The notes below the pieces were generated by a model that saw only the letters and a list, made by a program, of their open reading frames with translations, was not told the DNA's origin and searched no databases. A DNA stretch of 64,000 nucleotides, from the NCBI RefSeq assembly GCF_014805685.1, contig NC_060899.1, positions 8,952,290-9,016,289 of the forward strand. The letters run 5' to 3'. The position numbers and the translations under genes were made by a program. Positions 1 through 64,000 of the stretch are shown here, piece after piece (position 1 is the stretch's first letter; the number at the start of each line of letters is the position of its first letter). Source of the DNA: Silurus meridionalis (lineage: Eukaryota > Chordata > Actinopteri > Siluriformes > Siluridae).

Positions 1-1972
1 TGTGTACATTCTAGAGTCAAGAGGCCACACACACTGATAACTCATTTAAGATAGAAACAGTTCTGTAGTCCTGACTGCATAATACAACAAGAGGTTATGT
101 CTGATAGATTAACATCCCCTTCACAGAAAAAGATGGGTCAAAGTTAAAGCACAGGGCAGTCATTTTGCAGTTTGAAATTCTGATTAATTAAGTCAGAAAG
201 AGGCACTGTGAAAACTAGCTGAATAAGCAAAGGCCAGACGGCAGTCCCACCAGGCTTGTACACCTCTCTCAGTCGCCTAGAAGCTATCAAAGATGCGACG
301 TGACCAGCCAGGACAAGATATATTTTTTTTATAAAAATGATAAATAAAAAAGAAATCATGGCCAGGAAAAAAACGAGCTGAGAAGGCTGCTCCATATACA
401 TGTTTCATTACTTTGAAGCCCTATAAAAGGAAAAAAGGGTGAAACCTAGGCAATGATGTAGCAAGTGCAAGATGCTTTACTTAAATTGACCCAGGATAAG
501 CAAAGTTAGTTTAATTACTTGTTTCAATTCAGATTAATCACACTTGTTTATCTTCATAGTCATACGACTACGGATTTTGAGTCATTCCAGGAGACATTTT
601 GGAGAAGTAGGAGACTGTTATAGCAAATAAGGGACCAACTTCCTGTTAAAACCATGGTCTTGGAATGAGCGCAATTATGATGCTCATGTGTCTAAATATT
701 TTTGGCTATATAGTGTACTTAATAATAAATAGTAAGCTTTATCCTTCTCGTGTGACACACAAAGATTTAGAATGAAAAGTGCTATAGACCTAATTATACC
801 ATGGTCTGTCCAAATACTACATTTTGATTAGTAGATATCTATTTCATCTTCATTCTAAATTAATGCAGTGCCTTACAAACAACTGTAACCATAATAGCTT
901 ACGGTCACAGCTGAATACAGAGAGAGACGGTTGTAGGAAAAAGTCCCCATTGACCTTATATGGTAAATATGGTGGTTTTGATCAATAGGCCCAGGCACAT
1001 GATATCTATGACTGTAACGAAAAATGGCACAAGAATTTAACACCAACGGCTTGGTTATTACTAGAGAATACTTGTAAGGTTCAGACATATGTAATTCCTA
1101 CATGAATAGTTTTTTTCTCTCCAAAATAACTACTTAAAATTCATTTAATTGCCATCAATGTAAAGTACTAATCAAGTAAGTAATTAATGTATGCAGAATC
1201 TGGTATAAAGTGCGAAAACATTCTCAAATCCTTGACCTTAGACAAGCTCAAAGATGGTACATAATTGCAAAAAGCATTAACTGCTTTGTCCTTGGTTAAG
1301 GCTTACACATGCGCTAAAACATCTCAATGCCAAAAACTGCTCCAAAAACCCAAATCCTTCCCTCATACGCACATATTTTCATTACAAAGGAGGATACAGA
1401 GATGACCATAGCTGCTCTACATAAGCAATTTTTCGAAAAAAATAAATAAATAAAATAAATAAATAAATAAAAAGCCTAACAGTAGTCACATGGAACATAC
1501 GCAAAATGACATTCATTCAGAGACCTTTAACGCAATAATTTAAGCATGCAAGCACAAAACCCAGCAGCTGAGCAAAAACTGTTTCAGCAAATAATCATAC
1601 AGAGGAAATGAGGAAATATTTTAATGCAGAAACTGCAAAACAGTAAAAAATGGTTGGACATATTCAAGCTATTAACTAAGACAAATTAATTAACAAATTG
1701 TTTACCCTCTCCCCCTTTTTAATGCAATGTATCAGACTAGCAAAGCAGAGGATTCCAGGTAAAGCAAATAACAAAAAAAAAACATTTGTTTCAGTCAGGC
1801 AACACTCAGACAAGCAACACACAAGCACTGTGAAACTATGGCGACATGATGGAAGTCAATGACAGGAAATCTCATCACAGAAGCTAAAGGGAGGAGTAAC
1901 GTTGCAGAAAGGAGCTTTGCAGTAACGCTTCATAAATCCAGCTAAAGGCTGTTGTGGAGCACAGGGCTGTAC
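1..1972. other. arhgap4 intron, no exon found
   Basis: This stretch continues the intron that follows the last arhgap4 exon seen here (ending at 1973). It is AT-rich, with short A-tracts and an AATA-type run near 1440-1470. I found no exon resembling the RhoGAP domain that should come next in the protein, so that exon is probably left of the window. Confidence 0.6.
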
Positions 1973-2154
1973 CTGGATGAAGGACAGCATGTCTCCAGAG
2001 AAGAGTTTGTGGTTGTACTGGGAGAAAGGCCTTGCTTTCCGCATACGCAATGACCTACCAGATGGCATTCTGGGAAATATACATACACCGCACTCCACTG
2101 TGAGACTATGGCATCATTACATGCATGCAGCAAACATGCTCTCCATTTTTCATG

Positions 2155-2189
<35 letters not shown>

Positions 2190-3280
2190 AGGTGTGCTGC
2201 CTTATGAAACCTAATGTCAGAATGGGTTTCTAAATCCTTTAAATCAAGTCTTATCTACAGAACTTGAGAGGAAACTCTAGTGACTTAGTATCAGCAACAC
2301 ACCCATGTGTGAATGAACAGTGCCAAAACCAAGGACAGATATACAGATAGATAGGAAATAATCTGTACCTGGAGGGATCACTGTCAACTGCCTCAGCTGG
2401 AGAAAAAAAACAGTGTGAAGAGATTACAATTTACTCTAATGTAGTCCTCATGCCTTTTTTTTTATTGAAATATTGCTTATTTATTTATTTTTTACCTTTT
2501 TGAATGGCCTCCTTCAATAGATCATGTTTGGCTTGGAGTTTGCAAATCAGAGAGCTACCATTGAGATACTCTTTCACTTTCTGAAAAGAACAAAATAGAA
2601 CACTTATAATCACAATTTACATCTTTTTATTACCAGTAATCATCTCTGTTTGTCAATCCCCAAAACTCTGGCATGCTGCTATGATCCATCTTTGCATATT
2701 TTATTTTTTATATGGTGCTTACATTAAAATAGTAGGTCTCTGTTTCCTGCTGATTGGCTCTGCGCTTGGTTAGACTAAGTTTGTTGTAAGCGACATCGCC
2801 TGTGCTCTCCTGTGATAGGCTGGCTGAGACATCAGGGGCAGGGTTACAGTCATCATCACAGATACTCTCCAGGAGTGAAGCATAGGTCGCCTTGAGAGTT
2901 TTACTGACCTATGAGAAATAAAGTGACATGAGAGAAAAGTGTGGGATAAATAGCATTTACTAACATTACTAACTTATATGTATGCTGTATATACTTTACC
3001 GAGGCAGAATTAGGCAATAATTAATTAGAGACAAGGCATAACAATGGCTTTTTAATAAATAGTATGATTAACAGAGTTTATGATCAATAGGGCTGAGATG
3101 TGATTTGATGTGATGTCATGTCATTTATGCAAGTACCTCCTCTGTTTCCAGGGTAACAGAAGCCAGTCTGGACTGCAATTGCTGGTTTCTGGTTTCCATC
3201 TCGTACCTCACCTGACAGTCAGCACTCACCTCACAAACCTGGCACAGACACACAAAGCATCTTTGTCAGACAAGCACATG

Positions 3281-3324
<44 letters not shown>

Positions 3325-5107
3325 GTGTGTGTTACCTGGTCTCCCTCGTGTGCCAGGTGCTGAAAGCGGAATGGCAGGCAGAAGGCTGAGTTATGGGCTT
3401 GCAGTAGGGCATCTCGGTCCTGACTCTGATCCATAGCATTCACAGCGCTTTCAAGATGCTGCAACCCATTCTTTAGGTTCTGCTGCGCCCGATTCCGGTT
3501 CGACAGATAGCCACGCATCACCCGTGACACAGACACATGGTAGCCTAGGTCTGTGCACTGCAAACAAGCATGGCAACCATAAAATGAGTTTCAAAAGTAG
3601 TATATAGGCTATGGGCTGTATTTAGAGGTGTCAAATTAAGGCAAAAAAAAAAAATTCATCCATGTAGAATGTTGATTATATATAAATAGGAAAATGCCCC
3701 CCAGAATGCTTTTCATTTGCTCTTTTAAACAATGATTTTGTTCATTTTGTTTCATTCTAAAGTGTGGCTCTTAATTTTATACATATAAAATGAAATCCTC
3801 AAGATAAGCAGTGACATCAATTAAGATGCCATCTGTTCTCTCCTACTCCTTCTATGCAAAAAATATTCTGTAATCTTTAGAGAGATTATGCATTTATCTA
3901 ATCACGTACACTCTGTAATATGTATCTATTATGAGTTGCTGCCCTCAAATGGCAACTGATATCCCTCAAATAGCATTCTGTTAGTGTCTTTAAAGCCCCA
4001 AATGGGCACTTTAGAGTCGGTGACAAGTGGAGGATAGAATCACACAACTATGACGAATATAACTATAGGTTTTCTGCAAACTTGTATAAAAAAATACTTG
4101 AGTAGTATATAAATCTGACACGACATCTGAAGTCCAAATTATGTTTCAGTAGTAATTCCCATACTTATCTCTGAATACACCCACCGTGCCTTTCACTTCA
4201 TGTTTTATCATTGCTGTTGTACCTCCTAATATGTTAATGATTTTAGCCGTCTAGAAAAGCTATGTGACTGTGGCATATTTTTACACATGGGGGTTTAAGC
4301 TTTGCCACCTGCAGCAAGTGGTGCATGAGTGATCTCTACAAAATTCATACCATTCATACAGTCTTGTGCAATAAAGAAAATATTGCATGTTCTTCATTTT
4401 GTAGTTCTTAACTGGTGGAACCTGGCAGTTGCTCATAGTTTGATAATTGAGGCTTCTGTCTGCTACTAGGCACATGAAATACAACACAAAAGTACCCAGT
4501 GCAAAACAATAGCTTAAATGTGTTGCACTTTTCTCACATTTCTTAGAAAGATATTATTAAGTGACATTATTAGGCTAATTACCGGATATTTTACTCATTT
4601 AATGATTTTCCTTTTCCCCCACAAAAACACAGGGTTTAATTTAGCCAAATTATCTTGCAACAGAACAAAACCGCTTCAACCATGAAATACTAATAATGTC
4701 TACAAATAGACTATTTACTTTTGCCTGTGTCTTAGGCATTGCAGTATAATTTGTCATAAATAAAAATGCCCCATGTGTCTTGAAAACATTACACATCTGA
4801 GTTGTGTGCAAATTACCATAAACATGCACGATGAAACCATGAACAGAGAATTATACAAGGGGAACTAAGCTATTATTGGTCTGCACTTACGACAGAATAG
4901 GGAAGTAAAACATATTCCCAGTAAAACAGAGAGCAGACAGGAATCATCATGGCACTCACATCAATCATAGTGCAGATGTCCTCAAGATAGTACTTATTCA
5001 TGGCAGCATTGGCTGCTGCGAGGTTGAGCAGGTAGTCATTGCGAGCTTTAGTGCACTTCAGCTGGGTCTCTTGTACTTTCCCTTGCCTCTGCAAAACACA
5101 GATAGAA

Positions 5108-5147
<40 letters not shown>

Positions 5148-5552
5148 ACAGACACACACACATTTAAATACACAGAGGAAGCAGCGATATAACAGATATA
5201 AGCTGATATCTTCCTGTGCCATCTTCAAACAAAGAAAAGTGCACGGAAAACACACTCAGCTCTACCTTTTCCATTAGCCTTTCCATCTTTTTTACTGAAC
5301 TGCGCCTTTGCCCTCCTGATTGGCCGATGCCGAGTTCAGACCCCTTCCCAGTTTGTTTCTCCTCCAGTCGTGCAGCATCTTTTAGTTTGCCCTCGGCAGA
5401 AAGACATTCGGAGTGATACTGGTGATAAGTTTTTAGAGCCTGCAATAGACATCAGTAATGACACACATGACTTAGCTTATTGGATAATGACTGCTTTTAT
5501 TAGGTAGCTAAGATAATGTTCTGTCTTGGCAACTCGACAAAATAAAGAACAC

Positions 5553-5590
<38 letters not shown>

Positions 5591-7168
5591 TCATACAAGC
5601 CAAAAGCCTTGAGCCAAGACACTCGTGACAGGCAAGCTGTTCTGTGAAGGGAGAAGACTTTCAGAGAGCAACCAGCTGGCAGAATTTGGGGTAGATTTAA
5701 TCGGGACATGTGACCTAAGCTTGACCACTGAAGACCACTGGGATAGAGAATCTATGCTCTGCCCCAGCAAGCCGAAAAAAAAAAACATTTGATCATGAGT
5801 GGCAATGTTTAATCTTGCACAATAATTGCAGCCATGACTTCATGTCAAATACTGCAAGATTTTTAGGGCATTTTTAATCTTGGGGGTTTCCAGACCTGAG
5901 GTGGATTGGGTAAATATGAAACCACTTCCAGAGGCTGGCAACAAATAAGGTGCCTTATCATGTTATTTCCTATATAAAGAACTTATTTTTGCTTGTATAT
6001 ACCAAAATAAATCAGCAAAAATGTTGACCACGGATTATTTCAACCATTAAATAAAAACAAATTGACCCACCGAAGCAAATTCTACAAGAATGAAGTGCTC
6101 ATATTTTTCAAAACTGCATGTACAGCATATTAATCATAATAAAAATGCATAAACAATCTACATGGAGTGACAATCAAAACTAGTGAGAACTGAATGAGAG
6201 TATTCTGTTGAATTGTGAAAATGTGCTTTGGCTTGTTTGATCCTGTGTAACCACAGTGATGCCTGTTGCTGCATTCAAACAGCAAAATCACACTTACCGT
6301 CTGCAGCTCTGTTATGACTTTAACGAGTTCCTCCTGCATCTGCTGACCAACTTCTTTACTCTACAAAACAATCAGAGAAATCAAACCCAGCTCATTCATT
6401 AGTCAAAAAGAGACAATATGATATATAACTGTATTATAACTGTACGTGCTTACCTTTTTGGCTGCACGATGTGTGTCCTCAATGCAGTGAGACAAGCGCT
6501 GGGTGAAAGTGGTGCTGCAGATCTCGCTGAGCGAGCTGTGGTCCCGGCTCTCCTGCTTGGTTTGCGTTAGCAGCACTGACCAGCACTGGGACACAGATTG
6601 ATCAGTATGCTCCTTCCTACAGAACAAAGAAAAAATGTTCTTGGAGCTCATAGACAAGTTGTTGATATTGTGATAAATTTTGTATGTAAATCATCAAAAC
6701 GATGTACTTTTTGGTCTTGAGGGTGAACCTTTCGCTGAGTTTTTCCAGAGAGCGTGCATATTCGGCCTCAATCTCTCCCCGGCGGCGCAGATAATCACTA
6801 AGATCTTGGAGCTGTTGCGTCTTCTGCTCCAACTGTGCATCCAGCACCTTCAGCTGCTCTGAAAGCTGACTACGTACCTCTAAAAAAAATAAAAAAAATA
6901 AAAAATGATGAAGAGAATCTCAGGCATTGCTATCTTTCTGCAAACAGCCTGGGGAAGTCATGGGACATCATAAGCAGAAGCAATGTTGCTTATGAACGTG
7001 ATTCTTTCGGAACAAAAAAGGGAAAGAAAAACAAGAACACGAAAGAGTAAACAATGAGAAAGAAAGGAAAAACAGAACGAGTACAATGACCCCTTCTTTA
7101 CCTTTGATCTGTGTCTCATACTCCGCCAGACACCCCCTTTCCTTCCTCAGTTTGCCATGTGATGTCAT
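1973..7168 (-). CDS. arhgap4: Rho GTPase-activating protein 4, N-terminal half (F-BAR)
   Basis: Partial gene; its 3' half lies beyond the left edge. Coding exons: 7102-7168, 6708-6879, 6454-6616, 6298-6360, 5266-5439, 4960-5088, 3336-3557, 3137-3238, 2723-2908, 2496-2580, 2369-2396, 1973-2054. They have GT/AG borders, keep one frame and give 491 residues. The start MTSHGKLRKERG, then EYETQIK, QLSEQL, EYARSLEKLSERF, RRSSVKKMERL, LKCTKARNDYLLNLA and RANQQETETYYF, match the F-BAR half of the srGAP/ARHGAP4 family. The MxxHGKLRxERG start fits ARHGAP4 rather than srGAP1-3. Family proteins bend membranes through the F-BAR dimer and switch off Rho-type GTPases through a downstream RhoGAP domain, followed by SH3. 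The last exon here (FSQYNHKLFSGDMLSFIQ) is the linker just before RhoGAP. The loop between exons 2 and 3 is about 11 residues shorter than I recall for human ARHGAP4. Several introns carry CA/TG or GA microsatellites. Confidence 0.93.
3284..3320. repeat. (TG)n microsatellite in arhgap4 intron
   Basis: Uninterrupted TG dinucleotide run just downstream, on the minus strand, of the 3336-3557 exon, within 20 bases of its donor site. Open frames through it are artefacts. Confidence 0.9.
5110..5160. repeat. (GA)n plus (CA)n microsatellite in arhgap4 intron
   Basis: A GA run grades into ACACAC directly upstream of the 4960-5088 exon acceptor. Read on the minus strand it supplies a long CT-rich tract just before the splice site. 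Confidence 0.85.
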
Positions 7169-7404
7169 GGTCTCGCAGGATCGGCAGGAAAATCCTGTGT
7201 CGTATCAGGTGTCTCAGGAATACGTGTCTGAATGTGTATTAAATGGTCCACGCACAACTCTTTAACCTGCTACCTAACTATAGTGAGGAAAAGTCACAGC
7301 CTGATGTTGATTGCTCTGCTTATTCGCACACACTGAAAAAAATCTTCTGTGCTAGTTAAAAAAAAAAAAAAAAAAAATAAAACGGAAAAGAGAAACGATG
7401 GTGT

Positions 7405-7449
<45 letters not shown>

Positions 7450-8700
7450 TCTCTCTCTGTTTCAGTCAGCGTAGTGACAGTTATCCGTTTCCTCAGCACT
7501 GCAGCTGATCTCTCTTTCGTGGGCTTTTATGGTTTCAGCTGTGGAACCATGCAGGCCAGTGGCTCGGTAGTTTTATTTATCTGCTTCCTGAGCGAGTGGA
7601 TAAAACTGATTGTCTTCGCCTGGAAGAAAAAAAAAAACAAGAAAAGAAAAATAAAATAGCAATATGGCATTAAACAAAAAGACGTTAACTTCAGCACACC
7701 AGGCCACATCCGGTTTACCTCAGACTCTCTCACTAAGACATCCTGGTAACATATTTCTGAAAACCATGGGTTTCTTGTGAGATGTGGTTACAAGAATGTT
7801 CACCCCCCGTTTTACTGCGTCAGTGTGTAGTGTTTAGAAAGTTTTCTCTCACACCTACACTGTGAATATTCAATTCCAAACAATTCTGTTCCGTTTTATC
7901 CTCCTTTAGATCGAATTATGCGTTTAACATTTTTTTAACAGTATGAGTCAAAAGAAGAATGAAATGCTTTATATCCTGGTAAATCTAAGTAACTTCTAGG
8001 CCGTAACTGGCAACTCATACTTAATGCTAAGCTGAAGACATGAGGCTTTATAAGGTTGCAGATAGCATAAACCTCTTACAAATTTCTTATTTGTCTTTTA
8101 AACCTCACATCATCTAATTAAAGATCAATTGGAAAAATTGCATAGTCTATAGCCAGGAAAATCTCAAATTAAAATAATTAAAAATAAAATCGTTAATAAA
8201 TAGTTAGTTCATAATAACTAATAGAATAACAGTTTGTTGTACAGTGATATTTTGTTCTATACCCTTGCATAAAAAATTGACTATGACAATATCAGCTTTC
8301 ATTATAGACATTAGGAGAACATTCCCGATATTGAAGCTGCCATTTATTAATGTGGCACTTTGGCTCTTACACCTGTTGCAATTTAAATACAAAAGTATAA
8401 AGACCAAACAAAATGGTGTCACTACTATATTAGTTTTCTGCGGTGTGCGCAGTACATTCAATGCAAACTAGTGTGAATTTGATACTGTTCAATTCTGACT
8501 ATATTCATTTCTTATTATCCTGAGCTCAATAAACAACAGCACTGCAAAGATTTCCTCGCATTTCTAAAAATCACTTTTAAATGTGTCTGAGTCATTGTGG
8601 GGAACCGAAGTCGTCCTGGGGATCTTGCGTGGGATGCGTCAGTGTGGTGGGCGTGTTGGTCCTGTTACAGGGTGGAGGAACTTGAGTCATATTTCTCTCT

Positions 8701-8745
<45 letters not shown>

Positions 8746-9493
8746 GCTCTCTCTCTAGCTCTCTCTCTCTCTCTCATTTCAGTTGTTAAGGTTTTCAAAT
8801 AAAAGTTGTTGTTGTTTTTTTAAAGATAATAAGAACCAGCAAAATGTCAGGGTAAAGGTCAGATTATCTTTATAAAAAAAAGAAGAGGAAACAAGTTGGC
8901 TCTTTCAGTTTTTAAATTAAAGCTGCAGGTTTTGGAGTAAAACAAATCCCATTGGGGATTCCTAACCCACAAGCGCACACACGCAGTAGACTGTTGAAGA
9001 AACTTGCAGTGTTGATGTTGCCATGACGGAAGTGGCACAGAGAGGACTTTCATCTGAGCTGTAGGAGCTTTTACACAAAGAGAGCCTATGTGCATTTTGT
9101 GTGAGTGAGTGAGTGAGTGAGTGAGAGTAAGAGTGAAAGAGAGAGAGGGAGAGAGAGAAATGGGGGGATCAGAGTTTTTCAGCATGACTAAGTAACTCTC
9201 TCTAAGTGACCCTGCATGTCTCAATCAGCAGCCTGGGCTGCCCACACTTATCCTTTCATAGCTCTGTCTATCTGACAGTTTAGAGCATGCACAAGGCTTA
9301 AGTTTAGAGGTCACATCCCCCATCTATTACAGCAATGCAATTATTAGATTTTGACCAACCTAGGAGTTTAGCATGACATAGACTAGACTCTAGCGCCCTG
9401 TATAAGTGCACTCAAGGGTGAACCGTGTCCTCTTATGGTTTGTAGTTTTTCCCGCAACGGCTAACATAAAAGCACATGCACACACACACATAT

Positions 9494-9529
<36 letters not shown>

Positions 9530-11200
9530 ACAACTGCTATAAAAAAACCAAACAGAAAGTAGCCACTAACACACATAAGTTTAAGTATAATAAGAAAAGA
9601 CTATACTGTACATCTAATTACATGACTATTTTCGATCTCAGTGCAGTCCTTTGATATTTGATTGAAATGGAAATATATTAATGAAGTGATGGAGTAAATG
9701 TGTGTGAGGGCAGTATTGACTGAAAGGAAACACTTGAATAAACGTGATCTGGCTGCTGTATTGAGTTAAGAAGCTACAGGGAATTAGAGATCCATGGGAT
9801 CAATCCTGTTTTACACTCCCACTGGGCCCAGAGATGACACCAAGAGCTGGACCTTATCTCTCCATGAGCAAAGAACCAGCTCATTACACACACTTATACA
9901 CACAAATCCACCTTTCCAACCCACCCACATACCCACTCACAACACACACAATCACAAGCACACTCATTGGTCCACAAGTACGTCTTCAAATTCACGCAAT
10001 TAACCAATCAGTCAATCTTGTTGCAGCTGTGCATTGAACAAAACTGTGCAGGTAAAAGGTGAAGGCTTTAAGTCACACACAGCAGTCTCTACAGCTTATA
10101 GAAAATGGTGCAAACGAAAAACATTCAGCGAGCAGCAGTAACGCAGGCGGAAATTGTGTCGTTGAAAAGAGCGGGCAGAGGAGAAAGGCTGAAGTGGATG
10201 ACTGATTAGAAAGCTGATTAAGTCAAATAAGTACTCTTTACAACCACGGTTAGCAGAAAAGCAACTCAGACGTTACATCATGACATCACAAAAACGTTTT
10301 TATAACAAATGTGCAAATGTGAGTATAGCACTGCTCCATTACTTAGATGAATAAAAAGGCACACATTGCATTAAATAAACTGACTGCCTCAACATTGCAG
10401 CACCTTCCAGCATGTCAGTAAATCTCTGAAAATACAGACACTCAGCTCAAGCAAAATGCACCACACCAAAAAGCCTCCAGTTTCCTGCTAAACATAGGTA
10501 CAAATTACAGAGCTGCAATGCGTAATAAGCAAAAGGATTAAGCCAAGCGGATTATTAGCCGTGTTGAAGGAGTTCCGTACCGTCTGTTTATCTTCTCACA
10601 GCATTAATGAGACATGTGTTCACACTCACCACATCACACCTCCTCATGACACCATACAACCAAACACTGTACACATTGATGTGAAAGGCCACACTTTCAT
10701 ATCATGTCAGCGTATCCAGTAACTAAAGCAACATCAACCCAATCAAAGAACATTTCATGAGTCGCCCTCACTTTCTGGCAGTTCTAAATAAAATATTTTC
10801 AATCATAGTCAATAATCATCATAATCAAGTTTTTGTAGCCAGAATAGGAAGCAATGATATGAACAACTAATCTTTGACCCCTTAGGTAAAGAAGTTGTCT
10901 CTGCTTGTCTGTCACTCACAAAGTCTGTCAGCTTCAAATTCTCTCACATGCACTACCTTTGAGAATCAAGAGGCAGCTGTAAGCCTGCCTTCATCTCTAC
11001 AACATGGCACAATCCATCAGACCGGACCACAAGCTGACAGACAGACAGTGACAGAGAGAGGAAGTGCGCAAACGAGATTTTTATCTTGAAGATGAAGAAA
11101 GATGAAGCATGCGAGTGTGAGAGGAAATGAAGGGTGAAAGATAGCGAACGTGAAAGAGAGAGAGAGCGAGGCAGACTCTAATGAGAGGGCGAGAGATGAG
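7169..11200. other. Region upstream of arhgap4 with microsatellites
   Basis: No coding exon could be supported. It holds TG repeats (7401-7447), a CT repeat (8704-8776), GTGA tetramers (9101-9125) and a CA repeat (9479-9528). The arhgap4 promoter or 5' noncoding exons may lie here, but I saw no clear core promoter next to 7168. Confidence 0.6.
8704..8776. repeat. (CT)n microsatellite
   Basis: About 70 bases of CT with two AGCT interruptions. Confidence 0.9.
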
Positions 11201-11207
11201 GCGAGAG

Positions 11208-11335
11208 AAAAGTGTTAGCTCAGTGGTTAAGGTTCTAATGCGCAGAGTGGATGATTGTGAGCCACTTCTGGGCTCTTAAGCAAGAATCTTAACCCTTCAC
11301 TGCTCAGGAGGTCAAACTGCACCGATGAAGGCTAA
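11208..11335 (+). mobile_element. tRNA-derived SINE-like remnant
   Basis: The segment begins TTAGCTCAGTGGTTAAGG, like an RNA polymerase III A box. It continues with GGGCTCTTAAGCAAGAATCTT and AACCCTTCACTGCTCA, the order seen in the tRNA-like heads of fish SINEs. It lacks an obvious tail or target-site duplication, so it is an old fragment. The family is not assigned. Confidence 0.55.
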
Positions 11336-11466
11336 AAATCAGGGGGTGGGACCTGCTGTTTGAAATGGATCAATGGCGAGATACAATGAAACAGGAAGTA
11401 GCATTATGATGTTTAACGTTTAGTGGTGTTCTCCCTTTGAACCCAATCACCCCTCCACCTCCACCT

Positions 11467-11468
<2 letters not shown>

Positions 11469-11516
<48 letters not shown>

Positions 11517-11701
11517 CTACACCTACCTATACACAGAGTAGTTTAAATGACAAATAACCTTCAAACAAACAGGTGTATATATATCATAGCTACTGAATCT
11601 ACTAAGAATGCTGGGTTGTAAACAAGCCTGTGTTCAGTGCTGATCAATCTCGGTGAAGTTGCAGCTGTAGAAAAAAAAATACACTGCCTGCATGCACAAA
11701 C

Positions 11702-11747
<46 letters not shown>

Positions 11748-11818
11748 CAGAACGGCAGCAAAGATGCAGGCATTAATAAACACATACGCATAAACACAAA
11801 CACGCAGACAGACAGACA

Positions 11819-11858
<40 letters not shown>

Positions 11859-12067
11859 TCACATGCATCAATAATAAACACCAAAGCCTTACCTCATTCT
11901 TTGTACCCTTCTGTCTGTCACTCTCCTTTTTTTTCCTTTCTTCCTCTCCTCTCTCTTCTACTCTCCTCCCTCCCTCACTCCCTCACTCACTCTTGGACAC
12001 AGAGAACACTGTTTGAGCCACAGATTTCACGGACCAATTTGATTTCTCTTCCTGTGACACATGCAAC

Positions 12068-12102
<35 letters not shown>

Positions 12103-12240
12103 ACTGAGGTGCGCATTCAAAATAGTCCTCCTCTCTCTTGCGTACACTCTCGCACATAAATACACACAAGAAAACAGCTCCCCGCCTGCTTGTTCTGACC
12201 CCCCCTTTCCCTCCCCTTTCTCTCAAACACACTCTCACTC
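11469..12240. repeat. Cluster of CA, TG and CT simple repeats
   Basis: CA run at 11469-11514, TG run at 11703-11744, CA run at 11819-11857 and TC run at 12070-12099. They are joined by CT-rich sequence from about 11890 to 12240. The 156-codon open frame across this block is made of repeat sequence and is not a gene. Confidence 0.85.
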
Positions 12241-12343
12241 TCACACACGCACACACGACTGCACACTCAGACACCGCCAATCCCTCGGTGTGAGAGGATG
12301 TCATAAGCGAAGTCCCGCCCCATCTCTCCCCTCTCCCCGCAGG

Positions 12344-12362
12344 CATGCTATAAATACAAGGA
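12344..12362 (+). promoter_or_regulatory. TATA-like motif after a GC-box-like stretch
   Basis: GCTATAAATACAAGG sits about 30 bases after CCCGCCCC. This could be a plus-strand core promoter, but no exon or gene could be tied to it. Confidence 0.25.
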
Positions 12363-12699
12363 TGGATATGAATATGCTGTCGTGTTCTCCTAGCTCTCTG
12401 CTCTCTTCCATTTCTCATCCCTCATTTCTCCCCTTTTCTCATTCTCTCTCCCTCTCTGCGTTGATTCTTGTGACCTTGCATTGTGTTCAGAGACCAGCAG
12501 AAGTCCACATATAGATGTATTGCTTGTGATCTCTCACACAAACACACACACAAGCACAGAGTCAAAGGGGTAATTTACAGCCATGAATCTACTAGATGTG
12601 ACCACCCTGCAGATGATGTAGCTTTACAGCAGATCCTTGAAGTCGTGACCAAATCAATAATAAGGATGGTTAGCCATGAACAATAACAATGCCTCCACT

Positions 12700-14930
12700 T
12701 GATGCTTCTGCACAGACAAGCACCACGAAGATTTTAATCATGTGCAATGCAGTCGGTTTCACCTCAGGTGTATTATGGCTTGTTATTTTCTAACGAGGTT
12801 TTTTTCTAGGCCAGCTGGCTACTTCCTACATGCTTGTGCATATGTTTGAACAATAGTAGCATATCACTTCAGTATGCCACAAGCAGTAGAAACAATATCT
12901 GAGAGGAAATGAAGGTGCCCAGTCGCTTATCACGTACAATCCATACATTAGGGTACTAAGAAGGTGCACAGAGACTTCCAGACCAACAGTAAGTGGGGGG
13001 AAGGGAAGACATGAGATCATGTATCTGTGTCGATAAGTGTGTTACTTTTCCATTAGTAAGGGTGTGTTTGTGTGGTTAAGAGAGTGGCTTGCAAGCAAGT
13101 GAACATGAAATATGAAAAAGAAAACGTGAGCACTGTTTGTGCACAACATGTAAAGCTTCTCTGGATAAACAGAGGGTCAAGAAGAGACTTTGGCACAGTT
13201 CTCGAGAATCTGCAAGGTGCAACTCCTCTGGTTCTTTCAGTTTAAGAAAAGCTGTACACTCTTTACACCCCCATCCTGTGCTTGCTTCCTTCCTCTGTTA
13301 CTCGGTGTCTGTCACTGCCTTTCTCATTCTACCTCAGGATGTGGTGAAAAGACTACAAATACTGAATTTCTTTAAAAAAAAATATGAAACCCCCAGAACA
13401 CTTTCAATACACTTCCTATACTGCATGAATGTTTAATGTCTCATATTTAACAGAAAAAAAGGCTCGTATCCAAGCTACATGCACAATTTGTGTAACAGTA
13501 TAACATTCCTCATCAAATGCTCAACAATCGCATGACTTTAATTGTGGTAGATAAAGTCGCACAGATGTAGTAGCTGTAGAAACAAGGATTACTCCACATG
13601 AATCTCTCCACCCATGTGTGACTGGAAAGATGACTCCACTGTCAGAAACTGGGGGTAAGCCAGCAGGGCATCACAAGATCAGATGTGACATGAACAGCAG
13701 AATTTGCAGCTTACTAGGGGTCTTATGCAACCTGGCAGGTAGCCTAAAAATGCACACTGAGTGAACACAAATGGTGATACAACATTGTAATGCTAACACT
13801 GTCAATGGCAACGCTTCTGCCCCTACTTTGGATATATTATATGATCTGTCTGTTTTCCCTAGGGCCAGTTGAGTTTCCACTTGGTCAGTCAGTCCTCACA
13901 GCTCTGACCTATTTCATCACTCTGGCATTACACAGCACACATACATGCAAACACACAGTAGAACTGGACAACAAAAAATGGCAAAATTAGCACTCCGTTA
14001 CAAGTGATGTACAGAAAAGTGAGAAGTCATCTGCATTTTTAAAGGTCACTAAACTTCAGTTGAAATCAACTTTCAAATACTTGACACAATAACTGCAATT
14101 AACAATGTCCTGCCTGTGTGTTCATAAATATCTCAATCTCTATCAATTTATACAATCATTTCACAAATCTCTAATGTATTGAGATTGGACAAAAAGTTTG
14201 TGTATGATAATGATATATGGCAAAGCACATGGTAGAACATTTGCAGCTTTCATGTGAGCGTTAGAGATGTTGGCAGAAATGACTAAAATCAGTTAAAAAT
14301 TTTGAAGATAAGCATTGTTGGTGCATCAGGAAATTCACAAGCCCCATTACATCCGTTTTAAGTGTAATTGCATGGGTCGATAATGTAGTAATGCAGAGCA
14401 GATTAGCAAAACACATGTTGAGGAGCTGAAAAATCTTTACTCAATTATCCTTTGTACACTCAAAACTGAGAAATCACAGAAGATTTCATTTGATTTAAAT
14501 TCAATAATTTAATAATCTTTACTAATGAGAAAATCAAGTTTACCACTAAACTAAAAGGAAAAAATAGATTTTTTTTTTTATGAAAAATATATATATGTAA
14601 CATGACAATTTGTAGAATGGCCTCACACTGAAATCATGCTTTCAACAAGAGCATGACTCAGTTAAGTTATAAGGAAAACTGCATTACCTTTTGGGTCCCA
14701 GCTGCACAATAGTGCCTAATTCTATTGATCAGCATCTTAGAGAGTGTTCTCTTTACTTGGTGCATATGTGCATGGGTGTTTGTGCATGACTTGTGAACAA
14801 GATGAGAAACACCAATTGCCATTAATGTATAGGAAGGACTGCGGCAACTCTACGAAAAAATATGGTATATTTAAATGCATGGATTTTAAATCTACAATAT
14901 CAATTTAAGAAAATTCCTGAAATAAATGTA
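12700..14930. other. Intergenic DNA, nothing recognised
   Basis: AT-rich single-copy-looking sequence with no supported exon, RNA gene or mobile element. Short open frames here show no family resemblance. Confidence 0.5.
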
Positions 14931-14937
14931 ATAAGAT

Positions 14938-15166
<229 letters not shown>

Positions 15167-15214
15167 TACATATACATACATGTATACATACATACATATA
15201 CACACACAGTTACA

Positions 15215-15572
15215 CTTTATACACTAATCAGCCATATCAATAAAACCACTGACAGGAAACGTGATTATCATTGATCAAAGGGCAGCAGGATTCCCTCATA
15301 GCAGTGGCCACTATCAGCAGGATAATTTTCCCTGACACACTGCAAATATTGTTCAGACATTGTATGAGAAACATGACAAGGAAAAACTGTAAACTTGGCC
15401 TTGAAATTCCCCAGATCTCAATCAAGATGTATTGATCTATCTTTGAAGTCTTGGTGCCAGATACCACAGCAGATCTTCAGAGGTCTTGTGGAGTGCCTTG
15501 GCAGGTTTTTTGATTGCACAATGGGATCTACACACTATTAGGCAGGTGGGTTTAATGTTATGACTGATCGAT
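15215..15572. mobile_element. Internally deleted Tc1-like element
   Basis: The left end reads CACTAATCAGCCATATCAATAA and the right end, reverse-complemented, reads CGATCAGTCATAACATTAAACCC. These are diverged inverted ends of the Tc1-like type common in fish. The interior keeps pieces resembling the transposase 3' region (GTGGCCACTATCAGCAGG, CAGAGGTCTTGTGGAGTGCC) but has no open frame. At about 360 bp it is non-autonomous. Confidence 0.65.
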
Positions 15573-16292
15573 AGACCGTTTCATTCCATGTCAGTATGGT
15601 TCACCACCGTAATTATTTAAAGCGACTTCTTGAACACAACAGTGCAACACTGTGGCCGTTCTGTAAACTGCACAAGTCAAGAATGACACTGAGCACTTGG
15701 ATTATGTGCCATCTTCTGTAACCAGGCTACATAAAATCATCCATCCATCCAGCCATTGATCCATCATGTATGAAAAATAATTAGATCATAATATAAAGAA
15801 GTTACTCCTACTCTTTTGCCAAGATGGATTGAAAGCCAATCTTAATGACGTCTTTTCATTTTGGAAGCCTTTTTCATTTAATTCCCACAATTACATGTTT
15901 ACAACTGTATTTATTTGTAGCCTACTTATAAATATCATCAATAAAATTACAGTTTTACAAGCTCTTAACCTAGATTTAACCAGATTATTAGTTTCAGAAG
16001 CTCTACATTTTTCAACAATGGAGTGTCAATAAATTTTTTTCTGGCCTGTTCTGCAGTTAAGCAAGAAATAAATACAGGGGGGGTCCACAATAGTTTACAA
16101 ATCATGTATATACATTTCAGACATTTAAGCATTAGGTTTTAATTCTTCCCAGCACGTGTTATTTGAATTTTCACAATCTCATTTGAGATTGTGGTAATTT
16201 AGTATGTACAATATAAAAAAAAAAAAAGTCCAGGGTGTCCCAAGCAGTAAAGCGTATAGTTTGATTAAAGTATGTTGAGTAGGTTCATAATG

Positions 16293-21089
<4,797 letters not shown>

Positions 21090-21478
21090 TTACCCTCTGC
21101 AGCGAGTTCTGCTAATCTGCAACATCAACTTTATAAACCTGACAACCAAATAACACTGAGAAGGAAACTACAGTGGCCTAATAGGGTCATATTCCAGAAT
21201 ATGAGTCCTGCAACATATCCGAACTCAAGAGATATATCACCACATGAATAATAACATTTATACTAATGTTTATTCATTTTATTATTCATTCATCGTCAGT
21301 ATGCGCATTACTGCTTTACAAAAGAAAAGCAAAACACTAATGTATGCTTACAGATCATGTTTGTGATACTTATTTTGGTTATCTTTATAATTTAATATTT
21401 TCAATTCATGTAATTTGTTTCTTGACATGGATAATACAAAGGAAATCTGAGTTGAAGGAAGGCACTATATAAATAAAA

Positions 21479-21518
<40 letters not shown>

Positions 21519-21560
21519 TATTAATAGTAATACTGTAGTAGTTGACGTATAAGAGGAGGA
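21090..21560. other. nudt16 upstream region
   Basis: This should contain the nudt16 promoter and 5' untranslated sequence. I found no TATA box or CpG-rich block. An (ATT)n run lies at 21480-21519, next to the LINE insertion. Confidence 0.4.
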
Positions 21561-21562
21561 AG

Positions 21563-24375
21563 GTGCACAAAGGTGGACTGTGTTCTATGTAGGAGATGCG
21601 ACCTGAAAGAGATTGTAGACTGTAAGGTGTTGGCAGGGGACAGTGTAGCTAGACAGCATCGGATGGTGGTCTGTAGGATGGCTTTAGAGGTGAAGAAGAA
21701 GAGGAGGAGAGTGAGGACTGAAAGAAGAAGAAGATGGTGGAAACTGAAGGACTAAGACTGTGGTGTGAGATTCAGGGAAGAGGGCAGACATGGGCTCGGT
21801 GGTGGTGAAGAGGTGCTGGATGATTGGGCAACTACTGCAGAAGTAATAAGGAAAACAGCTAGAAAGGTACTTGGTGTGATATCTTGGAAATAGAAATAGT
21901 GGAATGAGGAAGTGCAGGAAAGTATAAGGAGACAGAGGATGGCAAAACAGAATTAGGATCTGCAGAGAGATGAGAAAAGTAGGCAGGAGTACAAGGAGAT
22001 GTGGCAGCAGGTGAAGATGGATGTGGCGAAAGCCAAGGAAAAGGCATATGAGGAGCTGTATGAGAGGCTGGACACTAAGAAAGAAGAAAAGGATTTGTAC
22101 CGATTGGCCAGGAAGAGGGACCGAGCTGGGAAGGATGTGCTGCAAGTTAAAGCAATAAAGGATGGAGATGGAAATGTGTTGACTAGTGAGGAGTGTGTGT
22201 TGAGAAGATGAAGAAAGTATTTTTCAGCAGCTGATGAACAAAGAAAATGAGAGAGAGAGAAGGTTGAAAAGAGTCTGGAGAGGTGGGGGTACACGCTGGA
22301 GATAAGGGGAATTACAATCAGTAGGAGTAAGACAGAGTACATGTGTGTGAATGAGAGGAAGGGCAGTGGAGTGGTGCTGTTACAGGGAGAAGAGGTGGAG
22401 AAGGTGGAGGAGTTCAGGTACCTGGGGTCAACAGTGCAAAGTAATGGAGAGTGTGATAGAGAAGTGAAGAAAAGAGTGCAGGCAGGGTGGAGTGGGTGGA
22501 GAAGAGTGACAGGAGTGATTTGTGATAGAAGGGAATCTGCAAGAGTGAAAGGGAAAGTTTATAGGACTGTGGTGAGACCTGCGATGTTGTATGGTTTAGA
22601 GACAGTGGCATTGACTAAAAGACAGGAGGTGGAGCTGGAGGTGGCAGAGCTGAAGATGTTAAGGTTTTCATTGGGAGTAACGAGGATGGACAGGATTAGA
22701 AATGAGTTTATTGGCGGGACAGTGCATTTTGGGATGTTTTGGATACAAAGTGAGAGAGGCTCGATTGAGATGGTTTGGACATGTGCAGAGGAGGGACATT
22801 GGGTATATACAGTGGTGTGAAAAAGTGTTTGTCCTCTTCCTGATTTCTTTTTTTTTTTTGCATGTTTGTCACACTTTAATGTTTCAGATCATCAAACTAA
22901 TTTAAATATTAGTAAAAGATAACACAAGTGAACACAACATGCAGTTTTTTAAATGAAGGTTTTTATTATCGAGGGAAAACAAAATCCAAAACTACATGGC
23001 CCTGTGTGAAAAAGTGTTTGCCCCCTAAACCTAATAACTGGTTGGGCCACCCTTAGCAGCAGCAACTGCAATCAAGTGTTTGCGAGGGTTTTCGAGCATG
23101 AACCGCCTTTTTGAGGTCATGCCACAGCATCTCAATAGGATTCAGGTCAGGACTTTGAATAGACCACTCCAAAGTCTTCAGCCATTCAGGGTTGGATTGC
23201 TGGTGTGTTTTGGATCATTGTTCTGCTGCAGAACCCAAGTTTGCTTCAGTTTGAGGTCACAAACAGATGGCATTCTCCTTCAGGATTTTTTGGTAAGCCC
23301 CAGACCATCACACTACCATCACCATATTTACGGCAGACGTAATGGGACACACACCTTCCAAAAAGTTAAACTTTTGTCTCGTCAGTCCAAAGAGTATTTT
23401 CCCAAAAATCTTGGGGATTATCAGGATGTTTTCTGTCAAAACTGAGACAAGCCTTTATGTTCTTTTTGCTCAGTTACGGTTTTCATCTTGGAAATCTGCC
23501 ATGCAGACCATTTTTGCCCAGTCTCTTTCCTATAGTGGAATCATGAACATTGACCCTAACTGATGCAAGTGAGGTGTTCAGTTCTTTGGATGTTGTTGTG
23601 GGGTATTTTGTGACCTTTTGGATGAGTTGTTGCTGTGCTCTTTGGGTAGTTTTGGTCGGCCGGCCACTCCTGGGAAGGTTCTCCACTGTTCCATGTTTTT
23701 GCCATTTGGGAATAATGGCTCTCACTGTGGTTCGCTGGAGTCCCAAAGCTTTAGAAATGGCTTTATAACCTTTTCCATACTAATAGATCTATCTTTATCA
23801 TTTGTTTCAAAATTTCTTTAGATCTCAGCATGACGTCTAACATTTGAGAATCTTTTGGTCTACTTCACTTTGTCAGGCAGGTCCTATTTAAGAGATTTCT
23901 TGATTGTGAACAGGTGTGGCAGTAATCAGGCAGTAATCAAATGAACTCAGGTGTGATAAACCACAGTTTTAACAGGGGGCAAACACTTTTTCACAAAGGG
24001 CCATGTAGTTTTGTATTTTGTTTTCCCTCAATAATAAAAACCTGCATTTAAAAACTGCATGTTGTGTTCACTTGTAATCTTTTAGTAATATTTAAATTAG
24101 TTTGATGATCTGAAACATTAAAGTGTGACAAACATGCAAAAAATAAGAAATCATGAAGGGGCAAAAAAATGTTCACACCACTGTAGGTAGAATAATGCTT
24201 TGGATAGAGCTGCTAGGAAGGAGGAAAAGAGGAAGACCAAGGAGAAGGTTTATGGATGTGGTGAGGAAAGATATGCAGGTAGTTGGTTTGAAAGAGGCAG
24301 ATGTAGAGGACAGAGTAGTATGGCGACGGATTCGCTGTGGCAACCTCTAATGGGAGCAGCCGAAAGAAGAAGTAG
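21563..24375 (+). mobile_element. RTE-type LINE, 5'-truncated, split by a Tc1 element
   Basis: Fragments in plus-strand order encode LCRRCDLKEI and ARQHRMVVCRMALEV (end of the endonuclease region), KDLYRLARKRDRAGKDVLQV (linker) and EEFRYLGSTVQSNGECDREV. Further on come PAMLYGLETVALTKRQEVEL and, after the Tc1 element, GRRKRGRPRRRFMDVVRKDM. It ends AATGGGAGCAGCCGAAAGAAGAAG, the usual 3' end and A/AG-rich tail of this fish RTE family. The central reverse-transcriptase core is deleted and frameshifts and stops abound, so it is dead. The 153-codon minus-strand frame is a shadow. Confidence 0.85.
22810..24183 (-). mobile_element. Tc1-like DNA transposon nested in the LINE
   Basis: Bounded by CAGTGGTGTGAAAAAGTGTTT on the left and its diverged inverse ending TTCACACCACTG on the right, with TA on both sides. 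Roughly 200 bases at each end form a long inverted repeat, including a second AAAAAGTGTTTGCCCCC motif on the inner side. On the minus strand, 23746-23483 encodes the transposase DNA-binding half (RAIIPKWQKHGTVENLPRSG, GRPTKTT). Remnants near the left end encode QSPDLNPIEMLWHDLKK, the motif preceding the catalytic glutamate. Stops and frameshifts make it inactive. Confidence 0.88.
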
Positions 24376-24687
24376 TAATAGTAGTAGTAGTAGTTGTTGC
24401 TGTAAAATACTGTTCAACTGTGTAAATGTCTATAAATGAGAGTAAGTTAAAACCTCTTTATACTTTTAATAATTCCTTATAAGACATATAGACTGATGAA
24501 ACATAAAAAAACATAAAAGTTGCTAAACAGATGTGCTTTGTATGTACAATAATACATTTTTATGTTTCCCCAAAAATATGATCAAAGTTGTACTGCCTTT
24601 ATTTTTGAGTTACTGATTTACATTATATCAACATGTGTTTGTGGAAACCTGATTGCCATTGGCGTGTATGAGCTTTTACATAAACTG

Positions 24688-24880
24688 TCAAGTTTATTTC
24701 TATAGCACTTTACAAACAGACATTGTCTCAAAGCAGCTTTACAGAATTTAACAGTTAAGGTGAACGACGTGTATTTATCCCTGATCAGCAAGCCATGGTG
24801 ACTGTGGCAAGGAAAAACTGAGGAAGAAACCTTGAGAGGAACCAGACTCAAAAGGGGAAACCATCCTCATTTGGGTGATG
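24688..24880 (-). repeat. Fish interspersed repeat, copy 2 (reverse)
   Basis: Contains TTTATTTCTATAGCACTTTA, CTCAAAGCAGCTTTACAGA, CTGATCAGCAAGCCATGGTG and GGCAAGGAAAAACTGAGG, the reverse of the 3' half of the 54010 copy. A related copy starts 350 bases further on. Confidence 0.65.
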
Positions 24881-24982
24881 TGAAGAGTGTGATTATAGTC
24901 TTGAAACAATACAGAACACTGGAGAGTGAGAACTAACATGAGCACTGGAATGTGTAATTATGAGTAACGCCCTTTCTACAGT

Positions 24983-24985
<3 letters not shown>

Positions 24986-25040
<55 letters not shown>
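24986..25040. repeat. (TA)n microsatellite
   Basis: An uninterrupted TA run separating two copies of the same interspersed repeat. Confidence 0.9.
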
Positions 25041-25043
<3 letters not shown>

Positions 25044-25045
<2 letters not shown>

Positions 25046-25265
25046 CAATAAGTTTTTATTTGTATAGCGCTTTTAACAATAAACATAGTCTCAAAGCAGC
25101 TTTACACAGTTAATGTTAATGTTGTGATAAAAATGAATAAGATGTTATTTATAAGTGTAAGTTTGTCCCTGATGAGCAAGCCAGTGGCGAATGTGGCAAG
25201 GAAAAACTCCCCAGGATGGGGAAACGATGTTGCGGGGTGCAGTGATGGTGTTTAGAAGCAAACTC
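25044..25265 (-). repeat. Fish interspersed repeat, copy 3 (reverse)
   Basis: Contains TTTTTATTTGTATAGCGC, CTCAAAGCAGCTTTACACAG, CTGATGAGCAAGCCAGTGGC and GGCAAGGAAAAACTCCCCAG. It continues into the GC-rich block that follows, which may belong to the same repeat. Confidence 0.65.
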
Positions 25266-25369
25266 TAGGCCTGAGTCAGTGTAGCGGACTTTAACTGACT
25301 TTACCACATTAACTACACTCCAAATCCATCCTCAAAGCTCCTGTTCTTACTCCGTAATTTCATGGAACC

Positions 25370-25945
25370 CCGCGGCGTTGAAAAGAAACCATCCCCAGCT
25401 ACACAGAGTGGCCTCCAATCGAAGAGAACACCATCCAGAGGCAGGCCGGGATGAAGTGGGCAGATCAGAGGAGGGAAGGGGCAGGAACAGTGGTCACTGG
25501 AACCTGCCGAGTCCTGCCGGGGGCGCCGCTCTGCTCCAGAGTCTCGCAGAGGGCGCTGTTCCGCACCCAATCCTTGCTGACTACGTTTCTCCACCCCCGG
25601 ATTACTCCAAGGTGTTCGCCTGGCCCCTGGGTTTTGCTTAAAACATGGTTCAGACCTTTGCAGAGTGTGTTGCGCCGCACCCAATCCTTGCTGACTATGT
25701 TGCTCCACCCCTGGCTTTCTCCAAGGTGGTCGCATGGCCCCTAGGTTTTGCTGACGACGTGGTCCAGCACGCAGAGGGCGTCGCTCCGTCTCATAACATT
25801 GGCCAGAAAGTGCTTGGGGCAGCCACCTGGAGGCTTGCTCCACACTTCATCCAGCCTTTCCTGACCTCCAAGGTGTTCCGCTGTGTCCGCCGCTTGCACT
25901 TGACTTTCCTCCTGCCCCCAAGATTATCGTGCCTCTCCTGTATCC
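25370..25945. repeat. GC-rich block with 114-base tandem units
   Basis: CCGCACCCAATCCTTGCTGA occurs at 25561 and 25675, a period of 114, followed each time by CTCCAAGGTGNTCGC and GGCCCCTNGGTTTTGCT. A more diverged unit follows at about 25765. Open frames of 97-176 codons on both strands arise because the block is GC-rich; none matches a family I know. It probably belongs to a repeat, since it is flanked by a repeat at 25044. Confidence 0.55.
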
Positions 25946-26227
25946 AGCAAGCAGCATAGTATGATCAATGGTGTCAAAAGCTGCAGTAGGTTTAATCAAA
26001 ACAAGTAAAGAATAGATACGTTATATGTGTGCTTGTATGTCCAAATAATGTGTCCAACTTTTGTCCTAATAATGTGTAGTAGAGGTTTTTGGGATGTTGT
26101 TGCATTTGTGTAATTCATGTATTTTTGGAAAAAGCTTTTCTAAGCTTTTTAAGCGACAATATTTTATATACATTTTCTTAATTATATTTTTATATTAATT
26201 AAGTTCTGTATAATTTTCGTTTCACGT

Positions 26228-26875
26228 ATGGTTGCTGTTCTTACGAGTAAAAGTTTGTTTGTACCATACCTGTGTTTGTACCTTACAAGAACCAGAAACC
26301 GGGCAGGAAAAATCACTACTGACCCTTCACACCCTGGACACAACCTCTTTCAGCTCCTCCCTTTTGGCAGGTGCTACAGAACTCTGTTTACCAAAACTGC
26401 CAGACACAGGAACAGTTTGTTTCCCCAGGCAATCACTCTCATTAATAACTCACCATAATTATATTCCCTGCTTCGTATCTATAAGTACTGCATTATCAGG
26501 ACTGTCAGTAATCACATCATCCATATATGTTACACACACTATTGCTGCTGTATATTGTCCAAAAGATCTAAAGTAGCTCTTCATATCATACCTGACGCAC
26601 AATACTGTAATTTGCACTACCATAATCTCACACTTAATGTACATTACTGATATGTCATATACTTTGTATCCCTATTCAATAGTCGTACTGTCTATATTGT
26701 CTCACATAGTCTATACTGACTTGTATAGTTTGTTTTATCTTGTCTTGTCTGATTTGTCTTGTATAGTCCAAGCTTGTCTTTACTTTTGAGAGTCACTAAT
26801 GGCTGGAAATGATTTTCTTGTGTGTGTCAACACACTTGGCCAATAAACCTGATTCTGATTCTGAATCTGATTCTG
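26228..26875 (+). mobile_element. Rex1-type LINE 3' end
   Basis: The frame at 26228-26458 encodes RAGKITTDPSHPGHNLFQLL, PFGRCYR and RNSLFPQAITLIN, then stops. This is the C-terminus of Rex1-like LINE reverse transcriptases. About 400 bases of AT-rich 3' UTR follow, ending in TGATTCTGATTCTGAATC-type hexamer repeats. Strongly 5'-truncated. Confidence 0.75.
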
Positions 26876-27145
26876 GGTGGTGCTCTGTAGAGCCGACCAA
26901 AAGGAAACAGTTCAAAGAGAGGGTGGGCTGGGTGTGTGGGGTCCAAAGTGATTTTTTTAGCCCTGTTTCTCCTCTCTGGTGGAGTGAAGATCTGGAGATT
27001 AGTCAGTGGGGCAGCTATAATCCTCTCAGCAGTCCTGACCATCCACTGTAGCTTCTTGATGTCTGATTTTGTAGCTGTAGATGTACACAGGATAGACCCA
27101 ATGATTTTAGAACTGTTTCAGCAGCTTCTGTGGCGGGTTGAATTT
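26876..27145 (-). mobile_element. Second Rex1-type LINE fragment, opposite strand
   Basis: The minus strand at 27042-26880 encodes MVRTAERIIAAPLTNLQIF, RAKKITLDPTHPAHPLFELF and PFGRLYRA. This is the same C-terminal block as in the plus-strand copy immediately to the left. The two copies meet tail to tail at the TGATTC repeats. Confidence 0.72.
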
Positions 27146-27843
27146 TCAATTAACTTTAGTATCATAACAGATCATACTGTATTTTGAAAGGTGATACAGG
27201 ACAATGCATCAGTTTACACAAATGTTTGATAATAAAAGCTACATATTTCTTTCTATGTATCTTTAACTAGTAATATTAAATAGGTAATCAGTTTGTTCAC
27301 CAACTTGTACGATGTAGCTACGAATGCTTGCCTGCCATTCTCCTATTCTCAAAACAAGCTGCTAAATGTCAAGCCATGCAGAGTATTGTTGAGCGGTATG
27401 CACTCCTGCCTGGAGTGTGTGTTGTCCATCTAAGGGGTGCAGGAATACGGTTGAGATACAACGAGGCAGGAAACAGATGGTTGCTCAAGTGTCTGGCCTA
27501 ATGCCCTCAAGCACTTGTCGGAATTCTTGAGCAGCCTTACAGAAGGATTGGAGGCTTGCAGCATCACTGTGCTATGGATCCAGCAGAGGAAGGAGCACAG
27601 TTCACAGCCACACCCTGCTCAAAGTGAAAAATCATTTGTCTTCACGGCTCCCTAACCAGCTGGACATAGCTTCACATGAAGACCGTAAACTAAGTATCAG
27701 GAAGACATTAACCTCTCAGCTTTACAGTGTGAGGCACAGATAGTAGGAGTGAGTTTTGCTATGAGGATATTTTGTTTATATTATTGCGTCAACATCACAC
27801 AAATATAAAAAAGTTTTTTTTACTGATTTATTACACGATACTG

Positions 27844-27845
<2 letters not shown>

Positions 27846-27910
<65 letters not shown>

Positions 27911-27985
27911 TGTTTATATTAATTATTGCACATTTATTATTACAGTTAGTAGAAGATACTTATACGAATAGTAAGACAAACTCTA

Positions 27986-28043
<58 letters not shown>

Positions 28044-28045
28044 GG
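27846..28045. repeat. (AT)n then (TG)n microsatellites
   Basis: AT run at 27846-27909 and TG run at 27990-28040, followed by a G-rich stretch. Open frames across them are artefacts. Confidence 0.9.
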
Positions 28046-28099
28046 GGTGGGGGTGGTGGTGGGGGGTTGTGTAGTTTCAGCAGTTGTTGCAAGGGACAG

Positions 28100-29764
28100 G
28101 TGTGGACCTTGTCTCTTGAGGCTTTCTGAGTGAACCGCTCAGAGACATCCCCTCACTGCCAGCATTCATTGCTTCTTTGAAGCCTTGTCTCTCAGAGGAG
28201 CGGCTCTCTAAGAACAGACATAATGTTTGTGCAGCCACACGCTGACCTCTCCTCACATATCCTTTATAGCATGAACAAGGTTCCTGCAGTGTCACACAAT
28301 GTTTGTATGGGAGCATTCAATTTAGAAAATGTCATGTGGACATTTTTTTCCAAGATGGAATTTTTAGTGTTTGTTAGTCTATGCTTTAGCAGCTGAGAAT
28401 AGGGAATGTGGTTCTGCATGAAATACAAAGAAAGATATAAAATGCTTGGTGACAATAATTGGAAATTATTTTCTCAAAGAAGTGCAAAAAAAGAAAAGAT
28501 GTGATGAGTAAAGGCTCTGCTTACTATTTTGGCTTTTTAAAATAAAGACCTTTTTTAAGTTCAGATCACGATTTTGCATGAGCAGAAGGTGTTGAATATA
28601 TATATATATTTTTTTTACATCATGACTCAGGAAAGAAATTAATTGCTCCATATGTTATCAGTTCATTTGTATTAACTTGTATATTATGGTGGGAAACTCT
28701 GCAAAAAAATTAATAAATGAGTGAAACAATTTTCTGTAAGAAAACATTAATTTAGCAGTTAATTAGTTAAGGACTCTCCAGTGTTAATGAATCATTAGAC
28801 TGTTGTTCTAATAAAATTATTGAATTTTGAGAACAGTGAGATTGAGAATGAGTGTTGCCAGATTGTTATAATTTTAAAAGGAATAAAACACTTGAGAACG
28901 TGCTGGTACGGGAACGTAATCCACATCAATGGGGTGTGATGTGTTACTAACCCAAAGCTAATCATTTTCCTGTGTAACAGCATACCCCAAAGTGTTGCAC
29001 TACTTAATCTCTGTGACAGACAAAAGAGATTAAATTGGTAGAGAATCATGTATTTGATCTATTCCATTTAACTTACACAGTGTATTAAAGCAGCTGAACA
29101 GTAAGTATTTTATAGTCTGTATAATATTTATACTAAAGATTCTACAAGGTGCTGGTAGATCATGGAGGTTATACACTACAGGTCAAATAATATAGGAGGT
29201 ATGACCCAAGCAGTCAAGGTTTTGATCCTGGATGACCTTTAATGGCACCCTCTGTGGCTCTCAAATGGGGCACTTGTTGCTACTTGTTGCAAAACTAACC
29301 AGTAAAGTTGTAGATTAACACAATTGTTTTGAACAAAGCATCATTTAAATGCATCTATATAAGTGGATGGATGGATGGATGGATGGATGGATGGATGGAT
29401 GGATGGATGGATGGATGGATGGATGGATGGATGGATGAATAAATGGACAGAAAGTTTATTACTTGAAGTGGAAATGTGGTCACTGCAGTAGCTGGTCTTG
29501 CAGAGAGACATTAAATACACTTACTGGTCTAGAATCAAAGCCTTGTTAGTGCTGTCCATCTTATTTGGGCTTACTGTGTGGCAGCAGAGGGATTGTTCTG
29601 GCATGGACATGCTATTCTGGATCCTGACTACTCGCTAAGTTTTATGAGGGCTAGTGGCTATTGTCCTGGTTTAGGCGTCAGGCTTGGAGAGGGAGGGTGG
29701 ACATGTCTCTGTCAAAACAATGACGAAAATAGACAAACAGCTGCAGGTGCTCCTATCTAGGTTA

Positions 29765-29808
<44 letters not shown>

Positions 29809-32231
29809 GGGTGTGTGTATGTGTGTGTGTGGTAGAAGATGTTGGAGGACAGGCAGATCAGCTCTATCACAATGAAGTTGAGCCTGGACCTGGTGCAATG
29901 TGGTGGTGGTGATGACGCATGTCCATCTGTGAGACACTCGCTAAAAGACTGATTATTTCAGATTATTGCTAATTCAGAGGGAGGGCTGGAGATTAGAGGT
30001 CATAGATATAGCTAAAGTTAACCAGACTCAGTTCCTCTATCTCTTTTAATCTCTGTCTCTCACACATTAACAGAGTGTGGTGTATAGGGTCTATCATGGG
30101 TTTTAAATTGAGATTAAATGAAGTATAGTGAAAATTTAATTTGGATAAACAAATCAAGGAAGGGAATAAAGATCTACTGGCATTTTAAGTGCATTTAACC
30201 CTGTACAGGATCAAGCATAAAACTGCAATAATTAATGCCAAATCAGTTATTGTGTAGGTATATGTGCATTTATGTGTGCTTTTTATTAACATATAAAATA
30301 ATGTGTCATACATACGGCCCCATGCCAACATTTCAGTCTCTTAATCCCATCTGAAATAACTCTGTATGTGATAATCTAAAACAACTGCTGTGCAGCACTC
30401 TAAACCCAGGTTCCAGGAAGTCTTCCTGAGAGGGAGATGGGCTATTGCATCACATTTTACTAAGTTTGTATAGAATGAGATCAGGGGTATTGCAAATATA
30501 TTTCCTGTTGTTAAAATATCAACAATAATCACACCCTAAAAATTATATTTAATAATTAAGTCTTATTATTAATAATAATAATTAATAATAATAATAAATA
30601 CAAAAGTATTTAGAATTATTGTCCATCCAAACAGAATTAATATATTTCATGTTATTCAAAGATCAATCTTATTAAATATTATAATCTAAAAAAAATGAAT
30701 AATCAACCTAAAGATGCAACTGATTTAAATACATAAACCAAACTAATAGCTTGATAAATTAAGTGTGTTTTATGCGGAATGTGTTTTAGCCAACATTACA
30801 AAACACTGTTCGCCGACAATACCCGAAGAGAAGTGGCGTCTGCCTCTTTAACCACAGAGCCATGCCAGACAGCATGTCTATCTCTAAACATGTCTATCTC
30901 TGCATGGAATGGCTGCCATCAGGAATGGGAGTATTCTCTTCTATTTTCAGCCTCCACAGTGGTTCTGTGCTCTGCTAAAAGACTCTTATCTCAGCTCGGG
31001 CTCTCAAGGTCGAGAGCCTCTGAACCCCAACAGCTAAAAAGGAGGTTCAGTGTAAACACCAGCCATTATATCATATGTTAGTGGAGGATTACTGTAGCAC
31101 TATAGGGGAATTCACTGAGAAATAAATAATGTGTTATTTGTCCATGTTAGACCATAAGTGCAAGTGTGCTTTATAAGTGTGCTAAATAGCAAGTGTGTTT
31201 ATATGTCATATGTAACTACACGACACAATATAGTCTATAATAATAGAGCAACTTATACATGTAATGTGATATTACTTACAGATTTGTAACAAATCTGATA
31301 TAACCTCCAGATATGATAGAATAAAAAGAAAAGCAGGAATAAATTAACATTAAATAGATCATGTGTTAAGAACTGCATGTTATTCATATAATTTACATCC
31401 TTCAAATCATTAAGAGTTCACTATACCCTGTGGATGGGAGCACTGTCATCCTAGAAGAGACAACTCTTATCATGAGAAAAACATTTCGTTATAGGTTAAA
31501 AGTGATCAGCCTGAAAAAAACATTGTTTTGATTTATGGTGACCACCCATTTAAGCAGACCAGTAGATCTAAAGCATGCCAGTTAAATTCTTCAACAGTAT
31601 AACAGCTATATATATTTTTTTTAATGTGATAATATCTTTAAATATTAGGATAGAAATGACACTGCTGAGCTTTCTAATTAGTAAGCAATAAAACACACAG
31701 GCATGATCATGCTAAAACCTGAAAATACTCTTATACTGATGTCATTAGATACTACATGAACATTAAAAAATCTAAAATATGCATTTAGTGAAATAATTAG
31801 ACCTATTTAGATTAGGTTTTTATACATTAAATCAATAGATTCACACATACCCCACTACCACCACTACTAATACTACTACTACTAATAATAATAATATTAT
31901 AAATGATATATTAATTGCACTAGGCTACTGTAAAGCCTCATTCCTTATAACAAATAATGAATAATTAATGACATCCTTATACAGCCAATATTATTTGTGC
32001 TGTGTCATGAATCTGTGGCTCAGAAAATTTATTTTGTTTAAAGACTCATTTATTGAGACAATACTGTAATTATTGTGACTGACCAAATGAGTGACAGATC
32101 AAATTCATGGAACTGACTGGCATGGCGAAATAGAAAAAATGCAAATGAAAAATAAAATAAATGAACAATCACTGTATAAACTTGTACATACACAATATGA
32201 AGCGAGTTATATGGCAGGAATTGCTCTGTAA

Positions 32232-32272
<41 letters not shown>

Positions 32273-32980
32273 TTGTTTAGCCAAGGTGGGGTTTGAAATC
32301 TTCCCAGCATTGAGCTATTGGCATACTTCTTTCACTTCTTCTGTGTACAGGAAAGATGCCTGATGTGGAAAAGTCACCGTGGAGAAGTAGTTGGAGGCAA
32401 AGTCGTTGTAAAAACTAATATATTACTACGCAATAAATTCATTAAACTGAAGATATGGAGCTTTGAAAATATTTAGCCTATTTAAGCTTTTACATTATAC
32501 AGATTCCTTTTTATAATAAAATAATTATTCGAACTATTCTTTTATAATAAAATAACTTATACAAGCATGCACTACTCAATGTAATAACACTTGAACTTAA
32601 CTTTTATTCTTACATGATAATTAACACATTCACAAACATATACTTAACTTTAGCGCGTTCATACGCCTTAACTCATCATTAGTTTATATAATTCTTGTAT
32701 TATTGCATAATTACTGTTACTATAAATTGTTCATGCTTTGTTGCATTCAATTATTTCACGTGCCCATTTCCAATGCATGCTCGATCAGTTAATATGAAAG
32801 GACATCTGAATGAAAATGTCTAATATTACTGCTAATAAGGGAAGAAATTTGCTTGTGTCGTGCAAAAAAAAACAACCGGATTGTTCACGTCGTGCAAAGA
32901 ACACCGTGCTAATTGATGACTGCTTTGGCGCGTTTGGTCTGGGTTTTGCTTTAACCTTGATGGCAATGTAGAGCTCGGTG
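28100..32980. other. Intergenic DNA between nudt16 and the mir-499 locus
   Basis: No exon could be supported. It contains a GGAT tetramer array (29363-29436), a GT repeat (29771-29831), AAT repeats near 30575 and ATT repeats (32229-32270). The 88- and 100-codon frames overlap repeats or lack family motifs. Confidence 0.55.
29363..29436. repeat. (GGAT)n tetranucleotide array
   Basis: About 18 copies of GGAT without interruption until a final GGATGAAT. Confidence 0.93.
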
Positions 32981-32999
32981 CAGAAATGTTGAGCACCGG

Positions 33000-33240
33000 C
33001 GAACATCAGTGGGCTTTTTATAAATAGTCGGCGGTACAGTAGAGTAGAGAGAGCCGAGCGCGGATAAAAATGCTGCTGGCCTTTTGTGCACGCGCGCAGC
33101 CAATGAGCGCGGGGCTGGCGGGTCCGAGCGCGCGCGCGTTTTCTCCCCTTTCTGCCCAAGTCTGACCTTGAGGGAGACAATAAAAGAGGGTCAGAGCGCG
33201 CGCCTGGGGCAAGCCGACCACCGAGAGCCTTCCACAGGTC
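33000..33240 (+). promoter_or_regulatory. CpG-rich promoter-like block of the mir-499 host locus
   Basis: A sharp GC- and CpG-rich island (33050-33235) stands in AT-rich surroundings. TTATAAATAG at 33018-33027 fits both the MEF2 consensus YTA(W)4TAR and a TATA box, which would place a start near 33050. A reverse ATTGG-type CCAAT motif (CCAATGAG) lies near 33100 and a second TATA-like AATAAAAGAG near 33179. CTTCCACAG followed by GTCAGT at about 33237 could be the donor of a noncoding first exon. All reads in the direction of mir-499. That it still drives mir-499 is inference. Confidence 0.5.
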
Positions 33241-33407
33241 AGTACCCACGTGCACTCCTGTGTGCAATATGTTCTAATGTCCTTTGACTTCTTTTTTTTT
33301 ATTCTCAAATGACAGGAGCTTCCATTTAAGGCTGTTTCAGTAAGAGGCGACGTACTTTTCTGCAGTGTTTTTAGATGCTCATTGACCTGGATGTGTGTGT
33401 GCTGTAG

Positions 33408-33529
33408 AAGTCTTGCGGCCCGGAAAGGTTTCTTGTGTCCTGCCTCCGTGGAGCTCAGAGAGTTTGACGAGGCCGCGATGGGTTTGCGCACAACCAACCT
33501 GGGGCTGTGCATGCGCAGAGCGCTGGAAG
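33408..33529 (+). pseudogene. Myosin relic: possible first coding exon
   Basis: An acceptor-like GTGTGCTGTAG precedes it and GAAG/GTACTG follows. The frame from 33448 reads VELREFDEAAMGLR, resembling the EFGEAAPxLR start of myosin heavy chains, with the start codon position now GTG. This is the least certain of the relic exons; a short match to a conserved N-terminus could be chance, but position and strand fit. Confidence 0.5.
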
Positions 33530-34602
33530 GTACTGTCTCCTCCACCCGCGTGTTAATCAGGAAACACTTGTTTAACGTTAAAATGAACAAACCTAGTACT
33601 TAGTGATGCATGACTTGCAGAAGTGCGGCGTGTACTTTAACTGCATGCTTGTGTAAAAGACAGATAAAAATAGATTGTTTCCTGTAATCATATATAAAAT
33701 TGGCACAAGAACACTTTTTCTTTTCTGATACCATGTGTCAACTGAAATCAATAGATAAAAAAAACTACCAAACTTTATAACCAAATCTGTTCCAAAAAGA
33801 AATACAGGGCCAAAAGAAGCATAGGCTAAAATATGACACACAGGACTGCAGCTTTTATACAATTCTTTTCAACACCTTCACACAAGTAAACATGTCACAA
33901 GAATATTAAAATACAAAAGATTTATGAATTATACATTGAAAAATAATCTACAATGTAAGAAATCTACAGAATGGATACTGCTTTTACCACTTGATCTGCT
34001 TTAACCCACTTGATTTTCTCTGATATTTTTATTACATTTGTAACATCACAACAGAAAGATTCCCCTCTAACATCCAAACCACCGTTTTTGCTTGTACTGA
34101 CCTATTCTTTACCTGAACTTTAAAAAAACACACATTAATACAAAAAAGACCTAATGTAAAGCCAAGAATAAAGGAAATCTTTCTTTATATTATTTATGAG
34201 GAAGATAAAGATAGCAGTCGATTCAGTTCTTTCAGATCCTTGGTGAGTCCTTGGTTTGGAGATTTAAACAAAGTAGATGGAAGGAATGATAGAACGTTTG
34301 TTTGGCTAAATAATATATTTAAAGTAGTGAACATCAGGTAAATATATATTAAAAAAGGTAAAATATACAATTATATAACTAATATAACCATTATGGTGAG
34401 TAATGTGGGAAATGTGGAAGTTAGATTCACACTGGCTTACAAAAGAAATGAAATAATGACAGCTCTTTAAGCCTCATAAAATGGTGGCGAACGGACACAT
34501 TAGAACAAGTGTTTATTCTTCATGCTGTGGTTTAATTTTTTTATCCTTCTAATCAAAATCTTTGATTTCAGGTCTTTGCTGTCCTCGTCTTTGTGCTTCC
34601 AG

Positions 34603-34759
34603 TCTGTGGATCTCCAGACGGCTGTTCTATGTAACAGAGAACCCTAACAAATGGCGACGTCGACTCTGCTGATGTCATCTCTGATTATAAAAGAGAGCTC
34701 AGACACATGATCTGAAATCTACTCCATTGCTGACAATGCACACAATGACACGCAAAAAC
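34603..34759 (+). pseudogene. Myosin relic: head exon with NPxKW block
   Basis: A pyrimidine-rich tract ending TTGTGCTTCCAG leads in and GTAAGC follows. The 157-base interval equals the 52 codons plus one base I count for the intact exon. Three frames together carry the exon: RRLFYVTENPNKW (family LFCVTVNPYKW), then SADVISDYKRE (PEVVAAYRGK), then EIYSIADNAHND (HIYSIADNAYND). At least two frameshifts and several stops separate them. Confidence 0.85.
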
Positions 34760-35108
34760 GTAAGCCAATATGCACTTTGTGTAAATCAGTATGTTCGTGG
34801 TAAATAACATGCCTCATGACAGTAGGTCTCTCCTTTTCATGTCACCTTTTTATATTTCTACACAAAGCAAGTTCATACATTCTACAAACTTTTACTAAAT
34901 ATTTTTATATAGATATATAGAATTAAAAAGTAAATCTAAACATCCTTCTTCGCCAGTTCTTCATTGTACTTAGCTAGACATGAGCTCTTTGCAGTTGGAG
35001 GAACTCCTTCTGTTACTGTCTGTTAAAATCTTATAAGCAGTTCACCAACCCGTTCTGTTTTATGCATGATGTTTATTGTTCTTAGCCTATTTCTCTTTCT
35101 CTTTACAG

Positions 35109-35262
35109 TTTCGAGCAGTTGTGCATCAGTTTCACAGCTGCCAAACTTCGGCAGCTTTTTTTAACCAGCACGTGTTCGTTTTGGAGCTGGGGAATATAAC
35201 ATATGGCATTCAATGGACTTTTATTGACTTTGGCTTAGATCTACATTGACCTCATTGAGTAG
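35109..35262 (+). pseudogene. Myosin relic: relay-helix exon
   Basis: The acceptor CTCTTTCTCTTTACAG and donor GTGAGT are intact. Frame 1 reads FEQLCISFTAAKLRQL. One inserted base shifts to FFNQHVFVLELGNITYGIQW, then TFIDFGLDL, and after a small deletion a third frame gives IDLIE followed by TAG in place of the usual lysine. The family sequence at this place is FEQLCINFTNEKLQQFF, HHMFVLEQEEY, EWTFIDFGMDL, IDLIEK. The match is too long for chance. Confidence 0.92.
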
Positions 35263-35347
35263 GTGAGTTCCTGCTTTATAAGTAAGATTAAGTCATAATA
35301 ACTGCTAATTTTTTTTATCCTCAGGAATGTACTTTATTGTGCTGATG

Positions 35348-35560
35348 CCATCTTCTGGGAATAATGTCTGTAACATAGGAGGGTGTGCATGTTCCCTAAG
35401 CCCTCACACATGGAAACACTAATTTCTTCAAACACCCAAGCAAATTGTACACTAAGACAGTTCATCATGCTGATAATGAGATCTCAAAATGAGACTGTTT
35501 TGGATACCTTCCAAACATCGTCTTTCAAGTCAATGACAAGTCTGAGTAGTCGTTTTATTA
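35348..35560 (+). pseudogene. Myosin relic: head exon after the relay exon
   Basis: Reads GIMSVT, stop, E, then after a one-base shift CMFPKPSHM (family GIMSILEEECMFPKATDM). Further on it reads QNETVLDTFQTSSFKSMTSL (family [20 protein letters not shown]). The middle of the exon is diverged. It follows the relay relic directly, as in intact myosin genes. Confidence 0.88.
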
Positions 35561-35923
35561 ATTTCATAATAACTTGAATGTACAGCTGAATCTTTATTTA
35601 CTATTTTTATTCTAAAGAAGGAAAAAACATTGACAAAATTTCTATTCAAGTTTAATAGTATATTTATTCTGTATTAGGAGTGAAGCTTAGGGAAAAAAAG
35701 AAAAGGGTTTCCTCCAGAAAAAAGCAATTAATTACAGCACTCAATTTGAGTTTGAATGCAGAAATTGAAAAACCTGCTTAATTAAGGTATTAAAATCCGA
35801 TGCAAAAGAACAAAGCAACATTCGAGTGAAGCTGCATGTAGAATATGTGTATTAGATAAATATGTAGAGATTTAAATTCAATAAGGAACATTTTTACGGA
35901 CCTATAACGCCTGCATTGATGTT

Positions 35924-36003
35924 GGAGCGTGAGGCAGTTAAGACTTGCAGTGATGTTTAGGTAACTTCACCCATGAACATCACTTTAAGTCTGTGCTGGC
36001 TCC
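35924..36003 (+). ncRNA. mir499: microRNA precursor mir-499
   Basis: The 5p arm at 35938-35958 matches vertebrate miR-499-5p over its whole length, including the seed TAAGACTT and the end GATGTTT. The 3p arm at 35976-35997 (AACATCACTTTAAGTCTGTG...) matches miR-499-3p. The arms pair through GCAGTGATGTT/AACATCACTTT and AAGACTT/AAGTCTG, with an outer GGAGC/GCTCC closure and a loop around GTAACTTCACCCATG. In vertebrates miR-499 is a heart- and slow-muscle myomiR normally cut from an intron of MYH7B/MYH14; targets include fast-fibre programme repressors such as Sox6. Here it lies among relic exons of that host, so it must be transcribed without an intact myosin mRNA. Expression itself cannot be judged from sequence. 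Confidence 0.96.
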
Positions 36004-36488
36004 ACTCTTACCAGCAACACAACGTTCAGTGAGGTAAGAAATCATAGACCATCAATTTGGTTCAGCAAAACTATGACAAATGGATTTTTTTTTACATGGT
36101 CAGTAGTGTTGTACAGTCACCACCTTGCTTACTGACTAATGATGAATTTGTCACTTATTTTCAGACAAGAATCTAACCTGAGAAGAACCTAATCTTTACT
36201 TCTGTAACATCACATTGCCACTTTATTTAGAGTCTGCTCTTAAGTATGATGGAGGTGTCTTTGATCCTTTACCACACGATGATGTTCTGGAAATTTTGTT
36301 TTGGCGGATGGGATTTTTTTTTAACCCAAATCCTGTGTTCCAAACAATGGTGAGTTTTAAGATTTTCGTTCATTTAATATAAAGGATATGTTGAGTTAAT
36401 AAACAAACAAGAAATGTTTTAATGCTTCTTCCTATACTTTAATCAGTTTTGTTTTGACCAAAACTTCGGAATCTTGATCACTTCTAAC

Positions 36489-36575
36489 TATCCAAAGGAT
36501 AAATGGACAACAAGGCTGGTGAGAAACTGGATACTGCAGTACATGTTAGCCAAAACAAAGATTCATCCCTTTTTG
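36489..36575 (+). pseudogene. Myosin relic: neck (IQ) exon
   Basis: Reads KDKWTTRLVRNW followed by AKTKIHPFL. The intact family reads QWNIRAFMGVKNW and FKIKPLL, so W-x-x-R, V-K/R-N-W and K-I-x-P-x-L line up with small indels. It lies about 500 bases 3' of mir-499, the expected order. Short and diverged, so moderate confidence on its own. Confidence 0.6.
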
Positions 36576-37508
36576 TTTTTTGTTTTTTGTTTCTCTCTAT
36601 TCTTGATTTCTTTCATGCTGGTCTTCTTGGTCATCTGCAAGTCTTCCACTTGTTTTACATATTTAAATCAGCAACAGTTTAAATTAAGTCAGGAAAGGAA
36701 ATAGTGAATGGCTTAGCACAATTATTATGGTTAAGTGTTCTAGAGTTAAATCCTAAGCTAAATGCTAGAGAGAATGTTTTTTTTTTATGGCTGAAAGTTT
36801 GTAAAGAATGCATGAGGTATGTCTGTCGTGTGGTGTGGCGTGTGTCCATTGTGTCCACAAACCCGTCCATGATTGTGTGTGGCCTCTTTAATAAGCCTGT
36901 TAAACCCCTTCTACCCCGAATAGCATTGACAAAAGCAGGTGTGGTGGTGGGTCATGTGGTTGCTCAAAGCAACCACATGCCAGTTGTTCAGTATTCTTTC
37001 CCCAGTATGGCCCCTTCCCCCCATTATAAATAACCTCCATCTATCCCACTCCTCTTTCCCTTACTGCTTTGTTAGGAATAGTTGCTGTCAAGAGCATACG
37101 CATCGCTGAGATGCCAGCCCAGGTGATTGAGGATTAAGTCCTCTTGTTTCAGCAGTAAGTTGGGTTGCAGATAATGAACGACCTCTGTCCAACCTCTGAC
37201 TGAGTGTCCCTGATTGTAATGCCATGCCAGCAATGCGGAATTGATTTACTTTTCAGGCATGTCCAGTGTCACCATGGGCTTACTGATATAGAACACAAGA
37301 CACAATGGCGTGTGCTGGTTTGACCCTATTTGGTGCTGAGCTAATTTAGAACAATGGCGGAGGCAAGTCTATGTTCCACCATTAAATTGGAAACTGTTGC
37401 TCTCCAACTTGCACCCGAATGAAAAGAAAAAGATACTTACCATACTGTACTTTTATATTGCTGTTGTCATAAGACTTGTAAAATGTCCATTATCATTTTT
37501 CCCCCCAG

Positions 37509-37735
37509 AAGAAAGAGCTGGCCTGAGTAAGTGGTTTGTTAAGCAGAAAAGACCATCCATTACATCACATATAAAAAGACTCTTGATTAAGAGTGCCAAT
37601 CAGGCAGCACTGGAGGAACCGCTTCGGTTGCAGGGGTCAAAGTATGCAGATGATGTAGAAGACCTATCTGAAATGGTGCTCCACCTCAGCAATGCTTACA
37701 AACAGACAAGTGAATCACAATTCATAAACCAAAAG
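37509..37735 (+). pseudogene. Myosin relic: rod (coiled-coil) fragment in a 156-codon open frame
   Basis: Residues encoded at 37610-37720 read EEPLRLQGSKYADDVEDLSE and then MVLHLSNAYKQTSESQ. The myosin rod has NEALRLKKKMEGDLNEM and EIQLSHANRQAAEAQ: DL-x-EM, LS-x-A, Q-x-x-E-x-Q and LRL agree. A strong acceptor-like TTTTTCCCCCCAG ends at 37508. The enclosing frame (37397-37867) is unusually long for this AT-rich DNA, but the parts outside the rod match resemble nothing I know. Confidence 0.6.
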
Positions 37736-38013
37736 TCAACATTTCTACACCATAAACAACGAAGTATCGATTCAATAAATAAGTTAAACAAATGGAAGCT
37801 AAGTGGCATTAACAAACTATGGGAATGGATCTTGAAGAGTCTGGACATTGGAATGAAGATCTCATGAAACAAATGGCAGCAACAGATCATCAAAACATCT
37901 TTCTGAAAAAACTTCCAACAGTAATTCCCAGAAAGTGAAAATTTTGCATGCACAGATAAACAAAGATAACACAATTACCACATAGGGAAGTAATTCTGAT
38001 GATTGAATGTGTG

Positions 38014-38093
38014 CTGAACCTGAAAAAGAAGCTCGAAAGTGATATCTCAAATGTGGCTTTGATGCAATGGTGATGCAAAGCTCAGGAGAGCAT
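38014..38093 (+). pseudogene. Myosin relic: C-terminal rod fragment
   Basis: Reads LNLKKKLESDISNV, against LINQKKKLEADLSQ in the intact rod, and 6 bases later in another frame DAMVMQSSGEHLQ, reminiscent of DAAMMAEELKKEQ. Order and strand agree with the other relics. Weak alone. Confidence 0.5.
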
Positions 38094-38109
38094 CTACAGA
38101 TTGGAAGGT

Positions 38110-39180
38110 TAGTGTGCATTGTATCATCTTGAACCATTCTTTCTTGCTTGCATTGCAGTTCCCAACTTCTAGGAAAGCACATGCAGTGTTCAAATTGGTG
38201 CACATCAGCACACAAGTACAAGTAACTTTAACAGTATTCAAGGTGCAAGGATGGAACAATATTAACAAAAGAATTTCTGCTTCAGAAACATCCACTATAG
38301 TGCAAAGGAGAACAGACATGGATGATTCTCGAACCAACCGACTGTGCTTATGCTAAAGACAAACACATTATCAATCCACTAATGTTCTTATATTTAGAGC
38401 AGGTGAGTCTTCTCATTAAACTATTCTAATGAAGCATACACCTCTTTCTAATTTTTATGGAGTTTGAGGATTCTTTGTAATGTAGACAGAAAAAAATTAA
38501 TCATTGCTTTTGCATAGTAAATATTTCATGCAGTATTAAGATGTTTTTTAGAACATGTTGCCAGAAATGATTAAAAATCGTGAAACATAAATAAAGAGAA
38601 TTACTAGCTTGATGTTGTAAGTGCTGTTCTTTCTGAAATGATTTTAAACTAAAGGTAACAAGATTGTACATTTTGATGATGTTCTTTTCATTGCAATAGG
38701 ATACCTCTTAGCTATTAAACAGCATAACATTTCCACCAAGAGTGTTACATAATCGTGAGGCTCATCTGTTGCTTCGAACACCCTCATACCTCACACTGTC
38801 AAAACACTATCCAGACAAGCATCCAGCCCTCATGCACAACACATTATCTTGTTTTGATTCATGAATCATTTGTTACATTGAAAAAAAGCACATAATTGGT
38901 TACTCTGCGAATGTGGCAGTTTCATACACCATATCTGACATCTGGATGTTACCCAATTACTGACAAACAGCATTGAAGCGTCGGTATTTTAGCTACTTGA
39001 ACGATCAACGAGGATAATAATAGGTTTACGGCAACCTGTGTCTTGTTTTCATATGTTTGTCACATCTCACAACTTCATGAAATGAAATATATCAGTGGAC
39101 AGAATCTGAGAATACAACTATGCAATAAAACATACAGATACCTTAACAATATTACTATCTGGCTGCATTTCTTGTCACAA
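38110..39180. other. Downstream of the myosin relic, nothing recognised
   Basis: No exon or mobile element could be supported between the last rod relic and the LINE copy at 39185. Further eroded myosin sequence may be present below the level readable by eye. Confidence 0.45.
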
Positions 39181-39184
39181 TGTA

Positions 39185-41065
39185 AAAGTACTCTGTTCTT
39201 CTTCTTTTGGCTACTCCCATTAGGGGTCGCCACAGCGGATCATCAGTCTCCATACCCCCTGTCCTCTACATCTGCCTCTTTCACACCAACTACCTGCATG
39301 TCTTCCCTCACCACATCCATAAACCTTCTCCTTGGCCTTCCTCTTTTCCTCCTTCCTGGTGGCTCCATCCTCAGCATTCTTCTACCAATATAACTCCTGT
39401 TAACTCAATCTCGCCTCCCTCACCATGTCACCAAAATGTCCTACATGCGATGTCCCTCTAATAAACTCATTTCTAATCTTGTCCATCCTCGTCACTCCCA
39501 ACGAAAACCCTAACATCTTCAGCTCTGCTACCTCCAGCTCCACCTCCTGTCTTTTACTTAATGCCACTGTCTCTAATCCATACAACTTCACAGGTCTCAC
39601 CACAGTCCGATAAACTTTCCCTTTTATTCTTGCATATGCCCTTCTCCACCCTGCCAGCACTCTTTTCTTTACTTCCCTAACACACTCTCCATTACTTTGC
39701 ACTGTTGACCCCACGTACCTGAATTTGACCACCTTCTCTACCTCTTCACCCTGCAACCGCACCACTCCACTGCCCTCCCTCTCATTCACACACGTACTCC
39801 GTCTTACTCCTAGCTGACTTTCATTCCCCTACTCTCCAGCACATACCTCCACCTCTCCAGGCTCTTCTCAACCTGCTCACTACTCTCACCACAAATCACA
39901 ATATCATCCGCAAACATCATAGTCCAGGGAGACTCCTGTCTGACCTCGTCCGTCAACCAGTCCATCAACACTGCAAAAAGGAAAGGGCTCAGAGCCGATC
40001 CTTGATGCAGTCCAACCTTCACCTTGAACCAGTCTGTTGTTCTTACTGTACACTTCACTGGTGTCACACTTTCCTCATACATGTCCTGCACCACCCTCAC
40101 ATACTTCTCTGACACACTGGACTTCCTCATACAATACCACAACTCCTCTCTTGGCACCCTGTCGTACGCTTTCTCTAAATCCACAAATACACAATGCAAT
40201 TCCTTCTGACCTTCTCTATACTTCTCCATCAACATTCTTAAAGCAAATAATGCATCTGTGGTGCTCCTCCTCGGCATGAAACCATACTGTTGCTCACAGA
40301 TGGTCACCTCTTCTCTCAGCCTGGCCCATAACTTCATGGTGTGACTGATCAACTTAATTCCCCTGTAGTTACTGCAGGTCTGCACATCTCCCTTGTTCTT
40401 AAAGATCGGTACCACCACACTCCTTCTCCATTCCTCAGGCATGACCTCTTCCCTAAACCTCATACTACAGTCTTCCTCCTTCAGTTTCCACCATCATCAT
40501 CTTCTTTCAGTCTTCACTCTCCTCCTCTTTCTTCACCTCCAAAACCATCCTACAGAACACCACTCACTCCCAGAATGTTTCCTACTCCTCCATCTTACAA
40601 CCCACTTGTGAAGAATTAGCACTGATGACAGTTATCACCCTATCAGAAACTCTCTTCACCTCCACTACACTTTTACTAAACTCTTCCTTCCGAATCACCC
40701 ATACACCATTTCTTTTTCATCCACAGCATGATGGAACAGTGTAAACCCACCTCCAATGTTCCTGGCTTTACTCCCTTTCCACTTAGTCTCCTAAACACTC
40801 AACATATCTACTTTTCTCCTCTCCATCATATCAGCTAACTCTCTCCCTTAACCAGTCAAAGTACCAACATTTAAAGTACCAACCCGAACCTCCACTCTCC
40901 TACACTTCTCCTTGTCCTGCCGTCTCTGTAGTCATCTTTCTCCTCTCCTTCGGCCAACAGTAGCCCTATTTCCACCGGTACCCTGTTGGCTAACGATATC
41001 TGTGGCGGTCGTTGGTAACCCGGGCCTCGAACGATCTGGTATGAAATTCTTAATCGTGGTAAAAG
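39185..41065 (-). mobile_element. RTE-type LINE, internally deleted, reverse transcriptase readable
   Basis: The 5' end lies near 41065 (TTACCAACGACCGCCACAGA on the minus strand) and the 3' end at 39185 with an AAGAAGAAG tail. The minus-strand frame 40463-39810 encodes 217 residues of reverse transcriptase: NYRGIKLISHTMKLW, QQYGFMPRRSTTDALFALR, CVFVDLEKAYDRVPREELWY, GLHQGSALSPFLFAVLMD and FADDIVICGES (the catalytic F/YADD). A second frame (39789-39400) gives the C-terminal part with YVGSTVQSNGECVREV and LYGLETVALSKRQEVELEV. Endonuclease sequence is mostly lost by deletion. Inactive, but the least decayed copy in the window. Confidence 0.88.
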
Positions 41066-41621
41066 CACTCTGTTGAATTTTAAAGGTTATTGAAAGGCAC
41101 CTGGGACCTTTGCTTGTGGCCCACAACATACATTTATTCTTTGATCTTCAGTAGCATCTTTATCCTTATGATGATCCTGGAACCAATGCTTATACCCAAG
41201 CAGGAACACACCCGAAGTGAGAGGGAAATCCCTCAAAGGACATCAGAGTCACACACAATTATTCAGTCAATTACACACCTGGGAATTTTTTGGAAGTTGA
41301 AAGGAAATGTATAAACAGTACTCTAATAAAAATGCATGTAGTCATGTGTTTTGAGTGCCAATGGATTAATTAAAAAAAAAAAAAGTCAAAAAATGGTCGC
41401 CAGCTACGTTCGGGTAATCAGTTAAGTTCAATAGTTATTTTACAACCATGATTAATAGAAAATAATCTCAGAATATAGTACATCAAATTTTAAGAAACAG
41501 ATCTTTGTTCTTAATGGATATGAGCAGAAATTTATGTGGGGGTTTGTTTTTTGTTGTAAACCATCAGTCTCAGGGTTTTTGTGACTCAAGGGTCAAATGA
41601 TGAATGCTGAAGTAAAAGATA

Positions 41622-41624
<3 letters not shown>

Positions 41625-41698
<74 letters not shown>
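41625..41698. repeat. (AT)n microsatellite
   Basis: About 35 AT units without interruption. Confidence 0.93.
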
Positions 41699-41702
<4 letters not shown>

Positions 41703-42231
41703 GTAACCCTTCACATTAACAAGGTGTTTCTGCTCACAGGCCAGTTTTTCCTCTACCGAATTCAAGACAATGCTGCACACGAAAATCCCAGGACATCAGC
41801 AGCTTTTAAAAATAATCAAAGCAGTCCACCTTGCACCACCAAACAAGCCACAGTCAAAATCATTTTTCCCCAGTCTGGATGTAGCATATCATTGCTTTCA
41901 ATGATTAGTAATGTTTCAAGTTGAGGAACATCACATATTGAACCTATTTTTATTTATAGATATTTAACTCTTACTGCATTTGTGGTTGTTTCCTGTTTTT
42001 TTTTTTTAAAGTGTTGGATGATGGATTTGGACAGTGAATTGATCAAGTAACAACTATTATTTAAGCCACCGCTTTTTTTTCCCCGATGATGGTATAAACA
42101 AGCAACAAAAAATATTTAAAGCTTTCTATTGTATAAATTGACCCCACATACACTTGCACACTAGCGGTGTTCGGGAACAATATTGTTGATGTAAATCATA
42201 AAGACATAGTTGTGATAAAACAAGTTACAAC

Positions 42232-42237
42232 TTTATT
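42232..42237 (-). terminator. Candidate poly(A) signal of trpc4ap
   Basis: AATAAA on the minus strand about 630 bases after the trpc4ap stop codon. It is a plausible end of the 3' UTR; other AT-rich candidates exist. Confidence 0.4.
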
Positions 42238-42568
42238 TTCAGTTACTGTCCTGTCACTGGACTGAAAAGTTAGAATTTGATTTCAAGACTGAGCTAAACA
42301 TTATCCATAAATATAGAGGCAGTATTTAAGCTAAGCAAACCACCAACATTAAATTGCTTGGCCCTGAAGTTTTTAATTGTTTTGCTGATGAAATAGGCTC
42401 TTTTAATGGGCATTTCCATGTTTGTTTGTTTTTTTTTTATACAGGTTAGAACATTCCCATATATCTAAAAAGGAGAAAGCCCTTAGACTACAGCTGAAAT
42501 AAGTGTGCCTCTGTAACCCTGGACAACAACATCCAGCGTCTACTGCAACACACATGCGTGCGTGCACA

Positions 42569-42572
<4 letters not shown>

Positions 42573-42650
<78 letters not shown>
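42573..42650. repeat. (CA)n microsatellite in trpc4ap 3' region
   Basis: About 40 CA units. If the poly(A) signal at 42232 is used, this run lies in the 3' UTR of trpc4ap, read as (TG)n in the mRNA. Confidence 0.92.
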
Positions 42651-42653
<3 letters not shown>

Positions 42654-42860
42654 TCACTGGTTCATTAGAATTCATACAACCAAACACACTTGTAAAACAT
42701 ATGCACATCCACTCGACACTTTCCCATGCGTGCACACACACATACATACAACCCACATAGCAGTCCGGTTTAATGAGCTCTGCATGTTGCTGTATAGAAG
42801 GGAACAGCAGCAGCTCATTAAAAACCCTCTTTTACTTCCACAGTCACACAGTCACCATGA

Positions 42861-45800
42861 TCACATCTCCAGAATGTCTCTGTCTAGTTCCCTGTAGGCC
42901 TCATCGATGTAGGTGGCTATGGCACAAAGGGAGCTCCTATCTGAACTCAGCAACACTGTCACCGTTTCCTTCCAGTAGGTGAAAGGAATACAGGAACTCT
43001 GTACAAGGAGAGACAAAGCAATGTATAAGATGCATATACAGTATTTGGATGAGCTGCTTTAAAAATATCCTTTGAAAAATGTCAATTTTGTCTGGGGTTA
43101 GTAAAAAGGGGAAGGAAAAAAGAAAAAAAGAAAAAAGAACGATTGCCATTGTGAGCTTATTACAATAAGACTCAGATAGAACTTTATCACCTTTATCTCC
43201 TATATATACCCATGTTAACTGGTATGGCTATGACATCGTCTCAGCTCCTGCCGAAATAATGGCATGACCCCAAATATTGTTCAAAAAAATTGTGTCAAGT
43301 GTCAAGTAGGTGAAGTAAAGTTGATGATGAGAATCTAACTCTGCCTGCTCAGGGTATTGAGGTCAATGGGCACCAACATGTTTCTCAAATAAAAAAAAAA
43401 AATAATAAATTGAGTCAGATTGAGGATATATTAGTGTCCAAGATAGTGATTGCTTACATTCTCCAGACAGGTGCTGTCCTTGTCTTTGTTGAGGTAGTGA
43501 TGTTGCCAGAAACGCAGCAGGTGGTGGAAGTTGTTAAGCAAGCAGCCCGGGTATTTCTCAGCATACTCTTTCTCCTTAAGAGCTCGTAGGTAGAATGGCA
43601 GCTTGCCCCGCCACCGTGCCAGCATCAGCACTACCAAACTTGTATTGAGGCAGCTCACGTTCTCCTGGCAATAGACAGCAAGCGCACATGTTCAAGGTTT
43701 CTATTTGTCAATGCTCCCATAAGTGCAGACATACACAGGAACTGAAACACCATTTCTTTTCTCTCTCATTAAGTGTTTTTTAATATATATGTTTGTATGT
43801 TAATAATGCCTGGATTATTGTGGTGTACAAAGAGGTTACAAATTAACAGGGGAAAAAAACCTTCAAGTGTGCACAATGGCATTTAAAAACAAAGTAAAGT
43901 CTTGCCTGGGTTAGAGTCTGCACATTAATGATGTTGATAAGCCTGAAGAGGAAGGACAGTCTGTTCTCCACTTGAGCCATATAAGACAACAGGCGGCACT
44001 CTGACAGCACCTCAATCACTGAGATAGGAAAACAGTTTGTAATCCTGCATCAAACTTTACATGTATAGCAATTAATCAGAGCCGTTTGTTTGGTCATCAG
44101 CACCTTTTATGTCTTCCGTCTGCCCTTCAAAGCGGTCCAGGGACAGAACGATGCAGCGTACCAGCATGTTGGAGTCCACAAGTGAGCTGTTGATCTGGTT
44201 CAGAAACGTCTCAAACTATAAGAATACAAAGGGGCACATAATAATCATGCTGAGAACATTCATCCAATCAAGCGTTAGAGGGATTTTTTTTTTCTTGTTT
44301 AAATAAATAAATAGCAATTTCCCCCTAATTATGAAACTGTGCATCAATTATATTTTGAAGAAAACTTGCTTGCTTGGTAGGAAAATCCAATATTCTGACA
44401 TTATCACGAACTAAAACAAATGTCAGAAAAAATGTCTACAATGAACCACATCAAAAATGGTTAATTATATCAATAAATTAATGCTATATATTTGAAATAT
44501 TAGACCTACAGTGACTTTAGACTTTGTTCACATTAAAATGTTATGCACCCTTATCCTTAAATCCATAAGAATACAAAAAAATCTTTTTTTTGCATATTAC
44601 TACCACTCAGGAGGCAAGACACACCTTTTCTTCTGTGTTCACATATTTGTTAAATCTCTTGAAGGCATCAATGTTGAATTTCATGAGTTCACCAAGCAGA
44701 TCAAAATAGCTCTGAAGGACGTCACGGGATTTACAGCCACTGTCAATGATGCAGAAGAGGATGTGCTGCAGGGCCCCACGGAAGAGGTTTAAATTTAGAC
44801 TCCACCATATTTCATGACATACATGGATATGAGTAAGCAATGTATGAAGGACAACATATATGGAACGTAAAGATCACTCACCTCTAACAACCCTCTCTTC
44901 AGCAGGAACATCTGGTCTGCATAAGATGTGGCACCACGTAAGAAACTCTCTACTGCTCTAGCCTGCCAGAACCTATAGAGTAGATCAACAGTGACAACGT
45001 AACTGTAGTGCACACTAAATTGATCTGTAGGATCACTTTATGGTGAAATAAGATCTGTGAAGACTCAACAAGAGTGCTCACCTAAATGATGAATCGACTG
45101 GTTCTTTCTTCATGACTGAAATTAGCCGTGTCAGAAGGCCCTTCTTTCCGTCACACGCAAGATTCCTGTATTAAGAAAGTTTACACAGCATGAGAAGTAA
45201 AGTAAAGTAATAGTGTGATGGAAACAAAAAGCTAGGAAGGTTTTTTCCCCTCAGTACCTGTCTGTGTTGACCAACGCCTCCACTTCAGGAATATTCGCTT
45301 TTAAAGAGATGGCACTGAGCTCATTCAACTCTTGCCCATTCAGGAGAAGATACTTGTTCCTGATTCCAAATACAAGGTTTAAAATGCATTACATGTTTAA
45401 AAAACCCCACAAAAACACAATGAAGCAAGGAAATGATGCACACTCTCAGATGCACTTACTCATGGTGGTCACTGAAGCTCTGTAGCAACCTGAGAAACTG
45501 GATCTTAAAGGAGATCTCCTGTAGACAAAAGAAAACATTTTGTGAACCTGGTGTACGTCTAAACTATTAACACCTCAACACCGAGCCGTTTTCATACATC
45601 TTGAATAACAAGAAATGAATCTCAACACGGTTTTGCAAATGTTATACTGTTTCTCTTCTGAGTTTGTACATGTTCATCATTTAAATCTTCCATGCAATGC
45701 GACATCTACTTATGTTTTACAAATATTTATAATGTATAGATTTTTGCTCTGTTTACAGCCTAAATACAGCCTTTAATATAATGCCATATTAAATATCTTG

Positions 45801-48800
45801 CACTGTTAGTCACTAGATTGCATTACCTTCAGTACTGAAATCCTATGGTCCTGCATCTGACTTGATGCAACTGTGTTTTTTTAAATGTTTGTTGAACCAG
45901 AGAAAACAGTGCGGAGGTTTTATGTTACACTCTACTGTAAATATTATTTGAAATATAAAATAAGAATATTAATGACAATGTCTAGTATACCAATATATTA
46001 CATGAACCAAAGAAAAAGCCAACATGGTGATTATTATACAGCAAACATAAAAACAAAACTGGGACATCATAGACAAGTTATGATCTGATTAGCATAGTAC
46101 ATGCAACTGGTCATCAGATTACAATCTGGATAAGCAGAGCCTCTCTTGCATATAATTAATATCTTCATCAATATACACTCCTGGTGAACAAGTAAAAGTG
46201 CCCCTCTAAGTGCAAGCCCAGGAATATGAGTCTTACTGGACTGCAGTCACAATTCTGGTTCTGTCTGTGTAGCACGTGACTAGATGGATGTCTCCTCCAG
46301 ATCAGTTTGTCAAACAAGTTGTTCAGGCCAGGAATCAATCGGAACTCTGCAAGCATCCTGTGAACCTGTGGGAAAGAGTGTTATATATCTAGCGATTTAA
46401 ATATTGCAACTACGTTGAGTATTAAAGATGTATTAATTCCACATTGTCCGCATTATTTCTTGCTGAAAGTTCAGTAGAATCCATATTAAGCTTGAGTAAT
46501 TATTCCTACCTGATTTCTCTGTCGGCCCATGAGCAGGACACACAGCACATACAGAACCTCCACTTTGTACATGATCTCATGCACTATCTTCATTGACTGA
46601 GGCAAAGTGTGTCTAAGAGGACTTGATGAAAGTGAACCTTCATCAGATGACTCTGGAAAACAGGTGTGGTGTGGAGAAGAAAATGAGGTTTATTCAAAAG
46701 AGGATAACAAGTTTAATTTAAAACATAAGCAATGTGCAATAAGGATGATTTATACTGTCACAACGCAGCGAATACAAGTAAATAAGCATCTATACACCAA
46801 ATCCAAAGATTTGAAATGTTTTTTTCAAACAATTATATTCACTAATAAACATTTAGTAATTTAGTAATTACAATTTACCAAACTCTAATGCTTGAGTTCA
46901 TCCATGTGAACATAAACACAAATTCAAAAGCTTAAAAACAAACAACAAAAAAAAGAAACAATTTGGGATCTATTTCAGGGTAATTGAGTCATAAATAATC
47001 CTCTCAGACAGTGTGAACTGTTCTTCCCTCTGTTCTACAGGGAAATGTAAAAGCTATTTTGTTAACTGTAACAGTCCCCCAGTAAACAAATTCATATTAC
47101 GTGACGATATAGCGGCACACACAGGGACTACGCATGTTCACAGGACTATACATGAGGACCAAAACTTCTCACCTGTGCTGCTCTGCTCCGCCTCTTCAAT
47201 CGCCATCTGCATAAGAGCATCCAACACCAGGGCGTTGTCCAGCCAGCTGTGCCAGTCCTCCAGCTCCTGCAGCAGTGCAGCCGTGCCTGACGCTTCAGAA
47301 ACTTTCCGTGTAGCCAGCTTGCACAGGCGCTCAATGAAGCCAGGGATATTTAGTAGAGCAACTGCAAAGAAAGAAGACGACCATTGTACTTTTATTTATC
47401 TATTTGTTTTTCTTTTTGTGTATTTGATTCATAGCCCTTCAGGTTCAATATTTTACTCTATCCTACTGAGTATGTAGGAGAGAGAAATAAAAATTCACAT
47501 GACTTCGCCTACGGCTTCATCCTTTATTCAGAACAAACAATGGTTACAAACCAATAACTACAAAAGCAATTTTGTTAATTTAAATGCGAGACACTGACCT
47601 TGATTGCTTTCTGCACGTGATGGAGATGCGGTTATCTTTTGTTGAGCGTTGCGGGCCAAAAGGGTATGTTTGTCATCCATGCCTGCATCCTGCTCTGATA
47701 TGGTGACAGACAAGATACGGCAAAAGTTGGCCAGCTGCTGCTGGTTGAAGCTCTGCACCAGACTGCCCAAGTTGGGAATATCCTCCAGTCGGATCACCTC
47801 CTAAGAAATAGTTACAATAGAAATAAAAGTTTAGAGCTTCTATCTATTACTGCTAATTTGATAACTTCAACAAGCAGGGTAATTACTTACCTTTCGGACC
47901 CCCATTATGTCTTCTATAAGTGTGGCTGTTTGTAGGAACGTTTTTTTGTTTGACATTAAAGTGAAAAGAAACATGACAAAGTCGTCCCTTGCAGCAAGAC
48001 TTTTTGTAACGCCCTCTGTCTGCAAGTAAGAAAAAAAAAAAAAAAAAAAAAACCACACACTTCTGTATTCTGTGGCTGATCAGAAATGGAAAGACTTTAA
48101 AAGATTACTGTAATGTTCTAATGAAATAGCCATAAAGATACTTACACATATACAGCAGTTGTACAGAACACTTAAACAGTCCTTGATGAGATCGTCACCC
48201 ACTGCAAATAAAGCAAAAAAGAAATGTCAATGCTGTTCTGATGTTATTCTCTAAACATTACCTGCAGACCAATAAATTAATTCTTACAATCAGTTAATTT
48301 GGATAAATGTTACAGGCTGAAGAATAAACATTATTTCATTAACCCACAAATTTCTTGCATTCCATTTGCAAAAACTGAGCTGTGTCTGAGCTGAACATAC
48401 GAGAAAGTTAACAGTGAATTTGGAATTCCCTCTCACATTTCTTACATAAACATGGGGAAATAAAACAATAAAAAAAAGCATGCTGCATTGCAAAAACACC
48501 TAGTTACCGTATTTTCCAGACTATAAAGTGCACCCATATATAAGCCGCACCCACTGAATTTTACAAATATTTTTATTTTTAACATAAATAAGCTGCACCT
48601 GTCTATAAGCCACAGGTGTCTACACTAATTAACTTTACACAGGCTTTAACGAAAGACACGTTACACACGGTGTAACGGGTGAAATATGTTGCGCTTCCTT
48701 TAGGAGCATAGCGGTATTTTGGGAATAGCCTGGCACTGCATTTTTCCGCTATTACTGCATGTGTTCAAGACGAGGATTATATCCTTATTATTTTCTGATG

Positions 48801-51008
48801 CTGATTTCTAAGTTTCTTTGACTAACCCTTAACGCTGTTGCCAAGAAAAATAAAAAAGCACGAGTTTTGGAAACCTTTCTGTGCTTATGATTTCTGTTGC
48901 AACTGGAGTTAGCGAGCTCTCCCTTCACCCAGACTCAACGCGTTACAACGGCTTGTATCTAAACAGTAGCCGACCAAGTAAGTCATTGTTCACTGTCTTC
49001 CTCCTTCCTTTCACAACTATTTCTCTCTGGAGTTTATCTTTTGCGTTTAAAAAAATCTTTTTTTCTCCCGATGCCGTGCAGCTCAGAACACAGGTGAGCT
49101 GCGTTTTTTGTTTCCGTTCAGAAATTTCATTGGTCTAATGTTAAAGCAGGATATTGTTAGGCTTCAATAACTAACCTTATGTTTTCATTAACCAACCAAA
49201 ATCTCTTTATCATAGGAATATCCATTTCAACTATTTCATTTTGGGTGTATGTTAATCCCATAGTTATTGTGCATTCTGTTAAAAGCATTAGCTCACTACT
49301 CAAGGCTATAGCTTTTTCTACAGCAAAAGGTGTTTGCATTTATGTCTGTTTAAATCGTAAAAAAAATATTACGAAGTACAGGCATGTATTAAGGCTGTTA
49401 ATAGATCATTGATATTTTGCATTTATTAAAATCTTGCTGACATGACAAATGATAAAATACAAATTCTGACCAAACTTGCGTCGCCTGTAATTTCACAAAT
49501 TAGGTAAAAATTTAAACAGCCATGGCCCTGACCAGGACGAAGCGTTTACTAATAATGAAAGAAAACCGTAAATGTGCTGCAAAGCAGAAACACCCCAACG
49601 CGTTAATTACACGTGTATCCTCACATGTAAGGTAGCTTAAATGAAGGGTACTTACTAATGGGAACATTGCCTTGTATTGAGATTGTGGGCCGCATCAGAA
49701 TCTCTATAAACAACTGTGGGAAAACGCAATTAAAAACCAGGAAGGAAAACAAATAGATTATTTTATAGAAACACGTAAATACACAGATTCTCAAGTAAAG
49801 CATTACTCACATCAACTCCTCCAAATAGGTCAAAAGTGTATGTGTTTGGCGACACGGACTCCTGCGGTGTTTTTCTGTCTTCCGTCACGAAGGACATCGC
49901 CTCCATGGACAGCAGCGACGACAGCTCCTGTATTACAGCAAAACAACATCCGTGCACAAGCGTCAGAGCCGTATATGAAAACCGAGAAACCAAATAATAT
50001 TTACATCCATTTCTTATAGATACCTTGACCACACTGTGACTCTTGGAAAGGTCACTGTTTATGTGGGTGGTGTTGTGTAGTTTCCTCAGCAGCAGAGGTA
50101 TTCCCTGCCATCGAGCCTTCTTATCTCTTTCCTCAAGAAGACCCACTGGGATCTAATCAGACATGATGATTAGCAAGGGGTCAAGCATGCACGAGTACAA
50201 TCACTACAAAAGACATCAAAGTCAGTCACATAACAAAGTGCATGTATGTGTAAAGTCAAATGGTGAATCATTCCTTTACAACTGTTACGCAATATCCTAA
50301 TGTTTGTGAAGCAATTATTTAAATACAGTTTAAAAAATAATAAATCACTGCGTAAAATAAAACCGTCGAAATACAGGTTGTAAGTCAATGGCTCACGGCA
50401 GAAAGTAGACCCGGAACTAATATTATCTTATGGGCGTTAGCTTGCTATGTTAAGACGCCTTCTTAGAATAACGTTAGCTAGATTATAAATTGTGCAATTA
50501 GTTATCAAACTGTGCTAAAAACAGAAGTTACACAATTGGAATTGTTTCCTAACATGCCTAATATGAGCAAACTAAGAAATACTGGACAACCTCATGCTAG
50601 CAAAAAAGCTAATTGGAAAGCGAAGGCAGGATTTGTAACCTGAAAACTAATTCAATAAGTCAGAGTTGTATATATTTTGCAAGTACACCGTGCATTACAT
50701 TTCATCCCTTACAAAGTTATACTCCAAACGATACTTAGTGTCGTGATGTAAAGTTAAACGAGTATTCGGACCCGAGTAAAACAGCAACACTCGGGGCTCG
50801 GGGCTCTTGCGGCCTGCTAGTATCTAGTCTATTGTACAGTCGATTCATTTTCAACAGAAATTGTCTTGACTCGTGATTTTCATACCTGCGTTCCTTGTGT
50901 CGTCCCCAAGCCTGCTATTTGTCCAAATCTAATCTTATGCAATATGTTTTTGCTTCGATTTCTCCGTCTTGTTAGAGTCCGAGACGACTGCTGCCCGTTA
51001 GCCGCCAT
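42861..51008 (-). CDS. trpc4ap: TRPC4-associated protein (TRUSS)
   Basis: Nineteen coding exons join in frame to 773 aa (human about 797): 50886-51008, 50024-50152, 49811-49927, 49656-49713, 48146-48201, 47891-48019, 47599-47800, 47173-47361, 46510-46652, 46237-46365, 45460-45518, 45258-45359, 45082-45165, 44882-44972, 44625-44765, 44104-44215, 43906-44018, 43458-43664, 42861-42998. Diagnostic stretches: LLSMEAMSFVTEDRKT, NTYTFDLFGGVD, IEILMRPTISIQG, MSNKKTFLQTATLIEDIMGV, QQLANFCRILSVTISEQD, IPGLNNLFDKLIWR, FWQARAVESFLRGATSYADQ and LLNNFHHLLRFWQHHYLNKD. The start MAANGQQSS is the first ATG in frame. The protein is a helical scaffold of a DDB1-CUL4 ubiquitin ligase that also binds TRPC channels and TNF receptor 1. 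Intron 17 begins GC instead of GT. It converges on the mir-499 locus, as in mammals. Confidence 0.97.
43904..43905 (-). other. Non-canonical GC donor of trpc4ap intron 17
   Basis: The exon ends TTAACCCAG-type sequence (CTAACCCAG) and the intron begins GCAAGA. The next exon starts after TTGCCAG with ENVSCLNTS, so the reading TLTQ-ENVSC requires this GC-AG splice. No nearby GT keeps the frame. Confidence 0.85.
48508..48760. mobile_element. Short interspersed element in trpc4ap intron 4
   Basis: Begins ACCGTATTTTCCAGACTATA and has TATAAGCCGCACCC, AAATAAGCTGCACC and CTATAAGCCACAGG. This is a repeated TATAAGNNGCAC theme familiar from non-autonomous DNA elements of vertebrates. The right end is not resolved and the family is not assigned. 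Confidence 0.5.
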
Positions 51009-51440
51009 TGTTTATCCTTTGACGTCGCAAAGTTTTTTTCTTTTTCTTCAATAAAGTATTTGCTGAAGGACACAAACAGGCAGATTACTGACCTCTACCG
51101 ACTCGGAGCTGTAATATCACTCCCTGGGTCTCTACAGTAGTAATGGGAAGATCGGAACATTTTAGTGATCTGTTTTTTTAATCTTGTTCAGCAAAATGAA
51201 CGAATCTTTTTTGAGTTATTTAGTTTATTTCGTTCCTTTGATCAGAAATTAAATAAAAGGTTACATTTTCAAAAAGCTGATCCCTTAACACATCTACAAA
51301 CACCAACTTACTTGAGCTTCAAAATCTATATATGTATATATGTACAGTATATGTATAATTTATAAATTCATACTGTATATAAAGATGTGGAAAAGCCAAC
51401 CATTATGGTTGCATAAGACAGAGCACAATTTGCACAAGAG
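51009..51440. other. trpc4ap upstream region
   Basis: Directly upstream of the trpc4ap start codon. It is moderately AT-rich, without a clear TATA box. Some CpG-containing sequence lies inside and just after the first exon (50760-51030), fitting a broad housekeeping-type promoter. The LINE cluster begins at about 51440. Confidence 0.4.
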
Positions 51441-53392
51441 TGCACTCTTCGTGCCGGTCCCAAGCCCAGATTAATGGGGAGGGTTGCCAAATCATATATG
51501 CGGATCACAAACAAGAATTTCATAAAGGATCGTGCGAGGCCCGGGTTACCAACGGCACAGGTATTGTTAGCGAGCAGGGTACCGGTGGAAATTGGGCTAC
51601 TGTTGGCCAAAGGAGGAGAAGGAGTGGAGGAAGATGTCTTCAGAGACAGCAAGGAAAGGAGAAGTGAGGAGAGTGGAGGTTAAGTTTGGCACTTTAAATG
51701 TGGGTTCTTTGTCTGGTAAAGGGAGAGAGTTAGCTGATATGATGGAGCGGAAAATGGTAGATATTTTGTTTGTTCAGAGACCAAGTGGAAAGGAAGTAAG
51801 GTCAGGAACATTGGAGGTGGGTTTAAACTGTTCTATCATGGTGTGGATGGAAAGAGAAATAGTGTAGGGGTGATTCTGAAGAAAAAGTACATTAAGAGTG
51901 TAGTGGAGGTGAAAAGAGTTTCTGAAAGAATGATAAACGTGACACTGGAAATTGAAGCTTAAGTGGGTTATGAGATTGAGGAGAAGGAAAAAATCTGGAG
52001 TGAGTAAATAAAGTGGTGGAGAGTATATCTATAAATGAATTATTGGTGATTGGGGCAGATTTCAATGAGCATGTAGGTGAAGGTAACATAGTTGATAAGG
52101 AGGTGATGGGTAGGTATGGCCTTAAGGAGAGGAATGTGGAAGGGCAGATGGTGGTAGATTTAGTTAAAAGGATGGAAATGGCAGTGGTAAACACTTATTT
52201 TAAGAAGGAGGAGCATAAAATGACGTATAAGATCGGAGGAAGTTGCACACAGGTGGACAATATTCTATGCAGGAGATGCAACCTAAAAGAGATTGGAGAC
52301 TGTAAGGTGTTGGCAGGGGACAGTGTAGCTAGACAGCATCGGATGGTGGTCTGTAGGATGGCTTTGAAGGTGAGGAAAGAGTGAGGACTGTAAAAAATTT
52401 TAATGGTGGAAACTGAAGGAGGAAGACTGTAGTGTGAGATTCAGAAAAGAGGTCAGACAGGGGCTGAAGAGGTGCTGGATGATTGGGCAACTACTGCAGA
52501 AGTGATAAGGGAGACAGCTAGGAAGGTACTTGGTGTGACATCTGGAAATAGAAAGGAAGACAAAGAGACGTGGTGGTGGAATGAGGAAGTGCAGGAAAGT
52601 ATAAGGAGAAAGAGGTTGGGCGAAACAGAATTGGGCGAAACAGAATTGGGCATATGAGGAGCTGTCTGAGAAGTTGGACACTCAGAAAGGAGAAAAGGAT
52701 TTGTACCGATTGGCCAGGCAGAGGGACCGAGCTGGGAAGGATGTGCTGCAAGTTAGAGCAATAAAAGATGCAGATGGAAATGTGTTGACTAGTGAGGAGA
52801 GTGTGTTGAGAAAATGGAGAGAGTTTTTTGATCAGCTGATGAATGAGGAAAATGAGAGAGAGAGAGATGGTTGGATGGTGTGAACATGATGAAGTAGGAA
52901 GTGGATAGGATTAGTAAGGAGGAAGTGAGAGCAGCTATTAAGAGGATGAGAAGGAGAAAGTCGGTTGAACCAGATGACATAGCGGCAGAAGCATGGAGAG
53001 GTTTAGGTGAGATGGCAGTGGAGTTTTTAACCAGATTGTTGAAATGATTTTGGAAGGTGAGAGGATGCCTGAGAAATGAAGAAGGAATGTGCTGGTACCG
53101 GTTTTTAAGAACAAGGGAGATGTGCAGACCTGGAGTAACTACAGGGGAATAAAGTTGTTCAGCCACACCATAAAGTTATTGGAAAGAGTAGTGGAAGCCA
53201 GGCTGAGAGATGAGAAGTATAGAGAAGTTTAGATGGAGTTGCATTGTGTGTTTGTGGATTTAGAGAAAGCGTACGGCAGGGTGCCGAAAGAGGAGTTGTG
53301 GTATTGTATGAGGAAGTCTGGTGTGGCGAAAGGAGCTAGATTAAAATGGTTTGGACATATGCAGTGGAGAGACATGGACAGTACTGTTGTGT
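51440..53392 (+). mobile_element. RTE-type LINE with internal deletions
   Basis: The 5' leader (GTGCGAGGCCCGGGTTACCA) matches the reverse complement of the end near 41040. Endonuclease pieces include TLNVGSLSGKGRELADMMER, ELLVIGADFNEHVGEGN and ARQHRMVVCRMALKV; linker KDLYRLARQRDRAGKDVLQV; reverse-transcriptase piece CVFVDLEKAYGRVPKEELWY. There a deletion joins MRKSGV directly to RLKWFGHMQWRD. Many stops and shifts. Confidence 0.87.
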
Positions 53393-53394
53393 TT

Positions 53395-53870
53395 CCTGTA
53401 GATGGCACTTAAAACACGGAAAGTTCTGTCAAATGCTTCCCTGATCCTCACACCAAACGTTCAATTTGACGAAAACTTATTAAGTTTCCTGTAGATGGCA
53501 GTATAAACTCAGTAATCATTTGATTTTTAAACTTACCTGCCTTGATCCTACCCCCTTAAGAGAGTCCCTAAATGGGACTGAAACACCTACACAAGCTATA
53601 ATGTATGTGTAAAATACTACATTCAAATAAAATACTTTCATTCTATCAACATAGATTTTGTATTTAGGAGGTATTATTTAGGCGGGCTGATTTTAAACCA
53701 CTTGCCTGAACTCTACCCCCTATTTCTTTTGGTCCTAATACATGAAGAGATAATAAATTGGTCTGATACACCTACATAATAATGTATTTGGAAAATACTA
53801 CATTTTATTCTATCGATATCATTAAATTAGGTTGTTTTATACACACAGTTCACAGTACATAGAAACATTG
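53395..53870. repeat. Diverged tandem duplication between two LINE copies
   Basis: TTTCCTGTAGATGGCA occurs at about 53390 and 53487. A longer module occurs twice about 190 bases apart: AAAC-x-ACTTGCCTG, ACCCCCT, ACACCTACA and AAAATACTACATT. The sequence is unlike the flanking LINE and may be a remnant of another element inserted or captured there. Confidence 0.5.
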
Positions 53871-53871
53871 T

Positions 53872-55372
53872 AAATGTTGGATGATTGGGCAACTACTGCA
53901 GAAATGATAAGGGAGACAGCTAGGAAGATACTTGGTGTGACATCTGGAAATAGAAAGGAAGACAAAGAGACATGGTGGTGGAATGAGGAAGTGCAGGAAA
54001 GCATAAGGAACTATCAGAAGATTTTTCTTAGGTAAAGGAGCAGATCTGGAGGGATCATGGATGTAGAGTGTTTAATGAAGGTACTGTCATCACCTCGCTC
54101 TCATGCGTTCACTCAGGTTTTTTGACGGTGGTGTGGTGGGTCGTCTCTTATCCTAGAGATCCCTCATGTCTGTGTTACCTTCTGGTTCTCCCTTTTAGTT
54201 ACGCTTCCATAGCGAGTTTTTCCTTGCCACAGTCACCACCGGCTTGCTCATCAGGGACAAAGGTACACCTATAAAAAAACATTTTATTCAATTTTATTAT
54301 CACATTATCTGTGTGAAGCTGTTTTGAGACAATTTTCATTGTTAAAAGCGCTATACAAATAAAAATGAATTAAATTGATTAAGGAAAAAGAGGTTGGTGA
54401 AACATAATAGGGTTAAGCAGAGTGATGAGAAAAGTAGGCAGGAGTACAAGGATATGCGGCCGCAGGTAGAGGGACTTGGCAAAAGCTAAGGAAAAGGCAT
54501 ATGAGGAGCTGTCTGAGAAGTTGGACATTTAGGAAGGAGAAAAGGATTTGTACCGATTGGCCAGGCAGCGCGACCGAGCTGGGAAGGATGTGCTGCAAGT
54601 TAGAGCAATAAAGGATGGAGATGGAAATGTGTTGACTAGTGAGGAGAGTGTGTTGAGAAGATGGAGGGAGTATTTTGATCAGCTGATAAATGAGGAAATG
54701 AGAGAGAGAGAAGGTTGGATGATGTGGAGTTGGTGAAGCAGGAGGTGGATAGGATTAGTAAGGAGGAAGCAAGAGCTATTAAGGGGATGAGAAGTGGAAA
54801 GTCGGTAGGACCAGATGACATACCGGTAAAAGCATGGAGATGTTTAGGAGACATGGCAGTTGAGTTTTTGACCAGATTGTTTAACAAGATTTTGGAAGGT
54901 GAGAGGATGCCTGAGGAATGGAGAAGGAGTGTGCTGTACCAATTTTTAAGAATAAGGGAGATGTGCAAAACTGCAGTAACTACAGAGGAATTAAGTTGAT
55001 CAGTCACACCATGAAGTTATGGGAAAGAGTAGTGGAAGCCAGGCTGAGGGAAGAGGTCTGAGGATCTATGAGCAACAGCGCATGTAGGATGTTTTGGGGA
55101 CAAAGTGAGAGAGGCCAGATTAAGATGGTTTCAACATGTGCAGAGGAGGGACATGGGGTATATCGGTAGGAGAATGCTGAGGATAGAGTCACCAGGAAGG
55201 AGGAAAGGAGGAAGGGTAAAAAGAAGGTTAATGGATGTGGTAAAGGAAGACATGCAGGTAGTTGGTGTGAAAGAGGCAGATGTAGAGGACAGGGGGGTAT
55301 GGATACGGATGATCCACTGTGGCGACCCCTAATGGGAGCAGCCCAAAGAAGAAGAAGAAAAAGAAGAAGAAA
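53872..55372 (+). mobile_element. Second RTE-type LINE copy, carrying a nested insertion
   Basis: It repeats the module also seen at 52470-52610 (GATTGGGCAACTACTGCAGA). After the insertion it continues with YRLARQRDRAGKDVLQVRAI, MRSGKSVGPDDIPVKAWRCL and GERMPEEWRRSVL. A deletion then leads to REARLRWFQHVQRRDMGYIG and the end AATGGGAGCAGCCCAAAG plus an AAGAAG tail. It is a separate copy from the one ending at 53392, because the mid-region is present in both. Confidence 0.82.
54010..54379 (+). repeat. Fish interspersed repeat, copy 4, nested in the LINE
   Basis: About 370 bases, flanked by TAAGGA at 54004-54009 and 54380-54385. The uninterrupted LINE copy at 52600 has a single TAAGGA at this place. 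Contents: TTTTTCTTAGGTAAAGGAGC, GTTTTTCCTTGCCACAGTCA, GGCTTGCTCATCAGGGACAA, GTTAAAAGCGCTATACAAAT. Confidence 0.75.
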
Positions 55373-55379
55373 TATCGTA

Positions 55380-58025
55380 AACGTAATCAGTCAACAGACA
55401 AAACTCTTTAACTGTCACTTTTTTATAAGTTTTTATTTGTGTGTTGTCTTAGTTTGCAAATCACATTAAATATGATTTTGTAAATGTAATAATTTGTTGA
55501 ATAATAATTGAATTATTAATGGCTAGAAAGTTGACTAATCGATTTTCTAATAGTCTAGAAGGTTTAATATAGCTATAATGCAGCGCTATATACAAATGTA
55601 ACACTAATACAAACTTTTCTTTTACAATGTTTTTTTTGTTCTTACTGTCCTTGCTGTACAATTTAATTTTAAAAGGTTCTGCTGCCATCTCAAATGAGTG
55701 CTTTGTTCCTAGAGCCTTTGGGAGAAAGTTCTGCAGAACTAAAACAATGCCATGATGTAACAAGATATTTGAAGTTGTTTAACACAAAAATTTGCTTCTG
55801 ATGTGCAAAATTCATCGCTACATTAAAATGTGTTGTTCCACTATCACAATGTTAATTATTTTAATTTGTTAAGGGCTTTTATGCAACAAATGGGATGCAA
55901 CATTCCAAGGTGGTCCTGTGATTCACTGCCTTACCCAAAACAACAAGATGGCACATCCTGTGGTGTCTTAGCTTTGAAAGTAAATAATTTCAAATAGATA
56001 ATTTATGTAATTGCCCTGAAATGTCAGTGTCCTAAAATATAATCTCAGGAAACACAATTGAGTTGCTAATTATGGTGTTTTATTTTACTTTAGAACAAAA
56101 TTACTTCTTTTATTATTTTCTTTTTTTAGTTTTTTTTAGCCAGTTGTTTTCCTCAACGCACCAAAATGAGTGAAAGAATGGAGAAGATCAATAGCTGTCA
56201 CTCTTCTCCAAAACAGCGGTATATTTAATGTACAGTATCAGTCATAACATTACTGTTTTTAATGTTTAGAAAAGAAGACTCTTATGCTCATCAAACCTGC
56301 ATTTATTTTTTTTATCAAAAATGCAAAAAAATCTATATTGTAAATTATTATTAGAATCTGGAATAATGTTTTTCTGTTTTTAATATATTGTAAAATAAAA
56401 TAAAACTTCTATGATGCAAGGTGAATTTTCGTCAGCTGTTACTCCAATCTTCAGTGTCAGACAATCCTTCAGAATTCATTCTAATATTTTGATTTATTTT
56501 TTTCAAATTTGGAAACAGTTGTGTGTGTGTGGTGCTATTAACCTGTTTGGACTTTTTAATTAATCAACCACTCTGGTTGTTGTTGGTTATATTTCTCATC
56601 TACTATTGTATTCACTTTACTCAGCGTTCTCATGAGTATGTTCCCTGACAAACTGTTTTCAACACTGATGAATAAATCAGCATATTTGAATGATTGTTGA
56701 AGGATCATGTAATACTGAAGACTCTAGTAATGGCTGATGAATATTCACCTTTGCATTGCAGAAATAAGTTAATATTTACATATATTAAAACAGAAAACTA
56801 TTTTATTTGTTAATATTTACCAATATATATTTTTATTTTGTATTTTTTATCAAATAGCATTAAAATGTAAGCAAGAGAAAAGAAGATGCTCACATTGATG
56901 TGTACTGCCAAACATGCGGCTTGTTTGAAAAGCCTGTAGTTGGAGATTAGTCATTGTTTCAGGGATGACTATAACAGTTTCCTGTCCATTTATTCTTATT
57001 TTTATCCCCTCAACACACCACACTGTACATTGTACACTGTACATTCAAAGTCCAATTTGACATAAACCCCTGTTGTCATAACAGTTGTCATAATTACTCA
57101 ATCATATGACATATTGGGTAATTAGTTAGCTGCATGATTGTTCAGGTGTACATGTGTTCTTATTAACACAGACAGTGAGTTCAGAGAAAAGAGTCAAAAT
57201 GCTTGTCTAATTCTTGCTTGAACTGATTTGACAGTATTTTGCTGTGCCAGGTTGTTCAGTTGTGAAATTGTTTGGGGGCACAGCTTGCTTGGTCTGTATG
57301 TAATTAGTGACCGGGAGACTCATGAATACAGAGTACTTCAGGTTTCTTTAATCAAAGCAGCATCTTTGTCTTGTTTTCCTTTTAAAAGCTGCCGGTCCAT
57401 AAACTAAATCTGGCTCCATTGTTCACCAAAAATAGTTATTGAAGCCATAATCACATACACCTACCAATTGTTGAACACTTTGCATGTAAACACTTAGTGA
57501 CTGTATCCTGTCTGTCTCTATGCATCTCCCCTACTCCACCCTTCAGTTGACAGGGAATTCCACATCAGACCTAATATTTTTGGGGGGTGATGGACCTTTT
57601 CCATTTACAATAGTGGTATGGTACTGATATGGAAGTGTGAGTGTTGCTTGTTAAAGTATATCAGCCAAATAGCTCCCACCATTGGGTCTTCAGTCATTTG
57701 AAGTAAAATTGCAATTATTTTAGATTTTCAGATTGAGATTTGGTGCAGATTAGAACAAACAGTTATTCCTGTAATTTTCCCTATGAAGGTGTTTTCCCGT
57801 TCCCTGCTTAATTTGAGCATAACGAAAGCCGCCCCTTAGCTATGGGTGTAATGCGCAGCACAGGAAATCTGGTGGGCTGAAACGACGTGTGGATACTCTC
57901 GTGCGTCTTCATTTAGGTGGGTGGGCCTGCTTAAAGACTGGCCTATTTTTGTAGACGTGAGCAAATGCATGTAGGGAATTAAAGGGAGTGTTGTTTCTGC
58001 TACATAGGAAATGGCCATCAGGCAA
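55380..58025. other. Intergenic DNA between trpc4ap and emp3
   Basis: AT-rich sequence without a supported exon, RNA gene or recognisable mobile element. Open frames are short and without family motifs. Confidence 0.5.
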
Positions 58026-58033
58026 GTCCAAAA

Positions 58034-58137
58034 CAAATATAAAGAGTGGCAGAGAAGCAGTACAGTAGTCGAAGAGGACATCTGGACTTAGTGGAGATCC
58101 TCCTTGAAGCTGGTGAAACTCAGTTTAATCATTGTAG
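58034..58137 (+). promoter_or_regulatory. emp3: Likely emp3 promoter and noncoding first exon
   Basis: AAATATAAAGAG at 58034-58045 is TATA-like. About 30 bases on, sequence runs to ATTGTAG followed by GTGAGCC, a good donor at 58138. The next acceptor, TTTTTTCCTTCAG at 58783, leads into the exon with the emp3 start codon. PMP22-family genes usually have noncoding first exons, which fits. Confidence 0.5.
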
Positions 58138-58794
58138 GTGAGCCAGCACTTCTACTCATCATTGGCATGTTAAATTATTTGCTAAAATTCAAACATGTTT
58201 TGTTAATATAGGGCTATAAATTTTATTAAACAGTCACAATACTAATTTATGTTAATTTTACACAAGATATTAAATCTGCACTGTAGTTTTATGAGCAGTT
58301 ATATAATATATACATAATGTGCCATAAATAAATAAAAAAATAGATTGCAAATACATTTTTTATAAATTCAAATAATCTTTTAAAACATTTAAAATGTAAG
58401 TTTTCCTTTTGATGTAACAGAAGTCGATTAATACGAATGTGAATAAAGAACCAAAAACAAACAAAATAAAAGTAGCCTCTCTGGTACCAAATTATTTTCC
58501 ATGTAATTAGGACGGAAGTCTGATAAAATGTGTCCTTAATTATAATGGGAGGTAACATAATCTGAATGCTCCAGAGACTGGAAAACACTTGGGAGGCCTT
58601 ACAGTTTAACTTGCCAAAGAAACATTCTACTACTTGACCAATTTTTACTCCACCACACGCAAGTAATATTGTTACTTGACTAGTAAGCATTTGTTATGAG
58701 AATGGTTTAAAAAGAAGGACTTTATAGGATGTTCCTGCATTAAGATTTAAATATTCGATAAACAGAATATTTTTTTCCTTCAGAGTGAGAGATC

Positions 58795-59263
58795 ATGGCC
58801 TTCCTGCTGATTTTTATCACCCTGCTACATGTGTTCATTCTTGGAATTCTATTCATTGCCACCCTTGGAGAGGTAGGCAAATAAATAAATAAATGCTTTG
58901 GTCAAAATTAATGTGTATATGTGAGGCATTATTTCTGCAATCAATGTGTAAATCAATTAAATATATAAAATAAGAAATAATTCGTCACATACACCTTGTG
59001 ATAAGTCTCCACATTTTATAAAAGTCCATATTATAAGCCCATATAGAGTAAATTTGTAAATTGTAAATTTTTGTAAATTGTAATTTTATGTTCCTTAACC
59101 ACTGGTAACTATTTTGTCTGTGTTCTTCGACTTGACTCAGTCCTGGTGGGTGTGGAATAGTACTGAAAGATCAGACCTCTGGTACAATTGCAGATTAGAC
59201 AATGGAACCCAGACGTGGCTTTGTATGTCATCAAAAGAGACAGGTAAAGTCCCCTGCACTCCT

Positions 59264-59349
<86 letters not shown>

Positions 59350-60443
59350 TACATAGATTTCAGTGAAAATGTTTCTTTATTCTCTCTTTCAGAGTGGCTC
59401 CAAGCTATCCAGGTTCTGATGGTTGTGTCTGCGGTCTTCTGCTGCATCTCATTCCTAGTTTTTCTAGGTCAGCTTTTTATCCTGTCAAAAGGAGGCCTCT
59501 TTTACCTTACAGGAGTCTGTCAAGCATTTGCAGGTAAAATATTTCTTTAGAAGTTATTTAATGGCTTATAAATGTAAATTACAAAAGTAATAGTAAAAGT
59601 TACATTCAAAAAGCTCTTTATTATTAATAGCTGTACACTTTTCCATTCACGGAATTATGTAATAGCCAGTCTTGTGGCAGCAGTGCATTGCATAAAATGA
59701 TGCACATACAGGTGTAACAAACTCACTGGTTCCGCTCTGACCGAAAAAGAGACAGACAAAAGTTTACCAAGCAGAGCTTTCTTTATTTACATTCATTTTT
59801 ACCCCGGCACTTTCCAATCCAGTACTCACGCCGGGGCGTTCGGCGACCCTTCCACTTTTCTCTCTGCTTGGTGTCTCCCCCTTCCTTGTTGGCATCGCCA
59901 GACTGCAACAGAGCGCCCTGATTAATCTCATGATCCAAACCCAGTCTCACGGCATTTCGTGATATAGTCACGAAATTTAATCTATTGACTCGTGTTTATG
60001 GACACGAATTTTCCTCTTTTTTCGTGTCATTCAGCACGAATTTCCATCTAATGTATTTACAATGATACAATGTATTTTTCATGCTTTCGCCACATTTTCT
60101 TTTCTTCCACTGGACGCCACAGACGCTGTATTGTTTTTTGTTTTTTGCATCATCTGCAGGTGTTGCTCACCGCTCGTTCTTTTCGTCTCCGCCCCCCACC
60201 CGCTCACTGCTGTCACAACAGGCTATTAGCCTCAAATACATTTTTCATCAACCTTCAGATTGTGGGGAAAAATCTGTTCTGGGGAAATTCTCCTGAGTTT
60301 ACTCAGAATGGTGCAAAAAATAAATAAATCCAATAAATGTTAATTATGCTAAAAGAAATGTCTTGTAGATTAGAAACGTGGTGAGAATGGTTCAAGCTGA
60401 AAGAACGGCTACTAAGATAGTACTACTACTACTACTAAGATAG

Positions 60444-60478
<35 letters not shown>

Positions 60479-61812
60479 AGATCTTAAAATTAGGTAAATA
60501 CAACATCAGATTAAAATGTCATTAGTTTTTTTTTTTTTACATAAATTAAACTAAACTGAGATTGGGTCATACAACATGAAATTGATTCTAAGTACACCAT
60601 TAAATATATAGCAAAATGAATCAAAAACAACATAAATAATGTGTCGCAATAGTCGAGTCGAAGTCCAGACCTAATCCGAAATAAAAATACTATCGCTGGA
60701 CCTTAATTTAATTCAATTAAATACATTTTTATTTGTATAGCGCTTTTAACAATGAGCATTGTCTCAAAGCAGCTTTACACGGATAATGAGCTGAACCTTA
60801 AGAGCTGGGAAGGCCTGCAAACCTCAATGAACTAAAGCAACATTGTAAAAATGAGTGAAACAAAATTCCTTTACAATGATGGGAGAAACTAATGAAGTCA
60901 TATAGAAACTATTACTTAAAATTATTGCTTGTCCTACAAGATATTGCACATAACATACTTAATTTTTCATATATGTTTTCTCCATTTTGGTTTGGTTTGT
61001 AAATATAAATAGGGACATAGTTTATTTACCTAATTATAAGATCTGATAAGGCCCAGATGATTTTTATTACGCCCTTTTTATTAGGCGTAAAACCGCAGAA
61101 TTCAAAAAGGCCAAAACTTTAATATTTACACGACTAATTATTTGCTTATATTATGTACATGATCTCAGCATGTCTAAGCCCATTACTGAAGATGCTTTTC
61201 TACTTTCACAAAATGTTTCATTACATTTCATTAATCAGTGACAAAATCCAATCTAAGAATTTTTTTAATGGGCTCCTGAGTTGTGGACCAGAAAAGCTTT
61301 TTTCCTTTTGCTGACCATCATCTGTCAATCACATCAACAAGAGCCAATCATATGCATCAGTGAGTGCATAAAGGCACTTTTTTGCTTCTCATAGCTGGTG
61401 TGGAATCAAAGGTTGTGAATGTATAATCTAATATTATAATAATGTGATTCATCTTACATCAAATGCACGCCTGTTCTTATTTTTAATTTTAAAATAGTTT
61501 GGACTTTACAGGACGTATACTGAAAATGCTAGCACATTTTTTTTAATAATTGCAAGTTACATAAATACAGTCAACACAAAATGTCCTTAATGAAATCTTG
61601 GCTCTGTAATGATTTCCCTTTACTTTTCCCTTACAGGTCTTACAACCTTCAGTGCAGTACTCATCTACACGTTACACAACAAAGAAATCCTTCAGAGCTC
61701 TAAAAAGTTGAGCTCAGGACACTATGGTCACTGCTTTATTTTGGCATGGGTGTGTGTGCCTTTGCTAATGTGGAGTGGAATCATGTACATTTATTTGCGC
61801 AAACGGGAGTAG
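58795..61812 (+). CDS. emp3: Epithelial membrane protein 3 (PMP22/EMP family)
   Basis: Coding exons 58795-58872, 59141-59243, 59393-59533 and 61637-61812 join in frame to 165 aa (human EMP3 163). All borders are GT/AG. Four hydrophobic helices: about residues 2-24, 64-86, 97-117 and 138-158. The first loop has the family W-x(n)-LWYNC...WLC pattern (W28, W29, L39-C43, C54) with possible N-glycosylation at N32 (NST) and N47 (NGT). EWLQAIQVLMVVSAVFCCIS, KGGLFYLTGVCQAFAG and the C-terminus SGIMYIYLRKRE match EMP3 more closely than EMP1, EMP2 or PMP22. Family members sit in the plasma membrane and act in adhesion, blebbing and proliferation control. Intron 3 (2.1 kb) is filled with repeats. Confidence 0.95.
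59264..59334. repeat. (AT)n microsatellite in emp3 intron 2
   Basis: About 35 AT units then CA repeats; it occupies half of this 149-base intron. Confidence 0.93.
59740..60060. repeat. Element with repeated TTCGTG/CACGAA palindromes in emp3 intron 3
   Basis: TTTCGTGA-(5)-TCACGAAA forms a perfect inverted repeat near 59957-59978. CACGAA/TTCGTG recurs four more times by about 60042 (GACACGAATTTT, TTCGTGTC, GCACGAATTT). Upstream, CCCCGGC...GCCGGGG near 59802-59838 forms another stem. This looks like a folded non-autonomous element; the family is not assigned. Confidence 0.5.
60417..60478. repeat. (TAC)n trinucleotide repeat
   Basis: Two TAC arrays separated by TAAGATAG, which is itself duplicated. 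Confidence 0.9.
60708..60800 (-). repeat. Fish interspersed repeat, copy 5 (reverse, partial)
   Basis: Contains TTTTTATTTGTATAGCGCTT, AACAATGAGCATTGTCTCAA and AGCAGCTTTACACGG, as in the 25044 copy. Only the end of the element is present. Confidence 0.65.
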
Positions 61813-62022
61813 CATCATGGTTTCCTCCTGATCGTGTTCAATATAAAACAGTCACAGTATGATGTCTATATAATTTGTCTATATTACTTTTATATTGTAA
61901 CAAACATACATGCTTTATTTTGCAGAATATTATGCTGTAGGAAGATGTCTAAACTATACACATTATACCTATACAAGGATAAAGTGTATATACCTGTATG
62001 CACACACAAAAGTATTTTTTTT

Positions 62023-62028
62023 AATAAA
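62023..62028 (+). terminator. Poly(A) signal of emp3
   Basis: AATAAA about 210 bases after the emp3 stop codon, preceded by a T-run. It gives a compact 3' UTR. Confidence 0.7.
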
Positions 62029-62109
62029 GCCTGATTAAAACACATTTGAAGCAGTCATGTCCGTGCTTCAGAAAATTATCTTAGAAAGAACTCAAACCCA
62101 AATATAGTA

Positions 62110-63200
62110 GAATCCAATTTTCACAAAAACATGATTATGTGATAAGGAATTATATATATATGTATTTATTTATTTTTTGGTCTCTCCAAATTTTCTTGTT
62201 TGTTGCTGGGATGTTTCTACACCTTCATAGGTGTCTTAGTGTGGATTAGTTTAGGCACATAATTCTCTATAGAGCGCAAATGACAATGAATATTAGACTA
62301 CAAACCAAGCCATGAGGTCAAAGGAACTGCCTGCAGATCCTGGGAAGGAGAGGTGTAAGAGAGGTGACCAAGAACCTAATGGTCACTCTGACTGAGCTCT
62401 GGCTAGACGAAAGGCTCTCTTCTGTGCAAAACTCGTGGAAGCTGACTTAAAGTTTGCAACAAAAAAAAACACCAAACCAAGATTTAACTATTTGCCCTCA
62501 ATTCTAAATTTTATGTCTGGAAGAAACCAGGCAACATTCATTATTATTCACATGAAGCATGCTGGTGGCAGCCTGTGAGGGTGTTTTTCTGGAGAAGGGG
62601 CTTGGCAACTAGTCAGGGTTGAGGGAAAGCTGAATGGAGCCAGGTACAAAGGTGTCCTTATAAAAACCTGTTCCACAGTGCTCAGGACCTCAATCTGTAC
62701 TGATGTTCACCTTCCAACTTAAAAAAAACACTAATCACACAGTTAAGACAACACAAAAGTGGTTTAGCCACAACCACTTATACTTTGTGAATGTCCTATA
62801 GTGGCCCAGCCAGAGCCCCGATTTCAATCATATTGGACCTGAAAATGGCTGTCACCAATGTTCCCCATCCAACTGGACCCATCTTGAAGGATTTGCCAGA
62901 AGAATGGAAGAAAACCCACCAATGCAGATGTACAATGCCTTTTGCATCATACCCAAAAAGACTCAATGCTGTAATTGCACCCCAGCAAAATTTCTAGTGT
63001 TGTTGCAAAAGGTCTGTTCTTATTTAAGTGATATATTTTCTTATATTTTCTTTTTTTAATACATTCCCAGACATTTCTAAAATTCTGTTACCACTGTCAT
63101 AAAAGGGTACTGATCATAAATTAATCAATAAAAAAAATCAATTTGAACAATTGTAATCAGGCTGCAACAGCTGTTGGAATACTTTCTGAAGGCACAGTAT
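62110..63200 (+). mobile_element. Degraded Tc1-like transposon
   Basis: The order of pieces is that of a Tc1 transposase read on the plus strand: GGTCACTCTGACTGAGCTC, CATGAAGCATGCTGGTGGCA, GAGGGAAAGCTGAATGGAGC, then GTGGCCCAGCCAGAGCCCCG leading to the region before the catalytic glutamate. The end CAACAGCTGTTGGAATACTT, CTGAAGGCACAGTAT resembles a Tc1 inverted end. No open frame remains. Confidence 0.72.
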
Positions 63201-64000
63201 ATAATTTACCGTACTGTTGGCAGTTCTGAGATGTGTCTCATGATGAAGATATAAACCGCTCTATGTTAATAGCTTTCATCACACTGCACTAGAAGCGTGA
63301 ATCTTTTGCAGGCTCAGGACTAATTGCGTGTTCTTATTTGTACATCAAAAGGTAGCGAGAATGTATATTATTCCACATGATTAAACACAGCCCTGTATAA
63401 AACCAGTAAAAATGATGAAAAGGCTCTCTCCAATGGTAGACAGAGACTTTAATCGCAGAATTACTACACCTCCACTCAACCACGCAGCGTCTCCAGTTCT
63501 ACAAGTGGCTGCATAGAATACAGTATAGCTGCCGAGTGTTTAGCAGCAGAGCAAGTGATCCACACTCAACCAGCTATTTTCTTATCTTACTAGAATATAA
63601 TCAGGCAACAAAATTAATAAGGTGCAGTTGTCAATTCAGAATAAATCACTTTAGTGTAAACAACCATCAGGGTTCTTACTGAAGGAAATAAAAAATAGCA
63701 ATAGACTTTTTTTTCACCTTTTTATATTTCGATTGTGTGCAATTAAACTGAAGTCAATTGGAGTTGGTGTTGTAAGGCTAAAGGCATTATGAGTTTAATG
63801 AGAGTAGCGATTACGCAGAAAGACAGATTGCATTAAGAAAAGATAACGAAGAGGTAAAAGTAGTACAGTAGAACTGCTTACAATTTTTAAGGTAAAATAT
63901 TGATGTCAAAACTATTGAGAAAGCTCTTTTATTGTTAATTCGGATGTGTTTTTCTTAGTATGATTAATTGTTAAATTTCATTGGGAAAATTGCCCTCTTT
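63201..64000. other. Right-hand flank, nothing recognised
   Basis: AT-rich DNA to the window edge. No exon, RNA gene or mobile element could be supported. Confidence 0.45.

Follow-up and report, generated by a model that had tools for sequence, protein, structure and literature searches.

A mir-499 hairpin among the decayed exons of a Myh7b-like myosin gene in the catfish Silurus meridionalis

The window, which is the whole 64,000-nucleotide stretch of the Silurus meridionalis genome analysed here, contains a full-length mir-499 precursor hairpin at positions 35925–36004 of the forward strand. It matches positions 1–80 of the Rfam family RF00745 with 90.4 bits (E 1.4e-17), and this full-length match, above the gathering threshold of 60 bits for the covariance-model score, places it in the family. 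The hairpin folds with a minimum free energy of −36.1 kcal/mol (z −6.27), a stability equalled by 0 of 200 shuffles. The 5p and 3p arms presumably lie at about 35938–35958 and 35976–35997, respectively. In the species' own 742.6 Mb assembly, a search with RF00745 that scored 60 of 147489 candidates found it as the single copy over the threshold. An earlier sequence-only reading of the locus had reported a complete hairpin, as is found here, but had placed it at 35924–36003, off by one nucleotide.

The same reading had set this hairpin within a decayed myosin host, in host order and orientation, and the searches bore this out: frameshifted, collinear remnants on the forward strand bracket the hairpin, which is flanked by host residues up to 624 upstream and from 719 on downstream. 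The tblastn search of fish Myh7b proposed for the locus found myosin matches in the relay exon (E 4.5e-9, sea bass Myh7b) and in the rod (E 0.003). In a profile search the eight best rows, with 24.3 to 5.7 bits, were all on the forward strand, collinear and within 34687–38055; they represent about five places, because the tiles overlap. The next row had 2.1 bits, and the best of the reversed window 2.4 bits. A frameshift-tolerant chain of the remnants to teleost Myh7b reached 477.8 half-bits, against a mean of 145.5 (sd 13.4, maximum 178.7) in 200 dinucleotide shuffles. By sub-region, the real score was equalled by 0/100 shuffles in 34600–35900, 2/100 in 36005–37300 and 0/100 in 37300–39200; the 5′ parts, 33000–33700 (11/100) and 33700–34600 (32/100), are therefore not significant alone.

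The remnants, all on the forward strand, begin with a likely first coding exon (aa 5–24; 33448–33507; 38 half-bits), located in the first of these two 5′ parts. A piece of aa 121–170 with two frameshifts and a stop is found at 34622–34764 (83 half-bits). The relay exon remnant, aa 467–523, occupies 35101–35262 (148 half-bits for 35101–35243) and is frameshifted; its end, read by eye against the intact paralogues, carries a stop directly before a donor-like GTGAGT. The peptides FFNQHVFVLEL and TFIDFGLDL, quoted earlier for this exon, are present. The two frameshifts claimed with them appear in the tolerant alignment, which has two between the peptides and one before, but not in tblastn, which aligns the region in a single frame, with a gap of one residue. 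By eye, IDLIE-stop comes next, in another frame. Beyond lie aa 525–541 at 35355–35406 (42 half-bits) and aa 600–624 at 35488–35562 (51 half-bits), the closest clear host piece 5′ of mir-499. On the 3′ side, aa 719–775 are represented at 36453–36640 by chain segments of 28.5, 29.3 and 45.0, obtained with a jump cost of 22. Rod remnants follow, residues 1522–1547 and 1622–1641 at 37549–37720 (35 and 43 half-bits) and residues 1656–1682 and 1724–1739 at 37825–38058 (61 and 46 half-bits), the last two being the site of the tblastn rod match. As counter-evidence, one rod ORF piece matched no family in a Pfam search, and another gave chance matches only against solved structures. Clear remnants stop near 38058, and weak chain segments continue to 38344. 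Across ten segments the frame is broken by seven frameshifts and one stop, and long further parts are missing or can no longer be recognised.

On the reverse strand, at 43431–45034, two exons of the neighbour gene match PF12463 (DUF3689) with 37.3 and 51.8 bits, out of four ORFs tried. We take PF12463 to be the TRPC4AP family, and by this family the neighbour is trpc4ap. The myosin copy is genomic, not processed, with exon pieces separated by non-coding DNA beside the PF12463 gene. Very probably, this is the orthologous myh7b/miR-499 locus that other fish have beside trpc4ap, with the myosin frame dead and miR-499 kept.

The class of the host was examined by scoring the whole stretch with different myosins. 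Chain scores were 478–511 for teleost Myh7b, 460 for bichir Myh7b, 393–422 for Myh6 and 383–415 for Myh7/slow, while an 18-piece comparison gave 418 for Hoplias Myh7b, 357 for Myh7 and 311 for the species' own fast myosin, both sets without shuffle control between classes. As judged from these scores, the remnants overall fit Myh7b better than Myh6, Myh7/slow or fast myosins, in agreement with the host identity first proposed. That they derive instead from a different sarcomeric myosin, or from a processed copy, with no relation to miR-499, is hardly credible. Sarcomeric myosins are alike, and 3′ of the hairpin the 18-piece comparison slightly prefers Myh7 (174 vs 169), so that in this comparison the downstream side, taken by itself, does not point to Myh7b; full-length profiles of the same side favour Myh7b (203 vs 174 and 166), and over the whole stretch each Myh7b query outscores all the Myh6, Myh7/slow and fast queries of its kind. 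Furthermore, the relay remnant ends at the exon border of the intact genes and so does not come from a processed copy, and the pieces lie in order on both sides of the hairpin.

The decay of the host contrasts with the state of the microRNA. In the best host pieces 66 of 334 constrained bases are changed, compared with 1 of 43 in the microRNA arms relative to the Rfam consensus (P ~9e-4). The hairpin is more conserved than its host, as expected of a host-less intronic miRNA of the medaka type. On these comparisons, the microRNA in the intron of the dead gene is kept by selection. The claim that selection has shifted to the RNA is thus supported by the decay contrast; the CpG island treated below lends it looser support.

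A whole-assembly search for an intact second myh7b, suggested as a check, scored 24 of 1940 candidates, and none of the myosin loci inspected is an intact Myh7b. Those inspected sarcomeric myosins that are intact are of Myh6, Myh7/slow or fast type, and in the tree the ten own myosin entries all fall outside the Myh7b clade. With the dead myosin frame, this makes the Myh7b gene look like a unitary pseudogene. A second Myh7b, undetected or unassembled, that supplies the protein is quite improbable: a paralogue is retained in cod and stickleback (PMC3716903) and the genome search scored only part of its candidates, but a Myh7b query should rank Myh7b first, and seven genes outside C19, together with the examined C19 pieces, were all classed elsewhere. 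An assembly error that breaks an otherwise intact myh7b is extremely unlikely. The locus is known from one assembly; on the other hand, lesions extend across 5 kb, 20% of the bases are changed in the best pieces, the neighbour exons match their own Pfam family, and no other copy was found among the loci examined.

Two candidates from these searches were rejected. The best whole-genome match to the Myh7b query is an intronless myosin on contig C23. A Myh7b retrocopy, if real, would explain the death of the host while the intronic microRNA had to stay; this gene, however, is a Myh6 (96% to Ameiurus melas, and by the tree). The C1 gene, considered as a fast-evolving second Myh7b, has Myh7b as the best class at 2 of 19 pieces and lies in the fast-skeletal clade (support 1.00), within which the node that sets it outside the other fast entries has a support of 0.53.

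A CpG island covers 32801–33600, at the expected 5′ end of the host. Its tiles starting at 32801–33201 have a GC content of 0.50–0.54 and a CpG o/e of 0.72–1.18 (window mean 0.37), and the four of 636 window tiles with GC ≥0.5 and o/e ≥0.8 all start at 32801–33101. From the position of this sole strong island of the window, we infer that the old host promoter probably still drives a non-coding pri-miRNA. Against this, 5 of 792 tiles in the C4 and C1 stretches pass the same test away from the 5′ ends of the genes. The island includes a TATA-box/MEF2-like element at 33018–33027 on the forward strand, a consensus match without chance estimate. For the promoter region we considered a preserved exon 1–exon 2 splicing pattern but dropped it, since the putative donor is off the ancestral border.

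Transcription would start at the old host promoter and run through the non-coding remains, from which Drosha would crop the hairpin with no need of the dead frame; cropping is independent of splicing (PMC3716903). By analogy with other fish, mature miR-499 would act in slow and cardiac muscle, and the protein gene would have become a dedicated pri-miRNA gene. An unlikely alternative keeps the same dead host but gives miR-499 a new promoter or a local one in the intron, with the CpG island unrelated. A conserved intronic stretch just 3′ of miR-499 has been proposed as a possible promoter (PMC3716903), and four intact Myh genes of the assembly are without a CpG island, but the island at the host 5′ end adjoins the likely first-exon remnant. 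It is possible, though less likely than not, that the catfish lineage lost the Myh7b protein long ago, in an event separate from those in medaka, cod and stickleback, and that the dead gene has since served for tens of millions of years as a dedicated miR-499 transcription unit, a CpG island keeping its original promoter open.

The comparative study mentioned in the sequence-only reading, on a teleost miR-499 without an intact host, exists (PMC3716903). It describes miR-499 without its host in medaka, stickleback, Atlantic cod and platyfish, the first two of which are also covered in PMC4177693; these fishes likewise kept the microRNA in the trpc4ap-linked region after the loss of MYH14/myh7b there; the medaka copy has conserved 5′ flanks and is expressed in heart and larval slow muscle (PMC3716903). 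The phenomenon is therefore already known from four other teleosts, and new here are a catfish and a dead host and promoter-like stretch that are still visible. In medaka, nothing of MYH14 was reported to remain except miR-499 and an adjacent intron, whereas in the catfish host exons are recognisable on both sides. Unlike the known cases, the catfish belongs to a branch in which zebrafish retained three pairs of host and miRNA. Another loss at a distance from the published ones would favour the idea that miR-499, and not the myosin, is the constantly selected part, and the locus would provide a vertebrate that naturally lacks Myh7b but has miR-499. It also suggests that a protein-coding gene can become a non-coding transcription unit through the microRNA it hosts, here with the host still readable. 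According to an excerpt of the review PMC6402096, mammalian MYH7B/miR-499 likewise yields miR-499 without protein, in heart and skeletal muscle, by non-productive splicing of a gene that is intact, while the catfish gene is dead; human MYH16 is likewise a sarcomeric myosin pseudogene, and that excerpt does not mention a microRNA within it. In yellow catfishes, another genus, ipu-miR-499 was measured in gonads, as an excerpt of PMC11171309 reports.

Only one match exceeded the threshold when the whole window was scanned with cmscan, to mir-499 (35925–36004, + strand; 90.4 bits), and it is predicted to fold with −36.1 kcal/mol (z −6.27), or with −54.1 kcal/mol (z −4.71) when flanks are included (141 bases). 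The genome-wide search took in the 742,560,071 bases and 285 contigs of the S. meridionalis assembly, where the window is C16:8952290–9016289. Only one place was over the family cut-off (60 of 147489 candidates scored); the second-ranked match, with 42.9 bits, fell under it and is on the opposite strand of the same locus.

Decayed myosin exons had been claimed on both sides of the hairpin, in the order and orientation of its host gene myh7b (MYH14 in the fish literature), and the alignments bear this out. Teleost Myh7b queries were gathered via human MYH7B and then via the bichir record so found. With sea bass Myh7b (3 of the 12 queries printed), tblastn showed collinear + strand pieces for aa 145–169 at 34690 (E 0.75), aa 466–513 at 35101–35243 (E 4.5e-9), aa 740–774 at 36512 (E 0.57) and aa 1655–1735 at 37825–38049 (E 0.003). 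An HMM built from 29 teleost Myh7b was searched against the window and the reversed window; its top eight rows (about five distinct places) are all on the + strand at 34687–38055, with 24.3 to 5.7 bits, against 2.1 bits for the next-best row and 2.4 bits for the best in the reversed window.

Frameshift-tolerant alignment of ten Myh7b proteins over 33000–39200 (the chain) scored 477.8 half-bits, compared with 158.2 for the minus strand, 124.3 for the reverse and 145.5 ± 13.4 (maximum 178.7) for 200 dinucleotide shuffles. Among 6.2-kb tiles across the window (20 tiles and strands), the overlapping + strand tile at 31001 scored 360.7 and the remaining 19 at most 213.1. Upstream of the hairpin, 34600–35900 exceeded 100 of 100 shuffles; downstream, the real score was reached by 2/100 shuffles in 36005–37300 and by 0/100 in 37300–39200. 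Taken alone, 33000–33700 and 33700–34600 were not significant (11/100 and 32/100 shuffles reached the real score), and several chain segments, such as aa 707–711 and 986–1389, may have arisen by chance, their scores lying just above the 22 charged for a jump. In the chain, the hairpin lies downstream of clear host pieces, which run up to residue 624, and upstream of moderate ones, which start at residue 719; the intact myosins of the same genome have an intron in this interval, at QR|YRILNP. Human miR-499 is located in intron 19 of MYH7B (PMC6402096).

As to the myosin class, whole-stretch scores were 478–511 for teleost Myh7b, 460 for bichir Myh7b, 393–422 for Myh6 and 383–415 for Myh7/slow, and chains of 18 exon pieces ranked Hoplias Myh7b (418) over Pygocentrus Myh7 (357) and the fast gene of contig C1 (311), all of these being compared as raw chain scores. 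For 36005–39200 alone, the 18 pieces slightly favour Myh7 (174, versus 169 for Myh7b), whereas full-length profiles gave Myh7b 203, Myh7/slow 174 and Myh6 166. Taken over all, the comparisons point to Myh7b as the decayed gene around mir-499.

The sequence-only reading held the host to be dead and the microRNA arms unchanged. The first part stands: ten host segments carry 7 frameshifts and 1 stop in the frameshift-tolerant alignment, and the remnant of the relay exon (35101–35262, + strand, aa 467–523) has, by eye, a stop immediately 5′ of GTGAGT, where the intact exon has its donor. As to the second, the two arms differ from the Rfam consensus at one of 43 bases (by eye). In the same ten segments, 66 of 334 bases were changed among those dictated by amino acids that all 10 Myh7b share (K ~0.23, an underestimate, since the segments were chosen for likeness); at this level, the binomial probability of at most one change in 43 arm bases is about 9e-4. 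Teleost substitution rates are 2–5e-9 per year, so the K value corresponds to tens of millions of years of decay. Set against crown Siluroidei, dated to 97 Ma (PMC5132296), this predicts that the loss of Myh7b may be common to other catfish.

No intact second copy of myh7b was found in the S. meridionalis assembly (24 of 1940 candidates scored; C19 cluster partly read). Querying with sea bass Myh7b yielded 121 matches, which belong to a gene lacking introns on C23 and to genes with several exons on C4, C19, C20 and C1. In a comparison of 19 exon pieces, with the fast class left out, every piece found was best matched by Myh6 or Myh7/slow in all non-C19 genes but one (6 of 7), the exception being the C1 gene, with Myh7b best at 2/19 pieces; Myh7b was also best at one exon each in 3 of 11 C19 pieces, and at 19/19 for three true Myh7b controls. 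All ten entries from this genome fell outside the Myh7b clade (support 1.00) when 18 exon pieces were used to build a tree: the C23 gene grouped with Myh6, C20 and the four genes of C4 with Myh7/slow, and the C1 gene with a fast record, as did three composites from C19. Among the best 120 of 7988 protein matches to the bichir Myh7b query, full-length Myh7b of the close relatives Electrophorus, Hoplias and Metynnis appear, and the sole catfish entry is P0036, a 2555-aa S. meridionalis model, rejected as Myh7b because it is closer to the Myh6 of its own genome (83% identity) than to bichir Myh7b (76%). This Myh6 (atrial type) is the C23 gene (L003:1483–7281; C23:16869239–16874989), open, full-length, intronless and 1932 aa long; it is 96% identical to another catfish's Myh6 record and is possibly an old retrogene now serving as atrial myosin.

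A CpG island lies at the position expected for the host promoter, immediately upstream of the likely first-exon remnant (33448–33507), and contains TTATAAATAG and CCAAT. Tiles of 400 bases with GC of at least 0.5 and CpG o/e of at least 0.6 number 8 of 636 in the window, at three places; with o/e of at least 0.8 only 4/636 remain, starting at 32801–33101. No such island occurs at the 5′ ends of the four intact Myh genes tested, and away from those ends the 0.8 test was passed by 2/596 tiles of a C4 stretch and 3/196 of a C1 stretch. Since methylated CpGs are lost quickly, their survival next to exons that have decayed suggests that the promoter here is active and free of methylation. We propose that the host would have retained its transcription start and lost its protein frame, and that the hairpin would be processed out of a non-coding transcript. 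There are precedents: in medaka, whose genome is described as lacking MYH14, miR-499 has conserved 5′ flanks and is expressed in the heart and in the slow muscle of larvae (PMC3716903); in mammals, MYH7B is non-productively spliced in heart and skeletal muscle and miR-499 is still produced (PMC6402096).

Four teleosts with host-less miR-499, namely medaka, stickleback, cod and platyfish, are already described (PMC3716903; the first two also in PMC4177693), and no report of it in catfish was found among the open-licence papers listed. Since zebrafish retains three host/miRNA pairs (PMC3716903), the catfish loss is probably independent. The catfish case is of a known kind, real and well supported, with an unusually readable history.

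Elsewhere in the window, LINE reverse transcriptase-like pieces were seen by eye in the ORF list at 39400–40490, near 21950–22820 and at 51380–55390, one of them separating the decayed myosin from the exons of trpc4ap. A Nudt16-like gene exon is present at 16527–16814 (− strand; PF22327, 59 bits) and an FCH-domain exon, srGAP-like by eye, at 6617–6916 (− strand; PF00611, 45.6 bits). A long AT-type simple repeat at 14900–15270 accounts for YIYIYI reading frames that are listed as ORFs but are spurious.
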